Assembly: GCF_009363655.1 (NCBI RefSeq)
Contig: NZ_CP045394.1
Location: 1 to 64,000, forward strand
Direction: 5' to 3'
Length of the DNA: 64,000 nt
From: Roseovarius sp. THAF27
GTDB lineage: Bacteria; Pseudomonadota; Alphaproteobacteria; Rhodobacterales; Rhodobacteraceae
Positions within the stretch are counted from its first letter, which is position 1. Each line of letters starts with the position of its first letter. The notes beneath the pieces are model-generated. The model was given only the letters and a program-made list of their open reading frames with translations. It was not told where the DNA came from and searched no databases. A program made the position numbers and the translations under genes. Shown piece after piece: positions 1 to 64,000 of this stretch.

Positions 1-504
1 GATGTGGATAGGTGTTCCGTCCTTCACCATTGCATAGATGTCCTCGATCTGCCGATCTGTGACCGCGATGCAGCCAGCTGTCCAGTCGCGGACGTCCGTT
101 GGGTCGATGCCGGGTCGTGGACCACCATGGATGAAGATGTCGCCCCCGGGGGATCGGCCCTGCGCCTCGGCAAAAGCGATGTCGGCCTCATTCGGATAAG
201 AGATGCCAATCGAAAGATGGTAGGTGCTGTTGGGGTTTCGCTTATCGACTATGTAGGTGCCCTCCGGAGTCCGACCGTCTCCCTCGAATTGCTTGTGACC
301 CTCGGGCGCGAAACCCAGTCCGACCGGATAGGTTTGCAATACGGGATCAACTCCGTCCAGAACAAGCAAGCGCTGCCCCTTGTAGAGCCGAACACGGGTC
401 ACCTCGGGTCCGCCATAGCTGCGGAACTTGCTGGCACAGCCGGACAAAAACGGTGCCACCCCGCCCAACAGGACGGCGCGGCGGGGAAATCGGATGGTTT
501 TCAC
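1..504 (-). CDS. L,D-transpeptidase (YkuD family), lipoprotein, 3' end outside window
   Basis: Forms 3-3 cross-links in peptidoglycan or anchors proteins to it, in the periplasm. The reverse strand is open for 168 codons from a GTG at 504 to the window edge; an AGAGG ribosome site lies just upstream. Residues 2-4 are KTI, and a lipobox (LSGC, Cys about 23) follows a hydrophobic stretch, so a lipoprotein is likely. The catalytic signature is visible near the end: FIHGG, then about 15 residues later WTAGCIAV with the nucleophilic Cys. It starts 63 bases after the Zn/Cd ATPase on the same strand, so the two are probably co-transcribed. Fold and active site are clear; exact role is inferred. Confidence 0.88.
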   Translation of the reverse strand, partial: MKTIRFPRRAVLLGGVAPFLSGCASKFRSYGGPEVTRVRLYKGQRLLVLDGVDPVLQTYPVGLGFAPEGHKQFEGDGRTPEGTYIVDKRNPNSTYHLSIGISYPNEADIAFAEAQGRSPGGDIFIHGGPRPGIDPTDVRDWTAGCIAVTDRQIEDIYAMVKDGTPIHI

Positions 505-567
505 TGCTCGATGCCTCTTTCGTGAGGTCTGATATGGACATTACGTTACCTTGCAAATGCTGCCTGA

Positions 568-2922
568 TCAATGTCCGTGGGCAAGCGCGGCTTTTGTCAT
601 CTGTGGACCAACCTGTTCACCGCCGGACGGCGGCGCCTTGGCCTCTCGGCTGTTCAGCAGGCGCAGGGCGTTGGCCACCACCAGCAATGACACTCCTACG
701 TCGGCTGCAATAGCGCCCCACATCGATGCCACTCCGAACGCAGTAGCGACGACGAAAACGCCCTTGGTCGCCAAGGAAATACCGATGTTCTGATGGATAA
801 TCGACATTGTCCGGCGCGAATGACCGATCAGCCAAGGCACCTTGCCGAGGTCGTCGGTCATAAGGGCAATATCCGCCGTCTCGATTGCCGCGTCCGAACC
901 AACAGCACCCATCGCGATGGCGTAATGCGCACGCGCCATGGCGGGGGCGTCGTTCACCCCGTCGCCGATCATGGCCACCATGTCATGCGTTTCGACCAGT
1001 TCTTCGATGGCAGTCACCTTGTCTTCGGGCAGAAGCTCGGCACGGACCTCGTTGATGCCGACCTCGGCTGCAACGGCGCGCGCTGTCCGCTCGTTGTCGC
1101 CCGTCAACATGACGATGGTCTTCACGCCTTGCGCGTGGAGCTGTGCCACGATGCCCTTGGCGTCGGGGCGGATACGGTCGCGCAATTCCAGGATGCCGGT
1201 CACGCCGGTGTCGTCGCCCACGGCAACAAGGGTGCTGCCAGCCCCTTCGATGCGGTCGCGCAAATCCTTCGGAATGGCGTCGCCGAAACCCTTCTCCTCG
1301 GCAAACCGGTCCGACCCCAGCCAGATCGAACGGCCGTCTGTGCGTCCTTCAAGTCCCCTGCCGGGAACGGTTCGGGTATCTTCCGCGGCGGACACCTTGA
1401 TGCCGTCGGCTTCGGCCCGCGCGAGAATGGCACGCGCCAAGGGATGCGAGGAACGTGCCTCCAGCCCAGCGGCGAGGGTCATCAGATCTTGCGCCGATGC
1501 TTTGCCCAGCGGATGCACCGCCGCCACCTCGGGCTCGCCCATGGTGATCGTGCCGGTCTTGTCCATGGCCAATGCAGTGGTCTTGCCCGGTGCCTCTACA
1601 TAGGCACCACCCTTGATGAGTACACCCGCCCGTGCCGAAGTGGTGAGTGCGGCGACGATGGAGACAGGGGTCGAGATAACCAGAGCACATGGGCAGGCGA
1701 TCACCAGCAGCACGAGTGCGTTGTAAAACCAATAATCCCAGACCCCACCGAAAAGGAGCGGCGGCAGCAAGGCAATTGCAATGGCGAGCGCCATGACGAT
1801 AGGCGTGTAGATGCGGGCGAACTTCGCCACCCACTGCTCCACCGGCGCGCGGCGGGCATGGGCGTCACCGACCATGCGGATGATCTTGGCCAACACGGTA
1901 TCCGAGGCGGCCTTCGTGGCGCGCACCATCAGTGTGCCTTCGCCGTTGATCGTACCGGCATAGACTTCGTCGCCCCGTTCCTTTGGGACCAGCGCACTCT
2001 CTCCGGTGATTGGCGCCTGATCGACGGCCCCTGCCCCATCGACAACCTCACCATCCAATGGGATGCGGTCTCCGCCGCGCACGACGAAACGTGCGTTGAT
2101 AGCAACCGCAGAAGCCGGAACGTCCGCTTCCGAGCCGTCATCATTAAGAACTCTTGCCGTCGGCGGCGCCAGGTCGAGCAGAGCTGAAACCGCATTCCTC
2201 GCACGCCCGACGCTCCAGCTTTCGAGGTAGAGCGAGAGCGAGAAGAAGAACGCGACCGTCGCCGCCTCGAAAAATTCGCCGAGGCCAATTGCACCCGCGA
2301 CTGCGACGACCATGAGCAGGTTCATGTCGGGCGACAGCCGCCGTGCGGACGACCATGCCTTGGGCGCCACGAGCCAAACACCGAACAGGATCGCAACCGC
2401 GAATAACCCTGCCTCGACCAGTGGCATCGGCGCTTCGCCGTGCCCTGCGAAGAGGCCGAGTGCCCCCCCCATGCCGGTCTCGATGATGTGCCACAGAAAT
2501 CCCGCGGCCCAGAAGCCGCCGCTGAGCGCCGTAAACAGCCGCTGGCGTGCAAGATGGGCCGCCTGGTCGACCGACGCGTTTTCGGCATCCCAAGGCTTGG
2601 CGGTCATGCCGGTGCTTGCGACCAGTTCTGCAATTTCGCCGTCCGATACACTCTTGGCGCTGTCGAGAATAGTCATCCGTCCATTGATCACGTCGAACGC
2701 AAGATGTTCGGCCCCGCCGATCTTCGGGCCGACCACCTTGTTCAGGATTGCTACCTCCTCGGCGCAATCGAGGCCGGACACCTGAAAACTGCGCCCGCCC
2801 GCTGGCGCGGGGGTCGCCGGAACGGTGTCGCCGCACGTTCCGGCGCTCCCGCAGCAGCTGCCGCCGCTTGTCTGGGCATCTTCGGCGTGATCATGGTCGT
2901 GACGATGGGTGTCGGACGGCAT
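568..2922 (-). CDS. zntA: Zn2+/Cd2+/Pb2+-exporting P1B-type ATPase
   Basis: Inner-membrane pump that exports divalent soft metals using ATP. The 784-residue protein has a His/Cys-rich start (HRHDHDHAED; CCGSAGTC, residues 6-30), a heavy-metal-associated domain with the GLDCAEE motif (Cys53), the membrane CPC motif in ACPCALVIS (about 407), the phosphorylation site DKTGTIT (about 453) and the hinge GDGVNDAPA (about 650). CPC with the DCAEE-type N-terminal domain fits the ZntA/CadA group rather than the copper pumps. An AGAGG site precedes the ATG. A MerR-type promoter lies directly upstream, but no zntR/cadR-like gene is nearby. Likely heads an operon with the downstream L,D-transpeptidase. 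Confidence 0.93.
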   Translation of the reverse strand: MPSDTHRHDHDHAEDAQTSGGSCCGSAGTCGDTVPATPAPAGGRSFQVSGLDCAEEVAILNKVVGPKIGGAEHLAFDVINGRMTILDSAKSVSDGEIAELVASTGMTAKPWDAENASVDQAAHLARQRLFTALSGGFWAAGFLWHIIETGMGGALGLFAGHGEAPMPLVEAGLFAVAILFGVWLVAPKAWSSARRLSPDMNLLMVVAVAGAIGLGEFFEAATVAFFFSLSLYLESWSVGRARNAVSALLDLAPPTARVLNDDGSEADVPASAVAINARFVVRGGDRIPLDGEVVDGAGAVDQAPITGESALVPKERGDEVYAGTINGEGTLMVRATKAASDTVLAKIIRMVGDAHARRAPVEQWVAKFARIYTPIVMALAIAIALLPPLLFGGVWDYWFYNALVLLVIACPCALVISTPVSIVAALTTSARAGVLIKGGAYVEAPGKTTALAMDKTGTITMGEPEVAAVHPLGKASAQDLMTLAAGLEARSSHPLARAILARAEADGIKVSAAEDTRTVPGRGLEGRTDGRSIWLGSDRFAEEKGFGDAIPKDLRDRIEGAGSTLVAVGDDTGVTGILELRDRIRPDAKGIVAQLHAQGVKTIVMLTGDNERTARAVAAEVGINEVRAELLPEDKVTAIEELVETHDMVAMIGDGVNDAPAMARAHYAIAMGAVGSDAAIETADIALMTDDLGKVPWLIGHSRRTMSIIHQNIGISLATKGVFVVATAFGVASMWGAIAADVGVSLLVVANALRLLNSREAKAPPSGGEQVGPQMTKAALAHGH

Positions 2923-2954
2923 GAATGGACCTCTGGATTCGGGTGCTTTACCAT

Positions 2955-2985
2955 GACATAGCCCCTACAGTAGCTAGAGCTTCAA
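2955..2985 (-). promoter_or_regulatory. MerR-family (ZntR/CadR/PbrR-like) promoter of zntA
   Basis: On the minus strand a -35 (TTGAAG, 2980-2985) and a -10 (TATGTC, 2955-2960) are separated by 19 bases. This over-long spacer is the hallmark of promoters activated by MerR-family metal sensors, which untwist it. The spacer holds the imperfect dyad CTCTA...TAGGG. The zntA start is about 33 bases downstream. Confidence 0.75.
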
Positions 2986-3060
2986 GAGCAAAATACGGTG
3001 GTATTTCAGTTTGATTTATTGCTAGAGGATGCGGTGACCGGCTCCATCACGCCTTGAGGC

Positions 3061-3877
3061 GGTGATGTCACGTTAACTGCCCTATTGTTGTTCGCGTCGC
3101 GATTTCTTCTTATCTGACTGCAATGCAGACATCGGCTATCAGCTACAAGCGCCATCGCTTTCCATCCCAGATTATCGCTCACGCGGTCTGGCTCTACATG
3201 CGCTTCAACCTAAGCCTGCGTGAGGTTGAGGAGATGTTGCTCGAGCGCGGAATTGATGTGTCCTACGAAACCATCAGGCGCTGGACGGTCAAATTCGGGC
3301 CTCAGATCGCCCAGAATCTGCGACGGAGGCAAGCCCGTCCGGGTGATGTTTGGCATATGGACGAAGTCGTCGTGAAGATTGCCGACAGGTCATTCTGGCT
3401 CTGGCGCGCGGTCGATCAACATGGGGTTGTGCTGGATGAAATCCTCCAGTCCAGTCGGAATAAGCCGGCTGCGAAACGTCTGATGCTCAGACTTCTCAAG
3501 CGTCATGGCTTCGTGCCAAAACGGATTATAACGGACAAGCTGCGATCCTATGGCGCTGCCAAGCGCGACGTAGCGCCCGGTTTGGATCATTGGTCGCACA
3601 AGGGCCTGAATAATCGCGCAGAGAACAGCCACCTGCCGTTTCGAAAGCGGGAACGGGTGATGCAAGGACACCGATCACCCGGCGGCTTGCAGCGCTTCGT
3701 GTCTGTTCACTCAGCAACCCGAAACTGCTTCTTTGTCCCATCCTGCCGCCGCACAGCCTTAACCATCCGCTTCCATCGGTTGCAGGCACTTGATGTCTGG
3801 AAAACGGCTGCGAACATCGCTTGATCCCACTAACGCGATGCCTTCGCCGATTGCCGACAGGTTAACGTGACAACACC
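3061..3877 (+). mobile_element. IS6-family insertion sequence
   Basis: An 817-bp element bounded by imperfect inverted repeats: GGTGATGTCACGTTAAC on the left and GGTGTTGTCACGTTAAC (reverse complement of 3861-3877) on the right. It holds a single transposase gene, and size and layout are those of IS6/IS26-like elements. The 8 bases outside each end differ (cttgaggc and gtcgaaat), so there is no target duplication. This suggests that a deletion or replicon fusion followed insertion. The right end sits inside a sterol desaturase gene. Confidence 0.88.
3123..3824 (+). CDS. IS6-family DDE transposase
   Basis: Transposase of the IS6 family, which moves by replicative transposition through cointegrates. 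The 233-residue protein shows the family order: short helical N-terminus, YETIRRWTVKFG, then the DDE catalytic core with WHMDEVVVKI (first Asp), RIITDKLRSY (second Asp) and NRAENSHLPFRKRER (Glu). Length matches the family, and nothing suggests that it is broken. Confidence 0.93.
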   Translation: MQTSAISYKRHRFPSQIIAHAVWLYMRFNLSLREVEEMLLERGIDVSYETIRRWTVKFGPQIAQNLRRRQARPGDVWHMDEVVVKIADRSFWLWRAVDQHGVVLDEILQSSRNKPAAKRLMLRLLKRHGFVPKRIITDKLRSYGAAKRDVAPGLDHWSHKGLNNRAENSHLPFRKRERVMQGHRSPGGLQRFVSVHSATRNCFFVPSCRRTALTIRFHRLQALDVWKTAANIA

Positions 3878-4267
3878 GTCGAAATCGAGATCGGCATGGT
3901 GCATGCGGTGCAGCCGCCATAGGGCCGGGATCGCGTGGAACATCACGTGCTGAAAGTAAATCGCGAGGTCCAGCAGCAGCATGGAGACAATCACGGCGAT
4001 CCAGTCAGGGATATCGAGAACGTTGAACAGGCCCCAGCCGCGCTCTTCCGCCAGAACGGCAAGGCCAACGGCGAGGATCGGGAAGGTTAGACGCAGGATC
4101 GCTGTATCGATCACGACGAGCGCGAGGTTGTTGGTCCAGCGGATCACGCGCGGAATGTCCCGACGACGGCGGGGTGCCGCGATTTCCCAGAGCGCCATTG
4201 CCCCAAGGATCCCGAGGAACGCCGTGAGGCGAATGGCCGGTTCAAACTCAAGTATCGTTTCAATCAT
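3830..4267 (-). pseudogene. Sterol desaturase/fatty acid hydroxylase family protein, truncated by IS6
   Basis: Membrane di-iron hydroxylase family. The native part runs from ATG 4267 (with a strong GGAGGAG site) to 3878; it has several membrane segments and the histidine motifs HVMFH and HRMHHAD. The family needs further His clusters and about 100-150 more residues, but the reading frame enters the IS6 right end after LDFDG and stops at 3830 after 16 foreign residues (VTLTCRQSAKASR at the end). It is the last gene of the copper operon and starts 47 bases after the oxidase stop. Almost certainly inactive. Confidence 0.87.
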
Positions 4268-4314
4268 CGTCCAAGCTCCTCCAACTCGAGCTGAATCTAG
4301 GGTTTCATCGTGAT

Positions 4315-5799
4315 CTATCCAACGGTGAACTGGCCCATCATTCCGCGATCTTCGTGTTCGAGGATGTGACAGTGGTACATGAACGGAGCCTCTGCCGTGG
4401 CGGGCTTGTCGAAACGGACGAGAATTTCAGTGGGCCCGTCGACGTGAACCACGTCCTTGAGGCCGGTCAGTTGCGGATCGACGGCCTGTCCGCCCGCATG
4501 CGTCACGAGGAACGAGGCCCCATGCACGTGGAAGGGATGGGCCATCATGTCAGCGTTGATCCGCCAGCGTTCGGTTTCGCCCAAAGGGACATGGAAATCT
4601 ATGCGGCCCATGTCATATGAGGCGCCGTTGATGCCCATGGACTGACCCGAGCGGCCAAAGAGGTTGTTCATCATACTGCCCATCATGCCGCGAGAATGGA
4701 TATTCAGGGTGAAGTCACGGGTCCGGACCGGCGCGCCAAGATCGCGCAACTGGGCGGGCAGGCGCGCGGGCAAGGCGTCTGGCGTCACCAAGGCCTGTCC
4801 TGAAACCTCGATCGACAGAATGTCGAGCGTGCCCGACGGGCCGGAGCCTCCGCCCATCATGCCGCCCATGGACCCGCCACCCATCATCCCAGCCGCGATG
4901 TCGGCAGACACGAGCCGCACAGCACGGCTATCGGAGAAATCGACGACGATTTCGGCACGTTCGCCGGGCGACAGGTGCAAGCCGGTCACCGCATGCGGTG
5001 TAGGCAGAAGCCCGCCGTCGCTGGCAATCTGATGGAACCGGCGGCCATCCGAGAAGCTAAATTCGTAAGTGCGGGCATTGGACCCATTCAAAAGACGGAA
5101 CCGCACCAGACCGGCGGGCACGGTCACTTTCGGGTGCAGTGTCCCATTGACCAGAATGTCGCTGCCCTGAAACCCCGCCATCTGGTCCATGTGGCCAAGG
5201 TCGTAGGTCATTACTCCGCGCCGGAACAGGCGGTCCTGAACAATGAGCGGTATGTCATCTTCGCCATAGGTTTGGGGCAGTGGAACGTCGATCGCCGGGT
5301 CGTCCAGCAGGATCATCCCCGCTAGGCCGCGATAGACCTGATTGGCGGTCTGTCCGTGGACATGGCTGTGATACCACAGCGTCGCTGCAGGGTGATCCAC
5401 CGGAAGTTCAGGCGCCCATGTCTCGCCGGGACCGAACGCAAGTTGCGGACCGCCATCAAGGTCACCGGGAAGGTGCATGCCGTGCCAGTGCGCGGTGATC
5501 GGCATGTCGGTGCTATTCTCCACTGAAATCCTCGCGGCGCGGCCCCTTACGAAGCGCAATGTCGGGCCAAGGTAGTCTTGTGAGAACCCAAGCGTCGGCG
5601 ACGCGACGCCAGCGTAGAATGCCCGTGTGGCGGCATGCGCAGTCAGCGTGTTCCCGGCGATGCCATCCACGTCCATCAGCGGTGGGATCGGCAAGGGTGC
5701 GCCCGTTTCTGCCGCGATCGCACGGCGGGTCAGCAGCATCGGTGTGGCTAGGGTCGCGCCAGCCGCTGCACCGGCAATGATGAACTGTCGTCGTTTCAT
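4315..5799 (-). CDS. Multicopper oxidase, Tat-exported (CueO/CopA-like)
   Basis: Periplasmic copper-dependent oxidase that protects by oxidising Cu(I). From ATG 5799 (GAAAGGA site upstream) the protein is 494 residues. A twin-arginine signal (MKRRQF, then a hydrophobic run ending at AIAAE) means export folded. Copper-ligand motifs are in order: HWHGMH (about 103), WYHSHVHG (about 138), HPFHVHG (about 420) and HCHILEHEDRGM (about 475). A Met/Gly-rich insert (GMMGGGSMGGMMGGG, about 315) resembles the methionine-rich region of CueO. An upstream in-frame start at 5910 would bury the Tat signal and was not used. It follows the copper ATPase in the same operon. Confidence 0.9.
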   Translation of the reverse strand: MKRRQFIIAGAAAGATLATPMLLTRRAIAAETGAPLPIPPLMDVDGIAGNTLTAHAATRAFYAGVASPTLGFSQDYLGPTLRFVRGRAARISVENSTDMPITAHWHGMHLPGDLDGGPQLAFGPGETWAPELPVDHPAATLWYHSHVHGQTANQVYRGLAGMILLDDPAIDVPLPQTYGEDDIPLIVQDRLFRRGVMTYDLGHMDQMAGFQGSDILVNGTLHPKVTVPAGLVRFRLLNGSNARTYEFSFSDGRRFHQIASDGGLLPTPHAVTGLHLSPGERAEIVVDFSDSRAVRLVSADIAAGMMGGGSMGGMMGGGSGPSGTLDILSIEVSGQALVTPDALPARLPAQLRDLGAPVRTRDFTLNIHSRGMMGSMMNNLFGRSGQSMGINGASYDMGRIDFHVPLGETERWRINADMMAHPFHVHGASFLVTHAGGQAVDPQLTGLKDVVHVDGPTEILVRFDKPATAEAPFMYHCHILEHEDRGMMGQFTVG

Positions 5800-5920
5800 G
5801 GGTTTGTCCTTTCGCGGCGGAGGCCGCTTCTTTGAAGAATGCGTTAGATCCACCTGCGCAATACGCTGACGCGGATGGGCTCGGCGAACGTCGAGGAGCT
5901 CACGGCACACAACATCAAAG

Positions 5921-8275
5921 TCATAGTGTCGTCCGGCGCAAGCGCAGCGCGTTGAGTACCACGGAAATGGACGAGGCGCTCATGGCGAAAGCGGCGAACA
6001 TCGGGCTGATGAGGATGCCGAAGAACGGGTAGAGCAGGCCTGCGGCGATGGGCACACCTGAAGCATTATAGATCAGCGCGAAGAACAGGTTCTGGCGGAT
6101 GTTGCGCATGGTGACGCGGGCCAGGCGGCGGGCGCGCACGATGCCGTCGAGGTCGCCTTTTACCAGCGTAATACCGGAACTTTCGATGGCCACATCGGCC
6201 CCGGTGCCCATGGCAATGCCAACATCCGCCTGCGCGAGGGCAGGGGCGTCGTTGACACCGTCACCGGCCATGGCAACCTTGGCCCCGCTTTCTTGCAGAT
6301 CGCGGACGATCTTCGCCTTGTCTTCGGGCAGGACATCGGCGCGGACCTCGTCGATGCCGAGGCGGTCGGCCACGGCCTTGGCGGTGCGTTCGTTGTCGCC
6401 GGTGGCCATGATGATGCGGAACCCCAGATCGTGCAGCGCCTTGAGTGCGTCGGGCGTGGTGTCCTTGATCGGATCGGACACCGCGACGAGACCGACCAGC
6501 GCATCTTCGACAACGACGAACATCACCGTTTCGCCTTCATCCCGGCGGATGTTGGCCACGTCGCTTAATGGTCCGGTTTCAAGGCCAAGATCCTCAACCA
6601 GCTTGCGGTTACCCAGCGCGACGGATTTCCCATCAACGGTACCGCGAACGCCTTTGCCGGTCACGGCCTCGAAGCCGTCGGCCTTAGCCATATCCACACC
6701 ACGCTCTTCAGCACCGCGCACGATGGCCTCGGCCAACGGGTGTTCTGAGCCGCGCTCAAGTGATGCGGCAAGGCGGAGAACCTCAGCCTCGTCATGGCCA
6801 TCCTCGGGCAGGACCGCGACGAGGCGCGGTTTGCCCATGGTCAGCGTCCCCGTCTTGTCGACGATCAGCGTGTCGACTTTCTCAAACCGCTCAAGCGCCT
6901 CGGCATTCTTGATCAGCACGCCGGCCTGTGCGCCGCGACCCGTGGCCGTCATGATCGACATCGGCGTGGCCAGGCCAAGCGCGCAGGGGCAGGCGATGAT
7001 CAGGACCGCGACGGCAGCAATCAAGGCATATGACAGAGCAGGGGCGGGGCCCCAGACCGCCCACGCCACAAAGGCCAGAATGGCGATTACGATGACGGCC
7101 GGAACGAAGTAACCTGCGACCTTGTCTGCGTATTTTTGGATCGGCGCACGAGACCGCTGCGCGTTGGAGACCATTTCTACGATCTGGCTGAGCATCGTGT
7201 CCGAGCCGACGCGCGTGGCTTCGACGATCAGCGATCCGGTGCCGTTGATCGTGGCCCCTGTGACGGTGTCGCCTTCGACCTTTTCAACGGGAATGGGTTC
7301 GCCGGTGATCATGCTTTCGTCGATAGAGGAGCGACCCTCGGCGACGACGCCATCGACCGGCACTTTGTCGCCGGGGCGCACGCGCAAACGGTCACCTACG
7401 ACCACATCTTCGAGCGCTATTTCTTCTTCGCTGCCATCATCGCGGATAACACGCGCGGATTTGGCCGCCATGTCCAGTAGCGCACGGATTGCCTTTCCGG
7501 TGCCTTCGCGGGCGCGCAGTTCCATCACCTGACCCAGAAGGACAAGTGTGACGATCACTGCCGCGGCCTCGAAATAGACACCAACATGGCCTTGTTCATC
7601 ACGGAAACCATCGGGGAATATATCCGGGACAAGGACTGCAACAACACTGAACAGCCATGCGGCCATAACGCCCATCGCGATGAGCGAGAACATGTTGAGG
7701 TTCATCGTGCGGAACGAATTCCAGCCGCGGACAAGGAACGGCCAGCCACACCACCAGACCACGGGTGTACCGAGTATCAGTTCGATCCAGAGCGTGCCGC
7801 GCTCTCCGAAAATCTCTCTTACGCCGGGAAACCCAACGAAAGGCCCCATGGTGAAGACCAGAAGTGGGATCGACAGGATCGTGCCGACCCAGAACCGCCG
7901 GGTGAAATCGACCAGTTCGGGATTCGGGCCGTCCTCGTCCATGGCGGCACTTTCCAGTTCAAGCCCCATGCCGCAGATCGGGCAGGAGCCCGGGTGGGTC
8001 TGACGGACTTCGGCGTGCATCGGGCAGGTGTAGACCGCCCCATCGTGGTCTTCCGGCACGGTATCGTATTTGCCGTCTGCTGGCGCGGAACCGGCTGCAT
8101 GGGCATGACCGGCGTGGCCGTGATGGTGACAGTCGGCTTCGGATGCCGACACTTCATCCTGCGGGACAAGGTGCATCCCGCATTTCGGGCAATCGCCGGG
8201 TTCGTCGGACACGACCTCGGGGTGCATCGGGCAGGTATAGACCTGTGGCTGGGATGATGCGTCTGGATGGTTCAT
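5921..8275 (-). CDS. copA: Cu+-exporting P1B-type ATPase with two N-terminal metal-binding domains
   Basis: Copper pump of the inner membrane. The start at 8275 (MNHPDASS) has an AGAAAGG site; it gives 784 residues. Instead of ferredoxin-like HMA domains it carries two short heavy-metal-binding domains of the YTCPMHPEV...CPKCGM type (about 11-38 and 82-110), separated by a His-rich linker ([11 protein letters not shown]). Pump motifs are CPC in [12 protein letters not shown] (about 428), DKTGTLT (about 475) and GDGVNDAPA (about 674); [13 protein letters not shown] is the copper-type form. It lies between the TVP38-like gene and the oxidase, and is probably under the CueR-type promoter at 9192-9222. 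Confidence 0.92.
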
Positions 8276-8292
8276 GGTGAAACCTTTCTGAA

Positions 8293-8955
8293 TTAGGTGA
8301 ATTCGGACAGTCGCCCGGACTTGCGTTTTTTGCTGACGAGGGCCGCGATCAAGGAAAGACCGGAAACAACGCCGAGGACGGCAATCGTCCAAAGGACGGA
8401 TTCTGAATCGCCCGTCATCGCGATCGCCCCCATGTGTGCCAGGAAGAAACTGGCGGGGATGATGCCGGCCAGCGTTGCAATGGCGAAGCGCCAGAAGTGC
8501 AAGGCACTAAGACCAGCCGCGTAGCTGATAAGGTCGAATGACAGGAACGGTAGGAGGCGGCTGACGAAGACGATCAATGTCAGCATGTTTTGTGAGCCGA
8601 GAAGCGCCCAACGAGATGTGTCTCCAAAAAACCGTGCAACGAAAGGATGGCCCAGTTTGCGGGCCAGCGTGAAGGCGATGAGCGCACCAAGTTCAGCACC
8701 GATCACGACAAGCACGGCCCCGACCCAATGTCCGTAGGCCGCACCCGCCGCCAAAGCGATCGGGGCAGAAGGCAGAGGGCTTGCAACGATAGCGACTGTC
8801 ATCAGAGTGACGACGACAACCGGACCCAACAGGCCCGCGGCGTCAATCCAATTTTCAAGATCAGCACGGGTCGGAAGCGTCAGGTTCAGAAGGTCGGGCC
8901 GCGCAATGACGACAATGCCCCCGATCAGGGCGACGAGGAGGACGACACGGAACAT
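8293..8955 (-). CDS. TVP38/TMEM64-family (DedA-like) membrane protein
   Basis: Integral membrane protein of the VTT/DedA superfamily, often found with metal-resistance genes. The 220 residues include several hydrophobic segments and the family motif region [20 protein letters not shown] followed by [17 protein letters not shown]. The start ATG 8955 follows directly after the stop of the small upstream gene (8961), which suggests translational coupling; a longer in-frame start at 9033 has no clear ribosome site. The stop is 17 bases before copA. Its part in copper handling is not established; DedA relatives move lipids or affect proton-motive force. Confidence 0.82.
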
Positions 8956-8960
8956 CTGGA

Positions 8961-9146
8961 TCAAATCAGCGGGGCAATGAGGAAGACGGAGGCCATCAGC
9001 GCAAAACCGTAGATTGTTTGAGGCGCAGACCAACGCAAAAGCAGAGCCTTTGTGCCGAACCGTGCCAGTTTTGCCTCGCCAAACGGATCAATCGCAGGCG
9101 GCCTGATAGAAATTGTGCTATTCGAGTGGCGGAGTTGGTATTTCAC
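8961..9146 (-). CDS. Small hypothetical protein with C-terminal membrane segment, first in copper operon
   Basis: A 61-codon frame from a GTG at 9146, preceded by GGAAAGGG at a good distance. The N-terminal 40 residues are polar and basic; the C-terminus (TIYGFALMASVFLIAPLI) is one likely membrane helix. I do not recognise a family. Support comes from position: it is the first frame downstream of a CueR-type promoter and ends five bases before the next start. A 12-codon ATG frame with a perfect AGGAGG site at 9181 overlaps its start, but that site would lie at or before the predicted transcription start. Confidence 0.5.
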   Translation of the reverse strand: MKYQLRHSNSTISIRPPAIDPFGEAKLARFGTKALLLRWSAPQTIYGFALMASVFLIAPLI

Positions 9147-9191
9147 GATTCTACAGCCCTTTCCGAAGCCTTGTTTGTCATACTTCCTCCT

Positions 9192-9222
9192 GAGATAGGG
9201 GTTCCACTGACTGGAAGGTCAA
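9192..9222 (-). promoter_or_regulatory. CueR-type promoter of the copper operon
   Basis: Minus-strand -35 TTGACC (9217-9222) and -10 TATCTC (9192-9197) are 19 bases apart. The spacer holds the dyad TTCCAGTcAGTGGAA, very close to known CueR operators (ACCTTCC...GGAAGGT type). It drives the genes at 9146 and below. No cueR gene is present in the window, so the activator must lie elsewhere. Confidence 0.82.
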
Positions 9223-9383
9223 GTCGCGGAAGTGTCATAGTTACAAATTGCGACAAAGCGGTTCTGGTTCAGGAATGTCCGAGGTCCGTAACGTGGCGCC
9301 AACGATCGTCGTAATTGACGCAGGCCCCAAAGAAAGCACCATGTAAATCGACGGATCGTAGCGGGCCTTGACTAGGAGACGGA

Positions 9384-9965
9384 ATGACATTTTTGACGCG
9401 CCGGGCGGCTGTTCTTACTTCATTGGCTGCAGCTACGCTGCCGAATCTAACCTTTGCGCATGCATATGCCCTTCCGGATCGGTTTCTTCCTCAATTGGTG
9501 AATACCTATCGCACCGACTGGGTGCCCGGATCGGTCCATGTCGTTCCTGATGACTTCTTTTTGTACTTCATGTTGGAAGACGGAATGGCGATCCGCTACG
9601 GCGTGGGTGTCGGTCGAGAAGGGTTGTACGAAGCAGGTTCATTCAATGTTGCGCGCAAGGCCGAGTGGCCGCGTTGGCGTCCGACAAATGCAATGATCCG
9701 CCGGGAGCCTGAAAAGTATGCGCGGTTTGCCGATGGCGTTCCCGGTGGCCCTGGCAATCCACTGGGAGCAAGAGCACTATATCTTTATGATGATGATGGA
9801 CGGGATACTTACTTGCGCATCCACGGAACAAACGAGCCACGGACAATCGGATTTGCCGTTTCAAATGGATGTGCGCGATTGACCAATGACCATGTATCCG
9901 ATCTTTATGATCGGGTTCAGATCGGAGCGCGGGTGCATCTGTATCCAAAAACTGCGTCAAGCTGA
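9384..9965 (+). CDS. L,D-transpeptidase (YkuD family), secreted
   Basis: Periplasmic enzyme that makes 3-3 peptidoglycan cross-links. The 193-residue protein has a signal peptide (TRRAAVLTSLAAATLPNLTFAHA) and the catalytic motif LRIHGTNEP...SNGCARL, with His about 151 and nucleophilic Cys about 169. An AGGAG site sits 6 bases before the ATG. It is divergent from the copper operon across about 240 bases and is followed by iteron-like repeats. It differs in sequence from the L,D-transpeptidase at the left edge, so the window holds two unrelated copies, each beside a metal-export operon. Copper is known to inhibit several L,D-transpeptidases, which may explain the link. Confidence 0.88.
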   Translation: MTFLTRRAAVLTSLAAATLPNLTFAHAYALPDRFLPQLVNTYRTDWVPGSVHVVPDDFFLYFMLEDGMAIRYGVGVGREGLYEAGSFNVARKAEWPRWRPTNAMIRREPEKYARFADGVPGGPGNPLGARALYLYDDDGRDTYLRIHGTNEPRTIGFAVSNGCARLTNDHVSDLYDRVQIGARVHLYPKTASS

Positions 9966-10020
9966 AGTAAAGGCGGTCCTGAGATGAACGAGCCCCCCAG
10001 AATGTGAATGGGCAAAAATA

Positions 10021-10107
10021 TCAGAATTAAAGGCAAAATCTCATAATTAAGGGCAAAGCATAGCCGTTGATTTCGTTGGATTTCTCATCTCACAATTAAG
10101 GGCTACG
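10021..10107. repeat. Three iteron-like repeats, consensus TCANAATTAARGGCNA
   Basis: Copies start at 10021, 10041 and 10090. The first two are in tandem at 20-base spacing, and the third follows after 49 bases. The stretch 9966-10206 holds no credible gene. The repeats could be binding sites for a regulator or initiator, or the remnant of a transposon end; there is no protein evidence to choose. Confidence 0.5.
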
Positions 10108-10206
10108 CGACATTTGCCGTAACCCGTGCAATAGTGCTCAGCGAACCTTTACTGCCATTTGTCTCTACTTGTGCAAAAACGCTCCTGGTGGTGCCCATTT
10201 GGTTGC

Positions 10207-10410
10207 TCACATGCGCCACAATCGATACCGCCCCTGCCCCGTCACCTCCCGGATCAGGCCTCGCGCTTCCGTCCAGGCGAGATTGCGTTGAACGGCGGCA
10301 CGGCTAGCGTTGGTCAGGACCTCGCCCATCGGGGCAGAGACAAGGGGCCATTCGGTAAGCACAGCGCGCAAGGCGCGCGGGGTCTTGCCCGAAAGTGGGG
10401 TCATTTCGCC
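10207..10410 (-). pseudogene. 3' fragment of a DUF1612-type regulator (partial duplicate)
   Basis: Encodes the last 65 or so residues of a DUF1612 protein (EMTPLSGKTPRAL to TGQGRYRLWRM), homologous to the end of the full gene at 13402-14472. 124 bases are identical to it, while the last dozen residues differ (RYRLWRM versus RFKIWVAARS). Upstream the frame runs into unrelated sequence overlapping the end of merA, with no start or N-terminal domain. It marks one border of the mer module. Confidence 0.8.
10272..10395. repeat. 124-bp perfect direct repeat, copy 1 (left of mer)
   Basis: Identical to 13476-13599 at a distance of 3,204 bases; flanking similarity of lower identity extends from about 10224 to 10410. 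Both copies encode the C-terminal helix-turn-helix part of DUF1612. Recombination between them would remove the whole mer module. Confidence 0.9.
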
Positions 10411-10465
10411 TGCCTTGCTCGTCTTAGACACGCTTGAGGGTCCAAGCTGGATAAATCTGCTCGTT

Positions 10466-11902
10466 TCATCCAGCGCAGCAGGACAGTTTGGCGACATCCT
10501 TGTCGAAGGTCTGCGCGGCGAGCTTCAGCGCCTCGACCGTGGTAAGATAGGGAAAGATCGTTTCGCCGAGCGCCTTTGTCGTCATGCCGAACTTCAACGC
10601 CATGGCGAGCGTCTGGACACTGTCGGCTCCCTCCGGCGCCATGATGACGCCGCCCAGCAGGCGGTCGGTCTGCGCATCCGCGACCAGCTTGATCAGGCCC
10701 CGGGTATCGCGGGCCGCTAGCGCGCGAGGCACGTTGTCGAGGGTAAGCACGCTGGTCTTGACGTCATGACCCGCCGCACGCGCCTGCGCTTCGGTCAGCC
10801 CGACTCCGGCCACTTGCGGATCGGTGAACACCACCCAAGGCATCGATGCGTTGTCGTAGCGCTCCGTCCCGCCCAGAACGGCGTTGCGGGACGCGAGCTT
10901 GGCGCCATAGGCGGCCATGTAGACGAACTGATCGCGGTCGGTCACATCGCCGGCCGCGAAGATGCCGGGCTTCGTGGTCTGCATGTCGTCGCCCACCCGG
11001 ATCGCACCGCGTGCGTCGGTCTCGACACCCATCTCCGCGAGGCCCAGCCTCTTGGTGTTGGGCGCACGGCCCGTGGTCAGGACGAGGCGGTGGGCCGTCA
11101 GATCGCGGTCGGTACCGTCCACCGTCACGGACAAAACCGCGCGGTCAACATCACGCCGCGCGGCGTGGTAGGTCGCGCCATCTAGGACGCGCAAGCCTTC
11201 GGCGCGCAAGGTCGCCGTGAGCGCCTCGGACACCTCCGGCTCGGTGTGCGGCAACAGGCGCGAGCGGCAGACGATGGTGACGTGGGTGCCCATTCGCGCC
11301 ATCATCTGCGCCAGCTCCACGCCGATATAGCCGCCGCCGAGGAAGATCAGGCTGTCGGGCAAATGGTCCAGCGCCAGCAGCGACGTGCTGTCGAGCGTCG
11401 GTGCTTCGAGGATGCCAAGGATATCGGGCACGGCGGGTCTGCCGCCTGTGGCGACGATCACCTTGGGAGCCGTGATCTTGCGCCTGCCGACTTCGACACC
11501 GCCGGGGACGAGCTGCGCCGGACCCTCGTCGATATAAGTCACTCCATCGTAGCCCGGCAGCAGGTCGGCGTACTTCTTCTGGCGCAGCGTCGCGACCAGA
11601 TCGTCCTTGGCCACAACCAGCGCCGACCAGTCGGCAACCTGCGCCTCTCCGCTGAGGCCCGGGAAACGATGCGCCGACTGCGCACTGTGGAGGGCTTCCG
11701 CAGCGCGGATCATCGTCTTGGAGGGCACGCAGCCCACGTTCACGCAGGTCCCGCCGATGGTGCCATGCCCGATGAGCGCGACCCGCTTGCCGCCCTCGGC
11801 GGCGGTGATCGCGGCGGAGAAGCCAGCCGATCCGGCGCCGATCACGGCAAGGTCGAAATCGCCCGTGGGTGCCTTGGTTTCGTATTTCATGAACTCATCC
11901 AT
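10466..11902 (-). CDS. merA: Mercuric reductase
   Basis: Cytoplasmic NADPH-dependent flavoenzyme reducing Hg(II) to Hg(0). From ATG 11902 it is 478 residues, lacking the optional N-terminal HMA domain. FAD-binding IGAGSAG (21-27), redox-active GTCVNVGCVPSK (Cys53, Cys58), NAD-site GGGYIGVE, the GIFAAGDVT motif and the C-terminal vicinal Cys pair (SCCAG, 475-476) that hands Hg to the active site are all present. ATG 11890 is an alternative start. It overlaps the end of the broken merF frame and is the last gene of the operon. Confidence 0.95.
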   Translation of the reverse strand: MDEFMKYETKAPTGDFDLAVIGAGSAGFSAAITAAEGGKRVALIGHGTIGGTCVNVGCVPSKTMIRAAEALHSAQSAHRFPGLSGEAQVADWSALVVAKDDLVATLRQKKYADLLPGYDGVTYIDEGPAQLVPGGVEVGRRKITAPKVIVATGGRPAVPDILGILEAPTLDSTSLLALDHLPDSLIFLGGGYIGVELAQMMARMGTHVTIVCRSRLLPHTEPEVSEALTATLRAEGLRVLDGATYHAARRDVDRAVLSVTVDGTDRDLTAHRLVLTTGRAPNTKRLGLAEMGVETDARGAIRVGDDMQTTKPGIFAAGDVTDRDQFVYMAAYGAKLASRNAVLGGTERYDNASMPWVVFTDPQVAGVGLTEAQARAAGHDVKTSVLTLDNVPRALAARDTRGLIKLVADAQTDRLLGGVIMAPEGADSVQTLAMALKFGMTTKALGETIFPYLTTVEALKLAAQTFDKDVAKLSCCAG

Positions 11903-12133
11903 TTTCTTGAGATGCCCTGCGCCGCTGCCGCCGCCAGACGGCATAGATGGTCAGGCCGATAAAAAACGCCAGCGCGGGCAGCAGCACGTAGTCTATCCAG
12001 CCAAGCCAAGTCAAGCCGACAGGCCCACGGCGCCGAGAAGAACGACCAGGATCGGCGTGAAGCAGCAGAGCGCCGCGATGACGGTGCCGACGATCCCTGT
12101 CGCGATCATCTTGCGGTCGGTCTGCTCGCTCAT
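11895..12133 (-). pseudogene. merF: merF mercury transporter, frameshifted
   Basis: Small inner-membrane Hg(II) importer. From ATG 12133 the first 40 codons match MerF, including the metal-binding CCFTP, up to VGLSA and a TGA at 12011. The rest of MerF (WLGWIDYVLLPALAFFIG, then LTIYAVWRR) continues in another frame to a TGA at 11895-11897. Relative to the expected sequence there are 5 extra bases, or one lost base with two extra codons, at about 12011-12017. The 40-residue piece keeps the CC pair but has only the first membrane helix. MerT could still supply import. Confidence 0.85.
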
Positions 12134-12137
12134 CCCG

Positions 12138-12443
12138 TCAACCTGAGACGCGCGCCGGGTAGCCTGCATTGGCCGACGCGGTCGCGATCGCCTCGGCGCT
12201 GGTCGCGGCGGTGTCGAAGACGACAGTAGCGGTGCGCGCCTCGAAGTCGATCTCGACGGCGCGCACGCCATCGACGCCTTCCATCGCGCGCTTCACCGTC
12301 ACCGGGCAGAGCGCGCAGGTCATGTTGTCCACCGCGAAGGTGACGGTCTGCTCGGCGGCGACGGTTTGCGCGACGGCAGGAATGGCCGTGATGGGTGCTG
12401 TGGCGGTCAGGCCGAACAGAACAAGGGCAAGGATCGTCTTCAT
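12138..12443 (-). CDS. merP: Periplasmic mercury-binding protein
   Basis: Binds Hg(II) in the periplasm and passes it to MerT. The 101-residue protein has a cleavable signal peptide (KTILALVLFGLTATAPITAI) and a single HMA domain with MTCALCP (Cys43, Cys46). The start has an AAAGGACACCC leader. It sits between merT (18 bases upstream) and merF (4 bases downstream), as in classic mer operons. Confidence 0.94.
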   Translation of the reverse strand: MKTILALVLFGLTATAPITAIPAVAQTVAAEQTVTFAVDNMTCALCPVTVKRAMEGVDGVRAVEIDFEARTATVVFDTAATSAEAIATASANAGYPARVSG

Positions 12444-12461
12444 GAGGGTGTCCTTTCGGGA

Positions 12462-12851
12462 TCAGTAGAGAAGCGGGGCCCACCAGTCGATGGTGAGTGC
12501 AGCGACGACGAGTATCAGGGAAGCCCAGAGCGCGGTCTTGGTGATCCGCGCCGAGGATGGGCGCGCACAGTAGGAACCAGGCTCGCAGACGGTCGGCTTG
12601 CGCAAATACACCTGCCGGAACCCGGCCCCGATGAAGCCGAGCGCGATTACGGCAAAGATCGGCTTGTAAGGCTCCAGTGCCGTGAGGTTGCCGATCCAGG
12701 CGCCCGAGATGCCGAGAGTCAGAAGCACCAGCGGCCCGATGCAGCAGGCCGAGGCGAAAAAGGCGCCCACAACCCCGCCCGCCGCAAGCCAACCCTTTCG
12801 GGCGGGGCGATCCGCCGCTGAAGTGTCTGTTCTGTCGTCTGTCAGTGTCAT
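12462..12851 (-). CDS. merT: Mercuric ion transporter
   Basis: Inner-membrane protein that brings Hg(II) into the cell for reduction. The 129 residues form three membrane helices; the first holds the vicinal pair in FFASACCIGP (Cys36-37), and the cytoplasmic loop has Cys89 and Cys95 (CEPGSYC). ATG 12851 has a GAGAGG site; the in-frame start at 12929 lies upstream of the promoter -10 and cannot be used. First gene after the mer promoter. Confidence 0.93.
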   Translation of the reverse strand: MTLTDDRTDTSAADRPARKGWLAAGGVVGAFFASACCIGPLVLLTLGISGAWIGNLTALEPYKPIFAVIALGFIGAGFRQVYLRKPTVCEPGSYCARPSSARITKTALWASLILVVAALTIDWWAPLLY

Positions 12852-12882
12852 GTCGCGCACCTCTCGTCTGTGGTTGATGATG

Positions 12883-12913
12883 GGTGTAGGGTCTGTAGTA
12901 ACTACAGGCTCAA
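12883..12913. promoter_or_regulatory. mer operator-promoter
   Basis: For the merT side (minus strand): -35 TTGAGC (12908-12913), 19-base spacer, -10 TACACC (12883-12888). The spacer contains the perfect 7+1+7 dyad CTGTAGTTACTACAG (12893-12907), the expected MerR site. merR is transcribed away on the plus strand, so MerR can control both directions. Confidence 0.88.
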
Positions 12914-12927
12914 GAGGAAACCTGCCC

Positions 12928-13344
12928 ATGACCGATCACGAACGCGAGAGCGGCTTAACACGCGGCGACCTGGCCCGGGCGACCGGATGCAACATCGAAA
13001 CAATCCGCTATTACGAGAAAACGGGCCTGCTGCCTGACCCACCCCGGACCAATGCCGGCTACCGGATCTATGCCACCGCACACGCCACACGCCTGCGCTT
13101 CATCCTGCGTGCCCGGGAACTCGGGTTCTCCATGGAAAACATTCGCGGGCTTTTGGGGCTGGAGGACGGAGCCGCCCCGACTTGCGCCGACGTCAAGGAG
13201 AGAACAGAGCGCCACCTTGCTGATGTGCGTGCGAAGATTGCAGACCTCCGGCGGATCGAATCCGTCCTCGCTGCAACGGCATCCAGGTGTTCTGGCGCCG
13301 AAGTCCCCAACTGTCCGGTGCTCGACGCGATTTCTGGAAACTGA
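12928..13344 (+). CDS. merR: Hg(II)-responsive MerR regulator
   Basis: Dimeric activator/repressor of the mer operon. The 138-residue protein has an N-terminal winged HTH (LTRGDLARATGCNIETIRYY), a long dimerisation helix and the three Hg ligands: Cys86 (APTCADV), Cys121 (SRCSG) and Cys129 (PNCPVL), spaced as in mercury-type MerR. The ATG at 12928 follows AAGAGGAAACC. An upstream open frame would include the operator and is not used. Divergent from merTPFA. It is the only metal-sensing regulator in the window. Confidence 0.93.
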   Translation: MTDHERESGLTRGDLARATGCNIETIRYYEKTGLLPDPPRTNAGYRIYATAHATRLRFILRARELGFSMENIRGLLGLEDGAAPTCADVKERTERHLADVRAKIADLRRIESVLAATASRCSGAEVPNCPVLDAISGN

Positions 13345-13401
13345 AAACTATGACACGAACTTCCCGAACTCTTGAAGCTCCCATGCATCGAACTGGAAGA
13401 T

Positions 13402-14472
13402 TCAAGATCGTGCCGCTACCCATATCTTGAATCGCCCCTGGCCGGTCACCTCGCGGATCAAGCCTCGCGCTTCCATCCAGGCGAGATTGCGTTGAACGGC
13501 GGCACGGCTAGCGTTGGTCAGGACCTCGCCCATCGGGGCAGAGACAAGGGGCCATTCGGTAAGCACAGCGCGCAAGGCGCGCGGGGTCTTGCCCGAAAGC
13601 GGTGTCATTTCGGCTTCCGCCCGCGCTGACCATGCTTCAATATCGTCTAGGTGCCGCATTGCTGTCAGACATGCCGTCTCCATCCCCTCAAGCCAACACG
13701 CCAAACGGTCAGCGGGTGGGCCGCCAGCGCGCAGCCCCCCTGCCCCACCCATGGCCAGAGGTGCAAAGACTGCTCCCTTGCCCTCGCTGGCCGCGATCCG
13801 CGCGGCCGTGACTGCCGCTTCCATTCGATCGCCCTGCTGCCCAAGGCCCGCAAGGCTCCAGAGGTGATAACCCGCGCAGGCACGGGTTATCGGGTGCAGC
13901 TCGGCGGCTTGCGCCATCAGGTTCAGCCAACCGCCCGCGCGATCCGCAAAAGGCTCGGCGTCATCGACCATGTTCTCGGGATCGCGACGATCGAGGAAGG
14001 CAGAAAGGTCCACCTCGGGGCCTGGTCCCCCTGTCAGACGACGTACCGCCCAACCGACACGCGCCAGTCCTGCGGGGTCCTCTTGAACGCCTGACAGGCG
14101 CATGGATATCCAAATAGCAATGCGATCCGGGCCAATGCGGTCACCCGCGAACCAGCTGAGGTCGGCAGCCTCGATCAGGGCAAGCCTGTGCCGCCATCCT
14201 TCCGGGCTGCGCTTCAGGCGGTCGTCCAGCGCGCCGACGCGACCGGCCACACGGGCAAGACGCGCGGCATGACCCGCCTCTGCTTTCCGCCAATCGTCGA
14301 GGATCTCGGCTTCACGCGGTTCGGCCCGCGGTCCGGGCGGCAGATAATCCGGCTCCTCTTCCATGGGACCGGGCAGGAACCAAAGATCGTCCTCGGACGA
14401 CTGTTCCACCTCCTCAGCATCGAGAAAGAGAACGTCCGATTCATCATGAAAGGCAGGCGCTTGAGGCTTCAT
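13402..14472 (-). CDS. DUF1612/RHE_PE00001-type helix-turn-helix protein
   Basis: A 356-residue protein of a family common on rhizobial and roseobacterial plasmids, with a long N-terminal DUF1612 region (acidic start, then a largely helical domain) and a C-terminal HTH (RAAVQRNLAWMEARGLIREV). Molecular function is unknown; DNA binding is inferred from the HTH. It is divergent from a serine recombinase, and an inverted repeat sits against its start codon, suggesting self-regulation. Its 3' part is duplicated on the other side of the mer operon. Confidence 0.8.
   Translation of the reverse strand: MKPQAPAFHDESDVLFLDAEEVEQSSEDDLWFLPGPMEEEPDYLPPGPRAEPREAEILDDWRKAEAGHAARLARVAGRVGALDDRLKRSPEGWRHRLALIEAADLSWFAGDRIGPDRIAIWISMRLSGVQEDPAGLARVGWAVRRLTGGPGPEVDLSAFLDRRDPENMVDDAEPFADRAGGWLNLMAQAAELHPITRACAGYHLWSLAGLGQQGDRMEAAVTAARIAASEGKGAVFAPLAMGGAGGLRAGGPPADRLACWLEGMETACLTAMRHLDDIEAWSARAEAEMTPLSGKTPRALRAVLTEWPLVSAPMGEVLTNASRAAVQRNLAWMEARGLIREVTGQGRFKIWVAARS
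13476..13599. repeat. 124-bp perfect direct repeat, copy 2 (right of mer)
   Basis: Identical to 10272-10395, same orientation. This copy lies within the intact DUF1612 gene. Confidence 0.9.
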
Positions 14473-14475
14473 ATG

Positions 14476-14497
14476 TGCAAAATACTGGGTTTTTGCA
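14476..14497. promoter_or_regulatory. Inverted repeat at the DUF1612 gene start
   Basis: TGCAAAA (14476-14482) and TTTTGCA (14491-14497) form 7-base arms around 8 bases, 4 bases upstream of the ATG at 14472. Likely operator, possibly for the DUF1612 protein itself. Confidence 0.55.
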
Positions 14498-14642
14498 TTT
14501 TACCCAAGGGTTTTGTCAGAGTGCACCCGCGCTTCTTATATAGCACGCGCGGGCGATGGTCGGCGAGGGCTCTCTGATCGCGCTCAGCCTATGGAAACCA
14601 AGGGCTTTCCGTTGAGCAGGGGCACAGAGATCGCCCTTGCAT

Positions 14643-14696
14643 CCGTTTACAAACGGTCGTTTACTTGTGACATATTAAACTGCAAACGGCCCGTTT
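14643..14696. promoter_or_regulatory. Paired CCGTTT/AAACGG dyads upstream of the recombinase (operator or res site)
   Basis: CCGTTTacAAACGG at 14643-14656 and AAACGGcCCGTTT at 14684-14696 use the same half-site; a further GTCGTTTAC half-site follows the first dyad. A -10-like TATTAA lies between them, just before the ATG at 14699. This fits a site bound by the serine recombinase and controlling its own promoter. Confidence 0.6.
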
Positions 14697-14698
14697 TC

Positions 14699-15607
14699 AT
14701 GCCCCTGATAGGCTACGCCCGTGTTTCCACAGAGGATCAGACCCCCCTGCCCCAGTCTGAGGCCCTACAAACTGCGGGTTGCGTCGAGATCTTTGAAGAG
14801 CACGCCTCGGGCGGCAATCGCGCCCGTCCGGTACTTGCGCGGGTGCTCGAACGTGTCCAGAGCGGCGACACGTTGGTTGTCGTACGTATCGACCGGCTTG
14901 CGCGGTCTCTGTCGCACTTGTTGGAGGTGATCGAACGGCTGGAGGCCAAGGGGGCTTTCTTCCGCTCGCTGCAGGACCCCATCGACACCGCCTCCCCGCA
15001 AGGCAAGTTCACGCTGCAGGTTCTGGGTGCCGCGGCCGAGTTCGAGCGCGCTCTGATCCGCGAACGCACCAAGGCCGGGCTTGCCTCTGCGCGCGCAAAA
15101 GGGCGCGTTGGTGGCAATCCTGGGCTACGCGCCAAGGATCCCGCCGCGCTGCGCAAGGTGCGGCTTGCGCGACAGGACGGCTATATGGAGCGCCTCAACG
15201 AGACCGCGCAGGATTGGGTGCCCCATGTGCGCCGCTTGCGGCCGGATATGGCCTGGGAAGACCTGCTGCGGATCATCAATGGCCCCCTGTCCCCAGATCG
15301 CCATTGGACACAAAGCCGACTGCTCCGCGCTGTGAAGGCATATGTGCGCGACGGGTTCCTTCCTGCCGAGGTGCTTGGGCGCGCCGGACGCCGCGAAACC
15401 GATGACCGCCTGCCGGCCATCGTCGCAGCGATCAAAGGCGCGGACCCTGAAATCACGCTGCAAGCGATCTGCGACCGGCTGGAATCGATGCGCGAACGGA
15501 CCCCTCGAGGTCGTGCCAGCTGGCAGCCGTCTTCGGTCAAAATGTTGCTCGAACGCGCGGAGCGGCTTGGCTTAATTTCATCAGAATCGGCTCACTCCCA
15601 ACTGTAA
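14699..15607 (+). CDS. Serine recombinase (resolvase/invertase family)
   Basis: Site-specific recombinase, probably resolving plasmid multimers or cointegrates. The 302-residue protein begins MPLIGYARVSTEDQ, with catalytic Ser10, and has VVVRIDRLARSLSHL and LGAAAEFERALIRERTKAG, the resolvase core and hinge. The C-terminal 150 residues are longer than a simple resolvase HTH and probably add DNA-binding domains. An in-frame extension upstream to 14513 has no resolvase similarity. Divergent from the DUF1612 gene; the pairing recurs in related plasmids from general knowledge of the family. Confidence 0.88.
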   Translation: MPLIGYARVSTEDQTPLPQSEALQTAGCVEIFEEHASGGNRARPVLARVLERVQSGDTLVVVRIDRLARSLSHLLEVIERLEAKGAFFRSLQDPIDTASPQGKFTLQVLGAAAEFERALIRERTKAGLASARAKGRVGGNPGLRAKDPAALRKVRLARQDGYMERLNETAQDWVPHVRRLRPDMAWEDLLRIINGPLSPDRHWTQSRLLRAVKAYVRDGFLPAEVLGRAGRRETDDRLPAIVAAIKGADPEITLQAICDRLESMRERTPRGRASWQPSSVKMLLERAERLGLISSESAHSQL

Positions 15608-15949
15608 CTAGCAGAGGCTCAAACAGCTGAATCTATCGCTCCAAACACTGTCAGAAGGTCAATTGTGCCATTGGTTGCATGGGTTTAGCCAATACCGTCC
15701 AAACAATCCTCATGAGTGGCTTGAAGCACGGTCTTGTGGACTTATTGCCATAAAATCAACAACTTGCGGTTATCTTGATGTGACTGTACGTATTGGTGCT
15801 GTGGATAACTTTCACACTACATCTAGATTCTTCTTGCCGGACTCACTTAATCGTGGCATTCCCGTTCTGACGGCAAAACGCGTCAGACGCGCTGTACACC
15901 GTCAGAATAACCAAGAGCCTCAACAGAGGCCGAGAGTGGGCGGCAGGAC
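15608..15949. other. repA upstream control region with DnaA box and nested dyads
   Basis: No gene seen. TGTGGATAA at 15800-15808 is a perfect DnaA box (reverse strand TTATCCACA). TTCTGACGG (15865-15873) and CCGTCAGAA (15899-15907) form 9-base arms enclosing CGCGTCAGACGCG (15879-15891), so the CGTCAGA motif occurs three times, once inverted. The position fits the RepA operator that autoregulates repABC. Confidence 0.6.
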
Positions 15950-17149
15950 ATGGATGATCGTAACGTTGGATACGCGCAAGGCATAGGCTCTTCCGACATC
16001 GGAGCATTTGCCGACAATCTGGCTGAATCATTGGATCGCCAGATGAAGATCGCTTTCGAGCCCGAAGAACGAAAGTCCCTGCGCCGTTTCAGTTCTACCG
16101 AAGTTGCCAGCCTCCTGCGCGTTAGCACATCCAACCTGCGCAACCGGCACAAGGACGGCAGCTTCCCGGAAGTTCATACAGACAACCGCGGACACCGGTT
16201 CTACACAGCCCAAGAGATCGATAAGCTGCGCGACATTCTGGGGCGCACCGGAAAGAACGCAGAAAGCTACCGCCCCGGTCGACGTGAAGGCGATCGTCTC
16301 CAGGTGATATCTGTCGTCAATTTCAAAGGCGGATCGTCAAAAACAACAGCAACGATCCATCTTGCACAAAGGTATGCTTTGCGAGGTTACCGAGTGTTGG
16401 TCTTGGATCTCGATCCGCAGGCAAGTTTGACCACTTTTTTCGGTTTTCGGCCTGAGCTCGAGTTCGCTGAAGGCGGCACAATCTATGATGCTCTGAGATA
16501 TGAGGAGCAAGTCCCACTCTCCGACGTCATCCAAACGACCTACTTCCATAAGCTCGATATGGTTCCGGCGGGCCTAATGCTCTCGGAATACGAAACTGAG
16601 ACGGCAAACGCCCTCGCCCGTCGGGTGCAGCCCATATTTGCGGAGCGCCTCGCCTTAGCGCTTGAGGAAGTTGAGGCGAGTTACGACATCGTGCTGATCG
16701 ACTGCCCGCCTCAACTTGGCTTTCTGACCCTAACGGCGTTGGCAGCCTCGACGGGACTCCTGGTAACGGTCGTACCAGGCATGCTCGACATTGCTTCAAT
16801 GAGCCAGTTTCTGAAACTTGCCTCAGAAACGGTAAAGGCTGTCGAAGAAGCCATTGGCCGGCGCGTTACATGGGACTTCGTAAAGTTCTTGATCACGAGA
16901 TACGAGCCGTCGGACGGGCCTCAGACCCAGATGGCGGGCTACCTGAGATCGATCTTGGCCGGACAGGTCATGACTGAGCCAATGCTGAAGTCTACAGCAA
17001 TCTCGGACGCCGGTATGACCCAGCAAACCGTCTACGAAGTTGATCCGAGCCAGTTCATCAGGAAAACGATTGATCGCGCTCTGACTAGCGTGAACGGCGT
17101 TGGCGATGAGCTGGAACAAACAATCCAAATGGCATGGGGGCGTCGCTGA
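15950..17149 (+). CDS. repA: ParA-type partition ATPase of repABC replicon
   Basis: Segregates plasmid copies with RepB and represses the repABC promoter. The 399-residue protein has an N-terminal HTH/MerR-like region (RFSSTEVASLLRVSTSNLR), the deviant Walker A KGGSSKTT (126-133), DLDPQASLTTFFG and IVLIDCPPQLGFLT. A GGCAGGA site precedes the ATG. Its stop TGA overlaps the repB start (TGATG), so the pair is translationally coupled. Confidence 0.93.
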   Translation: MDDRNVGYAQGIGSSDIGAFADNLAESLDRQMKIAFEPEERKSLRRFSSTEVASLLRVSTSNLRNRHKDGSFPEVHTDNRGHRFYTAQEIDKLRDILGRTGKNAESYRPGRREGDRLQVISVVNFKGGSSKTTATIHLAQRYALRGYRVLVLDLDPQASLTTFFGFRPELEFAEGGTIYDALRYEEQVPLSDVIQTTYFHKLDMVPAGLMLSEYETETANALARRVQPIFAERLALALEEVEASYDIVLIDCPPQLGFLTLTALAASTGLLVTVVPGMLDIASMSQFLKLASETVKAVEEAIGRRVTWDFVKFLITRYEPSDGPQTQMAGYLRSILAGQVMTEPMLKSTAISDAGMTQQTVYEVDPSQFIRKTIDRALTSVNGVGDELEQTIQMAWGRR

Positions 17150-18117
17150 TGGCCCGAAATATCTTCAATCAGCCTCCAAAGGACGAGAAGGAGAGCGCGG
17201 CCCCCTCCCCTACCCCGCCAAAAGCGGCAAAACTGCCAGGATCTGTTGGCGGCTTGCGCGACTCTTTGCGCGAGATCACCGCGAATTCCATTCGGGACCT
17301 CGAGCCCGATCAGATTGATATGGATGGTCTGCGCGATCGGTTGGTGCTGGAGGATTCCAGTATTGATGAGTTGGCCGAAAGCATTCGCAAGCATGGGCAA
17401 CAAGTGCCAATTATGGTCCGTCCATCGACCCAACCGGACAGATACCGTATCATCTACGGCCGACGCAGACTTGCAGCAATCCGCATGGTCGGGGGAACGG
17501 TCAAGGCGATCGTTCGAACCTTGGATGACGACGCATCTCTGATCGCACAGGGCCAAGAGAACAACCTCCGACTAGACCCGTCTTTTATCGAGAAATCTCT
17601 TTTTATCAAAGAGATGCAGGAATCAGGTTACAAGCCAAACGTTATTCAGGATGCTCTAGGCTTAACACGGCAGGGCGTATCCAACCATCGCGTCGTCATA
17701 GAGCAACTGCCAGAAGGGCTTGTACAGCTGATCGGGCCGGCACATGGCATCGGACGACGGCAATGGGGTGACCTGGCCGCGTTCTCGAAAAAGATAGATC
17801 TGGTGAACACGGCCAAAGAGGCGATTGCCGCCCTGCCCGACGACACTCCAAGCGCGGAGAAGTTTCAGGCAGTCTACTCGGCTTGCTCGAACAAGGCGCG
17901 TAGCGACAAGAAGCAAGCTAACCGCGGCCTAACGTCCGTCGTCAAAGATGGGGACGGTAGCTCTGTGGGAACGCTGACAGTCGATCAAAAAACGATCGCC
18001 ATCAAGATCGCCAAGAAGGACAACCCAGAATTCGGCCGATGGCTCGAAGAGCGCGCGGAGGCAACGCTTTTGCAGCTTTTCGAACAGTGGCGGAATGAGA
18101 GCGGCTCTGGGTCCTAA
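17149..18117 (+). CDS. repB: ParB-type partition protein of repABC replicon
   Basis: Centromere-binding protein working with RepA. The 322 residues hold the ParB N-terminal box (IRKHGQQVPIMVRPS, YRIIYGRRRLAAIR, AQGQENNLRLDPSFIEKSLF) and a central HTH (IQDALGLTRQGVSNHRVV). The start ATG overlaps the repA stop. The two GTCCACCGCGGTGGAC palindromes downstream of repC are probable binding sites. Confidence 0.92.
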   Translation: MARNIFNQPPKDEKESAAPSPTPPKAAKLPGSVGGLRDSLREITANSIRDLEPDQIDMDGLRDRLVLEDSSIDELAESIRKHGQQVPIMVRPSTQPDRYRIIYGRRRLAAIRMVGGTVKAIVRTLDDDASLIAQGQENNLRLDPSFIEKSLFIKEMQESGYKPNVIQDALGLTRQGVSNHRVVIEQLPEGLVQLIGPAHGIGRRQWGDLAAFSKKIDLVNTAKEAIAALPDDTPSAEKFQAVYSACSNKARSDKKQANRGLTSVVKDGDGSSVGTLTVDQKTIAIKIAKKDNPEFGRWLEERAEATLLQLFEQWRNESGSGS

Positions 18118-18164
18118 CCCAAGCCACACAGAGTAACGCGAGCAGAGGAGAAAAGCGAAGACCA

Positions 18165-18219
18165 GAAAGAAAAGAGCCCCCCAAAGTTTCCCCTGGAGAG
18201 CCCTCATCATTCGATTAGC
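18165..18219 (-). ncRNA. Putative antisense countertranscribed RNA (incompatibility RNA)
   Basis: repABC plasmids encode a small antisense RNA between repB and repC that limits RepC synthesis. Here a strong minus-strand promoter starts RNA at about 18219; the T-rich stretch CTCTTTTCTTT (complement of 18166-18176) could end it, though a clear terminator stem is not evident. Extent is approximate. Confidence 0.5.
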
Positions 18220-18225
18220 ACTCAT

Positions 18226-18254
18226 GATGTAGCAACCTCCAGCAAACCGGTCAA
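18226..18254 (-). promoter_or_regulatory. Promoter of the repB-repC antisense RNA
   Basis: Minus-strand TTGACC (complement of 18249-18254), 17-base spacer, TACATC (complement of 18226-18231): a near-consensus sigma-70 promoter in the 239-base repB-repC gap and directed away from repC. Confidence 0.7.
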
Positions 18255-18356
18255 GAGTCACCGATTCGGTGGACGGATTTTTATTGCCTTTTCCTGAGCG
18301 AAATCTTGGGAAGCGACTGGGAAGTTGTGGGCCAAAACGGTCGTCGTGAACAAACC

Positions 18357-19412
18357 ATGGCATTTACAAAACTATCGATCGGAACCGCTGGTGCTGATGC
18401 ATCACGCGGTCCAATTTCTGCGGCCGAAACCGACATTTGGACCATCTTCAGGGCACTGAGAGATGCACGCAGCGTGTTCGGTCTACGTCCTGGCCATATC
18501 CAAACACTTCAAGCAATGCTCAGTTTCTTGAAACCAGGCCATGGCGAAACGGTTTTCGCGTCCAACAACTCGATTTGCCAGCGCGTCGGCGGTATCGACG
18601 AGCGGACCCTTCGCAGACACATCAACCGTTTCGTTGAACTCGGTTTCATCAAGCGCAATGACAGCTCGAACCGAAAGCGCTACCGCGTTCGCTCATCCCG
18701 CGGTCAATGCATTAGCTATGGACTGTCTCTAACCCCCCTCCTCCAACGCGCGAACGAGCTTGTCGCCATCGCACATGAGATGGAAAATAACCGGCGGGAT
18801 CGGATATTTGCCCGCAAACAGATCCTTACAAAGCTCGCCCATTTGGAAGAGCATGATCCCAGCAACACATTCATCAGCCACGCACGGAAAGCTCTACGCA
18901 GGAAGCTGAGCCTCCCTGAATACCACGCGCTACTCGCAGACACAGACAGAGAATGCCAGAGTTTACATACCCCAGATGACCCACCAGAAACTGTAGAATT
19001 GCCCGCCAATGACAGACAAACTGTCCGGCACCAATCTAAGTCTGAAGAAGAAAAAAAAGATTTAGATAGCAACATAGGCAATGAAGCTCTGAAACCAGAC
19101 TTGCTAACCTCAGTTTGCGATCAAGCGACGTCCTTCTCCACAGAGAGGCTTAGAGACTGGTTGGACATTGAAAACCATGCTCGAACACTTGCACCCATGA
19201 TGGGGATTCACCCAGATACATTCGAAAAAGCCAAGAATGCAGTAGGAGCTCAGAAAGCATCATGCGCGATCTTCATCATGCTACAACTTGGAAAACGCAT
19301 CAGGGACTTTGGAGCGTATTTTCACAGTATTACCTTGGGCCAACGTCAAGACCAGTTTGATCCAATGGCTTTGATCAAGCGTCTATCCAAAACTGCTATG
19401 CAAACCGCCTAG
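18357..19412 (+). CDS. repC: Replication initiator RepC
   Basis: Limiting initiator of repABC plasmids; the origin is usually inside this gene. From ATG 18357 it is 351 residues; an in-frame start at 18306 is possible. The N-terminal half has a winged-helix region (HIQTLQAMLSFLKPGHG, NNSICQRVGGIDERTLRRHI) and the C-terminal half the conserved block KASCAIFIMLQLGKRIR. Base composition falls sharply around 19010-19080 (run of A residues), where oriV would be expected. Confidence 0.92.
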   Translation: MAFTKLSIGTAGADASRGPISAAETDIWTIFRALRDARSVFGLRPGHIQTLQAMLSFLKPGHGETVFASNNSICQRVGGIDERTLRRHINRFVELGFIKRNDSSNRKRYRVRSSRGQCISYGLSLTPLLQRANELVAIAHEMENNRRDRIFARKQILTKLAHLEEHDPSNTFISHARKALRRKLSLPEYHALLADTDRECQSLHTPDDPPETVELPANDRQTVRHQSKSEEEKKDLDSNIGNEALKPDLLTSVCDQATSFSTERLRDWLDIENHARTLAPMMGIHPDTFEKAKNAVGAQKASCAIFIMLQLGKRIRDFGAYFHSITLGQRQDQFDPMALIKRLSKTAMQTA

Positions 19413-19413
19413 T

Positions 19414-19429
19414 GTCCACCGCGGTGGAC
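19414..19429. promoter_or_regulatory. parS-like palindrome, copy 1
   Basis: GTCCACCGCGGTGGAC, a perfect 16-bp palindrome one base after the repC stop. It has the 3-4-2-4-3 layout with central GC known for repABC parS sites (GTTnnnnGCnnnnAAC type, here GTC...GAC). The same 16 bases recur at 20570. Confidence 0.75.
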
Positions 19430-19446
19430 GTCTGACTGGCAACTAG

Positions 19447-20465
19447 TTGTGAACTCTCAGTAGGTTGTTCATCCGGTTCGGAGTTAGGCTGCAATCGCCA
19501 AACTCCAGCCGAGGACCCCGAAGGATGAACAACCCACATCAAGGTGCACGTCTCACTGTTCATAGTCGAGAGCTTATCGTCGCCCGCCATGCCGCAGGTC
19601 GGCCCGCCCGGCAGATCGCCGAGGAGTTCGGCGTGTCGGTGCGCACGATCCACAAATGGCTCCGACGATACCGGGAGGGCGGTCATGGCGCGCTCGGCAA
19701 TGGCGCAAGCGCGCCCGTTCGGCGCCCAGGGCGTCTCGGTGAGGCCCGGATCGCTCTGATCCTCGATCTGCGCCGCCGCTTCCGCATGGCGGCGGCGGTC
19801 ATCGCCGAGCGCCTCGGCCTGGCCCGCTCGACCGTCGCGCGGTGGCTGGCCCGTCATGGTGTCGGACGCCGCGCGGCGCTCGATCCGCCGCCACCCGTCC
19901 GGCGCTATCAGCGGGAGAGGCCGGGCGAACTGATCCATATCGACATCAAGAAGCTGGGTCGCTTCGACCGGCCGGGCCATCGCGTCACGGGGTCACGGAC
20001 GAAGGGATCGAGCCGCGGCGCCGGCTGGGACTTTGTCCATGTCGCCGTCGATGACGCGACCCGGCTGGCCTATGTCGAGGTCCTGCCCGACGAGCGGAAG
20101 GAGAGCGCCACCGCCTTTTTGGGCCGCGCGCGGGCCTGGTTCGCCGCGCGCGGCATCAAGGTCGAACGGGTGATGACCGACAACGGGTCATGCTACCGAT
20201 CGCGCCTCTTCCGCCAGATCCTCGACGCACACACCATCCGTCATATCCGGACCCGGCCCTACACGCCCAAAACCAACGGCAAGGCAGAACGCTTCATCCA
20301 GACCCTCATCCGCGACTGGGCCTACGGAGCGACCTACGCCTCCTCCGCTGCACGCAACTCCGACCTGACGCGATGGCTTGACTGGTTCAACCTTCGAAGA
20401 CCACACTCAGCCCTCAATGGCCAAGCTCCGACAATGGCTCTGAACAACCATATGAGAAGTCACAA
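19447..20465 (+). mobile_element. IS481-family insertion sequence
   Basis: A 1,019-bp element with imperfect terminal inverted repeats (TTGTGAACTCTCAG... and TTGTGACTTCTCAT...; later GGTTGTTCA in both). It is flanked by CTAG on both sides (19443-19446 and 20466-20469); CTAG is the known preferred target of IS481-type elements. It has inserted between two parS-like palindromes downstream of repC. The target copy supplies the stop codon of the transposase. Confidence 0.85.
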
Positions 20466-20469
20466 CTAG
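19525..20469 (+). CDS. IS481-family transposase
   Basis: DDE transposase of 314 residues. N-terminal HTH domains (ARQIAEEFGVSVRTIHKWLRR, then ERLGLARSTVARWL) precede the rve catalytic core: IHIDIKKLGRF (first Asp), ERVMTDNGSCYRS (second Asp) and YTPKTNGKAERFIQTL (Glu). A GAAGG site precedes ATG 19525. Its TAG stop (20467-20469) lies in the CTAG target duplication, outside the element proper, so another insertion site would give a different C-terminus. Confidence 0.93.
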   Translation: MNNPHQGARLTVHSRELIVARHAAGRPARQIAEEFGVSVRTIHKWLRRYREGGHGALGNGASAPVRRPGRLGEARIALILDLRRRFRMAAAVIAERLGLARSTVARWLARHGVGRRAALDPPPPVRRYQRERPGELIHIDIKKLGRFDRPGHRVTGSRTKGSSRGAGWDFVHVAVDDATRLAYVEVLPDERKESATAFLGRARAWFAARGIKVERVMTDNGSCYRSRLFRQILDAHTIRHIRTRPYTPKTNGKAERFIQTLIRDWAYGATYASSAARNSDLTRWLDWFNLRRPHSALNGQAPTMALNNHMRSHN

Positions 20470-20569
20470 TCCAATGACGCGTGGTCTCTCCACATGCATC
20501 AAAGCCAACGAGCCAAATTCCAATAGGCCGATACTGCGCGGTCATTCCATGTTCCTCCGTCCGGCCGAT

Positions 20570-20585
20570 GTCCACCGCGGTGGAC
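20570..20585. promoter_or_regulatory. parS-like palindrome, copy 2
   Basis: Second copy of GTCCACCGCGGTGGAC; here flanking T and A extend it to 18 bp. The spacing between copies without the IS481 is about 130 bases. Confidence 0.75.
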
Positions 20586-20609
20586 AGATCCGGCACCAAG
20601 TCTCACAAC

Positions 20610-21122
20610 TCACATGCGTGACAGCCGTTCTTCGTCATCCACCACTTCCAACGAACCTTCATTGTCAGTCCAGGCCCACAGGACGATGTTGAGGTCCGAC
20701 GACGACGCGCCCTTCGCAAAACTCTTGATCAGGAGCCCCGCAAACCGTTCTGCTATGAGGGCGCGTGCTAAATCCTGTGTCGGTACCAATTGGCCATCGA
20801 GCATCTTCATGCGCCATGCAGGGTCGGCAAGCATCGCCTCGGTCGCGCCATACCGGTCAAGTCCGTCCTGATGGCGGGTATCGAAAATAGGCCCAAGGTC
20901 GGCCTTGTAGGACACCAGGATCGTGGGTTGCAGGCTGCCGACCTGGTTGGCTTCTCGGAGAGCAGTCGTGGGATCCAGCGAGGTGTAGAGGGCAGGGGTG
21001 CCCTTTGCGTTAAAGCGCCCTCCATAGAGTTCAGCGCCTCGTCCGGACAGAGGTTCACGCGCATAGACCGGGTTCAGGGCGCGATAGAGTGGCCCTGTGT
21101 AGTGCCCATCTTTCAGCGGCAT
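20610..21122 (-). CDS. RES-domain toxin
   Basis: RES toxins are ADP-ribosyltransferase-fold enzymes that destroy NAD+ (or modify a metabolic enzyme) and stop growth when free of their antitoxin. The 170 residues show the family marks: LYRALNPVYAREPLSGRGA, ELYGGRFNAKGTPALYTS (the R, G and Y-S positions) and TALREANQ (the conserved Glu). Its ATG overlaps the antitoxin stop (ATGA at 21122). Confidence 0.9.
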   Translation of the reverse strand: MPLKDGHYTGPLYRALNPVYAREPLSGRGAELYGGRFNAKGTPALYTSLDPTTALREANQVGSLQPTILVSYKADLGPIFDTRHQDGLDRYGATEAMLADPAWRMKMLDGQLVPTQDLARALIAERFAGLLIKSFAKGASSSDLNIVLWAWTDNEGSLEVVDDEERLSRM

Positions 21123-21472
21123 CAGGCAAAGACGCCCGCATCGACCGCATCGATGTATTCCAGAACTTGCTGAGCTCTGCCTTCCTGCACCAGCTGCATG
21201 GCTGTCCGGCCATCAAAGCCGGGCAGGGGCTCTGACCGGTACCATGCATAGGCCATCAGTTCCGAGCCGAAGCGGGGCTCGACTTTGTTCAGCACCTCTA
21301 CCAATTCGCGCAGACGGCGCTGCGTCTTGTCCGAACCGATGCGGGCTCGCCTCTGCAACGCGTCTTTGCCCAAACCGACTGTCAATGCGATCTCTTCTGC
21401 TGACGTGCGTAGCACCGCGGCGATCTTGCGCGGTTCGAATTGCCCAGCTTCAGCAAAGTTCGTGATGTGCAT
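21122..21472 (-). CDS. Xre/MbcA/ParS-type antitoxin (DUF2384)
   Basis: Neutralises the RES toxin and represses the operon. The 116 residues have an N-terminal HTH (PRKIAAVLRTSAEEIALTVGL) and the C-terminal MbcA/ParS toxin-binding domain (ELMAYAWYRSEPLPGFDGRTA, LVQEGRAQQVLEYIDAVDAG) with its typical closing. Encoded first in the pair, with a near-consensus promoter and a dyad just upstream. Confidence 0.9.
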   Translation of the reverse strand: MHITNFAEAGQFEPRKIAAVLRTSAEEIALTVGLGKDALQRRARIGSDKTQRRLRELVEVLNKVEPRFGSELMAYAWYRSEPLPGFDGRTAMQLVQEGRAQQVLEYIDAVDAGVFA

Positions 21473-21491
21473 GATCTATGCTCCCACAGTG

Positions 21492-21530
21492 ATACTGACG
21501 GTATATAACGACAGTATTGCTGAATTTCAA
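21492..21530 (-). promoter_or_regulatory. Promoter and operator of the RES/Xre toxin-antitoxin pair
   Basis: Minus-strand TTGAAA (complement of 21525-21530), 17-base spacer, TATATA (21502-21507). ATACTGACG (21492-21500) and CGACAGTAT (21509-21517) form a dyad over the -10, suited to autorepression by the antitoxin. Confidence 0.7.
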
Positions 21531-21932
21531 GCTGTCAGGAGGTGCTGTGCCTTCGTTTCCCATGCTAATCCGTAACGCTGCATTCCTCTGAACGCCGGAA
21601 ATTCTGATTTTTGGGCCTGAAAAGTCGCAGTAGGCGCGTTTTTTGCCGATCGAGAACGTCAGATAAGTTATTTATAATAAGCCAAAGACTACTGCGGTCG
21701 GGCTGGGGTTGCCGATATACCTTGCCGATCTTGGACCCCAACCGGCACTGACTGCATGAAGTCCTTGGGAACCGCGGTGGTGTCGGACCCTTGTCAGTTT
21801 CCACCGTCCAGTTGGCGGTTGGAAAGTGAAAGTTTTCTTCGTGTTTTGTGACTGACGGATGAGGGCCTTTGGGGTCCCTCAGATGGGTCCGGGCCGGGTT
21901 CCGGTCTGTTTTTCCGGATGAAGGGCATTCCC
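21531..21932. other. Non-coding stretch between the toxin-antitoxin pair and the next operon
   Basis: About 400 bases without a supported gene. A minus-strand open frame across it lacks a ribosome site and overlaps the real gene at 21933. Near 21855-21905 GC-rich inverted segments (GAGGG...CCCTC, CCGG...CCGG) precede the downstream start and may be leader structure. Confidence 0.4.
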
Positions 21933-22403
21933 ATGCAAACAGGTGTCTTGCGCGTGTTGCGCGCGACCGCTGCCTCTTGGTGGCGGCATAGAGAGCTGTG
22001 CCGAGCCGGTCAGACAGGGCTGGCACGGAAGCTTGAGCGGAAAGCCGTTCTCCGCGATCTCGGCTATCTCAGGCAGGCGGCGTCATTGCCAAACGCGCAT
22101 GTGATCTGCGGGGAGGGTGGGACATTCCTCCATCTCGGTTGGACCACCGTGTCGACCTTCGCGCCGATCGAGCGCTTTCCCTTGGCCGCTCTAGCGGTCG
22201 CACGAGGCACGCCGTTCATCGATATCCGACCCGTCACCGATGGCATCGCCTTCGCGAACCTGCCCCGTGTGACACGAGACGGATCGGTCGAACCTGACCC
22301 TTGCGCTCTTGGCCGGGCTGTCTCGCTGACCACCTACATCGACATGGTCGAAGCCCTCGGTGCCAGGATCGCCAACGATCCGCGCCCCCGCCAGTCAACC
22401 TGA
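21933..22403 (+). CDS. Conserved hypothetical protein upstream of ardC-like gene
   Basis: A 156-residue protein from ATG 21933, preceded by GAAGGGCATTCCC. It begins basic and helical (QTGVLRVLRATAASWWRHRELCRAG) and continues with alpha/beta-like sequence. I do not recognise a domain. It is 40 bases upstream of the ArdC-like gene, same strand, and probably co-transcribed as the first gene of the plasmid maintenance region. Confidence 0.6.
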   Translation: MQTGVLRVLRATAASWWRHRELCRAGQTGLARKLERKAVLRDLGYLRQAASLPNAHVICGEGGTFLHLGWTTVSTFAPIERFPLAALAVARGTPFIDIRPVTDGIAFANLPRVTRDGSVEPDPCALGRAVSLTTYIDMVEALGARIANDPRPRQST

Positions 22404-22443
22404 TCACCATTCCCTCTCACCCACACACGAAAGGACGCCAGCC

Positions 22444-23382
22444 ATGGCCCGATCCCGCATGCCAAAATTCGATGCCTCCGAGGTCATCACAAACGAAATC
22501 ATCCGCATCATCGAGCGCGGCGTTCTGCCGTGGCGCAAGCCCTGGACCGCAGGCGGCAGCTCCCGCCCCCTGCGCGTGGGGGGTGAGCCCTACCAAGGGG
22601 TCAACAACTTCCTGCTGACCATGCGCACCGTGATGGCGGGCCACAGCTCGCCCTTCTGGATGACGCTGCCGCAAGCCAATGCGTTGGATGCGAAGGTCCG
22701 CAAGGGCGAGAAGTCCTCTGTCGTCGTCTATTACGGTCAAAGCCGGAAAGACGCCGGCGGCGAGGACGACCGCAGCGACGGGGATAATCACTCCGAGGAA
22801 GCCCGCATCTTCCGCTTCCAAAAATCCTACCGCGTGTTCAATTCCTGCCAGATCGAGGGCCTGCCCGACAGCTTCTATCCAGACCCGGAGCCCGCGCCCG
22901 AGCACCCGCCGTCCGAGCCCATCCCGCATATGCAGGCGTTCTTCGACGCGATCGACATCACGACCGTCTTCACGGGCACGGAAGCCTATTATCTGCCACC
23001 CGTGGACAAGGTCTACATGCCGTCGATCACCCGGTTCCACGATCCGCGCAATTTCTACGGGGTCTGGGCGCATGAGCTGGCCCATGCCACGAAAGCCCCC
23101 CATCGACTGAACCGCGATTTCGGGCTCTCGCAGTTCGGCGACACCTCCTACGCGCGCGAGGAGATCGTCGCGGAACTGACCTCGGTGTTCTTGGGTCAGA
23201 CGCTCGGCTTCACGGCCCATACGCTCGAGATGAATGCCGCCTATCTCCACAACTGGTTGCGCGTTCTTCGGTCGGACAAGGGTGCGATCTTCCGGCACGC
23301 CGCGGATGCGCAGCGTGCCTGTGATTACCTGATCGCCAGATCGGAGGCGGGTAGTGCAAGGGAGGGCGCCGAGGCCGCCTGA
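22444..23382 (+). CDS. ArdC-like antirestriction protein (ssDNA-binding plus zincin metallopeptidase)
   Basis: ArdC proteins protect incoming single-stranded plasmid DNA from restriction. The 312-residue protein has the N-terminal ArdC/ssDNA-binding domain (ITNEIIRIIERGVLPWRKPW, NNFLLTMRTV, GEKSSVVVYYGQ) and a C-terminal metallopeptidase-like domain with FYGVWAHELAHATKAPHR, the HExxH zinc site at about 209-213, and a distal Glu in REEIVAELTSVFLGQTLG. Start ATG 22444 follows GAAAGGACGCC. Typical of leading regions of conjugative plasmids. Confidence 0.88.
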   Translation: MARSRMPKFDASEVITNEIIRIIERGVLPWRKPWTAGGSSRPLRVGGEPYQGVNNFLLTMRTVMAGHSSPFWMTLPQANALDAKVRKGEKSSVVVYYGQSRKDAGGEDDRSDGDNHSEEARIFRFQKSYRVFNSCQIEGLPDSFYPDPEPAPEHPPSEPIPHMQAFFDAIDITTVFTGTEAYYLPPVDKVYMPSITRFHDPRNFYGVWAHELAHATKAPHRLNRDFGLSQFGDTSYAREEIVAELTSVFLGQTLGFTAHTLEMNAAYLHNWLRVLRSDKGAIFRHAADAQRACDYLIARSEAGSAREGAEAA

Positions 23383-23399
23383 CCACAGGGAGAACGGAG

Positions 23400-23615
23400 A
23401 TGCCCATGTCACGTAAGGAACCCAAGACGCTGCGGGTGGCCTGCTTCAACGACGGCCGCCGCAAGATCATCACCTTCAAACGCGGTGCCTATTGGTGGAG
23501 CCCGTCCGAGGGTGCCTATCCGCTCTCGGCGGCACTTGAGAGCATCAAGGAACAAGGCGGTTGGATCGAAACCATCCCCAACCCGAATTACAGACCCAAG
23601 GGGCTGTTCGGGTAG
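23400..23615 (+). CDS. Small conserved hypothetical protein
   Basis: 71 residues with GGGAGAACGGAG upstream; ATG 23406 is an alternative start. The middle is beta-rich and aromatic (RRKIITFKRGAYWWSPSEGA) and the end is basic. No family recognised. It lies 17 bases after the ArdC-like gene and is probably in the same transcript. Confidence 0.6.
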   Translation: MPMSRKEPKTLRVACFNDGRRKIITFKRGAYWWSPSEGAYPLSAALESIKEQGGWIETIPNPNYRPKGLFG

Positions 23616-23654
23616 GGCGCCTTCTGCTTTGTTCCTCCGCCCCGCGGAAAAGAA

Positions 23655-23666
23655 AAAGCAGGCTTT
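23655..23666. repeat. AAAGC-AG-GCTTT leader hairpin (family member)
   Basis: Perfect 5-base arms 36 bases before the DUF3768 start. Closely similar hairpins precede the genes at 30489 and 35197, and a related one the gene at 25713. Confidence 0.55.
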
Positions 23667-23996
23667 GGGAAGGGTGTTTCAACTTCTCAACGGAGAGCCC
23701 TATGACCATCACCGCACAACCCCAGACAGACCGCCCGGATCCGAGTGTGATCGCAGCGCAGAACGACGCGTTTCGCAAGTTTGCGTGCCTCGGGGTGCCG
23801 CCGGTGCAGCCCATACAGGGCCGGATGCATGTCACCCGCTCGCTAATGGAGGCTGGCGACGGCTTCATGGCCGAGGCGGTGAAGGCAACTGGCGAGTTTG
23901 CCATGTTCGAGCCTGAGAATGACCCTGAAGGCTGGCACGATTTCGGGGCGGTCGAGATCCGGGGCGAGACCGTGTTCTGGAAAATTGACCTGCATG

Positions 23997-24244
23997 AGGA
24001 AATTACATTTTCAAGTCCTTTTCGTTTAGTGCAACGCTGGTTTGGCTCCTCAAATATGCTCACTCCAGTGGCATCGACTTGCATACGGTGGGCGTGCTGC
24101 CCGAACCAAATTTCCGTTCACGTTCCCGGAATGGAGCCGCCTTGGTTGGGACCAAACTTCTACAGGGTTTGTGAAGACCATCAATCTTCTCGGTCACTCA
24201 ACCATCCGGCGTTGCGCGTTATTCTGAAGTTTCAGTATCCCGTA
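23997..24244 (-). ncRNA. Putative bridge (seeker) RNA region of the IS110 element
   Basis: The 248 bases between the transposase stop and the element end are non-coding. In IS110-family elements the long non-coding end encodes the RNA that pairs with donor and target DNA; in the IS1111 group it lies downstream of the transposase. The assignment rests on layout alone; no folding was done. Confidence 0.4.
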
Positions 24245-25384
24245 TTACACCTCCGCCTTCAGAACCGCGCCAGACGGGACAAGTCCCGTTTCCACATATC
24301 GCCACAAAGCCACGATGAGCTTGCGGGCAAGAGCCACAATGGCGACTTTCTTTCTCACCCCTGGGCGTTCAGCAGTGTATTTTCTGAACCAGCGCGCGAG
24401 TGCGCTTTGTGGCTGATACCGCAGCCAGCACCACGCCAGCTCGATCCCGAGGGTTCGCGCCGGTCGATTGCCAGCTTTGCTGATCCCTTGGCTTCGTTCC
24501 ACGTCACCGCTGGAATAGGGGCTGGGCGTCAGACCAAGATAGGAAGACAGGTGCCGCCTGTTCTTGAACTCTCGCCCGAACACCTCTGCGGACAAGAGCA
24601 TCGCACTGTGTCGTCCAACACCGCGAAGCCCTTCGAGCAGCACTGCCTTTTCGTGCTCGGGGAACTGTTCAGATTCAGCTGCAAGAGCTTCGTCGCGTTC
24701 CTCGGCCAGAGCCTTGATCATCTTGTTCGTCAGTTCCAAGCGTTCGAAAGATCGCACGATCTCGCGCATGAGCTGATCGGGGAAAGGGCGGCCATCGGCA
24801 GTTTCGAGGCCCTCCAGTTTCTTGCGCCATGTGACCATCGCTGGATTGATATGCCGGACGCCTTGCAGGGCGAGGAGGGCACGAATGCGATTGATGTGGC
24901 CAGTGCGCTCGCTCATCAGCCTCTTGCGCTCTCGATGGAAGCGTTTGGCGTCTTCTTCAGCAACGGTCGGGACGCGCACAGTGCGGAATGCCTTTCGATC
25001 ACCGAAACAGTAGTTCTTCAGCAGAACGACCATGCCTTCGGCGTCGACGCGATCCGTTTTGACCCGGCGCGCTTTGCGGTTCACGAGAAAGCTGGTCGGA
25101 TCCACAACCAAAGTCTCGATCCCTTCGTTGGACAGCAGCCTCTGCAGCCAGAAACCATCGTATCCAGTTTCGAAGCAAACGATCGGCCGCTGATCAGGCC
25201 CGCAAAGCTCAATCGCCTCCGCAACGGTCGCTCGAACCAGATCAATCAGTCCTGCCGTATCAAACCCGTCCAAACGCACGGATTTGATCTTGGCCAACTG
25301 CGGCGCATCAAGCGCCACAAGCCATTTCGATTTGCTCAGATCAATGGCGACAAAGCAGGTTGCCGCAATGGTTGGCGTCATCAT
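24245..25384 (-). CDS. IS110-family DEDD recombinase/transposase
   Basis: A 379-residue protein. The N-terminal RuvC-like DEDD domain shows CFVAIDLSKSKWLVAL (Asp), IVCFETGYDGFWLQRLL (Glu) and KTDRVDAEGMVVLL (Asp-Asp). The C-terminal Tnp-IS116/110 part has LLEGLRGVGRHSAMLLSAE and SYLGLTPSPYSSGDVERSQG followed by the catalytic-Ser region. AGGAG precedes the ATG at 25384. It looks intact, unlike the copy at 54805. Confidence 0.92.
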   Translation of the reverse strand: MMTPTIAATCFVAIDLSKSKWLVALDAPQLAKIKSVRLDGFDTAGLIDLVRATVAEAIELCGPDQRPIVCFETGYDGFWLQRLLSNEGIETLVVDPTSFLVNRKARRVKTDRVDAEGMVVLLKNYCFGDRKAFRTVRVPTVAEEDAKRFHRERKRLMSERTGHINRIRALLALQGVRHINPAMVTWRKKLEGLETADGRPFPDQLMREIVRSFERLELTNKMIKALAEERDEALAAESEQFPEHEKAVLLEGLRGVGRHSAMLLSAEVFGREFKNRRHLSSYLGLTPSPYSSGDVERSQGISKAGNRPARTLGIELAWCWLRYQPQSALARWFRKYTAERPGVRKKVAIVALARKLIVALWRYVETGLVPSGAVLKAEV

Positions 25385-25614
25385 CTTGGAAATCTCCTGT
25401 TGTTTGAGTTTGCGCCCAACCTATCCGATCAGCGCGACCTCCTGCATGGAAACTTCTATGAGGCGGATTCCGACTTCCGCTACGGGGCCGAGGCCCCAGA
25501 CAACCCTGCCACCACAATGCGCGTGCTGACCATCATGCTGGCGCGCGACTGGTAGAGGGGCAGGGGACGCCTCCCCCTGACATCTCAGGCGATGAAGGTC
25601 CGCTGCCCCAAAAA

Positions 25615-25667
25615 GGCAAAGCGGGCCTTCTATCGTTGTGATCCCCGAAGCCGGGGATTGGTCACGC
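25615..25667. repeat. Leader hairpins before the ParB-like gene
   Basis: AAGGC-aaagcgg-GCCTT (about 25615-25631) is followed by ATCCCCG-aagc-CGGGGAT (about 25643-25660) inside an outer GTGA/TCAC pair. They end about 50 bases before the start codon at 25713. Confidence 0.55.
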
Positions 25668-25712
25668 GCGTGAAGGCGCAGGCCATACCTCACCCACCTG
25701 GAAGGATATCCC

Positions 25713-27695
25713 ATGACCGCAAGTTTTACCCCCCTCACCGTCGCCATTGGCGATCTGACAGCTCACCCCGCCAATGTGCGCAGCAACTCGCCGGAAACTT
25801 ATGATCCCGAAAACATCGCGCATCTAAAGGCCAGCATCGCTGTGCTGGGCCTGCTCCAGCCGCTCCTTGTCCAGAAGCTCGACGGCAAATACGCCGTGCT
25901 TGCCGGTGGCCGGCGACATGCCGCGCTGAAGGAACTGGTCGCCGACAAGGCCGCGAAGGGCTTCACGGCGAAGGCCAAGATCGACTGCCGTCTTGTGCCA
26001 GAGGATTGCGATGTCACCACGGTCCTGTCGCTCGCCGAGAACGTCACCCAGGCGCCGATGAACGCGATCGACGAGTTCGAGGCTTTCGCCCGGATGATGG
26101 AAGTCGACGGCCAAACGCCCGAGACGATCGCCAAGACCTTCGGCACGACCGTTGCCGCCGTGAAAGGCCGGCTGCGCTACGGGCTGATCCATCCCGATAT
26201 CCGCGCCGCGGCCCGGGCCAAGACGATCACGCTCGATACGATGAAGGCCTTTGCGGAGCATCCGAGCCAGGAGGTGCAGCGCGAGGTCTATGACGCGCTC
26301 ACCAAGGAAGATAGCTATCTGCAAGCCTACACGGTCCGTCAGGCGCTGAAGTCTCGAGGCGTGCAGGTCAGCGACGATATCGGGGCCTTCGTGCGCGAGG
26401 ACTATGAGGCCCGCGGCGGCGCTGTCGCGGCCGATCTTCTGGAAGAGCATTCGGTGCTGGAAGACGCCGCACTGGTCGAGACCATCCTGCTCGAGAAGCT
26501 CGGTGCCGCCGCCGAGGAGGCCCGCGCAAAACTGGGCTTTGCTTGGGCTGATGCTTTGGTGCGCTATGATTACGCGACCATGGCCGACTATGGCCGCGTC
26601 TATCCCGGCCCGATCGAGCCAGATGAGGCGGCCCAGAAGCGCATCGACGAGATCACCGCCGAGCTTGAGAAACTGCAGCTCGAGATGGAGGATGAGGGGC
26701 TCGAAGACGACGCTTACAATGCGCTCTACGACCGGGTGGACGCTCTGGAAGAGGAAGCCCGCGATCTGCAGGAGGCCTACAGCGCCGATGATCTCGCCCG
26801 TGCAGGCGTGATTGCGTCTTGGTCGAACGGGCAGATCACGCTCCATGTGGGCCTCGTCCGCCCGGAGGACATCGTGAAAGAAGAGGGCGCGCCCAGTTCC
26901 TCGACCAACACCACCGGAGAGGAGGCCCCCGACGCTGGCGAAATCAGCTACCCGGCCTCGCTGGCCGAGGACCTCAAGACCGAGCGGGCCATGGCGCTCG
27001 GGGCCGCGATGGCGCTGCATCCCGAGGCCACGCTCGATCTGACGCTCTTCAAGCTGGTCAGTGACGTTCTGGCCAGCGGCATGAGTGTCACGCAGGCGAT
27101 CAAGATCGATGCCCGCAAGGAATACCGCAGCCATGCCAAAATGGACGAGATCGACGAGACCTCGCTTGAGCAGGTGGCGGCGGCGCATGATGCGCTTGAC
27201 CTCTCGTGGCTCGATGAGGCCCGGTCCCCAGCCGATCAGTTCACGGCGTTCCGCGCGCTGGAGGCAGGCGAGAAGGCCAAGCTCGTCGCCTATGCGACGG
27301 CCAGCACGACGCAGTCCTGCTTCGCGCGGGACCCGCGGCGCGACAGCCTGATGCATGACTTCGAGATCGAGATCATGCCCGACATTCGGGCGCATTGGAC
27401 GCCGAATGCGGCGCTCTTCAACCGCTTCAAGAAGGCCTGGCTCCTGAAGATCCTCGGCGAGGATTTGGGCCTGGCCCAGGAGGCGGTGACGTTGGCCTCG
27501 TCGAGCAAGAAGGAGATTGTGGCCTTCTGCGACAAGCTCTTCGCCGAGCCCTTCGCCACGCTCACGGAAGCGCAGCGCGCTGCCGTGGCCGCCTGGTGCC
27601 CCCCTATGATGCAGACCTACGGTGTCGCTTTTGATAACGCGGAGCCCACTGCGGAAACCCCGGAACCTGACAGCGAGATCGCGCAAGCGGCCTGA
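25713..27695 (+). CDS. Large ParB/Srx-fold plasmid protein
   Basis: A 660-residue protein with an N-terminal ParB nuclease-fold domain (HLKASIAVLGLLQPLLVQ, YAVLAGGRRHAALKEL, LSLAENVTQAPMNAIDEFEA; residues 15-125) and a ParB-like HTH (PETIAKTFGTTVAAVKGRLR), then a long acidic helical region (EITAELEKLQLEMEDEGLED) and a separate C-terminal domain. It is much longer than partition ParB proteins and is not beside a ParA. Such proteins are common in leading regions next to antirestriction genes; some ParB-fold relatives have nuclease or CTPase activity. Role here is not known. Confidence 0.82.
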   Translation: MTASFTPLTVAIGDLTAHPANVRSNSPETYDPENIAHLKASIAVLGLLQPLLVQKLDGKYAVLAGGRRHAALKELVADKAAKGFTAKAKIDCRLVPEDCDVTTVLSLAENVTQAPMNAIDEFEAFARMMEVDGQTPETIAKTFGTTVAAVKGRLRYGLIHPDIRAAARAKTITLDTMKAFAEHPSQEVQREVYDALTKEDSYLQAYTVRQALKSRGVQVSDDIGAFVREDYEARGGAVAADLLEEHSVLEDAALVETILLEKLGAAAEEARAKLGFAWADALVRYDYATMADYGRVYPGPIEPDEAAQKRIDEITAELEKLQLEMEDEGLEDDAYNALYDRVDALEEEARDLQEAYSADDLARAGVIASWSNGQITLHVGLVRPEDIVKEEGAPSSSTNTTGEEAPDAGEISYPASLAEDLKTERAMALGAAMALHPEATLDLTLFKLVSDVLASGMSVTQAIKIDARKEYRSHAKMDEIDETSLEQVAAAHDALDLSWLDEARSPADQFTAFRALEAGEKAKLVAYATASTTQSCFARDPRRDSLMHDFEIEIMPDIRAHWTPNAALFNRFKKAWLLKILGEDLGLAQEAVTLASSSKKEIVAFCDKLFAEPFATLTEAQRAAVAAWCPPMMQTYGVAFDNAEPTAETPEPDSEIAQAA

Positions 27696-27705
27696 GTCCT
27701 CTCGC

Positions 27706-27737
27706 GACCCGCGCGAGGCGCAATGCCCGCGCGGGTC
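27706..27737. repeat. Hairpin between the ParB-like gene and next gene
   Basis: GACCCGCGCG (27706-27715) and CGCGCGGGTC (27728-27737) are perfect 10-base arms, 10 bases after the stop codon and without a T-tract; the next start is 32 bases away. May be a weak terminator, a processing site or a leader structure. Confidence 0.55.
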
Positions 27738-27769
27738 CATCTTCCCACACCGAACAGAAAGACATCCCC

Positions 27770-28363
27770 ATGGCTATTCTCAAGTTCTCTGCCTCAGCCG
27801 TTGCGGCGCAGATCGCCCATGCGCGCGCTTGCAAAACCTTCCTGCCCAACTGGAACGGGCCCGTGGACAGGCCGGCCCTGATCCTCATCGTCGGCAACGG
27901 CGTGCATCTGCGCTCGAACGGCATCGACGGCACAACCACCCGCATCGTCACGACCGAACAGGCCGATCCGTCCTTCGCCTTTGCCGACGGCATGAACCCG
28001 TTTCGGGATACCGATTGGATGGCTCAGCGCCGCATGGCGTCTCGTGATCTGACCGGGCAGTTCTACACCGACATTCTCGACGATGTGCAGGTGCTGATCG
28101 ACCGGGGGCAGGGGGCGATCCGGTTCGCCACCGATGGTCACAGCATCCGCGTCTTCGTGCGCCGTGCGTCGGATTATCTCATCGGCGGGACCTACGAGGT
28201 GCCTTCAGGTCTTGGCGGCACCTTCCGGGTCATCCTCAAGGATGCCTGCGACACCTTCGCGATCGTGCAGAACTGTGGCAATTGCGAGGATTTCGACGCC
28301 ATGCAGCCCTATCGCGTGCCTCTCGATTCGCTGATGGAGATCGATGACCGGAGGGTGGCATAA
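27770..28363 (+). CDS. Conserved hypothetical plasmid protein
   Basis: A 197-residue protein with an AGAAAGACATCCCC leader. It starts MAILKFSASAVAAQIAHARA and is mostly beta-rich, with SIRVFVRRASDYLIGGTYEV and a Cys pair (NCGNCEDFDA). I do not recognise a domain. It lies within a run of plus-strand genes that all have short structured leaders, and is likely part of the same functional region. Confidence 0.65.
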   Translation: MAILKFSASAVAAQIAHARACKTFLPNWNGPVDRPALILIVGNGVHLRSNGIDGTTTRIVTTEQADPSFAFADGMNPFRDTDWMAQRRMASRDLTGQFYTDILDDVQVLIDRGQGAIRFATDGHSIRVFVRRASDYLIGGTYEVPSGLGGTFRVILKDACDTFAIVQNCGNCEDFDAMQPYRVPLDSLMEIDDRRVA

Positions 28364-28407
28364 CGCGCCCTTTCTCAAACAAGCATCGCCAATACCCTGC
28401 CGGGCCT

Positions 28408-28450
28408 GCGGCCCTCTCGGGACATTGGCGGCAACAATTTTCTCCAACGA
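28408..28450. repeat. Structured leader before the gene at 28467
   Basis: GCCAAT and ATTGGC close a stem around CCCTGCCGGG...CTCGGG-type inner arms, in the 103-base gap between genes; another member of the set of gene-leader hairpins in this region. Confidence 0.45.
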
Positions 28451-28466
28451 GAGAAAGGACTCTGAA

Positions 28467-29120
28467 ATGGGATGGCTGTTCTACACTGACCGCCGCGTCA
28501 AAACCTACGCGGACGAGAAAGCGGAGATTGCCCGGCTCTGCACCTTTGAGGGCGACACACGCAAAACAGAACTGGTCAAGGCCTGTAAGGTTGGCTCCAC
28601 CTGGTATGCGGCGGCAAAGGTCACCAATCTCGACGGCACCCCTGTCGAGGACGCGACCTATGTCACGGATGCGGACGGCTCGATCACTTTCGGAGCTGTC
28701 TTCCTCACCCGATACGATGACGGCTGCTGGGGTTACAAGGATATGGAGGAAAGTGCTGGCCCGAATGAGTCGCGCGCTCCCCTTGCGCTGATCGAGCTCC
28801 TCTCCAACCTGAAAGACCCGGACAGCTACGCCCATGCCTGGCGTCAGCGCTGCCGGGATTGGGCTGCGATCCCGGACTACGAGGAAGGCGACAAGATCAG
28901 GCTCGCGACCCCTGTGACGCTCACCGATGGCAGCACCTGCCAGATCGTCACCGCGACCCACTACAGGCGCGGGCGGCAAAAACGCCGCTGCTACCGCATC
29001 GAGGAAACCTGCGGGCTCGTACGCCTCTCGAAGGCCACGCTTGCGGGTTCGGAGCTGCTCAGCTCCGCGAAAGGTGCTGCCAGCCCGGTGCTGGCGGAGT
29101 ATCTCGCGGGGCGAGAATAG
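28467..29120 (+). CDS. Conserved hypothetical protein (MGWLFYT type, possibly DUF6927)
   Basis: A 217-residue protein from ATG 28467 (GAGAAAGGACTCTGAA upstream). It begins MGWLFYTDRRVKTYADEKAE, a start I associate with a conserved plasmid family, probably DUF6927, but this is from memory. The central part is beta-rich (VTNLDGTPVEDATYVT), and the C-terminus is basic (ATHYRRGRQKRRCYRIEETC). Function unknown. It is followed by the PrlF/YhaV promoter. Confidence 0.65.
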   Translation: MGWLFYTDRRVKTYADEKAEIARLCTFEGDTRKTELVKACKVGSTWYAAAKVTNLDGTPVEDATYVTDADGSITFGAVFLTRYDDGCWGYKDMEESAGPNESRAPLALIELLSNLKDPDSYAHAWRQRCRDWAAIPDYEEGDKIRLATPVTLTDGSTCQIVTATHYRRGRQKRRCYRIEETCGLVRLSKATLAGSELLSSAKGAASPVLAEYLAGRE

Positions 29121-29171
29121 GTGCCGCGCCGGACAGTTCATCGAGCTGCTGGCGACAGCAGATCCTGCGGC

Positions 29172-29205
29172 TTGTCTTGACAAGACAATGCAAATGCATT
29201 ACCTA
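29172..29205 (+). promoter_or_regulatory. Promoter and operator of the prlF-yhaV pair
   Basis: TTGACA (29177-29182), 17-base spacer, TACCTA (29200-29205), then ATG at 29245. The perfect palindrome TTGTCTTGACAAGACAA (29172-29188) covers the -35, and AATGCAAATGCATT covers the spacer and -10. Typical of antitoxin autorepression. Confidence 0.78.
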
Positions 29206-29244
29206 TCACGGGCAGCAAAGCCCCTTTTCTTTCAGGAGACTGCC

Positions 29245-29571
29245 ATGACAGCACTCGCACAAGACGTCTCGAAACTCACGGACCGGTATCAGACGACCGT
29301 GCCTGCGGGTGTGCGCAAGCAGCTCAAGCTGGGCAAGGGCGACCAGATTCGCTACTGCACCGAGCCGAGTGGCCGGGTCTATATCGAGCCCGTGCGCAGC
29401 GACGAGGATGATCCCGCGCTCGGCGCGTTTCTCGATTTTGTCGAGGCCGATATCAAGGCGCATCCGGATCGCATTCGGGCGTTCGATGGGGCTTTGCATG
29501 ACCGTCTTGCAGCACTGGTCGGAGACGTTGACGTCGATCTCGATGCGCCGCTATCGCTCGAGGATGAATGA
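29245..29571 (+). CDS. prlF: PrlF-type antitoxin (AbrB/SpoVT swapped-hairpin)
   Basis: Antitoxin of the PrlF-YhaV family. The 108 residues start with a swapped-hairpin DNA-binding domain (KLTDRYQTTVPAGVRKQLKL, IRYCTEPSGRVYIEPV) and end in an acidic tail (DVDVDLDAPLSLEDE) suited to masking a basic toxin. TCAGGAGAC precedes ATG 29245. The stop overlaps the toxin start (ATGA). Confidence 0.88.
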   Translation: MTALAQDVSKLTDRYQTTVPAGVRKQLKLGKGDQIRYCTEPSGRVYIEPVRSDEDDPALGAFLDFVEADIKAHPDRIRAFDGALHDRLAALVGDVDVDLDAPLSLEDE

Positions 29572-30086
29572 ACGGCGATAGCGTGCCGGCCCACGCGCCC
29601 CTTGTCATAAACGGATGGTCGATTTACGCGCATCCGCTCTTTCTTGACCAGCTCGAAGGGCTGACCCTGGAAGTCGAGGCGCGAAAGGCACGCGATCCAA
29701 AGACCTGGCGCAAGAAAAACCCGACGAAACGGCTGGCCGCCATCTTCAAGCTGGTCACCGAGGCCATACCGGCAGATCCCGGTGCTGCGGCCTTCCGGCA
29801 AGGCGGCACGCTCGGGGATCACCGCAAGCACTGGTTCCGCGCGAAATTCTTCCAGCAGTATCGGTTGTTCTACCGGTTCAACAGCGATGCCAAAGTCATC
29901 GTGGTGGCCTGGGTGAACGACGACAAGACCCTGCGCGCCTATGGCAGTAAGACGGATGCCTATGCGACCTTCAAAGGGATGTTGGAAGATGGCAACCCAC
30001 CTGACAATTTCGACGCGCTCTTGAAAGAAGCTGAGGCGGCGGACAAGCGGTTCGAGACGTCTCTTGAAGCGGCGACCGATCGGTAA
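29568..30086 (+). CDS. yhaV: YhaV-family toxin (RelE-superfamily ribonuclease)
   Basis: The YhaV toxin is an mRNA-cleaving RNase. The 172 residues have INGWSIYAHPLFLDQLEGLT, KNPTKRLAAIFKLVTEAIP, and the core LGDHRKHWFRAKFFQQYRLFYRF with KVIVVAWVNDDKTLRAYGS, which are diagnostic of the family. It overlaps prlF by 4 bases. Confidence 0.9.
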   Translation: MNGDSVPAHAPLVINGWSIYAHPLFLDQLEGLTLEVEARKARDPKTWRKKNPTKRLAAIFKLVTEAIPADPGAAAFRQGGTLGDHRKHWFRAKFFQQYRLFYRFNSDAKVIVVAWVNDDKTLRAYGSKTDAYATFKGMLEDGNPPDNFDALLKEAEAADKRFETSLEAATDR

Positions 30087-30181
30087 GTGGCCCGATTAGC
30101 TGTGAACCTTTCGGCCTTGCCGTTTACGGCACCACTGTGGGTGATGTAGCATCGACCCATAGTATAGTCGGAGAAAGCGCA

Positions 30182-30244
30182 ATGGACCCAACGGGTAAGG
30201 AACAGCCGCACCTCGGTCTCGAGGAGCATTTCCGTGGCGGCTGA
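30182..30244 (+). CDS. 20-codon upstream frame overlapping the stability-determinant gene
   Basis: ATG 30182 with GGAGAAAG upstream encodes MDPTGKEQPHLGLEEHFRGG; its TGA overlaps the next gene's start region, and the AGGAG of that gene lies inside it. It could be a coupling leader or a chance frame. Confidence 0.3.
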   Translation: MDPTGKEQPHLGLEEHFRGG

Positions 30245-30386
30245 TGTCAATTCGTATGACGCGTGGTTTCGTGCGCAGACACAGGCCGCGCTTGAGGATG
30301 CGCGCGCTGGAACTTCACAGGTTCAGGTAATGCAGGCCGCGCAGGCTTTGATTGATGCGAAGCGCCAGGGCCAATCCAAGCCCTGA
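30234..30386 (+). CDS. Small antitoxin-like stability determinant
   Basis: A 50-residue frame from GTG 30234 with AGGAG eight bases upstream. The sequence DVNSYDAWFRAQTQAALEDA ... VQVMQAAQALIDAKRQ resembles the C-terminal part of short antitoxins annotated as stability determinants (YDRWFRAKVqaaLdDPRP...hdeVmaemdalI), normally encoded before a ParE/RelE toxin. No toxin follows; the next gene is the large helicase. Either an orphan antitoxin or a relic. Recognition is from memory of the family pattern. Confidence 0.55.
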   Translation: MAADVNSYDAWFRAQTQAALEDARAGTSQVQVMQAAQALIDAKRQGQSKP

Positions 30387-30434
30387 CCAAGCCTTGGAGG
30401 TCAGCGCGGTCTGACCACGTCACCCAGAAAAGCG

Positions 30435-30480
30435 AAAGCAGGCTTTTTGTCCTTTGGAACTCAGACCCTGATCCAAAGGA
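30435..30480. repeat. Leader hairpins before the methyltransferase-helicase gene
   Basis: AAAGC-ag-GCTTT (30435-30446) is followed by TCCTTTGGA (30450-30458) and TCCAAAGGA (30472-30480), 9-base perfect arms around 13 bases. The start codon is 8 bases later. Confidence 0.6.
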
Positions 30481-30488
30481 AAATCCCC

Positions 30489-33400
30489 ATGTCCAGGCCC
30501 AAACCGTCAAATCCGGCTCTCACAATCTCCGACGCTGATCTCGCCTCTGCGCTGGCGCAAATCGGCGCAGAGATCGATCACCAGCCCCTGCGCAGTTCGG
30601 CGCTCGCACGCATCATGCGGCAGGCGTTCGGCGGCAGCGATGCCAGTGGCGCGTGGGACTGGCGCATGGCCTATGACCTGATGCAGGCCGGGGCCATCCA
30701 GGTGCTGCTGCGTGGAGACGGTGCAGCAGGTGACATCGCCACCGCAAAGCTGCTTGCCTCACGGCTCCTCACGGAAACGCGCCGGTCGGAGCAGCAGATC
30801 CGGTTGCAGCAGTTTTCCACGCCGTTGCCTTTCGCGGCCCTGGCCGTGCGGGCGGCAGCCATTCGTAAGGGCGAGACCGTGCTGGAACCCTCGGCTGGCA
30901 CCGGCGCCTTGGCCGCTTTCGCCGCCCGGGCCGGTGCCACGTTTCTGCTCAACGAGATCGACCCTTTGCGCCAGCGCCTCCTGCGCGTGGTCTTCGGCGG
31001 CGAGGTGACGAGCCATGACGGCGAGCATATCGACGATCTGCTGCAGACGCCGGTTCTACCCGACGTCGTGGTGATGAACCCGCCCTTTGCCTCCTCGGTC
31101 GATCGCTCGCGAGACAAGCACATCGCTGCCAAACATCTCGTCGCGGCAGCCAAGCGCCTGGCACCAGGTGGGCGGCTGGTGGCGATCATGCCGCCATGGT
31201 TCAGCCCGGAGCGTGATGCCGCGCATTGGTCGCGCGCCTGCGGTCTCCTGACGCCGCGACTGGCGTTGACGATGCCGGGGCAGGTCTACCGCAAGCTCGG
31301 CACCTCTGTCGAAACCCAGCTCATGATCTTCGACAAGGTGCGGGAGGACGGCGAACTCATCCGCGCCGCGGTTCAGGGTCTTGAGGAAGCCCTTCCTTTT
31401 GTCGACACCGTGGCCGCAAACCGGCCTGAGACGCGCCCCGCCCAACGGGCGGCGACAAACCCTCATGCGCGATCGGTCGGTCCAGTACCTGTCACGCGCA
31501 AGCACCCAGTTGCCAGAGTTGCGGCGTCCAACGCTCAGACCAACGCTGCCATATCGCTCACTTTCACAAGCCTTGAGGCTCCGCGCGACAACACGCCCGT
31601 CTCGGACATCTATGCGCGCTACCGCCCGCAGCGGATCGAGATCGCGGGTGCGCAGGAACATCCCACGCCGCTCGTCGAGAGCATCGCCATGGCCTCTGTC
31701 GCGCCGCCGGTGCCATCAGGCGCGGCCAGTGCGGAATTGCGCCTGCCCGCCAAGCTGATCGAGGAGGGGCATCTCTCCGAGGCGCAGCTCGAGACGATCA
31801 TCATGGCGCATGATGCCCACGGGCGCGACCTGCCGGGGCGGTTCACGATCGATGACGACCAGACCAAACTGACGCGCGCCGATGATGACCCGGAGGCACG
31901 TGCCTATCGCCTTGGGTATTTCCTAGGGGACGGTACCGGCTGCGGCAAGGGGCGCGAATGCGCCGGGCTCATCTTGGTGAACTGGCTGGCCGGCACCAGG
32001 AAGGCGATCTGGGTCTCCAAATCCGCGACGCTCATCGAGGACGCGATACGCGACTGGACCGATCTCGGCGGCTCGCCCGCCGACATCCAGCCGCTCTCCA
32101 AATGGAAACCGGACCAGCCCATCCCGATGGGCGACGGTATCCTCTTCGTGACCTACGCCACGCTGCGGTCCGCGGGCAAATGCGGCACCACGCGACGGAG
32201 CCAGATCCTCGACTGGATGGGCGCTGATTTCGACGGCGTCCTCGCTTTTGATGAGGCCCATGCCATGCAGAACGCGGCAGGGTCCGAGCAGGGCAGGGGG
32301 GTCAAACCCTCCCAGCAGGGCCTTGCTGGCCTCCGGTTGCAACTGGCAGCACCCCGCGCCCGCGTCTTCTACATCTCGGCCACGGGTGCTACGAGCGTGC
32401 ACAATCTCGCCTATGCAGCGCGGCTGGGGCTCTGGGGGCAAGGCCCCGAATATCCCTTCCCGAACCGCGAGAGTTTTGTCTCGGCGATGGAGGCGGGTGG
32501 TGTCGCTGCTATGAAGGTGGTCGCCCGCGATCTCAAGACGCTCGGGCTCTATACGGCGCGCGCCCTCAGCTTCGATGGCGTGGAGTATGACGTGCTCGAA
32601 CACGCGCTCATCCCGGCCCAGATCGAGATCTACGACGCTTACGCGGGCGCGTTTCGGACGATCCACCACAATCTCGAAGCCGCTTTGACCGCGACTGGCG
32701 TCAATGACGCCTCGGGGGAGACCAATGCCTCGGCCGCTCGCGCCTCGGCCAAGTCCCGCTTCGAGAGCACGAAACAGCGCTTCTTCAACCATCTCCTGAT
32801 GGGCATGAAAGCCCCGAGTATCATCCGCGCAATCAAGGACGATCTAGTGGCGGGCCACGCTTGCGTCATCCAGGTGGTCTCGACAGGTGAGATCCTGCTG
32901 AAACGCCGGCTTGAGACGATGGAGTCCGACGACGAGCTCGTCGAGGGTGCCTTGACGCCGCGCGACTATGTTCTGGGCTACCTCGAACAGGCCTTCCCGA
33001 TCCACGCGCAAAAGCTGGTCGAGATCGACGGCAATATGATGGCCGAGCCGCTCAGGGACGAGACCGGCGCACTCGTTGTCTCGCGCGAGGCGCTCGCCCT
33101 ACGAGATGCGGCCATGATGGAGTTGATGACGCTGGCCCCGATCCCGTCGGCGCTCGACCAGATCCTCTGGGCCTTTGGCGACGAGGCCGTGGCCGAAGTG
33201 ACCGGAAGGTCGATCCGACCTCTGAAGGCGGACGATGGCCACCTCTTCATCGAGAAACGCTCGGCCAGCAGCAATTCCTCCGAGACCCAAGCTTTCATGG
33301 ACGGCGAGAAGGATATCCTGATCTTTTCTGACGCGGGCGGCACGGGCCGATCTTATCATGCGGCGCAGACGGCGAAGAACCAGAAACGTCGCCGGCACTA

Positions 33401-34466
33401 TCTTCTGGAGCCCGGCTGGCGCGCCGATGCGGCCATCCAGGGGCTGGGCCGCACGCATCGATCGGCCCAGGTGAGCGCGCCCTTCTTCCGGGTCTGCACC
33501 TCCGATGTGCATGGCGAGAAGCGCTTCACCTCGACGATAGCCAAACGCCTCGACCAGCTGGGGGCCCTAACCAAGGGCCAACGCGAGACCGGCTCGCAAG
33601 GCATGTTCCGGGAGGAGGACAATCTCGAAAGCCCGATCGCACGGGCCGCACTGCGTGGCTATTTCGCCGATCTTGCCGCCGGGCGCGCCGAGGCGATGAG
33701 CTACGAGAGTTTCACCGATTGGACAGCTTTGCGGCTGATCGACAAGGACGGGGTGCTGCTCGAAGAGCTGCCCCCGATCCAGCGGTTTCTCAACCGGGTG
33801 CTGGCGCTGCCCATCCACATGCAGAACGCGCTTTTTGCCGAGTTCATGCGCCGGATCGCCGATCAGACGGAACGGGCGCGCGCGGCGGGCACGCTCGATC
33901 TCGGCGTCGAAACCCTGCGCGGCGAAAGGATCGAACAGGTCTCCACTGAGGATCTCTGGACCTGCCCGAAATCCGGTGCGGTCACGCGGATCATTGGGCT
34001 CGAGGTCACCGATCCGGTTCATGTGCTGTCGGCTGATGACGCCCTCGCGCGCAATCCGGACAAGCTGCCCATGGTCAATCGCGCCTCCGGTCGCGCGGCG
34101 CTCATCTCGGCGCGCCCGATGCAGATGTATGACGAGGATATCGTCACCCTCATGCGCAAGGCCGTGCGGCCCAACGGGTCGAGCTATCTTGAGGAGACAA
34201 GGTTCGAGGCCTCGGCCTGGGAAGAGATCGGCAAGCCTGAGTTTGCAGTGCTTTGGGATGCCGAGGCCGCGTCCCTGCCGAAAACCACCACGACCAAGCT
34301 CTATCTGCTGACTGGGCTGCTGTTGCCGGTCTGGAAGGACATCCCGACCACCAATGAGCGCATCTATAGGGTCACGCCCGACGGGGCGACCGCCATGATC
34401 GGGCGCACGCTGAGCGAGGAAGGGGCGGCCGCGCTGCGCGCCCGCTTCCTCGTCTCCGACCCGTAG
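30489..34466 (+). CDS. Fused DNA methyltransferase and strawberry-notch-like helicase (DarB-like), C-terminus cut by an amber codon
   Basis: 1,325 residues. The N-terminal SAM methyltransferase shows VLEPSAGTGALAAFAA and the adenine-type catalytic VVMNPPF (about 194-200). The C-terminal half is a superfamily 2 helicase of the strawberry-notch group: FLGDGTGCGKGRECAGLIL (Walker A about 482-490), LAFDEAHAMQNAA (about 588), VFYISATGATS and a Sno-type helicase C domain. Phage P1 DarB joins the same two activities and protects incoming DNA from type I restriction; a like role with the ArdC neighbour is inferred. An in-frame TAG (34464-34466) separates the last domain. Confidence 0.85.
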   Translation: MSRPKPSNPALTISDADLASALAQIGAEIDHQPLRSSALARIMRQAFGGSDASGAWDWRMAYDLMQAGAIQVLLRGDGAAGDIATAKLLASRLLTETRRSEQQIRLQQFSTPLPFAALAVRAAAIRKGETVLEPSAGTGALAAFAARAGATFLLNEIDPLRQRLLRVVFGGEVTSHDGEHIDDLLQTPVLPDVVVMNPPFASSVDRSRDKHIAAKHLVAAAKRLAPGGRLVAIMPPWFSPERDAAHWSRACGLLTPRLALTMPGQVYRKLGTSVETQLMIFDKVREDGELIRAAVQGLEEALPFVDTVAANRPETRPAQRAATNPHARSVGPVPVTRKHPVARVAASNAQTNAAISLTFTSLEAPRDNTPVSDIYARYRPQRIEIAGAQEHPTPLVESIAMASVAPPVPSGAASAELRLPAKLIEEGHLSEAQLETIIMAHDAHGRDLPGRFTIDDDQTKLTRADDDPEARAYRLGYFLGDGTGCGKGRECAGLILVNWLAGTRKAIWVSKSATLIEDAIRDWTDLGGSPADIQPLSKWKPDQPIPMGDGILFVTYATLRSAGKCGTTRRSQILDWMGADFDGVLAFDEAHAMQNAAGSEQGRGVKPSQQGLAGLRLQLAAPRARVFYISATGATSVHNLAYAARLGLWGQGPEYPFPNRESFVSAMEAGGVAAMKVVARDLKTLGLYTARALSFDGVEYDVLEHALIPAQIEIYDAYAGAFRTIHHNLEAALTATGVNDASGETNASAARASAKSRFESTKQRFFNHLLMGMKAPSIIRAIKDDLVAGHACVIQVVSTGEILLKRRLETMESDDELVEGALTPRDYVLGYLEQAFPIHAQKLVEIDGNMMAEPLRDETGALVVSREALALRDAAMMELMTLAPIPSALDQILWAFGDEAVAEVTGRSIRPLKADDGHLFIEKRSASSNSSETQAFMDGEKDILIFSDAGGTGRSYHAAQTAKNQKRRRHYLLEPGWRADAAIQGLGRTHRSAQVSAPFFRVCTSDVHGEKRFTSTIAKRLDQLGALTKGQRETGSQGMFREEDNLESPIARAALRGYFADLAAGRAEAMSYESFTDWTALRLIDKDGVLLEELPPIQRFLNRVLALPIHMQNALFAEFMRRIADQTERARAAGTLDLGVETLRGERIEQVSTEDLWTCPKSGAVTRIIGLEVTDPVHVLSADDALARNPDKLPMVNRASGRAALISARPMQMYDEDIVTLMRKAVRPNGSSYLEETRFEASAWEEIGKPEFAVLWDAEAASLPKTTTTKLYLLTGLLLPVWKDIPTTNERIYRVTPDGATAMIGRTLSEEGAAALRARFLVSDP

Positions 34467-34478
34467 ACGCCGCAAGAA

Positions 34479-34751
34479 ATGCTGACCGCCGCCCTCGGCA
34501 CCACAGCGCCGGTCGATCTTGGCCGGGGTCTCACCCTGACCCGCCGCCGGGTCGCAGGCGAGATGCGTCTCGAGCTGGGCGGTGCGGATCGGGGCATGAT
34601 CGAGGGTCTCAAGGCCATGGGGTGTTTCACCGAAATCATCGCCTTCCAGCTGCGGGTATTTCTGCCGCATGGGGACGGTGTCGACACGGTCAGCATTCTG
34701 ACCCGGATCGTGGGGCAGCTGCCACACGCCGCGTCTGTGGCAGCAGAATAG
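34479..34751 (+). CDS. C-terminal domain of the methyltransferase-helicase, after an in-frame amber stop
   Basis: Same reading frame as the preceding protein (…SDP-TAG-TPQE then MLTAALG...). The 90 residues, LTLTRRRVAGEMRLELGG, MIEGLKAMGCFTEIIAFQLR and FLPHGDGVDT, look like the normal carboxy-terminal segment of this family. ATG 34479 has only a weak ribosome site (GCAAGAA). A single C-to-T change in a CAG codon would explain the split. Whether the part is translated, read through, or lost is open. Confidence 0.65.
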   Translation: MLTAALGTTAPVDLGRGLTLTRRRVAGEMRLELGGADRGMIEGLKAMGCFTEIIAFQLRVFLPHGDGVDTVSILTRIVGQLPHAASVAAE

Positions 34752-34765
34752 GGAAGGGTGAGATC

Positions 34766-35071
34766 ATGACTCTCGAAGACATCAAGGCGGCCGTCGATGC
34801 CGGTCAGACCGTGCACTGGGCCAATACCGGCTACGTTGTCCACAGGGACAGGCTCGGCCAATACCTGATCACCTATGTGCCGAACGGCAGCTGCATCGGG
34901 CTGACAGACCGGAGCGGGCAGCGGTTGAACGGGGAGGAAGCAGAGTTCTTTATCGCTGGACCGAAGTGTGGCGACGAGAAGAGCCAGGACAGCCAACTGA
35001 GACCAGACGGGCAGGGGAGGGGCGTCGTACCCGGCGGGGAGGTGGCACAGACTCTCAGGCGCCAGCGCTGA
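34766..35071 (+). CDS. Small hypothetical protein
   Basis: 101 residues from ATG 34766, with GGGAAGGGTGAGATC upstream. The first 70 residues (TLEDIKAAVDAGQTVHWANT, YLITYVPNGSCIGLTDRSGQ) read as a compact conserved plasmid protein; the tail is polar and low in hydrophobics. No named family recognised. It follows the helicase C-terminal piece by 14 bases and is likely in the same operon. Confidence 0.6.
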   Translation: MTLEDIKAAVDAGQTVHWANTGYVVHRDRLGQYLITYVPNGSCIGLTDRSGQRLNGEEAEFFIAGPKCGDEKSQDSQLRPDGQGRGVVPGGEVAQTLRRQR

Positions 35072-35092
35072 ACTGAAGGTTGGGAAGAAAGG

Positions 35093-35104
35093 AAAGCGAG
35101 CTTT
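35093..35104. repeat. AAAGC-GA-GCTTT leader hairpin (family member)
   Basis: Same design as the hairpins at 23655 and 30435; 92 bases before the DUF736 gene. Confidence 0.5.
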
Positions 35105-35196
35105 CTGGTTTGTGATCCCACGAGGGGTCGAAAAAGCAATCCCGGTTGTGCTGGCAAGGACGTCAGGCACCGGCCAATCCAAGAAGGAACCATCCC

Positions 35197-35925
35197 ATGT
35201 TCGCAGGAACCCTGAACCGCAATGTCGAGACCGCAGCCGCCGAGTACACCGGCATGATTCATTCGACGCGCTTTGACATCGCCATCCAGCTCGAAACCCG
35301 CCCGAAGATGTCCGAACGCAGCCCGGATTTTGATGTGACCGCGGTCAACAAGTCGGGCCGCAAGGTGCGCATCGGCACAGCCTGGAGCGCGACCGGCAAT
35401 ACCAGTGGCAACCCCTACATCTCGATGCAGATCGATGTCGGCCTGGGCCCGTTCCGCGTCAATGCCGTGCAGACGAAGGAAGCGCGGGCGGCCAAAAGCG
35501 ACGAATTCGAGATCATCCCGCTGGTCTCGAACGGCCTGATGAAATCCGGCTCGATCTCGGGCGAGCTCACCGCCATGGACGCGGACAACGCCTTCACCGG
35601 CTACATCGCCAACATGATGTTCGATCTGGAGTTCATGCTGATCGAGAATGGCTACAAGACCGAGGAGACCCATCCCGACTACCGGATCGAGGTCAGCTCG
35701 CCCCGGGGCACGCCGATCCGCGTTGGCTCGGCCTGGATGGCGAAAAGCAGCCGCACGGGCAATGACTACCTGTCGCTGCTGATCAACACGCCCGATGGCG
35801 ACCTGCGCGTCAACGCCGTGCAGAACGAAGAACAGCGCGGCGGGCAGGCCTTTTCGATCATCCCGTTCATCGACAGCGGTGAACCGCCGCAGAACGCAGA
35901 TGCCGGGCTGATTCTGGTCGCCTGA
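35197..35925 (+). CDS. Tandem DUF736 protein
   Basis: A 242-residue protein made of two homologous DUF736 repeats. The first has VRIGTAWSATGNTSGNPYIS and FRVNAVQTKEARAAKSDEFEIIPLV (about 45-110), the second IRVGSAWMAKSSRTGNDYLS and LRVNAVQNEEQRGGQAFSIIPFI (about 165-230). DUF736 proteins are abundant on alphaproteobacterial plasmids and ICEs; the role is unknown, and most have one repeat. AAGAAGGAACC precedes ATG 35197. A strong terminator follows. Confidence 0.85.
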   Translation: MFAGTLNRNVETAAAEYTGMIHSTRFDIAIQLETRPKMSERSPDFDVTAVNKSGRKVRIGTAWSATGNTSGNPYISMQIDVGLGPFRVNAVQTKEARAAKSDEFEIIPLVSNGLMKSGSISGELTAMDADNAFTGYIANMMFDLEFMLIENGYKTEETHPDYRIEVSSPRGTPIRVGSAWMAKSSRTGNDYLSLLINTPDGDLRVNAVQNEEQRGGQAFSIIPFIDSGEPPQNADAGLILVA

Positions 35926-35962
35926 CGATCCATTGCAAGAATCCTAAACATCCGAGCAGATT

Positions 35963-35993
35963 GGGGAGCCGCAAGTTCGCGGCTCCCCTTTTG
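35963..35993 (+). terminator. Rho-independent terminator after the DUF736 gene
   Basis: GGGGAGCCGC (35963-35972) and GCGGCTCCCC (35979-35988) are perfect 10-base arms around AAGTTC, followed by TTTTGA. Confidence 0.9.
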
Positions 35994-36060
35994 ATGTGGT
36001 GGATTGGTGGAAAGCACACACTATAATCCGGCTTATGGCTGCATAACCCGATACATTTTG

Positions 36061-36083
36061 CAGGTCGGGCTACGCCCGACCTG
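36061..36083. repeat. Perfect 10-bp hairpin CAGGTCGGGC-TAC-GCCCGACCTG
   Basis: Very stable stem in the 366-base gap between DUF736 and the next gene; no T-tract on either side, which argues against a simple terminator. The gap (35994-36291) otherwise shows only AT-rich sequence. Confidence 0.7.
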
Positions 36084-36291
36084 GCGCAAAGTAAGAGGAG
36101 CCAGCACGAAGTGTTGCCAACTCCAAAGATAAACCCCTGCATTTTCCTCGGGCTTGCTCAAAAATTTTTTCCAATGTACCACCAAGGTCGGTATATCTAT
36201 ATGTTCGCCTATATTTGCTATCCTATTTGTGTTGAAGAACGGGGAAGGTGTTTTGAAACATTCTGTGCCTAGGCGGCGGAACCCCTTTGCT

Positions 36292-36522
36292 ATGCAACGG
36301 GAGGCTTTGGACGGCGGTTGGCGAAACGTAGAAAGCGTCCCACTGAAAGGTGAGGGAGAATTCCTGGCTTTGACGATGTCCGGTTTAGTTCGGCTTGCTC
36401 GCAACCGCCGCGACATACTCCGGATCCGACGCGCCGACAGCTATGGTCCGGCACGCGTGACTGTCAATTCTGTCGAGACGGGGAACTATCTGGGTGCGAT
36501 CGCCTGGAAATGGCCAGACTGA
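36292..36522 (+). CDS. Small hypothetical protein
   Basis: 76 residues from ATG 36292 (MQREALDGGWRNVESV); the frame is open further upstream to 36154, with possible GTG starts at 36229 and 36250. The C-terminal part (VRLARNRRDILRIRRADSYG, ETGNYLGAIAWKW) is basic and beta-like. No family recognised, the ribosome site is weak, and the start is uncertain. Confidence 0.4.
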   Translation: MQREALDGGWRNVESVPLKGEGEFLALTMSGLVRLARNRRDILRIRRADSYGPARVTVNSVETGNYLGAIAWKWPD

Positions 36523-36651
36523 GTGTCCGTGATTTCAAGGATTTCAAGCCCTCCCGAAAATGTTTCATGATGGTGAAACAATCTTCCTATTGTCGCCGCA
36601 TTACTGAGTTAGTGAATTAAGCACTGTCGGCAGACTTGGAGTATTTTCGAG

Positions 36652-37206
36652 ATGTCGCGTATTTGGATATTCGGCCTCGTTCTCGTCACGGCGATCGCGG
36701 CGTTGAAGACGCTGATTGTTGCCGAGCTGGCCTATCCGCAGGCCGGGCCGGGCATGGGCATTCTTTCCGGACTTTTTGCGCTGTTCTTCGCATTGACCGC
36801 GATTGTGGCCTATGTCGCCTGCACGCAGCTCAATCGCCACGTGGTGCAGCGGCGTCGTGAAAAGCTGGCGCCAGGGGCCAGTGAGCCCATCGCCAAGGAA
36901 ACCGTGATCCTGCGCCATGCATCGGATTGGGGTCTGTCGCAGGCAGAAGCGGACGTGGCTATTTTCGTGGCCAAGGGATTTTCCAACAGCGAGATCGCCG
37001 AAATGCGCGGCAGCGCCATCACAACGGTGAAGTCGCAGCTGGGCCGTATCTACCAAAAATCCGGGCTTGATACGCGTTACCAACTGATCGCCTTCGTCAC
37101 CGACGAGGTGGTATCAATGGCCAAGGAAGCCGATCGTCCCGATGCCAAGGTAGAGACAAAGGTTGTGCTGCCGCTGACCGGGCGCCGCAAGCAAACAGCG
37201 GCCTGA
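36652..37206 (+). CDS. Membrane-anchored LuxR-type HTH regulator
   Basis: A 184-residue protein. Two N-terminal membrane helices (IWIFGLVLVTAIAALKTLIV, LSGLFALFFALTAIVAYVAC) are followed by a LuxR/GerE helix-turn-helix: LSQAEADVAIFVAKGFSNSE, IAEMRGSAITTVKSQLGRIY and a QKSGLDTRYQL end. There is no receiver or ligand domain. Transcriptional control from the membrane is inferred. Gene stands alone on the plus strand; target not evident. Confidence 0.85.
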   Translation: MSRIWIFGLVLVTAIAALKTLIVAELAYPQAGPGMGILSGLFALFFALTAIVAYVACTQLNRHVVQRRREKLAPGASEPIAKETVILRHASDWGLSQAEADVAIFVAKGFSNSEIAEMRGSAITTVKSQLGRIYQKSGLDTRYQLIAFVTDEVVSMAKEADRPDAKVETKVVLPLTGRRKQTAA

Positions 37207-37441
37207 TCCCTGGTCATCGGATTGAAGCCTCCGAGTTTCTTTCGGACGCGTCGGTTCTGAAACCCGTGCGGAGCTTGGTTTACACCAAACATTCTGTATC
37301 GCGACACCCGCCGCCACAAAAGCGAAGCACTATCTTTGATAAAGCCAGCTCTGGCGCACGTTCAATTACACGCAGTTTCTGGGATCCGTTCACTGCACCA
37401 ACGCGATTGCAGGACAGCGCGTTGCTGCTAACGTGACCTTC

Positions 37442-37618
37442 ATGGAACGCCGTATACTCGAAACGAAGGTTGTTCATCCTGAGCATGGTGAAATCACCCT
37501 GTTCGAGGTCGTTGACATCGTCGGGGGTGTCGAAGTCTACCCCGACGAACGACCTCTATTTACAACGAGGGAAATGGCTCAGGCCTGGATTGATCAGAAA
37601 GTAGAAAAAGGACGCTGA
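37442..37618 (+). CDS. Small hypothetical protein
   Basis: 58 residues from ATG 37442 (MERRILETKVVHPEHGEITL); an upstream in-frame start at 37433 also exists. Compact, beta-strand-like start and a short helix at the end (FTTREMAQAWIDQKVEKG), with a credible composition but a poor ribosome site. No family recognised. Confidence 0.4.
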   Translation: MERRILETKVVHPEHGEITLFEVVDIVGGVEVYPDERPLFTTREMAQAWIDQKVEKGR

Positions 37619-38248
37619 CGCGGTCTCTATCTAGTGGGATGCAGGACGGACACCGCGCCTGCGTCCATCACTCATACGCCACGGTTCGAAGATGCCAGAA
37701 CAGCCAAGCAAACACAACCAGAAGGCGATATAGCTAACATATGCAGGCGGCTGCATGGCCACTCACCATCCAGCCGCCCGGCCCCAGGCTGGAAGGTAGC
37801 AGGGGCAAGTTTTTCGCCGACCCGTCCCTTTTGGGCGAGCGAGCCGACGGTGGCAGGGATAAAATACCACACGAGAGACCGCGGGGAGCGGACGCCCGCT
37901 AGACTACTTTGCACTCAAGTTGCTCGCAGGTGCAATGCGAGACTTTACACAACAACGATGCTGTGTCGCCCTGTATCGGCAGTTTGAGAGCTGTGTCGGT
38001 GGAGGCTAGACGCCTGTATAAACCGCGGACCTAGGGGCGATCCAAAGTGCCGAGCATTCGAAATGATGCCGCAAGCTTGTCGTGCGGCACAACCTCATCC
38101 CATACTGCAACGAGATCAAAGATCTTTATCTGCGTAGAACGCTATTTGTTCGGTGGTCTTGCCGTAACTCGGCTCGATAGCTTTGATGGCCGCTTTCCTG
38201 AAGCATATTCAGATTGAATTTGAGGCAAGGGTTTCTCATGTTCCACCG
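37619..38248. other. 630-base stretch with no supported gene
   Basis: A plus-strand open frame at 37634-37987 lacks a ribosome site and has atypical, low-complexity composition. No strong hairpin, repeat or RNA gene was seen. The end should hold the promoter of the LysR-type gene. Confidence 0.4.
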
Positions 38249-39196
38249 ATGGATATTGCCCTTATCAAAACTTTTCTGGAGGTGGCTGCGACGGGATCTT
38301 TCGTTCAAGCCTCGGACCGCCTCTTTGTAACCCAGTCTGCCGTTTCGCTCAGGGTGCAGCGATTGGAGGAAAGCTTGGGTCGGCCTCTGTTCACCCGCTC
38401 GAAAGCAGGCGCTGAACTCACGCCAGCCGGTCGCGAGTTCGAAAGCTATGCACTCAGTCTGATCAAGATTTGGGAAGAAGCGCGTCAGCAAATTGCCATA
38501 CCGGAAGGTTTTCGGAAAAGTCTGACAATTGGGGCGCAATACTCGCTCTGGCCCCGGTTGGGGTTCCGGTGGATCGATCAACTGCGCACAGCCATGCCGG
38601 ATCTGAGCATCAGGGCAGAACTTGGCATGCCGGACCGGCTGACGCGCTTTCTCATAGAGGGCGTTGTGCAGGCCGTACTCGTCTATTCTCCGCAGATACG
38701 CCCCGGTCTCATCGCAACCAAAATGATGGATGAAGACCTGGTGCTCGTGGCGTCCTGGAAAGATCCCCAATTGAATGATCTGAAAGGGCGCTATGCATTC
38801 ACCGATTGGGGGCCTGAGTTTGTTCAGGCCCACGCGATTGCGTTGCCGGAACTGACAAACCCAGGGCTGACGTTTTCCCTCGGTGCCCTGACCGCCGAGT
38901 ACATTCGGTCCCGAAACTACGCGGCTTACCTGCCCGCGCGCTACATCAAGCGCTTTCTCGATTCTGGCGAGTTGCACCTTGTGCCGGACGCACCGCGCTT
39001 TCCGTTTCCGGCCTGGGTCGTCTGGCGCGAAGACGTTGACCCGGAAGTTGCAGAAATATCACGTTCCGCGCTTGCCGCAGTCGTCGCCAACACGGATGCC
39101 GATCAATCCCGAGTGATCCGACAACTGCAAGAAATCAGTGAGAATCAAGACATTGGTGTGCTAGGCGAGGCTGAGATCCTCAAATATAACAAATAG
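38249..39196 (+). CDS. LysR-family transcriptional regulator
   Basis: A 315-residue LTTR. The N-terminal winged HTH begins at ATG 38249 (MDIALIKTFLEVAATGSFVQ, VTQSAVSLRVQRLEESLGRP), followed by the linker helix and a substrate-binding domain (LTIGAQYSLWPRLGFRWIDQ, TDWGPEFVQAHAI). It resembles regulators that respond to small organic acids, but the ligand cannot be told. It precedes a DUF481 outer-membrane gene in the same direction, 123 bases apart; whether it controls that gene is open. Confidence 0.87.
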   Translation: MDIALIKTFLEVAATGSFVQASDRLFVTQSAVSLRVQRLEESLGRPLFTRSKAGAELTPAGREFESYALSLIKIWEEARQQIAIPEGFRKSLTIGAQYSLWPRLGFRWIDQLRTAMPDLSIRAELGMPDRLTRFLIEGVVQAVLVYSPQIRPGLIATKMMDEDLVLVASWKDPQLNDLKGRYAFTDWGPEFVQAHAIALPELTNPGLTFSLGALTAEYIRSRNYAAYLPARYIKRFLDSGELHLVPDAPRFPFPAWVVWREDVDPEVAEISRSALAAVVANTDADQSRVIRQLQEISENQDIGVLGEAEILKYNK

Positions 39197-39319
39197 TCGT
39201 TTTATACGTTAATAAAATGAATTTTACTCTACGATGACCGCTTTCTAATTCCTATCCCAGCAGAGATGCTCCCGTTCTGAATGAACCGAACGGGTCACCT
39301 TTTGGGAAAGGAAAGACCC

Positions 39320-40147
39320 ATGAATAATGTAAGCAAACTGGCCTCGATGTCGGCTCTGGCTCTCGTCTTGGCGGCACCTGCCTTCGCACAAAGCGGCATT
39401 GTCGGTATCGAAGACCTGGATGATCGCATCGAAGACATCGAAGACGATGTGCAAGACGACCTCGCCGAAGGCGATGACGCGAGCCGCTACGGAACGAACC
39501 AGTTCGCACAAGGCTGGAGCGGTAGCTTCGCACTTGGATTTTCGGCGACCTCTGGCAACACCGACACTGCCGACCTCGATGTCGCCGGTCGTCTACGGTA
39601 TGGCAGCGGCCCGTGGAACCACTCGTTCGGCTTTGCCGTGGAATGGGCGGAAGACAACAATGTCACCAACAAGGAAGAGGTTTTCGCGACCTATGAAGCG
39701 AACCGCTACCTGACGGACAGCTTCTACATCTTCGGCCTCGGTTCGGCGAACTACGACAACTTCGACACGCTGAAGTGGGACGCCTTCCTCGGTGCGGGAC
39801 CCGGCGTCCGGGTGATCAACCAGGAGAACATGACCTGGCGTTTGCAAGGCGGACCTGGCTATCGCTACACCGAAGACCAGTTCGGCAATGATGATCACGA
39901 AGTCGCCGGCATCGCCTCGTCGCGTTACTTCTACAAGTTCACCGACACGGTTTCGCTGACCAACGATACGGACGTGCTTTTCTCCGAAGAGAACACCCTT
40001 ATCACCAACGACTTTGGTGTGAACTTCAAGGTGACCAACAAATTGTCCACCCGGATTTCCTATCGCACCGAGTGGGACAGTGATCCGGCACCTGGCTTCG
40101 ACGACTTCGACAACAAGTTCGGCGCGTCGCTCGTCTACGGCTTCTAA
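39320..40147 (+). CDS. DUF481-family outer-membrane protein
   Basis: A 275-residue protein with a clean signal peptide (SKLASMSALALVLAAPAFAQ), an acidic segment (DDRIEDIEDDVQDDLAEGDD) and then a beta-barrel domain of the DUF481/YdiY type (FALGFSATSGNTDTADLDV, TNKLSTRISYRTEWDSDPA) ending in Tyr-Gly-Phe, the usual C-terminal aromatic of outer-membrane barrels. AAAGGAAAGACCC precedes ATG 39320. DUF481 proteins are salt- or stress-linked in some bacteria. Confidence 0.88.
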   Translation: MNNVSKLASMSALALVLAAPAFAQSGIVGIEDLDDRIEDIEDDVQDDLAEGDDASRYGTNQFAQGWSGSFALGFSATSGNTDTADLDVAGRLRYGSGPWNHSFGFAVEWAEDNNVTNKEEVFATYEANRYLTDSFYIFGLGSANYDNFDTLKWDAFLGAGPGVRVINQENMTWRLQGGPGYRYTEDQFGNDDHEVAGIASSRYFYKFTDTVSLTNDTDVLFSEENTLITNDFGVNFKVTNKLSTRISYRTEWDSDPAPGFDDFDNKFGASLVYGF

Positions 40148-40177
40148 GACTGCTTGTTATCCCTCAAGCAAATGGAT

Positions 40178-40207
40178 GGGGGACGGAGAAATCTGTCCCC
40201 CCTTTCT
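40178..40207 (+). terminator. Rho-independent terminator after the DUF481 gene
   Basis: GGGGGAC-gGA and TC-tGTCCCCC form the stem (40178-40184 with 40195-40201), followed by CTTTCTT. Confidence 0.85.
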
Positions 40208-40229
40208 TATTCATGTGCAATAAATTGAG

Positions 40230-40659
40230 GTGCGAAAAATGCCCGATTGGAAAAGGCCTTCGGAAAGCGACTGTGGCTATGTAGAGGTTCTGACTACGCA
40301 CCATACCGGTGCCGTCTATGGGCATCGCTTGGTCGGAGCGACCGCAGGGCCTCAAGTTTTGATTGCAGCCTTCTGCCCGTCAGCAGAGCAAGTGTTTCCA
40401 ACGCATTCTTTCCATTCCAACGCTGCCTTGGATGCGCGGCACTCTTTTGCTCGTTCGCTTGGACCTCCTGGATGACCTGAGCGAGGACCTGTCATCGTAT
40501 TCAGGCTGCGGAAAGATAGATCATACGGTCGTTCTGCCGTGGTGCGAAATCCGTGAAATTGATGAAGCGCACATTCGGCGGTGCTATTTTATGACTCTGC
40601 GGACGTGCGCCGATTTGGGCATGATCTCGGGTCGCGGCGTGCCGGAAATTCCGTTTTGA
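40230..40659 (+). pseudogene. Frameshifted gene of unknown family
   Basis: GAGGTG precedes ATG 40239 (MPDWKRPSESDCGYVE; in-frame GTG at 40230). The frame reads sensibly to GATAGPQVLIAAFCPSAEQV and then degenerates to a stop at 40473. In the next frame the sequence continues naturally as FQRILSIPTLPWMRGTLLLV...MTLRTCADLGMISGRGVPE, ending at 40659. Losing one T from the TTT near 40396 would join them into about 140 residues. No firm family identified. Confidence 0.55.
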
Positions 40660-40846
40660 ACATACGTTGCAAGGCTAAATTGGTCCTCAGTCGAAATTTC
40701 CCCTCGTTAGCTGCGGTATTTCCACGAGTGATTCCTAGCCCTCGTCCCCGCCTGATCACTACTTCGTTGTGGGATCGAAGCGCCATCTTCCATCCGCGCG
40801 AGTTTGCCACCTTCGCAACCACTGCCTCATCGGACATAGTCACGTG

Positions 40847-42124
40847 ATGCGCCACGCATTTGTTCTCATCCTTTCGCTCGCCGCGGTATCAGTCATCTGG
40901 TGGATTGGACGCGATCTTGTTCCGCCTCGATCCTTGACCTTTGCTGCAGGCGAAGTTGGCGGAGGATACCATGCGATTGCGACGCGTTATGCAAAAATCC
41001 TAGCGCGCGACGGTATAGAGGTGCGGGTACTCGATACCGCCGGGTCCGTCGAGAACGTGGATAGGCTGACATCGGGTGAGGCCGATGTGGCGCTTCTTCA
41101 GGGCGGTGTCTTTGCAAAGGGTGAGGTCGAAGCGCTTGGAGCAATGTTCTACGAGCCGCTCTTCGTGTTTGGGCAGTCTGCCACCGAAGTTTCGGCGAAT
41201 CCGGGTGATTGGGCGGACCTGAGGCTTGCCGTCGGGCCGGAGGGATCGGGCACGCGCGCTGCCGCTCGTGTTTTGCTATCAGCGAGCGGTGTCGCACCAG
41301 ATGAAGTGACACTATTGCCCGTTGGCGGGGCGGAGGCAGTCACGGCATTGCGTGCAGGCAGAGTCGATCTGGCGCTGTTTGTGGCGCCGCTCGCAGCCCC
41401 GTATCTCCAGCCGCTATTGGAAGATCCGGATACGCGTCTGGTGCGACTGCGGCATCTCGAGGCGCTGGCACGCAGCATGGATCATGCGGAGATCGTCACG
41501 CTCCATGCCGGCGCAATTTCACTGCGTCCGGTACTGCCGCAACGCTCTACCGACCTGATGGCAATGGTTGCACGCCTCGTGAGCCACAGAGATCTCCATC
41601 CCGCACTCGTCAATCGATTGGTGATGGCGGCCCGCGAGATTCACGGTGATCGTGACCAGATTTCCTCCGAGGGCGCGTTTCCCGCCACCTCCGGGATCAC
41701 GATGCCGATTAATGTGAATGCGTACGACCTCATTGCCGACGGACCAAGCCTGCTTGCATCGTACCTGCCGTATTGGGTCGCTGCGCAAGTCAACCGCATT
41801 GCATTGCTTGCCCTGCCGATCGTGTTACTGCTGTTTCCGCTAATACGTTCGTTGCCTGGATTGTATCGGTGGCGGATGCGGTCCCAAGTCTTCCGTCATT
41901 ACCGCGAGATCCGCGAGATAGACAGCGCTGTGCCAGAGACCGCCGACAGCTCACGACTCTCAATCTTGCGGAATCGGCTGGAAACCATAGATGTGGAACT
42001 GGCCAAGCTGCGCTTGCCGATCGCTTACCGCCACCTTGCATACACTGCACGTCTGCACGTCGACCTCGTACGCTCGCGCATCGACGATAAGCAGCATAGT
42101 GCCAAACCTGACGAGAGGTCGTAA
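40847..42124 (+). CDS. TAXI-family TRAP transporter solute-binding protein
   Basis: 425 residues. An N-terminal membrane anchor (FVLILSLAAVSVIWWIG) is followed by the TAXI binding domain: LTFAAGEVGGGYHAIATRYA, LTSGEADVALLQGGVFAKGE, and AVGPEGSGTRAAARVLLSASG, then a C-terminal membrane segment (IALLALPIVLLLFPLIRSLP) and a basic tail. A C-terminal anchor is unusual for a simple periplasmic binding protein and suggests a membrane-tethered sensor or TAXI variant. No TRAP permease genes are adjacent. Start ATG 40847 has no strong ribosome site. Confidence 0.82.
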   Translation: MRHAFVLILSLAAVSVIWWIGRDLVPPRSLTFAAGEVGGGYHAIATRYAKILARDGIEVRVLDTAGSVENVDRLTSGEADVALLQGGVFAKGEVEALGAMFYEPLFVFGQSATEVSANPGDWADLRLAVGPEGSGTRAAARVLLSASGVAPDEVTLLPVGGAEAVTALRAGRVDLALFVAPLAAPYLQPLLEDPDTRLVRLRHLEALARSMDHAEIVTLHAGAISLRPVLPQRSTDLMAMVARLVSHRDLHPALVNRLVMAAREIHGDRDQISSEGAFPATSGITMPINVNAYDLIADGPSLLASYLPYWVAAQVNRIALLALPIVLLLFPLIRSLPGLYRWRMRSQVFRHYREIREIDSAVPETADSSRLSILRNRLETIDVELAKLRLPIAYRHLAYTARLHVDLVRSRIDDKQHSAKPDERS

Positions 42125-42398
42125 CCGACTGCGAGCGCAACACGATGTCGCTCGAGCGTTGGCTCGGAGCATTCACCGCCACCCGGTCCGCAGCCTTGAA
42201 GGCCGCGGATTGCAACCGCGAGATCGACAATTCTGTTTCGGCGTTGTTGCTCGCTTTACGAGGGCGATGTCCGCAAAATCAATCAGTTGTGGTGAAGGAC
42301 ATGCCTATTGCCGCGTCCGTCATGCGCAATCGCGCGTTCGCCTGGACTCACCCGGGAGTTAGGATGGCCGCTCCCGGTCAACGGATTGCGCCATCGCT

Positions 42399-43187
42399 TT
42401 ATGTTTGCCCGCCTTTTCGCATTGCGTCCAGAACGGCATTCATCGGCGATTGGTCCACGGTAATCAAACCACGTCGGGGCCGATCCAGATCGATGATCAC
42501 GAAAACAAGAGCGACAATGAGAACAGGCATCATCAGTGCGGTGGCTGTGATTCTTGTGCGCCCCGCACCCGAGGCGTATCCGAGGAGGCCGCCGGACAAA
42601 AGGAATGTTGCATATAGCATGATCAATACGATTTCAGGAACGTGCCGATCTATTGCGGCGTCCCTTGCGGACAACTCATCGATTACGTCGTTCAGCGAAT
42701 TCGAAAACGCCACTGTTGCGGGAGAAGAGTTTTCCCTGGTGATTTCGGACGCGATGGCCCACAGGTTTGCGAAGGCCTCTTCGGCAGACGCGATGAGGTT
42801 ATCCCGCTTTTCCTTTTCGGTGACCGGGACAGTCGAGGCCGCGACACGTTCGGCAGCGTAGGCCAGCAACGCCGGTTTCACCAAGTCTGCATCCTCAAGA
42901 TAATCCGTGCGCAGCCAGGCAGTCCCTATAGCGTTCGCTTCGGCCACGACCGCTGCCGAGCGCGCATCATGCCGGCCGAGCGCCACGCTAAAGGTAAACC
43001 CCAAGAGCAGGCCGAGAATCCCGAGAAGGGACGCCTGGGTTGCGGTCACTTGACCCGTTTCCCCGTCATCGCGCGGAGGGCGGCTCTTTCCCAGCCTGCG
43101 ACCCAGGTACATCGTCAAAAACATGCCGCCCAAAAGGGCGATTACGATCCAGATGGTCGGCACATCGTACATTATTTCTTGCCTCAT
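42399..43187 (-). CDS. Bestrophin-like (DUF4239) membrane protein
   Basis: A 262-residue protein with four hydrophobic segments (IWIVIALLGGMFLTMYLGR, LLGILGLLLGFTFSVALG, IVLIMLYATFLLSGGLLGY, ATALMMPVLIVALVFVIIDL) and the conserved end LDRPRRGLITVDQSPM typical of DUF4239. Channel or transport activity is only inferred from the name. GAGGATTCTAC precedes the ATG at 43187. It stands apart from its neighbours; 42125-42398 holds nothing evident. Confidence 0.8.
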   Translation of the reverse strand: MRQEIMYDVPTIWIVIALLGGMFLTMYLGRRLGKSRPPRDDGETGQVTATQASLLGILGLLLGFTFSVALGRHDARSAAVVAEANAIGTAWLRTDYLEDADLVKPALLAYAAERVAASTVPVTEKEKRDNLIASAEEAFANLWAIASEITRENSSPATVAFSNSLNDVIDELSARDAAIDRHVPEIVLIMLYATFLLSGGLLGYASGAGRTRITATALMMPVLIVALVFVIIDLDRPRRGLITVDQSPMNAVLDAMRKGGQT

Positions 43188-43442
43188 GTAGAATCCTCAG
43201 CGTGAAGAAAAACCCTAGTCAGGACACAAGCTTATAACAACGGCCTTTGCACGGATGCCGCCGACGCTTCTAGAGATGCTGAAAGCTGTTGAGCACTTGA
43301 CGGCCTTTCGTGGGCACTGGGGATCCGGGCCAGGACGAGAGCAGCGAGCAATAACTTTGTGGCGATTTTGTCCGTCACGCGCGCCACAACCCTGGCATCA
43401 CGTAAGCCTGGCCGAAAGAGGGTCGCCTGGATTTTTGGTGTA

Positions 43443-45038
43443 TTACGCTTGAGGATCGAGCGAGACCACGAAGGTCGTGCCTTTTCCCTCCTCTGTTTCG
43501 AACTCAATCCGTCCCCCATGATGGTCGACAATGGCCTTAACGATGCTCATGCCGAGGCCAGTCCCTTTTACGGATGTCGTGTAGCTTTCTGGCGCGCGGG
43601 TGAACCGTTCAAACAGACGCTTTTGCAAGGCTAGAGGTATTCCGTGTCCGTAGTCGCGCACCCAGAAACCGTCGCCATTCGTGATTATCCCAGCTTCCAC
43701 TTTACCGCCAGGCAAGGATGCCTTGATGGCGTTGGACAACAAGTTGCTCAAGACTTGGAGCAGCCGAAGCTTGTCGCCCTTGATCGACTGCGGCTGCCCT
43801 TCCGGAGGAATCAGGGAGACTTGCACATCATGCTGGGTCGCGTATGGCCCGATGTCATCTACCGCTTGCTCTACGACGGAGGGCAGTTCGACAGTCTTCT
43901 GATCGGCGACAAAGCCAGCGGAGCTCAGCCGTTCAAAATCGAGAATATCTTCGACCAGGTGACTCAAGAGGTCGGAGTTCCGGGCTGCCGTATCCAGGAC
44001 TTTCTGCATGTTCTCAGAAAGCCTATCTCGTTCCAGGGCAAGCAGCTTCACGGCGCCACTGACCGAAGTGATAGGGGTGCGGAGTTCGTGAGACACCGTT
44101 GAAATCAGCTCATCCTTTGCCATGCGAAGCGATTTCTCTTGGGTGATATCGCGAACGACGCCCACAATGCCCAACCGGGTCTCCATCTCGCTTCGGAGCG
44201 GCGCCATGAACACTTCGCCGGGAAACGTCGATCCGTCCTTTCGCCGGAGATCCATCTCAAACCGGTTCACAGCTTTTTCCCGGGCCTTGCTATAAATGCG
44301 CTCACCCTGGTGTTCATACGCATCCACGCTGGGATAAAGAACAGACGTGCTTTGACCGATGAGATTGCCTTTGCCGAAGCCGAAGAGCATTTCTCCGGAT
44401 GAATTGATCATCCGGATCCGCCTGTCGTCGTCCGCAGCGATGATCGCGTCAGGTACAGCCTCGATGATCGCATTCAGCAGCATAGTTTTTTCGGCAAGCT
44501 CCCGTGCGCGTTCGGATTTGAGTAACTCCTGCCCAAGCCACCGTCCAAACAGGCGTACCAGTTCCGTTTCCATTGCGCGGAAGGGTTTGCGCTCGTCCGG
44601 GCCGGAGAAATTCAAGGTTCCGATACGCGTTGTGCCCACGCGCAATGGTACGCCAATATAACTTTCCAAACCAAAGTTCAGATAGCAGGGGTGGTCGGCG
44701 ATCTCGGACTCACCTGCATGGTGAAAGTAACTGACATCGTCCGCAACCAGCGTGTGCGTGCAGTATGTCTCGGATACGTTGAATTCGGCTCCAGGGTCCG
44801 GCGCCCAGTCAGGCCCTGTGACATGGTGGACGCGGTAGACGGAACCATCGATGCGGCTGACGATTCCAAGAGGCAAGTTCAGAACGTAACAGCCCAACTT
44901 TAACAGCCGGGAGATTTTCTCGTCCATGTCGAGGTCTGGATCGAGCGACACCGTGAACAATTGACGCAAGGCGTCGTCATGACGCCCCAGAAACTCGCTC
45001 CACTCTTGTGACGGGTCTGATGTACCGTAATCCGACAT
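43443..45038 (-). CDS. GAF-PAS hybrid sensor histidine kinase
   Basis: 531 residues from ATG 45038 (GAGGGACC upstream; an in-frame GTG at 45080 is possible). An N-terminal GAF domain (about 35-175; LKLGCYVLNLPLGIVSRIDG, FNVSETYCTHTL), a PAS domain (about 185-300; AIIEAVPDAIIAADDDRRI, GIVGVVRDITQEK), a HisKA with the phospho-acceptor in STVSHELRTPITSV (about 315), and an HATPase domain with NLLSNAIKA and GTGLGMSIVKAIVDHHGG. No membrane segments, so cytoplasmic sensing. No response regulator is adjacent. Confidence 0.9.
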   Translation of the reverse strand: MSDYGTSDPSQEWSEFLGRHDDALRQLFTVSLDPDLDMDEKISRLLKLGCYVLNLPLGIVSRIDGSVYRVHHVTGPDWAPDPGAEFNVSETYCTHTLVADDVSYFHHAGESEIADHPCYLNFGLESYIGVPLRVGTTRIGTLNFSGPDERKPFRAMETELVRLFGRWLGQELLKSERARELAEKTMLLNAIIEAVPDAIIAADDDRRIRMINSSGEMLFGFGKGNLIGQSTSVLYPSVDAYEHQGERIYSKAREKAVNRFEMDLRRKDGSTFPGEVFMAPLRSEMETRLGIVGVVRDITQEKSLRMAKDELISTVSHELRTPITSVSGAVKLLALERDRLSENMQKVLDTAARNSDLLSHLVEDILDFERLSSAGFVADQKTVELPSVVEQAVDDIGPYATQHDVQVSLIPPEGQPQSIKGDKLRLLQVLSNLLSNAIKASLPGGKVEAGIITNGDGFWVRDYGHGIPLALQKRLFERFTRAPESYTTSVKGTGLGMSIVKAIVDHHGGRIEFETEEGKGTTFVVSLDPQA

Positions 45039-45675
45039 GGTCCCTCGCACATTTTTTTGACTAGTTGGAGCGTCATTCACTCAAGGAAACAGTAAAGTTC
45101 AAATTGACGTGTGTCTGGACTGCGCTCGGCGATAATCTTCCAATCGGCTACAATAAGGTGACCGACGTCGCAGGAGTAGAACGGCCCTTCGGTCCGTCGC
45201 GCATTCGGCCATGCGGCCTCACCGCGGCGTTGCGCTTGGCATCCCGGTTTGCCCGCCTCGCGAGCACGTCCCTCCCCTGCCGCTCCGCCGGATTGCGCTC
45301 TGGTCTGTTTTGCGGGGCAAAACGATCCCGCCGCTTCATCCGTCTCCCGCGTCCGGTCGGGCCGTTTGCCTGCTCGTGTCGGGCAAACCTACCGTCAAAA
45401 CACACACACATGAGTGCGGAAGCATATCCTCCGGATGGCCCCCAAATCAGCCCGCGTCAAGGATCGCAAAACTTTTCGGCGAGGGCAGGGCCTGTGGCCC
45501 GGGGCGGTTTCGTGCGTGAGGGCGCGCATGTGTCAGGTGTTGCGCGCAGAAAACTTTTGCGCCCGGCAAGCCGGCGGCTGCGCCGTCCCTGACCCGGGCA
45601 GATTCGGAAACCAGGCATTCGGCCATGCCACCACACTCACGTGGTGGCTCCTCAACCGAACACTGGAGACCAGAC
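45039..45675. other. Long non-coding leader upstream of the DUF2493 gene
   Basis: 637 bases without a supported gene; several short open frames in all phases overlap. Hairpins: GTTTTGC-ggg-GCAAAAC (45307-45323), GTTTGCC...GGCAAAC (45364-45388) and GCCACCAC...GTGGTGGC just before the gene (about 45627-45648). The size and structure suggest a leader or small RNA; the function is not known. Confidence 0.5.
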
Positions 45676-46605
45676 ATGGCTTACGACACCGCAAACACCT
45701 ACGAGACCATCGAACTTTTCGGGCTGATTGAGAAGGACGCAAAGCTGCCGATCCCGGAAGATCACATCCTGACCGACCACATCATCCGCGAAAGCTTCGA
45801 GGCTCTGCTTGGTCAATTGCGCAATACTGGCCTTGAGGCAGAAATCGAACCGCTGGCCCATGGGCTCGCCACGATCCTGCAGCGCCGCAAGGTGGCACTC
45901 GGCAAGGAGGTTGACCGCACTGCCGACAAGATCGGCGCGCTGGCAAAATCCCACGACGGATCGGAGATCGCCGAGACCGCGCTCGAAGAAGCGCAGGCGC
46001 GCTTTCTGCAGCTGCGCGAGATTGTCAGCGCCATCGAGGTGATGAGCGAGGCGGCGGCGGAATGCTACGAAATCGAGACCGGTCACGCCTTCATCCCGGC
46101 AGCCGGGTCGCGCGCAAGCGTCCGGGCGCAAGAGACGGGTGCTGTCTTCGAGGCGCGGCAGCTCCTGGAGCAGCATGATCGCGAAACCGCCGAGAAATCG
46201 AAGGTCGAGGGGGTCCCCCTGATCGTCTCAGGCGCCACCGACTGGACCGATGTCGATGTGATCTTCAACACGCTCGACAAGGTTCGCGAGCGGATCAGGC
46301 AGAACCGCAATCAGGAGATCTTCGTCTGCCACAAGGGTGGCAAGCACGGGGCCGAGATGATCGCGGCTCGGTGGGCCCGGGCACGCGGGATAGCGCAGGC
46401 GCGCTTCGATCCGCGCTGGTCCGCGCACGGACGGGCGGCACCGTTCAAGTGCAACGACGAGATGCTGGACGACAAGTTCGCGGCAACGGGGGTTGTGCTC
46501 TTCGGTGGCAACGGGGTCGCTCTGAACCTCGGGCAGAAGGCGGAAGCGAAAGGCCTGACGGTCATGCGGGTTGCGGACCCGGCGAAGAAGACTGCGGAGA
46601 CGTGA
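45676..46605 (+). CDS. DUF2493 (YspA/SLOG-like) protein
   Basis: 309 residues from ATG 45676 (CTGGAGACCAGAC upstream). The N-terminal 180 residues are helical and acidic; the C-terminal part is the DUF2493 SLOG/Rossmann-like domain: VPLIVSGATDWTDVDVIFN, IFVCHKGGKHGAEMIAARWA, and RFDPRWSAHGRAAPFKCNDE. SLOG-fold proteins bind nucleotides or their derivatives; this family is common on alphaproteobacterial plasmids. A terminator follows. Confidence 0.8.
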   Translation: MAYDTANTYETIELFGLIEKDAKLPIPEDHILTDHIIRESFEALLGQLRNTGLEAEIEPLAHGLATILQRRKVALGKEVDRTADKIGALAKSHDGSEIAETALEEAQARFLQLREIVSAIEVMSEAAAECYEIETGHAFIPAAGSRASVRAQETGAVFEARQLLEQHDRETAEKSKVEGVPLIVSGATDWTDVDVIFNTLDKVRERIRQNRNQEIFVCHKGGKHGAEMIAARWARARGIAQARFDPRWSAHGRAAPFKCNDEMLDDKFAATGVVLFGGNGVALNLGQKAEAKGLTVMRVADPAKKTAET

Positions 46606-46612
46606 ATTGAGA

Positions 46613-46640
46613 GGGTCGCCTTCGGGCGGCCCTTTCGTTG
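46613..46640 (+). terminator. Rho-independent terminator after the DUF2493 gene
   Basis: GGGTCGCC-TTCG-GGCGGCCC (one G-T pair) followed by TTTCGTTGTT. Confidence 0.8.
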
Positions 46641-46667
46641 TTACTCATGCGCGTGGCGGTGCCCCAA

Positions 46668-46685
46668 ATTGCTTTGCAAAGCAAT
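46668..46685 (+). promoter_or_regulatory. 18-bp palindrome over the promoter of the nucleotidyltransferase gene
   Basis: ATTGCTTTGCAAAGCAAT is perfect. TTGCAA within it (46675-46680) can be a -35, with TATATA (about 46699-46704) as -10 at 18-base spacing, so a repressor bound here would block transcription. Confidence 0.65.
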
Positions 46686-46734
46686 ATTTTCTGATAGGTA
46701 TATACGTGCCAAGCAAAACTTGGAAATGATTGGC

Positions 46735-47751
46735 ATGACCCCACTCAGCAGCATCGCGATGAGCGCCTATACCGACTTGGTGCGTCTTCTGACGGATGAC
46801 GCCTTGTCCGGTGTGGAGGGCAAGCCCACGCTCAAGGAACGCGGTGACAAGGCCTATTGGTACGCCGCGCGACGCGTCGGAACCGAGATGCGGTTCATCT
46901 ATATCGGCGAAGACAGCGACCAGACGCGCGCGCGCATCGACCGGATCGAAGAGCAGCGCATGGCGGCCAAGGCGCGGCAGGCGGAACGGTCGCGGCTGGT
47001 TCGGCTCTTGCGCGCCGAAGGCATGACGCCCATCGACCGGGCGACCGGTTCCATCCTGTCAGCCATGGCCGCAGCGGGGACATTCCGGTTTGTCGGCACC
47101 ATCGTCGGGATAAACGCGTTCCGGCTCTATGAAGGTGAGCTTGGCATTCGCCTTCCCCTGGGCGGCATGAACAATACCGGCGACATTGACATCGCGCAGT
47201 TCGAAAAGCTCAGCGTGGCCCTGCAGGATCAGGTCGATCCGGGGCTCGCCGAGACGTTCTCAGCGCTGAAGTTCGATCCGGTTCCCGGGCTCGACAAGGG
47301 GCGGACCTGGCGATGGGCACAGGGCGGCAGTGGCCAGCTGGTCGAGTTCCTGACCCCGGCCTTCGGGGATGAGAGCGTCCGAGACTTGCCAGCTCTGGGC
47401 CTGGGAGCGCAGGCGCTGAACTACCTCAATTTCCTGATCGCCGAACCGATACATACGGCGGCGCTCTACCGGTCGGGCGTTCTGGTCCAGGTGCCACGCC
47501 CGGAGAGATACGCGATCCACAAATTGATCATTGCGGATCGGCGGCGGGACGGGGCGGGCAGCATCAAATCTGCGAAGGACAGGGAGCAGGCGGCCTTTCT
47601 GATCAAGGCGATGGCCGAGGACCGTCCCGATGATTTGGCTCGGGCCTATGCCACTGCCATGGAGGTCGGACCGCGCTGGCGGGAGCATATTGGCAACTCA
47701 CTGAAGCGGATGCCGGGGACGCAGACGATTCTCGAGAGCCTAAGCGCGTGA
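46735..47751 (+). CDS. GSU2403-type nucleotidyltransferase-fold protein
   Basis: 338 residues from ATG 46735; an upstream in-frame start at 46726 is near. The N-terminal segment has PTLKERGDKAYWYAARRVGT and RFIYIGEDSDQTRARIDRIE, then a nucleotidyltransferase fold with TFRFVGTIVGINAFRLYEG and the metal-binding pair in NNTGDIDIAQF. This matches my memory of the GSU2403 family (NTP_transf_8). Substrate unknown. Under a palindrome-controlled promoter, like toxin-antitoxin or defence genes. Confidence 0.72.
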   Translation: MTPLSSIAMSAYTDLVRLLTDDALSGVEGKPTLKERGDKAYWYAARRVGTEMRFIYIGEDSDQTRARIDRIEEQRMAAKARQAERSRLVRLLRAEGMTPIDRATGSILSAMAAAGTFRFVGTIVGINAFRLYEGELGIRLPLGGMNNTGDIDIAQFEKLSVALQDQVDPGLAETFSALKFDPVPGLDKGRTWRWAQGGSGQLVEFLTPAFGDESVRDLPALGLGAQALNYLNFLIAEPIHTAALYRSGVLVQVPRPERYAIHKLIIADRRRDGAGSIKSAKDREQAAFLIKAMAEDRPDDLARAYATAMEVGPRWREHIGNSLKRMPGTQTILESLSA

Positions 47752-47772
47752 TGGCGAGGGCGAGGCGGCCAG

Positions 47773-48093
47773 CTACTGATCCGCTGCTCTGAGGATCGCG
47801 TGCCAATCCTGCCCTGCTCCCAGCACTCTTAAGATAACCAACTGATCTCGCTCGACCTGATAGATGATCAGATGCTCAGCGATGGGATGGATGCGAACAG
47901 GTGGATCGAATTCTGCGCGTTCACGGGCCATCTCCGGCATGAAGAGCAAACGATCGAAGGTATCTTCCATGATGTCGGTATATCTGTCGGCCTGAGCCAT
48001 TGACCACGTCTGCGCCGTGTAAATCCAGATGTCTTCCAGATCGCGTTGGGCTGTTGGCGTCAGCCGATAGGCGATGGGATTACTTGCGGGCAT
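47773..48093 (-). CDS. parE: ParE-family toxin
   Basis: ParE toxins poison DNA gyrase. The 106 residues carry the RelE/ParE fold signature: YRLTPTAQRDLEDIWIYTAQ, DRYTDIMEDTFDRLLFMPEM, RIHPIAEHLIIYQVE and LVILRVLGAGQDWHAIL. ATG 48093 lies inside the end of parD (14-base overlap), so translation is coupled. Confidence 0.9.
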   Translation of the reverse strand: MPASNPIAYRLTPTAQRDLEDIWIYTAQTWSMAQADRYTDIMEDTFDRLLFMPEMARERAEFDPPVRIHPIAEHLIIYQVERDQLVILRVLGAGQDWHAILRAADQ

Positions 48094-48325
48094 GTTTCTC
48101 CCGCATCCGCGCCTTGAACGTCTTGAAGTCGAACGGCTCGGGGTCGCCGCTCTTGAGACCTTCATCGATGGCTTGCTGCAAAGCTTCGATCGCTTGAGCG
48201 CGCTCTTGGTCGCGGCGGATAAGGTGGCGCACATAATCGCTCGTATTGCTGAAGCTGCCATCTTTCAAGCGTGCTTCAACCCAGGTCTTCATCGGATCGG
48301 GGAGAGAAACATTCATGGTGGCCAT
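48080..48325 (-). CDS. parD: ParD-family antitoxin
   Basis: Ribbon-helix-helix antitoxin of 81 residues from ATG 48325, with a perfect AAGGAGGA site. The N-terminus (MATMNVSLPDPMKTWVEARL, FSNTSDYVRHLIRRDQERA) is the DNA-binding RHH; the C-terminus (SGDPEPFDFKTFKARMREK) wraps the toxin. An in-frame start at 48367 lies upstream of the ribosome site and was not used. Confidence 0.92.
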   Translation of the reverse strand: MATMNVSLPDPMKTWVEARLKDGSFSNTSDYVRHLIRRDQERAQAIEALQQAIDEGLKSGDPEPFDFKTFKARMREKHARK

Positions 48326-48368
48326 AGTAATCCTCCTTCTTAATTCAGACATATCATTAAATGCCATA

Positions 48369-48391
48369 TTTTGTCAATAAATATGACAAAA
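48369..48391 (-). promoter_or_regulatory. parDE operator and promoter
   Basis: TTTTGTCA (48369-48376) and TGACAAAA (48384-48391) are perfect 8-base arms. On the minus strand TTGACA within this dyad is the -35, with TATGTC 18 bases further as -10. Confidence 0.72.
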
Positions 48392-48669
48392 CTTGCCATT
48401 CTCCCGGCCGCTTTGACCTTTGCCCGCGCGCCGCATTGCCGGGACCATCGGGTGATGGACCATCCCGGCAATGTCGTCCGTGACCAGAAGGCACGCCGGG
48501 AGTTACGTTTGGCGCGGCCTTTTCGTCGTGTGTCTCGAGGCGTAGGCGCGCTCGTCTACGCGGGCTCAGCAATCTGCCGCCGCCAGGACCGTTATTCCCT
48601 TTCCATCGGTCCGTCAGCGTGCGGCCCATTAGCATCGGGTCTAACAGGTGGCTAAGCGCGCCTCGTGGG

Positions 48670-48847
48670 TATCCTCGACAGTTCAAGACGCGGGCTGTGG
48701 CGACGTTTCGCTTGAGGTTGAAGACCAGCACGACCTTCGTGATGTTTCGGAACATGGCACCCACGCGGGTGGGCTCCGTCAGCACCCCGGCCAGGATCGG
48801 CGGGACGCGGACGCGGATGGTGGCGACGGCGTGACGGCAAGGGTCAT
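48670..48847 (-). pseudogene. Decayed inverted paralogue of the small gene at 49036
   Basis: On the minus strand an AGGAG-led ATG at 48847 starts a frame that breaks after about 22 codons, but a neighbouring frame reads EPTRVGAMFRNITKVVLVFN and so on, parallel to RVGAMFRNTRNGDGSEFFSL of the intact gene at 49036. DNA similarity is visible over CGCGTGGG(T/C)GC(C/G)ATGTTCCG. The copies face away from each other across about 190 bases. The rest of 48392-49035 holds no supported gene. Confidence 0.6.
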
Positions 48848-49035
48848 CCGGATCACTCCTTTTTGCTCATAGATGTGGATCGCACGGGGTCGGCCCAATC
48901 GTGCCCTCAGCTGACGCTCCGGCAAGCACAAATACGGCTTCCACGGCGGAGCCGCGGACCCTCCGCATTTGCGCTTGCGACCGGGCCTCTTGCCCCCGTG
49001 CCGGGTGATCCCCATCGCAACAAGGAGTAACCCAA

Positions 49036-49242
49036 ATGACCAACCACTACGTCGCCACCGTCCCCGTCAAGTTCACCGATACCGATGGCCAGGAGCGCAC
49101 CCGCTTCCAACGCGTGGGCGCGATGTTCCGCAACACCCGCAACGGGGATGGCTCGGAGTTCTTCAGCCTCAAGCTCGACTTCCCGGTCGCGGTCTCGGAA
49201 CTGGTGATGTTCCCGCCGAGCGCAAAGGACCCTCAGGGTTAA
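49036..49242 (+). CDS. Small conserved hypothetical plasmid protein
   Basis: 68 residues with AACAAGGAGTAACCCAA upstream, a good ribosome site. Sequence is beta-rich: YVATVPVKFTDTDGQERTRF, RVGAMFRNTRNGDGSEFFSL, KLDFPVAVSELVMFPPS. I recognise the pattern as a small protein widespread on related plasmids, but not a named family or function. Followed directly by a cluster of hairpins leading to the mob region. Confidence 0.7.
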   Translation: MTNHYVATVPVKFTDTDGQERTRFQRVGAMFRNTRNGDGSEFFSLKLDFPVAVSELVMFPPSAKDPQG

Positions 49243-49258
49243 ATCCTCTGACGAGGAT

Positions 49259-49535
49259 GGGCCGCCCCAGGACGATCTTGGGGCGGCCCGATCCCTGTTC
49301 CAGGGATGCCGGTCGCTGCGCGATCAAGGGACCCACTCCCCCCGGAACGATCAGGCCGCGACAGACCGGCCAGTCAGCCTCAAGGGGGCCATCCGCAAAA
49401 ACCTATCGGCCAGGGCCTCCCGGTTTTTGCGGCAGAGATTTGGTGACCAAATCTGGCCCTCCTCGACCCTGCCTGTCCGCCCTGTCGGTGGGGTTGCGCC
49501 CGCCCGCGGTTCCGTCCGAACACATGCGTGTTCGG
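49259..49535. other. Cluster of perfect inverted repeats upstream of the mobilisation genes
   Basis: In 277 bases: GGGCCGCCCC/GGGGCGGCCC (49259-49289), ATCCCTG/CAGGGAT (49291-49307), CCGCAAAAACC/GGTTTTTGCGG (49393-49432), AGATTTGGT-g-ACCAAATCT (49436-49454) and CCGAACAC-atgc-GTGTTCGG (49516-49535). The first may also end transcription of the small gene. No supported gene lies in 49243-49756; with the repeat at 49638 this is the likely transfer-origin region. Confidence 0.7.
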
Positions 49536-49637
49536 CCAGACCTCGGGCGGTGCTGGGGAAGGGGACCCATTGGACAGGTGGGGTTCTTGATGGTGAGGGG
49601 GCAGCTCCGCGCCCCTGCGGGCCGCGGGGGAAGCGGA

Positions 49638-49722
49638 CACCAAGGCTGCCTGAGCCTGAATGCAACGTAAGTATATAATTGACAGCTAGGTATATTATTG
49701 TAATGTAGGGGCAGCCTTGGTG
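49638..49722. other. Candidate origin of transfer (oriT)
   Basis: CACCAAGGCTGCC (49638-49650) and GGCAGCCTTGGTG (49710-49722) are perfect 13-base arms around a 59-base AT-rich loop. The loop holds two direct repeats, GTATATaATTG (49671-49681) and GTATATtATTG (49690-49700), 19 bases apart. It ends 34 bases before mobC. Inverted repeat, helically phased direct repeats and position beside MobC/relaxase match oriT organisation; the nick site itself was not identified. Confidence 0.55.
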
Positions 49723-49756
49723 GAAGGTGGCAGGAAATAGGGGGCCTTTCTTCCGC

Positions 49757-50350
49757 ATGTCTCGAACGAAGCGCCTGACAGAGATCGAGAAGATGCAGAT
49801 CGTTCGCGAGGCCGCGGAGGGTGCGTCGACGTCTGAGCTGGCTGGGCGCTTTGGAGTCACTTCGCGGGCCGTGCGCTACGTCCTGAAAGCCGATGCCGAG
49901 CGTCAGATGGATGCCGCTATCCCGGTCTCGGCGGTCAGTGTGAAGGTCACGGCTGCGGAGCTTGAGGCGCTCGACGAGGTGTTGGCGAAGGCGGGGATCG
50001 AGAGCCGGGCCGAGGGGCTGCGGCGGCTCATTCAGGCGGCAGGCGGGGTGTTCGTTCCGGACGCGCAGATGGCAGCAGAGATGGCGCGCTACCGCACTTC
50101 TCTGAACCAGGTTGGCAATGGTGTCGCACAGATCGCCAAGCAGATGACGCGGGCCAATCGAATGGGGCAGGGGGCCGTGGGGGGCACGAGTGCCGAGTTC
50201 TCCGAACTGCGCCTCGCGCAGATGCGCGGGCTGGCGCGGTTCATCCTGGATTCCGCTGATGAGATCGATCTGCTCCTGCGCCGCCGTCGCGACGCGATGC
50301 AGCTCGAGGCCACGGCCGCGCTGAGGGAGTTTGCCCATGCGGCTGAATGA
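49757..50350 (+). CDS. mobC: MobC-like mobilisation accessory protein
   Basis: Helps the relaxase open and bind oriT. 197 residues from ATG 49757. The N-terminus is a homeodomain-like HTH (TEIEKMQIVREAAEGASTSE, LAGRFGVTSRAVRYVLKA), then a MobC/RHH-like part: VSAVSVKVTAAELEALDEVL and YRTSLNQVGNGVAQIAKQMT, the latter resembling the MobC signature (L-N-Q-x-A/G...N-Q-I-A). The fused N-terminal HTH is a less common layout. The relaxase start lies 14 bases inside its end. Confidence 0.82.
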   Translation: MSRTKRLTEIEKMQIVREAAEGASTSELAGRFGVTSRAVRYVLKADAERQMDAAIPVSAVSVKVTAAELEALDEVLAKAGIESRAEGLRRLIQAAGGVFVPDAQMAAEMARYRTSLNQVGNGVAQIAKQMTRANRMGQGAVGGTSAEFSELRLAQMRGLARFILDSADEIDLLLRRRRDAMQLEATAALREFAHAAE

Positions 50351-52670
50351 TGCGGTTGACGCGGTCACCGGCGAGGTCTTTCGGGACGGCTGGAGCCGGA
50401 TCCGGGGCTCGATGCAGGGGCTGAATGTCGCCAAGCAGAGCCAGCTTGTGCGCGCGGCGGCAGGGCATCGGCCAGCGGTCTTCAAGGCGATCCGGGGCGG
50501 CGGTACGCATACCAAATCACAGCTCACAAACCAGCTCGAGTACCTCACTACCAAGTCCACCCATATCGTGGACTCGAGCGGATTTCTGGATGGAAAGGCG
50601 AAGCTCGAGGCGGGTGACATCAAGGACCTGACCGAGCGCTTTGCCAAGCGGTGGGGTGCGGGCTTCAAACCCAAGCTGGGCCAGACCACCCATATGCTCA
50701 TGTCCTTCCCCATCGGAACGCGCGGGGAGGATGTGCGCGACATCGCGACGGATGTGGCCGAGCGGTTCTTCCAGAGTGACGCGAGGCATTTCGACTACAT
50801 CATCGCGGTGCACGAGGACCGCGATCACCCCCATGCGCATCTGGTGCTGAACCGCCGCTCGCAGGAAGGCGAATTCTTCTTTCTGGGGCGCAACCACCGC
50901 TTCAACTATGACGACTTCCGTCTCGCCATGGTCGAGGAGGCCGAGAAGTATGGCGTGCGCCTCGAAGCCACGCGGCGGGTCGATCGCGGGGTTGTGCATT
51001 ACCCCGCCCCTACCCGCGAAGTCTATGCGGCGAAGGAAGAGGGCCGCGCGCCCCGCGAGCGGGAACGTGTGGGGACCGACCTGACCCGGACGCTGGCGGA
51101 GATCGCCAACACAAGAACCGTCTACCATTCGCTTGCTGCGGAGGCTTCACGCGAGGCGCGGGAAGACATCGCCGCTGCCCTCTTCCGCGCGGGCGAGGTG
51201 CTGGCGCGCGGCGGGCAGGTGCATAGAACAGGAGATGTGTATATGGCCGAGGATCAGAGTTTCGAGGACCTGAGAAGCCTCTATGCGGAGAAGCTCACGC
51301 GGGTGCAGGGCATGATCGCCGAGAAGTCTGACGCGGAACGTCCCGCGTTGGAAAAACGCCTCATCGAGATCCAGACGCAGGTCCAGCACATGCAGCCTCT
51401 CGGTTTGCGATCATCCACGCTGTCAGAGACCCCCTCGGAGGGCGGGATCTATTCTGAGGCCAATATCGACACCAAACAGCTAGAACGTCTTGCCGAGCCG
51501 GACTTGCGGGCGCGCATTGACGCGGCCCTGCGGGGTACCGGGATCAGCACATCGGAAGTGGTGGCCCGGATCGAAACCGGGGCGTCAAACGCAGCACTCG
51601 AGCACCAATGGATCGCCAACGATCTTGCCAAAGTGGCCGAGGCGCGGGACCTGAACCTCGAACGCCGCGCCGATCTGGAACAAGCGCGCGACATTCTCAA
51701 CGATGTGCATGTCGCGCTCGGCACGCTGCTGGAACGGGAGAACGTGCTGCGCCGGGATGGCATCGTGGAGGAGAACGCGGTCAGCGAGCGGTTCCATTAT
51801 CACGAGGGTGCAGTGCAGGCGATGGAAGGGACCATCCGTCAGGAGATGCGCGCCGAGGGTTTGACCGCGCAGCAAATCGAGGACCGGGACTGGGAGGTTG
51901 TCTCGCGGGCGGAGCGCCGGATCGAGACGGAGCAGCGCGCATATCTCGAGGCACATCCGGACCTGCTCGCACGCCCGGGCGATGTGTTCGACAGGTCCCA
52001 GCCCTACAGGGAGACCATCACCGATGCAGCTCGCGCCAGCGAAATCACCCGCGAGGTCGAAGGGGTCATGGAGGTACGCGACCTCCGCACGCCCGTTGCG
52101 GATGCTGTCGCAGATGACTTGCGCGCGCGCTATCCGGACATGCCGTCCCACCTCGCCCGCGGGCTTGGCGCGACCTACGCGGCCGTCGTCGAGATCCGGG
52201 ACACGGAAGCCATCAATCAGGTCCGCCGCGACAAGGAGTTGCGCGACGGGCTCGGGTCTGGCACGCGCGACGAAACCCTCGCGACCCGCGATGAAACTGC
52301 GATGCAGTCTGACCGAACCGACCGCCTCGCAGACGAGATTGCGCGTGTCCTGGACCATGAGCGGGCGGGGGAGTTGTCCGCGCCCTTCGAGACCGAGGCG
52401 GAGCGGGACGCTTTCCGCGGCGAGATCGCGCGGGTGCTGGACGTTCGCCAACTCGAGCGCCTCACATCCGGCGATGCCGATGCGCTGGACAAGGTTCTCG
52501 AGGACCGCCTCGACCGGCTCTATGTCGCCAAAGTCTACCTGCAATCTGATGCAGCGACGGCCAATACGGAGGCCTTGCGCCAGGTGGTCGATGAACTGGC
52601 CGATGCTGAGTATGAAAAACACCGCGCGACGGACGTGGATGGCAAGACCGAGCGGGGTCAGGTCCATTGA
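50337..52670 (+). CDS. VirD2-like relaxase (MOBP group)
   Basis: Nicks oriT and leads the transferred strand into the recipient. 777 residues from ATG 50337 (GAGGGAG upstream). The relaxase domain is N-terminal (about 30-230): LTNQLEYLTTKSTHIVDSSG supplies the catalytic Tyr region, and HEDRDHPHAHLVLNRR (159-174) is the metal-binding HxDxxxPHxH motif. The remainder is a long helical region rich in Glu and Arg with coiled-coil character (ERRADLEQARDILNDVHVAL). It overlaps mobC upstream and the coupling-protein gene downstream. Confidence 0.9.
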   Translation: MRLNDAVDAVTGEVFRDGWSRIRGSMQGLNVAKQSQLVRAAAGHRPAVFKAIRGGGTHTKSQLTNQLEYLTTKSTHIVDSSGFLDGKAKLEAGDIKDLTERFAKRWGAGFKPKLGQTTHMLMSFPIGTRGEDVRDIATDVAERFFQSDARHFDYIIAVHEDRDHPHAHLVLNRRSQEGEFFFLGRNHRFNYDDFRLAMVEEAEKYGVRLEATRRVDRGVVHYPAPTREVYAAKEEGRAPRERERVGTDLTRTLAEIANTRTVYHSLAAEASREAREDIAAALFRAGEVLARGGQVHRTGDVYMAEDQSFEDLRSLYAEKLTRVQGMIAEKSDAERPALEKRLIEIQTQVQHMQPLGLRSSTLSETPSEGGIYSEANIDTKQLERLAEPDLRARIDAALRGTGISTSEVVARIETGASNAALEHQWIANDLAKVAEARDLNLERRADLEQARDILNDVHVALGTLLERENVLRRDGIVEENAVSERFHYHEGAVQAMEGTIRQEMRAEGLTAQQIEDRDWEVVSRAERRIETEQRAYLEAHPDLLARPGDVFDRSQPYRETITDAARASEITREVEGVMEVRDLRTPVADAVADDLRARYPDMPSHLARGLGATYAAVVEIRDTEAINQVRRDKELRDGLGSGTRDETLATRDETAMQSDRTDRLADEIARVLDHERAGELSAPFETEAERDAFRGEIARVLDVRQLERLTSGDADALDKVLEDRLDRLYVAKVYLQSDAATANTEALRQVVDELADAEYEKHRATDVDGKTERGQVH

Positions 52671-52678
52671 GCGCTGCC

Positions 52679-54685
52679 ATGGGAAAAGCGCGGATCGCCA
52701 CCGGGGTGCTTCTCGTCACACTGGTGACCGCCGCCATGGGCTATACCATCGCCTCGGCGGTGCTGACCTACCAGGACCTTGGCTTCGGGGCCGAGATCGA
52801 CTTTGCCTATATCGCGCAGAACTATATGGCGATCCTCGATCGCCGCCCGGAGGACGCGCAACTTATTCACCTGATCATCGGCAGCTTCGCCGCTGCCGGC
52901 CTGATGCTGAGCCTCGCTCTTTCGGGATCGGCCCTCACACGCTTTGGCCAGACCCATTGGCAGTCTGCGCGCGAGATGAAGGCCAATGGGTTTTTTGGCG
53001 CACCCGGCACCGGATTTATCCTCGGCAAGCTCGGCTCTCCGAGGTCCCGCGCGAAATACATTTGCTCGAAAGTTTTCCCCCATGCGCTGATCGTGGCGCC
53101 CACGGGCCGCGGCAAGACCACGGGCTTTGTCATTCCGAACCTGCTGACCTGGCAAGGCTCCGCCGTGACGCTCGATGTGAAGGGCGAGTGTTTCGAGGCC
53201 ACGGCCCGGCACCGCGCGGCCCAAGGCGACAAGGTCTATCGCTTTGCCCCTACCGATTGGGAGGGCAAGCGCACGCATCGCTACAACCCGCTCCTGCGCA
53301 TCTATCAACTGAAAGACCCCGCGCGCCAGCAGATGGAATTGCAGCTCCTGGCGACGCTCTTCCTGCAAAGTGACAACGACCGGGTGCAGGGCCTGCTCAA
53401 AGGCGGGATCGATCTCTTCGTGGCGGCTGGCCTGTTGGCCTTCCAGCGCAAGCGCCCCACCTTGGGCGAGATCTACCGCATCGCAGCCTCGGGCGGGAAC
53501 AAGCAGAAAGAGTATTTCGCGCGGGGTCACGAGGTCGACAACAGGGCGGCCAAACTGATCTTCACGCGGCTCGCTTCGACCAATAACGACACGCTGACCT
53601 CCTATGTCTCGCTCCTGATGACCTCGGGGCTCGACCAATGGCAGAACCCGGCTATTGATGATGCGACGGCGGTCTCGGATTTTGATTTCCGGACGATCCG
53701 CAAGAAGCCCTTCTCGGTCTATCTCGTGGTCCAGCCGCTGATGGTGAAGCCCCTCGCGCCGTTGATCCGTCTCTTCTTCTCTGATCTCCTCTCTGCCATG
53801 CAAGAAAAGGACCCCGGGCCGGATGAGCCTTGGCCGGTGATGATCATGCTCGATGAGTTCAATCGCCTGGGCAAAATGCCCATCGTGGTCGAGAGCATCG
53901 AGACCTTACGGACCTATCGCGGCCACCTAGCCGTGGTCACCCAGACGATCCCCGCCCTCGATGAAATCTATGGCGAGAATACCCGCCGTGCCCTGCAGGG
54001 CAACGCGGGGGTGAAGCTCTACCTGACACCGTCAGATGAAAAAACCGTCGAGGAGCTGAGCAAGGCGGTCGGCAAGACCACCAAGACTGTCGTCACGCGA
54101 TCTCAATCAATCGGCAAGAACCCCTTTGAAGGGCGCAGCCAATCCACACGGACCGAAGAAAGCTCCTTGCTGCCTGAAGATGAGGCGCGCCGCCTGCCGC
54201 TCGACGAGATCGTCATGGTGATCGATGCGCAAATGCCGGTCCGTGCAAAGCGGATCCAATATTTTGACGACCGGCTGTTCAAGGCGATCCATGCGGCGCA
54301 GACAGGGGAGTTGCCGTTTCCGGAGCCGGGGGGAGGGGGAGCGCAAGGCACGCTGCCGCTGAGTGTTCAAGCGATGCCGATGACACCGCCTGCGAGTGGA
54401 GGGCATGGACCTGAAACTGACGCGGTTGTGGAGAGCGCAAGACAAGTTCCGGGCAGTCAAACGTTAGGGCAAATCGACGTCGCCCCAAAGAAGACCGTGC
54501 CTGTCGTTCAAGCTGTGATCGCCCAGGAACAGCGACAGATGGAGTTGGATTTTGGGGACCAGGTTGCGGATGCCGAGACAGTGGGCGTGGATGATGAGGC
54601 GCAGATGCGCTCTGCCGTTGGTGGCTTGGACGACATGGAAGCGATGCTGCGAAAAGGGGATGGCGAAAAGAGGGTTGCTCGATAG
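52679..54685 (+). CDS. virD4: Type IV coupling protein (VirD4/TraG)
   Basis: Inner-membrane ATPase that feeds the relaxase-DNA complex to the type IV secretion channel. 668 residues from ATG 52679 (a TTG at 52667, overlapping the relaxase stop, is an alternative). Two N-terminal membrane helices (GVLLVTLVTAAMGYTIASAV, SFAAAGLMLSLALSGSAL), Walker A ALIVAPTGRGKTTGF (about 140), Walker B VMIMLDEFNRLGKM (about 389) and a Gly/Pro-rich, acidic C-terminal tail. It ends at the left border of the inserted island. Confidence 0.93.
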   Translation: MGKARIATGVLLVTLVTAAMGYTIASAVLTYQDLGFGAEIDFAYIAQNYMAILDRRPEDAQLIHLIIGSFAAAGLMLSLALSGSALTRFGQTHWQSAREMKANGFFGAPGTGFILGKLGSPRSRAKYICSKVFPHALIVAPTGRGKTTGFVIPNLLTWQGSAVTLDVKGECFEATARHRAAQGDKVYRFAPTDWEGKRTHRYNPLLRIYQLKDPARQQMELQLLATLFLQSDNDRVQGLLKGGIDLFVAAGLLAFQRKRPTLGEIYRIAASGGNKQKEYFARGHEVDNRAAKLIFTRLASTNNDTLTSYVSLLMTSGLDQWQNPAIDDATAVSDFDFRTIRKKPFSVYLVVQPLMVKPLAPLIRLFFSDLLSAMQEKDPGPDEPWPVMIMLDEFNRLGKMPIVVESIETLRTYRGHLAVVTQTIPALDEIYGENTRRALQGNAGVKLYLTPSDEKTVEELSKAVGKTTKTVVTRSQSIGKNPFEGRSQSTRTEESSLLPEDEARRLPLDEIVMVIDAQMPVRAKRIQYFDDRLFKAIHAAQTGELPFPEPGGGGAQGTLPLSVQAMPMTPPASGGHGPETDAVVESARQVPGSQTLGQIDVAPKKTVPVVQAVIAQEQRQMELDFGDQVADAETVGVDDEAQMRSAVGGLDDMEAMLRKGDGEKRVAR

Positions 54686-54730
54686 GGTGGCGTGCATGGT
54701 TTATATGTTGGGGAGGCGGGAAGCATGCGT

Positions 54731-56082
54731 AATTGGGCTGACCCTGCTCTGAGGTCGAGCTCCCGATAAGATCACAGCAATGCTGTGAGAATGGGAGACA
54801 GAGAATGGACTATTTTGTTTGTTCGGATATTTCGCTGCGATCTTGCGCGGTCTGCATTGTTGATGCACGTGGCAAGGTCTGCTTGGAGCGGGAACTGCAC
54901 TGCGAGGTCGACGACATTGCAGATTGCCTGGATGGTTTTGGACATCCAATCGCGCGTGTCGGCTTCGAGGCTGGAGCGTTCAGCTAGCACCTTTTCTTTG
55001 GTTTGCAAGAAAAGGGTTCGACATCGTTTGTATGGAAGCTCGGCAGGTCAGTGCGGCGCTATCAGCGATGCGGAAAAAAACCGACAAAACGGATGCGAAA
55101 GGCATTGCACATATACTGCGTACGGGGTGGTTCAGTCCCGTGCACATGAAGAGCCGCGAGGCGCATGGCGCGCGCGTTGCTGAGCACCAGAAAGGCATTG
55201 CTCAAGAAGACTATTGATCTGGCCAACGAGGTTCGCGGCTTATTGAAGATATTTGGCGTGCGTCTGCCAAGAACGGTCAAACATGGCAGCTTCGACGCCC
55301 TTGTCCGCCCAATGATCGAGTTGGACGAGGTGCTCGCACATGCGGTCATTCCACTGCTGGATGCGCGCGCTGTGCTTTTCCAGAACTATCTTGAACTGGA
55401 TCGCAGGGCGAAGCGCGCAGCGTCGCAAGATGAAGTTTGCATGCGGATGATGACCGTGCCTGGCGTCGGCCCGATCGCTGCGTTGACATTCAAGGCGGCG
55501 GTCGATGACCCAAACCGTTTCAAACGTTCTTGCACGGTGGCTGCGCACTTTGGCCTCGCGCCAAGGCGATACCAGTCGGGCGAGCACGATAATCCAGGCC
55601 GCATCTCAAAAGCGGGCGATCAAGATGTACGAGCCACTCTCTACGCCGCCGCAAATGCTCTGCTTATGCGTACGATGGCTAAATCTCAGATCAAGTCATG
55701 GGGAATGCGATTGATGCGCACAAAGGGGCGACGGCGCGCTGTTTTTGCTGTCGCACGTAAGCTCGCTGTGCTTCTTCACCGGATGTGGGTTGATGGCACG
55801 GAATTCCGTCAGGAACAGGTGGGAGGAACGGCATGACCTGAATAGCCGAACACCTAACCTGACGGGATCGTCCAATCCGGACGAGGTCTGTGGATGAAGA
55901 CGAAAATGTCTGCTGCGCAATGTGAAGCGCGCCGGGAAGCAGGGCTCTCCACAACCAATCGGACACATGCATGCAGCGGCGCCTTTCGAACGTCAAACCA
56001 GACTGCGAAGAGAAGCGTGACCCGGATAAGCGATCCAAAGCGGAAAAACGAAAGGAAACGAGCTTGACCCAGACACCCAATT
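54731..56082 (+). mobile_element. Degenerate IS110-family element
   Basis: About 1,350 bp. Near each end AATTGGG (54731-54737) and CCCAATT (56076-56082) are inverted, with weaker matching beyond. It contains a transposase gene with one nonsense change and two frameshifts, and 250 or so non-coding bases downstream, the IS1111-like layout. Not closely related to the intact copy at 23997. Ends are approximate. Confidence 0.6.
54805..55836 (+). pseudogene. IS110-family transposase, broken
   Basis: Reads as one DEDD/IS116-type transposase when corrected. ATG 54805 starts FVCSDISLRSCAVCIVDA..., reaching GFEAGAFS and a TAG (54985-54987) in place of a sense codon; KGFDIVCMEARQVSAALSAM and KTDKTDAKGIAHILRTGWFS continue in a shifted frame. 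A second shift follows REAHG (about 55165), after which ALLSTRKALLKKTIDLANEV to VPGVGPIAALTFKAAVDDP and HFGLAPRRYQSGE run to 55836. Inactive as encoded. Confidence 0.85.
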
Positions 56083-56257
56083 AGCGAAGCTGACCTTCGC
56101 TGCGTGAGCGTTTGCGCCTGGCAAGACCAGCGATAGCTGACATTCAGCAACGGCGCTACCGTTGTATGGACCTGCATAGGCCCATCACTGATTCAGTGTT
56201 CGCAAATTGTTCTGATTTCGCTTGACCGAGATTTCAACACAACATATTTGTTGCGTC
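55837..56257. other. Non-coding 3' part of the decayed IS110 element and island leader
   Basis: No supported gene. The first 245 bases belong to the element; about 175 more lead to the DUF6932-like gene and must hold the island promoter, though no consensus promoter stands out. Confidence 0.4.
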
Positions 56258-56698
56258 ATGACTTTAGTGTACGATTCGTCCACAGGCTACCTTGCTCCCG
56301 GCGTCCATATTGTGACCTGGGATGAACTGGTCGCTCTATGTTCGGTCAATCAGCACCGAACGCGCTTGGTTGGCGGCCTCAAGAGTGCCGCCCTTAACCT
56401 CGGGGGAGCAGGCTGCACGTTGTTGCTTTTGGATGGAAGTTTCGTGTCTGAGAAGGACCTACCAAACGACTATGATGGCGCTTGGAGCCCAGTTGGCATG
56501 AACCCTTACCTTGTAGATCCGGTGCTGCTCGATTTTTCGCCATCCGGACGCGCGGCAATGAAAGCTAAGTACGGCGGAGAGTTGTTCCTAGAGAGCGCGG
56601 TCGCCGCACCCGGTGTACTTTTTCGTGACTTTTTTCAATCCGACAGAAGTGGAAACGCCAAAGGAATACTGTCTCTAGACCTAGGGAGCATCAAATGA
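56258..56698 (+). CDS. DUF6932-like protein, first gene of the island
   Basis: 146 residues from ATG 56258 (start uncertain; an in-frame TTG lies at 56222). APGVHIVTWDELVALCSVNQ, LVGGLKSAALNLGGAGCTLL, LLDGSFVSEKDLPNDYDGAW and LDFSPSGRAAMKAKYGGELF follow the DUF6932 pattern, in which the DGSF...D-D part resembles a nucleotidyltransferase active site. Such proteins are often partnered with an HTH gene in toxin-antitoxin-like pairs. Its stop overlaps the next start (ATGA at 56695). Confidence 0.72.
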   Translation: MTLVYDSSTGYLAPGVHIVTWDELVALCSVNQHRTRLVGGLKSAALNLGGAGCTLLLLDGSFVSEKDLPNDYDGAWSPVGMNPYLVDPVLLDFSPSGRAAMKAKYGGELFLESAVAAPGVLFRDFFQSDRSGNAKGILSLDLGSIK

Positions 56699-58158
56699 TC
56701 ACCAATGAGCGCCAATACAAAATTACTCGAGCAAATGCCGAGAAGTTTAAGGCTGCGATTGATGGCTTTGATGTCGCAGAGAGAGAGAAGGCCGGCATAC
56801 ACCCGACCTTTATTGAGGCCGAGCTTAGTGGCTTGAATAGCCAACTGGTCGACCTTGAAGAAGAAATCCGAGCATATGAGGAGCTGCAGTCAATGCAAGC
56901 TCCCGTTATTACGGTGGAGCGGATTGAAGACCTAGCCGAGGGCTTGATTGCAGCAAGGATTGCTTCCGGACTTTCTCAGCGTGAACTCGCGGAGAGGATG
57001 GGACTCAAACCTCAGCAGATCCAACGCTATGAATCGGATAAGTACTCGAGTGCAAGTCTAGCCAGAATTATTCAAGTAACAGAAGCACTCAATATTGAAC
57101 TTAGAAACGAAATACTGGTCCCGTACCAACCTGATGGTTTCGAAGGAGTTTTGCAGAAGCTATCTCAGGTAGGCTTGGACGCAGCTTTCCTAAGATCTAA
57201 ACTTCTGAGCTCAGCGGATGAAAGCAGGTTTAGCGCTCTTTCCGATGGGTCGCCGCAAGAGGCACCAACAGTTGTTGACCGCTCGATAGAAGCGGTTTCG
57301 AGAGTCTATGGTTGGGCCAAAGACCAGCTTTTCTCGGCGCATCCCTTGAGTGTGCCAGCAATAGCTGGAGCGCAAGCAAGGTTCAAAATGCCAGCAAAGC
57401 GAGACGCTGATCAAACAGCTCTTTATGCGACATATGCCAATTATCTGGCCCGACTTGTGTTGAATGCGACGCCGGTAATTGAAGGCCCAGCGGTACCTGA
57501 TGAGCCGGAAGAATTTCTGAGACTGTTCCACGAAAACTATGAAGAGTTTGGTTTCCGAGACTTGCTAAACTTCTCTTGGGATTTGGGTATCCCAGTGGTG
57601 CCATTGCGAGACGGGGGGCAATTTCACGGAGCATGTTGGAGAATATCAGGCAGAAATGTCATTGTAATGAAACAAAAGACTCCACATGTAAGTCGATGGA
57701 TATTCGACTTACTGCATGAGCTTTACCACGCATCTCAACGACCCGAAGAAACTGACTTCGTGATTTTGGAGGCTGCCGAAACTTCCGAGGAGCGCCGTAG
57801 CTCCGATGAAGAGGTAAGAGCAAGTCAATTCGCTGGCGAGGTTGGTCTCTCGGGCCAGGCGGAAGAGCTCACGGCAATTGTCGTGGATAGAAGCCGCGGC
57901 GACATCAAAAGGGTCAAGTCCGTTGTTGCGCGCTTGGCCGAGGAGAGGGGCGTGGACGTTGGATTGCTCGCAAATTACCTAGCATTTCGCCTTCAGATGC
58001 AAGGGATCAACTGGTGGGGAGCTGCGGCGAACCTCCAGCGAGGTGGCGGGGATCCTTGGATGGTCGCGAGGGATGTGTTTTGCGAACGGTTTTCCTTTGA
58101 TGGCCTAGACGACGTCGATGGTTCAATTTTGCAACGAGCTCTTGAGAGGAATTATTGA
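56695..58158 (+). CDS. XRE-family HTH plus ImmA/IrrE-like metallopeptidase
   Basis: 487 residues. After a helical N-terminus (about 1-80, LSGLNSQLVDLEEEIRAYEE) comes an XRE HTH (AARIASGLSQRELAERMGLK, QQIQRYESDKYSS; about 85-140). The C-terminal half has an ImmA/IrrE-type zinc peptidase motif, SRWIFDLLHELYHASQ (HExxH about 344). Phage and ICE regulators of this kind cleave or release repressors after stress. It may sense damage or infection and switch the downstream operon. It overlaps its neighbours on both sides (ATGA and TGATG). Confidence 0.82.
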   Translation: MITNERQYKITRANAEKFKAAIDGFDVAEREKAGIHPTFIEAELSGLNSQLVDLEEEIRAYEELQSMQAPVITVERIEDLAEGLIAARIASGLSQRELAERMGLKPQQIQRYESDKYSSASLARIIQVTEALNIELRNEILVPYQPDGFEGVLQKLSQVGLDAAFLRSKLLSSADESRFSALSDGSPQEAPTVVDRSIEAVSRVYGWAKDQLFSAHPLSVPAIAGAQARFKMPAKRDADQTALYATYANYLARLVLNATPVIEGPAVPDEPEEFLRLFHENYEEFGFRDLLNFSWDLGIPVVPLRDGGQFHGACWRISGRNVIVMKQKTPHVSRWIFDLLHELYHASQRPEETDFVILEAAETSEERRSSDEEVRASQFAGEVGLSGQAEELTAIVVDRSRGDIKRVKSVVARLAEERGVDVGLLANYLAFRLQMQGINWWGAAANLQRGGGDPWMVARDVFCERFSFDGLDDVDGSILQRALERNY

Positions 58159-58745
58159 TGAAACCCTTGGTCGAACTCAAACCACTCAAGATTAGCTGCA
58201 CGGATAGCGATTGCGATAACGGTCTTCACTGTTTCAAGACGACGCGACAGATGGGGCGTAAGGAGCGTGGAAGTTGTCGGTCTTGCGGTGCCAAGCTTAT
58301 CGACTGGCCGCGGCTGCATAAAAGATCAATCGAAGATGCTGAATTCACTTTCGAGGCGCTTCGAAATGAAAAAATTAGGCATCATTTCTTTCACGTTGAG
58401 ATTGATCAGCGTGCAAAGAACTACGCCAAGCGAAAGGGTTGGTTGAAGCTTCGAGAAGCAGTCGAAAGTAGGATCAGAAAGTACGTGGCGAAGGCAGGGA
58501 ACCCGCGTGATGGGCGGCAAACACCGTTCGAAGACAATCCAATCTTCTATGCACAGCACGCAACCGCCACATGCTGCCGAACCTGCCTCAACTACTGGCA
58601 TGACATCTCCAAAGGCCACGATTTGACTGATGAGGAGGTAGACTACTGCGCGGACCTAATTGAGATGTATCTTCGAGAGCGCCTGGACGACGTTGAAGAC
58701 GGGCCACAGCGTGTTCCCCCGATCCGGTCAAAGATTATGGGGTAG
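58158..58745 (+). CDS. Cysteine-rich, probably zinc-binding protein of unknown function
   Basis: 195 residues. The N-terminus has a Cys/His cluster (ISCTDSDCDNGLHCFKTTRQ then GSCRSCGAKL) like a treble-clef or zinc ribbon; the C-terminal half has a second one (TATCCRTCLNYWHDISKGHD). Between them lies a basic helical segment (KNYAKRKGWLKLREAVESRI). No named family recognised. ATG 58158 overlaps the upstream stop; the radical SAM gene starts 11 bases after its end. It may bind nucleic acid or act as a scaffold for the next two enzymes. Confidence 0.7.
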   Translation: MKPLVELKPLKISCTDSDCDNGLHCFKTTRQMGRKERGSCRSCGAKLIDWPRLHKRSIEDAEFTFEALRNEKIRHHFFHVEIDQRAKNYAKRKGWLKLREAVESRIRKYVAKAGNPRDGRQTPFEDNPIFYAQHATATCCRTCLNYWHDISKGHDLTDEEVDYCADLIEMYLRERLDDVEDGPQRVPPIRSKIMG

Positions 58746-58756
58746 GGGGTCGAGAG

Positions 58757-59779
58757 ATGCTCAGAGGCGTTATCAATACGGAGCAACAGGCAGAGCATCT
58801 GCGCAATAAATCGGTCAGCGCATCTGAACGGCGTGTGCTGCTTTCCAAGCTAAGCGGCTCCGACCAAGAAGCTGACCTAAGCGTTCCGACGAATTGTGAA
58901 GGCTTCGGTCGAGTTCGTCACTTCAAAACCTCAACGGCTCCGAGCTGGCCGTCCAACCCACTGCCAATCCTGCCGGCGGCGAAGGCTCTAGGGCTCCCGG
59001 ACGGCCAGACTGCCATGGAAGCACAAGTCTATCAAAACGCGGCTTGCCCTTGGCGATGCTGGTACTGTTTCGTTCCTTATCCACTACTGAGCGCCAACCC
59101 AAAAAAGTCGAAGTGGTTCACGATATCGGAGCTAGTAGACCTCTTCGAGAATGAGGCAGATGGGTGTCCGAGAGTCATCGATCTATCAGGTGGGTCGCCG
59201 GATTTGGTCCCAGAATGGCCAGTTTGGATGATGGAAGAGCTGGAGGCCAGAGGACTCGATCATCAGACGTTTCTATGGTCGGACGACAATCTCAGCACTG
59301 ACTGGCTTATGACTAAGCTGTCGAAGTCGCAGCTGGAGCGAATGCAGTCTTACAAGAATTACGGTCGGGTTTGCTGCTTCAAAGGTATCGATGAAAGGTC
59401 ATTTGCGTTTAACACAAATGCAGAGCCAAGCGGCTTTGAGTTCCAGTTACAAGTAATGGATAGGCTGCTGGACCTCGATCTCGACGTCTATGGCTACATC
59501 ACGCTTACCGACCCAACGTCTGACAACATCGATTCTCGGATGAGCGCCTTCTTCGACCGTTTGCAGACCATTCATGAATTCCTCCCCCTTCGCATAATCC
59601 CACTGCAGATTGGCGTCTACGGTCCAGTGGAGCCGAGAATGAATGACGAGTTTGATGCCAGCCTTGCTATACAAGAAGTGGCAATCCAGCACTGGAACGT
59701 GGAAATCGAAAAAAGGTTCTCACTCGAAGATCGTCAACGGCCAATCACGGACGTGAGCTTGCGGAGGTCTCAGGTATGA
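58757..59779 (+). CDS. Radical SAM enzyme
   Basis: 340 residues with GGGGTCGAGAG before the ATG. The [4Fe-4S] motif is AACPWRCWYCFVPYP (CxxxCxxC, about 97-104), followed by the SAM-binding GGxP-like motif in VIDLSGGSPDLVPEW. The rest fits a partial TIM barrel (HQTFLWSDDNLSTDWLMTKL, LDVYGYITLTDPTSDNIDSR). No SPASM cluster is evident. Substrate unknown. Its stop overlaps the methyltransferase start (ATGA), implying that the two act together. Confidence 0.85.
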   Translation: MLRGVINTEQQAEHLRNKSVSASERRVLLSKLSGSDQEADLSVPTNCEGFGRVRHFKTSTAPSWPSNPLPILPAAKALGLPDGQTAMEAQVYQNAACPWRCWYCFVPYPLLSANPKKSKWFTISELVDLFENEADGCPRVIDLSGGSPDLVPEWPVWMMEELEARGLDHQTFLWSDDNLSTDWLMTKLSKSQLERMQSYKNYGRVCCFKGIDERSFAFNTNAEPSGFEFQLQVMDRLLDLDLDVYGYITLTDPTSDNIDSRMSAFFDRLQTIHEFLPLRIIPLQIGVYGPVEPRMNDEFDASLAIQEVAIQHWNVEIEKRFSLEDRQRPITDVSLRRSQV

Positions 59780-61143
59780 AACACGCGCCGATCGATCTCT
59801 GGTCGTTCGAAAGCAGGGTAGAGTTCTGGCTTCTAAAGTCGCTATCGGCGGGCGTCACTAGCTTCTCAAGTCTGCTTGCAGAACTCCCCGGAGTGTACCC
59901 CACTGCCGCAATGGCGGGAATTCGTCGTCTAGTCAAAAGTGGGCGCATTTCAGTCGAGATGGGCCGAAAGCTAGCTCTCCAAGCACGTGTCGCATCAAGC
60001 CCCACTTCAACTTATGCCGAACTTCCACCGCCGCATCCGTTGGATTTCGAATGGAGATTCAACCAGGAGACTTCTGAAGCACTCGCTTCTCGAGCTGTGA
60101 TTCCCAGTGCACGACGTTTTGGAAGGACGCTTTGCCTTGGCGTCCCGACAGTCGCCTTGGCCGCAATCAAGCTAGGTTTGGGTCAACACGCCGACTTCTT
60201 GGGAGAAGCCAACGAGATTTCAACGGCTGTAAGCGAACATGCACGAAGAAGGGCTAGCTCGCTCTCAACACATTTCGGTTCGAGCCGGGCTTCTTCGGCG
60301 TCCTATGCGAGTGTAGTTCTAGATCCTCCTTGGTATGATGATTGTCTTCACGAGATGATTCCGCTGGCGGCTTCTGCTTGCCAGCACAACGGTACCGTGT
60401 TCGTGGTCGCTGCCCCATTCGGTTCGAGAAGATCGGCGATCGATCATCGCGCCAATCTGATTTCCATTGCTGAACAGTGCGGTCTGGTTCTGGCAAATCA
60501 AGTTCCAGCATTCGCGAGGTATCAGACCCCTTTCTTTGAAGCCAATGCTCTTAAGGCCGCTGGCTTAGCGGTACCCGGAGATTGGAGGACGGCCGACTTG
60601 CTCGAGTTCCGAAAAGCCGGTGTTGGGAGCAGCCTGCCTTTGAAGGCTCGAACAAGGCCTCGCCCGTGGCACGAACTCTCCGTCGGTCGGATGCGTCTAT
60701 TTATCGACGTGTCTCAACCAGATGAGCATGGAGGCGATGTCACACTAAATAGCATCGTTGCAGGTGACGTATTGCCTACAGTGAGCAGGCGCGACGGACG
60801 GAGGACGCGGGCAAACGTTTGGACGTCTGGCAACCGCATCTTTCGGTGCAACAGGCCAAATGAGTTAGTTGCTGCACTCGAAGGAGACTTGTTGGCGCTT
60901 CCAGAATTTTACCATCGCGATCCATGTCGACCCTATTACCACAGAAATTTCCAACGATACGCTACGTTGAAGTTCCACCTTCAGAAGCTCTCCGCTAAAG
61001 AGCTGCAGGAAGAGAAGGAGCACTTTGGTGGGAACAGTGGCGCGGCGCGAAGAATTGCTTCACGAACTCAGCGCGAGGTTGCGTTCGCACAACTTTTGGG
61101 GTCCGCTCCTCGCAGAGATCCTTTGCAGCCGTTTGGACAGTAA
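59776..61143 (+). CDS. DPPW-motif (MT-A70-like) methyltransferase
   Basis: 455 residues. The N-terminus looks like a winged helix (SSLLAELPGVYPTAAMAGIR, RLVKSGRISVEMGRK; about 30-70). FGRTLCLGVPTVALAAIKLG may form the SAM-binding loop, and SVVLDPPWYDDCLHEM (DPPW at about 184) is the catalytic motif of MT-A70-type adenine-N6 methyltransferases. TVFVVAAPFGSRR follows as a core strand. The long C-terminal region is unassigned. Target (DNA, RNA or nucleotide) cannot be told. It sits between the radical SAM and ASCH genes without gaps. Confidence 0.75.
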   Translation: MKHAPIDLWSFESRVEFWLLKSLSAGVTSFSSLLAELPGVYPTAAMAGIRRLVKSGRISVEMGRKLALQARVASSPTSTYAELPPPHPLDFEWRFNQETSEALASRAVIPSARRFGRTLCLGVPTVALAAIKLGLGQHADFLGEANEISTAVSEHARRRASSLSTHFGSSRASSASYASVVLDPPWYDDCLHEMIPLAASACQHNGTVFVVAAPFGSRRSAIDHRANLISIAEQCGLVLANQVPAFARYQTPFFEANALKAAGLAVPGDWRTADLLEFRKAGVGSSLPLKARTRPRPWHELSVGRMRLFIDVSQPDEHGGDVTLNSIVAGDVLPTVSRRDGRRTRANVWTSGNRIFRCNRPNELVAALEGDLLALPEFYHRDPCRPYYHRNFQRYATLKFHLQKLSAKELQEEKEHFGGNSGAARRIASRTQREVAFAQLLGSAPRRDPLQPFGQ

Positions 61144-61144
61144 G

Positions 61145-61546
61145 TTGCACGTGGCGATCTTTTCAGAACCATTTTTGTCGTTCCTCAAAGCTGGACAGAA
61201 AACAGTAGATACGCGCTTGTCCTCGGTGAGGTGCGCTCCCTACGGCCATGTATCCTCGGGTGACCTCGTTCTTGTGAAAGAAAACTCTGGGCCGATCACT
61301 GCAGTAACAAGAGTCTCCGATGCTGAGTATTTTGCTACTGCGCATCACTCGTTGGATGCAATTAGGGCCGACTATGGCACTAGGATCTTGGCTGGAGATG
61401 ATTTCTGGCGATCAAAGCAGTACGCTAGGTTTGCTTCCGTTATTCACGTTGAGCAAACCACAGAGTTTGCACCGATCGAATTTGCGAAAACTGACAGACG
61501 AGGATGGGTCGCGCTGGATGACGACCAGTTGGAGTTTGCTTTTTGA
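61145..61546 (+). CDS. ASCH-domain protein
   Basis: About 133 residues; start uncertain (TTG 61145 or GTG 61151, both directly after the methyltransferase stop at 61143; the frame is open further upstream). VAIFSEPFLSFLKAGQKTVD TRL contains the ASCH signature GxKxx(E/D)xR, and SSGDLVLVKENSGPITAVTR is the following strand pair. ASCH domains bind RNA or modified nucleosides; some hydrolyse N4-acetylcytidine. Here it could recognise the product of the upstream enzymes. It overlaps the kinase start. Confidence 0.78.
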   Translation: MHVAIFSEPFLSFLKAGQKTVDTRLSSVRCAPYGHVSSGDLVLVKENSGPITAVTRVSDAEYFATAHHSLDAIRADYGTRILAGDDFWRSKQYARFASVIHVEQTTEFAPIEFAKTDRRGWVALDDDQLEFAF

Positions 61547-62085
61547 CTGGCAAGGTAGTCCTCGCTTTTTCCGGGCAGATAGGCAGTGGCAAAAGTTCAC
61601 TGGCAAAAGCAATCAGTGACGAGTTTGGTTTTCCCCGAATAAGCTTTGGCGGCTACGTCAGGCATTTGGTTCGACAGTCTGGCGGAGACGAGAGTGACAG
61701 AAAATCACTTCAAGACGAGGGCGAAAGACAGGTCGATAACGACCCAAGTGCGTTCCTATTGGCGACACTCAATTATCACGATGTTGACAAAGCAAACTCC
61801 TTTGTTGTTGAAGGCTTGAGACATACTTCGATCCTGAACGAGATGCGCAAGTTCTTCGGAACAGATCTTATCCACATTCATTTGGAGGCTGCCGATCAAA
61901 TTGCCTTCGTGCGTGCGGTAGCACGCGGAGACGACCCAAAGGTCGTGGAGCGCGCTTTGCGACACACAGTCGAGGCCGACGTGGCGATAACGTTGCGCGA
62001 AGCCGCCGACTTAGTGCTTGCCGCTTCTGAAACGTTGTCGGAACTGACAACGCAAGTTGTTCCGTTGGTTGAATCGAGAACCTGA
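61543..62085 (+). CDS. P-loop nucleotide/nucleoside kinase-like protein
   Basis: 180 residues from a TTG at 61543 overlapping the ASCH stop, with GGAG upstream. LAFSGQIGSGKSSLAKAISD is the Walker A loop (10-18), SFVVEGLRHTSILNEMRKFF the Walker B-like strand, and RAVARGDDPKVVERALRHT a lid-like segment. Overall it resembles adenylate, dephospho-CoA or phage deoxynucleotide kinases. Last gene of the island operon on this strand. In a modification pathway it could phosphorylate a modified nucleotide; that is inference. Confidence 0.78.
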   Translation: MTGKVVLAFSGQIGSGKSSLAKAISDEFGFPRISFGGYVRHLVRQSGGDESDRKSLQDEGERQVDNDPSAFLLATLNYHDVDKANSFVVEGLRHTSILNEMRKFFGTDLIHIHLEAADQIAFVRAVARGDDPKVVERALRHTVEADVAITLREAADLVLAASETLSELTTQVVPLVESRT

Positions 62086-62195
62086 CGGACAAGAAAAGCA
62101 CGGAACACGGACATCCGCTGTTGCGAGGTTGACCTGGAGGAAACCTCCCTTCCGTAAGCCTCGTAGAGCGTGATAGTTGTAGCAGATTGCTGCTG

Positions 62196-62606
62196 TCAGA
62201 AGTTCTCGATCCTCAGTATCGCTTTGATTTCTTTCGCACGTTCCGCCAACGGGGAATTGGTGTGATAAACACTATCAATGAACCCTTGAGCCCATTCTAG
62301 TAGTTCATTCAGGCGCTCAGGTGGATCTGGCCGAAAGGCTTGGTTGGCGTGGACGATATTGTTCCTGATCGTTCTAAGCTGTCTGTAGCAATTCTCGAAT
62401 ACCGACTTCTCTTGGTCGAACTCGATGTCCACGTAGCGGTAGTCTTCGATGTTGCCGTCGTAGCGGCCAGGAACCCCGATCGACTTTAACTCGTCAAAGA
62501 GATCTCGTGGAAGGTCGGGTGAGGTCTCGTGAAAGTGCTTGATTGCCCCTTCGAACGCCATCTCGTTCAATACCAAGCTAATGAGCTTGCGTTCTTGCTG
62601 GTTCAT
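62196..62606 (-). CDS. Small HEPN-like helical protein, convergent to the island operon
   Basis: 136 residues, nearly all helical (KLISLVLNEMAFEGAIKHFH, KSVFENCYRQLRTIRNNIVH, RLNELLEWAQGFIDSVYH). RNNIVHA matches the Rx4-6H motif of HEPN RNases, and its setting at the start of a helix after a conserved acidic helix is typical. HEPN toxins are common in defence and toxin-antitoxin loci. No antitoxin partner is seen next to it on the minus strand. The ribosome site (AGTCTGGCAGC) is weak. Confidence 0.6.
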   Translation of the reverse strand: MNQQERKLISLVLNEMAFEGAIKHFHETSPDLPRDLFDELKSIGVPGRYDGNIEDYRYVDIEFDQEKSVFENCYRQLRTIRNNIVHANQAFRPDPPERLNELLEWAQGFIDSVYHTNSPLAERAKEIKAILRIENF

Positions 62607-62809
62607 GCTGCCAGACTCCCAACCTTAGCATATTCTAACGTGCGTGCGCTCAGCGAAGCAACGTATTGGCGAGGTAGTTGACTTTCTTGATCAGACCGAA
62701 ACGTACCATCAGTTCGCTGCCGACATGATTTCGCTTTTACGCCGAATGGCAGCAATGCGGACTGCGAATGCAGCATCTTGACCCGTTGGTGAACGGCAGG
62801 AATGGGCCG
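62607..62809. other. Right border region of the island
   Basis: About 200 bases between the HEPN-like gene and the virB6 end. No gene or clear attachment site seen; composition changes here from AT-richer island to GC-rich transfer genes. Confidence 0.4.
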
Positions 62810-63889
62810 TCACCGCCTGCCGAGGCGACCCAACCTTGAAAGCTGCGCCAGCATTCGGGCTCCTGTGCCGGTTGCGTCACCGGAAGGAGCTGCGGTTGGC
62901 CCACCCGCAGTATTGGGTCGGCTTGGCAACGCTTGCACACCAAAGAATTGGCGCGCACGCAGAGCTGCGTACTCCGCGCCAGTCGCACCTCCGATGGCGT
63001 ATCGGTTGTAGACTTGCTGGCTTCCTGCGAGCCCTCGGGCAAAGGCATAGCTGCCGCCGAAGCCGGCTGAGAGCGCTGGCATCATGATGTTTCCAGAAAT
63101 CGCCCGCACCAGGAATGGCGTTGCTATGATAAATCCCTTTGCCATCAGCACCATCATGAAGAAGGGGATGAGCGCGCCGATGTTGGAGGCGCCTTCCGGG
63201 TCGCCCAACTCAGCAAGAAGCGCACGCGAGACCCCCGTGATCGTCGCGAACACGCCAGCCACGACGATAGGGTACATCGCGAAGGAAATCAGCGCCGAAA
63301 GCCAGCGTGCGAAATAATCCTTGGTCACTTCAAAGAGGGTCAGGAAGATCATGATCGGTGCAATCCCGATCAGCAGAGCGATCATGAGCCTGGACGCAAC
63401 GACGATGAACGCAGCCAAGCCACCGAGGATTGAGAGCAGCAAAACCCCAAGGGTGTCCAACAGGGCACCGGCCATCCAGTTCAGTTCAGACCCCGCGGCA
63501 TTCAAATAGTCCCCGAGCGCCGCGATCAGGTCATCGAACTCCTCTGCGAAGGTGCCAGACGGTCCGGGTGATCCGCCGCCGACCGAGGCCACAAGCGACC
63601 CGGCAGTGCTGTCGATCCCGTTCAGGATCGCCGCAGCAAGGATGTTGAACTGTACCCAGTTGGTTGCAAATGCGCCTATCAGCCCGATCTTCACGGCGAG
63701 CCAAAAGGCGGTGCGACCGTCCATGGCGCGATACTGGTAGATCGTGTTGATGAAAACCAGAATGACGACGAGTGTGGTGCCGAGGACGAGCATCGTTCCG
63801 ACTGTTGCGGCGACTGCGCCGAATTGCGTCTCGGCAGCGGTATTGAGATAGCCTTCAGCCGTTTCCACGAAGTAGGTGACGACGCTCAT
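62810..63889 (-). CDS. virB6: VirB6-family type IV secretion channel protein
   Basis: Polytopic inner-membrane part of the conjugation channel. 359 residues with five or more hydrophobic segments (VGTMLVLGTTLVVILVFINT, LLDTLGVLLLSILGGLAAFI, LMIALLIGIAPIMIFLTLFE, ALISFAMYPIVVAGVFATIT), the TrbL/VirB6 arrangement, and a Gly/Ala/Pro-rich C-terminal tail. TAGGATTCC precedes ATG 63889. It follows the gene at the window edge by 6 bases, so the virB operon continues to the right and is read leftwards. Confidence 0.88.
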   Translation of the reverse strand: MSVVTYFVETAEGYLNTAAETQFGAVAATVGTMLVLGTTLVVILVFINTIYQYRAMDGRTAFWLAVKIGLIGAFATNWVQFNILAAAILNGIDSTAGSLVASVGGGSPGPSGTFAEEFDDLIAALGDYLNAAGSELNWMAGALLDTLGVLLLSILGGLAAFIVVASRLMIALLIGIAPIMIFLTLFEVTKDYFARWLSALISFAMYPIVVAGVFATITGVSRALLAELGDPEGASNIGALIPFFMMVLMAKGFIIATPFLVRAISGNIMMPALSAGFGGSYAFARGLAGSQQVYNRYAIGGATGAEYAALRARQFFGVQALPSRPNTAGGPTAAPSGDATGTGARMLAQLSRLGRLGRR

Positions 63890-63895
63890 GGAATC

Positions 63896-64000
63896 CTACC
63901 AGTTTCCGGCGGCTTTGCAGATTGGCATGGCTTCACGCCGAAGCTCATTTGCCTGGCGTCGAAATTCTGACGTCGCTTCCACGATGTCCCAGTATTCAGA
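63896..64000 (-). CDS. C-terminal end of a virB-cluster protein, start outside window
   Basis: 34 codons visible: SEYWDIVEATSEFRRQANEL, RREAMPICKAAGNW then TAG. Helical, charged. Position directly before virB6 suggests a small accessory protein (entry-exclusion-like or VirB5-linked), but too little is visible to name it. Confidence 0.6.
   Translation of the reverse strand, partial: SEYWDIVEATSEFRRQANELRREAMPICKAAGNW

Follow-up and report, generated by a model that had tools for sequence, protein, structure and literature searches.

Several described systems resemble the operon reported here in part. Viperin converts NTP to the ddh form, and prokaryotic viperins occur with nucleotide kinases. 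BpsA, a polyamine aminopropyltransferase and branched-chain polyamine synthase, carries a GDDD substrate motif. Nucleotide depletion by dCTP deaminases or dGTPases is a further known means of defence. In (PIN)-GNAT-EVE operons an ASCH protein is encoded with an AAA_17-type P-loop protein, and in some cases there is an XRE domain as well (available text of PMC7641849). For the operon of Roseovarius sp. THAF27 the best explanation, with a probability of about 0.5, is a mobile system of defence against phages (or other elements) whose enzymes target a nucleotide or nucleic acid. The conflict role is backed by genomic context, while we infer the chemistry.

The window, the whole stretch of 64,000 nucleotides that was analysed, carries the operon as a block of seven plus-strand genes at 56258-62085 (Table 1), flanked by virD4 (52667-54685, plus strand) and virB6 (62810-63889, minus strand; product TrbL/VirB6, 126 bits in Pfam). 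The initial annotation had described this layout, the separation of virD4 from virB6 and a composition AT-richer than that of the flanking transfer genes. Gene positions bear this out, apart from the start of the ASCH gene, and the GC content is 0.51-0.53 versus about 0.63-0.65 in the upstream transfer genes. The supposed 1-base gap before the ASCH gene is probably wrong; an N-terminal stretch common to relatives places the start near 61025-61028, so that the gene overlaps its predecessor by about 115 bases. For DUF4186 the start is ATG 58158, where the ORF list gives TTG 58155. On pTHAF8_a this gene is annotated with a start that is too late, the longer frame containing the N-terminal cysteine pattern. 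Pfam matches counted as above cut-off are DUF6932, HTH_3, DUF4186, Radical_SAM and AAA_18; Pfam has no family for the window's DPPW or ASCH genes. The proposal that the genes are made together is in keeping with gene spacing and conserved order, from which we infer co-transcription, but gains nothing from a sequence scan in which promoter- and terminator-like sites were no commoner than in shuffles. Rfam gave no match at gathering score within 54600-63000. A HEPN-like ORF (62196-62606, minus strand) falls inside the range of 56258-62606 first assigned to the system, and a split IS110 transposase (54785-55836) lies just upstream of the block; neither was seen recurring as part of the gene set.

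Table 1. Features of the operon and of the site that holds it, in window coordinates.
Feature	Position	Strand	Match or remark
DUF6932 protein, 146 aa	56258..56698	+	Pfam PF22014, 85.9 bits
XRE helix-turn-helix protein, C-terminal half resembling M78 zinc peptidases (ImmA/IrrE)	56695..58158	+	HTH_3, 45.7 bits, residues 85-136
DUF4186 protein, N-terminal zinc-ribbon-like cysteine pattern and CCRxC	58158..58745	+	PF13811, 118.6 bits
Radical SAM enzyme, CxxxCxxC at 59045-59068	58757..59779	+	Pfam Radical_SAM, 31.1 bits
BpsA-like transferase	59776..61143	+	Helical N-terminal domain, Rossmann domain with DPPW (60322-60333); optional component
ASCH-domain protein (PUA-like fold)	61025..61546	+	Start uncertain, 61025/61028 likelier than 61145
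P-loop (deoxy)nucleoside-monophosphate-kinase-like protein	61543..62085	+	AAA_18, 39.0 bits
Slot between virD4 and virB6	54686..62809		Cargo site of a roseobacter conjugative plasmid family; sister plasmids carry known anti-phage kinds there

A pattern scan gave 80 usable loci with the operon's radical SAM enzyme, spread over many phyla of bacteria plus a single archaeal MAG. In all 80 the enzyme has no fewer than two partner families close by, and in 63 it has five or six. The genes for XRE, DUF4186, radical SAM, (transferase), ASCH and kinase follow in the same order on the same strand in 41 of 58 loci with full flanks; the gene-order search that the initial annotation had suggested thus finds the set in distant bacteria. 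Among testable loci the XRE gene is present in 67/71, DUF4186 in 72/76, ASCH in 62/70, the kinase in 63/67 and DUF6932 in 51/69, with a DUF4160-like gene replacing DUF6932 in 13 relatives. For each partner, pairwise distances correlate with the distances of the radical SAM enzyme (Mantel r 0.58-0.84, 0/500 permutations each), which reflects joint inheritance and nothing further since related sequences share ancestry. Taken with the common order across phyla, this makes the operon a real, conserved gene set beyond chance: a putative switch, made up of the XRE/M78-like protein and either DUF6932 or DUF4160, plus an enzyme core (DUF4186, radical SAM, ASCH, the NMP-kinase-like protein and usually the BpsA-like transferase). 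Homologues occurring singly among unrelated neighbours had been named as evidence to the contrary. They are not seen for the radical SAM enzyme, but do occur for the DUF6932-XRE pair, for one distant transferase relative (locus L005) and for DUF4186, which stands without the operon at locus L144 and, in the available text of PMC9283627, as the free-standing E. coli protein YneG.

The operon is rare, found in 2/398 sampled genomes of the phylum and 1/295 of the family (both counts include the genome studied here), and is single copy in 22 genomes. In Tolypothrix PCC 7712 the coordinates of an 18,401-bp insertion relative to PCC 7601 span it (as given in part of PMC9679502). Its site on sister plasmids is informative. 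Six of ten closed virD4-virB6 slots contain anti-phage systems, namely UG9-type DRT, Gabija, Pycsar or CBASS, four confirmed by PADLOC and two by annotation only (L117 and L126). The PADLOC scores are 804 bits for RT_UG9_small and 589 for RTasPolA (class DRT, locus L110), 886 for GajA and 812 for GajB, 373 for the CBASS cyclase and 570 for PycC. At L117 the annotation splits the CBASS phospholipase in two. Three slots hold non-defence cargo (a mer operon, a LysR regulator and two small ORFs) and the last, L120, toxin-antitoxin pairs together with a helicase, so defence systems are not the only cargo of the slot. The slot evidence favours a defence role for the operon. This gap in roseobacter conjugative plasmids is a defence-cargo slot that could be mined for more unknown systems.

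The XRE/M78-like protein is likely, judged on its sequence, to be the switch of the operon. Its Peptidase_M78 score of 14 bits lies under the Pfam cut-off of 22; the HExxH motif is intact (57715-57729) and kept in 73 of 75 sequences. DUF6932 has a GS-x8-DYD motif (55 of 58 proteins checked), which we take to resemble that of a minimal nucleotidyltransferase. PDB sequence searches with the DUF6932, XRE, DUF4186, radical SAM, transferase and ASCH proteins returned nothing useful.

The radical SAM enzyme belongs to a large, unnamed family (3302 homologues at E 1e-3). In predicted fold it is nearest to the pyruvate-formate-lyase activating enzyme (PFL-AE) rather than viperin. Identification as viperin was rejected: other radical SAM enzymes resemble its fold at least as well as viperins do, and the only PADLOC match, the pVip model, scores 16.3 bits. 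QueE, the 7-carboxy-7-deazaguanine synthase, was also discarded (TIGR03365 12.2 bits versus an NCBIfam equivalog cut-off of 206.1). The PFL-AE-like fold with CxxxCxxC is what a glycyl-radical-enzyme activase would display; a glycyl-radical partner was looked for among the core proteins and not found, R[VIL][SACT]G[YFW] being absent from the profile-matched parts of all 506. In the DUF4186 partner CCRxC is retained in 75 of 76 sequences and the N-terminal cysteine pattern at 73 of 76 loci.

The initial annotation saw a DPPW methyltransferase performing a finishing step. The protein has instead a BpsA fold, at 10-14% identity to BpsA, and is absent at 13 of 75 testable loci. G-T/V-P replaces GDDD, Gly122 and Pro124 being invariant in 29 alignment rows, with the position judged by eye. 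The identity of the ASCH protein is confirmed by relative L053, which matches PF04266 with 23.4 bits (cut-off 21.2); two other relatives were tested, of which one scored under the cut-off and the other gave no match. The kinase scores 35.8 bits against phrog_139 (dNMP kinase), and a PDB profile search placed adenylate and UMP-CMP kinases on top (E 3e-6 to 4e-5).

Nucleotide-linked genes recur beside the core. A dGTPase gene adjoins five operons, on the same strand in four, and a DCD-fold gene (dCTP-deaminase/dUTPase-like) lies inside five, three of them Pfam-checked. The nearest flank gene per side (144 of 279 candidate genes, 81 loci) matched 145 PADLOC families, versus 91 for 144 of 145 ORFs from 20 arbitrary, hand-chosen 8-kb stretches on contigs of 20 carrier genomes; the models are redundant and the control regions also match defence models, including, among families listed, SngA-C, BREX-, HerA-, PDC-S11-, DpdJ- and PD-T4-6-type models. 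A phage origin was rejected, since neither transferase, radical SAM enzyme nor kinase has a relative in 50,697 phage records and the radical SAM enzyme has no match among IMG/VR viral contigs.

How might such a system work? The HTH-metallopeptidase protein would keep the operon silent until infection or DNA damage relieves it via the HExxH half. The radical SAM enzyme with its cysteine-rich DUF4186 partner would then alter a nucleotide or nucleic acid by radical chemistry, with the kinase phosphorylating the (modified) nucleotide and the ASCH protein binding or hydrolysing the modified base. Where encoded, the BpsA-like enzyme may transfer a group from SAM or a SAM relative to an amino nitrogen, and the lineage-specific genes (dGTPase, dCTP-deaminase/dUTPase-like, HNH) may deplete nucleotides or serve as effectors. 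A more specific version, which we offer tentatively and with some doubt, is that the PFL-activase-like enzyme and zinc-ribbon-like DUF4186 make a radical-modified deoxynucleotide or nucleobase. This product would be activated by the kinase and recognised or edited by the ASCH protein, with an ImmA-type protease as the switch, which would amount to a new antiviral chemistry.

Defence is favoured by conserved order and co-occurrence, patchy occurrence, the slot cargo and carriage on the Tolypothrix insertion; the nucleotide link by the kinase matches, the dGTPase and DCD-fold genes and ASCH. Against this, the fold class nearest to the radical SAM enzyme acts on proteins rather than nucleotides, the M78 assignment is under cut-off, the core has no obvious effector, transferase, radical SAM enzyme and kinase have no relative in the phage records searched, and the slot evidence is tempered by mixed cargo and the two-piece phospholipase of L117. 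A nucleotide-modification pathway for defence, counter-defence or addiction had been proposed at the outset; a conserved mobile set is borne out, the slot cargo favours the first of these purposes, and the methyltransferase step is not supported.

Counter-defence by self-modification, with the enzymes hypermodifying plasmid and host DNA (or tRNA) against restriction, ASCH reading the mark and the kinase supplying a modified dNTP, appears unlikely. Binding of modified bases is known or predicted for ASCH/PUA domains (available text of PMC7641849), the kinase is dNMP-kinase-like, the neighbouring dGTPase could remove a competing dNTP and the DUF4186 cysteines are well kept; yet nothing in the core would act, as nuclease or reader, against unmodified DNA, and such pathways would be expected in phages and viral contigs, where the searches found no relative of the transferase, radical SAM enzyme or kinase (phage records) or of the radical SAM enzyme (viral contigs). 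That PFL-AE-like chemistry instead modifies a protein, possibly DUF4186, with a radical or a cross-link and the other enzymes decorate it, is quite unlikely given the lack of a glycyl-radical motif in the matched parts of the core proteins and given the kinase, ASCH, dGTPase and DCD genes, which indicate nucleotides.

Plasmid addiction, the DUF6932-XRE pair acting as antitoxin or regulator and the enzymes as a slow toxin, we judge rather improbable. The pair does exist as an independent, toxin-antitoxin-like two-gene unit without the enzyme genes in four of seven other DUF6932 loci inspected, the XRE part is weakly similar to the RmrA and spr1629 regulators, and toxin-antitoxin pairs sit in one slot, but a toxin needs far fewer than five enzymes and very long contigs carry several of the copies, one of these contigs (L067) bearing the title of a chromosome. 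Least probable of all is that the operon serves everyday accessory metabolism, with chemistry on polyamines or a cofactor and no part in conflict: the BpsA-like fold and the mer and other metabolic cargo in or around the slot would suit it, while patchy presence, plasmid and insertion carriage, the ImmA-like switch and the defence cargo of sister plasmids do not.

The operon is probably an undescribed defence system. The view that no named system has this gene set holds in PADLOC-DB 2.0.0 (2023), where the core genes fit no known anti-phage model: no kinase match exceeds 15.6 bits and no XRE match 22, DUF6932 reaches 24.7 against the candidate model PDC-M63A (matches taken to E 1), and DUF4186, the transferase and ASCH have no match. 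It also holds for the titles and abstract openings listed in literature searches on radical SAM with ASCH, anti-phage, viperin or glycyl radical and on DUF4160 with dGTPase and dCTP deaminase, in which subscription papers are thinly represented and bioRxiv preprints outside scope; within the same scope DUF4186 is mentioned in four papers, DUF763 in one and DUF6932 in none. If the favoured defence reading is true, it would add a system with radical chemistry as its central step, matching no described gene set found, and give DUF4186 (E. coli YneG), DUF6932 and the large radical SAM family a first biological setting.

The operon differs from PFL-AE in having core proteins without the glycyl-radical motif, and from BpsA in its G-T-P-type motif and a long extra C-terminal part. 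It resembles depletion defence where dGTPase or DCD-fold genes accompany it, although these are accessory and lineage-specific, outside the core. Shared with (PIN)-GNAT-EVE operons are ASCH and a P-loop protein; radical SAM, DUF4186 and BpsA-like genes set the operon apart, and GNAT, PIN and EVE were not seen in it. As in prokaryotic viperins with nucleotide kinases, a radical SAM enzyme and a nucleotide-kinase-like protein come together in a presumed antiviral context and, should the radical-modified deoxynucleotide or nucleobase version be true, the operon would join viperin as a second antiviral pathway built on radical SAM chemistry, spread across bacterial phyla and perhaps archaea.

The window is part of a conjugative plasmid, and plasmid pTHAF8_a of Roseovarius sp. 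THAF8 carries a copy of the 6.5-kb block with 100% identity. As the initial annotation proposed, the seven genes form an AT-richer plus-strand block with overlapping or touching ends between virD4 and virB6, the GC content being about ten points below that of the upstream transfer genes. The gene order is DUF6932, an XRE protein with a half resembling M78 (the ImmA/IrrE-type zinc peptidase family), DUF4186, radical SAM (rSAM), a DPPW protein of BpsA-like fold (the transferase), ASCH and a P-loop kinase. The ASCH gene probably starts some 115 bases upstream of the position originally assigned, and DUF4186 carries an N-terminal zinc-ribbon-like extension partly left out of the listed pTHAF8_a gene. 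Upstream, the second part of an IS110 transposase (55165-55836) matches positions 124-342 of model NF033542, the first part being assigned by eye. A small HEPN-like ORF between the operon and virB6 gave DUF6548 and RiboL-PSP-HEPN matches, both under cut-off, and was not seen as a recurring operon partner.

Two peptide patterns derived from the rSAM alignment, run against 84,980 species genomes, picked up 92 relatives, a lower bound since those without the patterns are missed, and 80 loci were kept. Partners were sought by profile searches of the ORFs and counted where the contig reached far enough. DUF4186 is present in 72 of 76 testable loci, XRE in 67 of 71, the kinase in 63 of 67, ASCH in 62 of 70, the transferase in 62 of 75 and DUF6932 in 51 of 69. 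None of the 80 loci has fewer than two partner families within 7 kb, and 63 have five or six. The one-strand order XRE, DUF4186, rSAM, (transferase), ASCH, kinase is kept in 41 of the 58 loci with full flanks, the other 17 being rearranged, without a gene or under profile cut-off. The hosts, many of them metagenome bins, include Pseudomonadota, Cyanobacteriota, Bacteroidota, Actinomycetota, Acidobacteriota, Chloroflexota, Planctomycetota, Verrucomicrobiota, one Paenibacillus and one Thaumarchaeota MAG. Among 72,556 plasmid records six carry rSAM, and all four examined hold the same seven families in the same order.

Of 75 XRE proteins 73 retain HExxH; the M78 match is under the Pfam cut-off. 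Four of seven other DUF6932 loci examined have DUF6932-XRE without the enzyme genes, the XRE being short (about 140 residues) in three; the remainder comprise one full operon and two loci showing no XRE. A DUF4160-like gene replaces DUF6932 in 13 of the loci that lack it (two of three tested exceed the Pfam cut-off). Because of these stand-alone pairs and replacements, the front end is an interchangeable cassette, regulatory or TA-like, that is linked to the enzymes. The different gene set led by DUF6932 and XRE at locus L139 may represent a further system governed by this switch.

Occurrence of rSAM is rare and patchy, at 2/398 genomes of the phylum and 1/295 of the family (both counts include the window's own genome), and 22 carrier genomes have a single copy apiece. 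On the rSAM tree 24 phylum-label changes are required against a minimum of 14, which suggests, short of proof, horizontal transfer; partner-protein distances track those of rSAM (Mantel r 0.58-0.84). One article (PMC9679502) lists, for Tolypothrix PCC 7712 compared with PCC 7601, an insertion of 18,401 bp that includes genes for a recombinase and an integrase and whose coordinates span the operon. Phage-type integrases make up 6 of the 144 nearest flanking genes of rSAM loci. These flanking genes matched 145 PADLOC families against 91 for 144 ORFs from arbitrary stretches of carrier genomes, a control whose own hits included SngA-C, BREX-, HerA- and PD-T4-6-type models.

What does the operon act on? 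Five cyanobacterial loci have a dGTPase-type HD hydrolase adjoining the kinase, and in four of them the two share a strand. Five loci (L043, L056, L057, L059 and L069; assignment checked by Pfam in three) encode a dCTP-deaminase/dUTPase-fold protein between DUF4186 and rSAM; its C-terminus is hydrophobic by eye, and it might act as an effector at the membrane or as a sensor of nucleotides. Three alphaproteobacterial copies (L002, L018 and L020) have a DUF763 gene that overlaps the kinase gene or comes after it. On account of these neighbours we favour nucleotides or nucleic acids over proteins as the target. Given an antiviral function, we consider such a substrate likely. A NaeI-type restriction system lies near the distant BpsA-like relative of locus L005.

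Features and slot contents in the window and related loci
Locus	Coordinates	Strand	Content	Support
Window	54785-55836		IS110 transposase, apparently split in two reading frames, just upstream of operon	
Window	56258-62085	+	Operon, seven genes; ends touch or overlap	
Window	62196-62606	-	Small HEPN-like ORF	
L110 slot			UG9-type DRT, PolA-like partner	PADLOC
L111 slot			LysR regulator; no recognised defence genes	
L111, left of relaxase	5449-8390		SIR2 protein, ATPase	
L112 slot			Gabija	PADLOC
L112, left of relaxase	1338-2282		TIR protein	
L113 slot			CBASS	PADLOC
L117 slot			Same CBASS set as L113; phospholipase annotated in two pieces	Annotation only
L120 slot			Two TA pairs, helicase	
L121 slot			Two small ORFs; no recognised defence genes	
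L123 slot (Roseovarius THAF9 pTHAF9_a)	5897-10072		Pycsar (PycC, PycTIR)	PADLOC
L124 slot			mer; no recognised defence genes	
L126 slot			CBASS with SAVED, Mov34, ThiF genes	Annotation only
L115, virD4 out of view			AriA/OLD-like ATPase adjoining virB6	93 bits (PADLOC)
L119, virD4 out of view			Phosphorothioate-dependent system adjoining virB6	PbeA 771 bits (PADLOC)
L114, L116, L118, L122, L125, virD4 out of view			Other cargo	
L139	7320-10289		DUF6932, 425-aa XRE protein, different gene set; next ORF 366 aa	
L005 (Loktanella plasmid)	9938-12345		Distant BpsA-like relative beside metallophosphoesterase gene, without rSAM	

The literature and databases searched gave no prior description of this operon, which is conserved, mobile and sited in a slot for defence cargo. 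The relaxase-virD4 region is common to 263 plasmid records. We examined 17 relatives, four among the relaxase-virD4 matches listed and 13 from a virB6 list, the latter chosen with cargo contents not visible. The slot is closed, with virD4 and virB6 both in view, in ten, and six of these hold recognised kinds of anti-phage system. The genes left of the relaxase in sister plasmids mark a possible second defence slot. We put the probability of an antiviral function at about three in four. The strongest evidence for a defence role is the mixed defence cargo of the virD4-virB6 slot: since DRT, Gabija, Pycsar and two CBASS types share this one site, its occupant in the window would be a defence system too.
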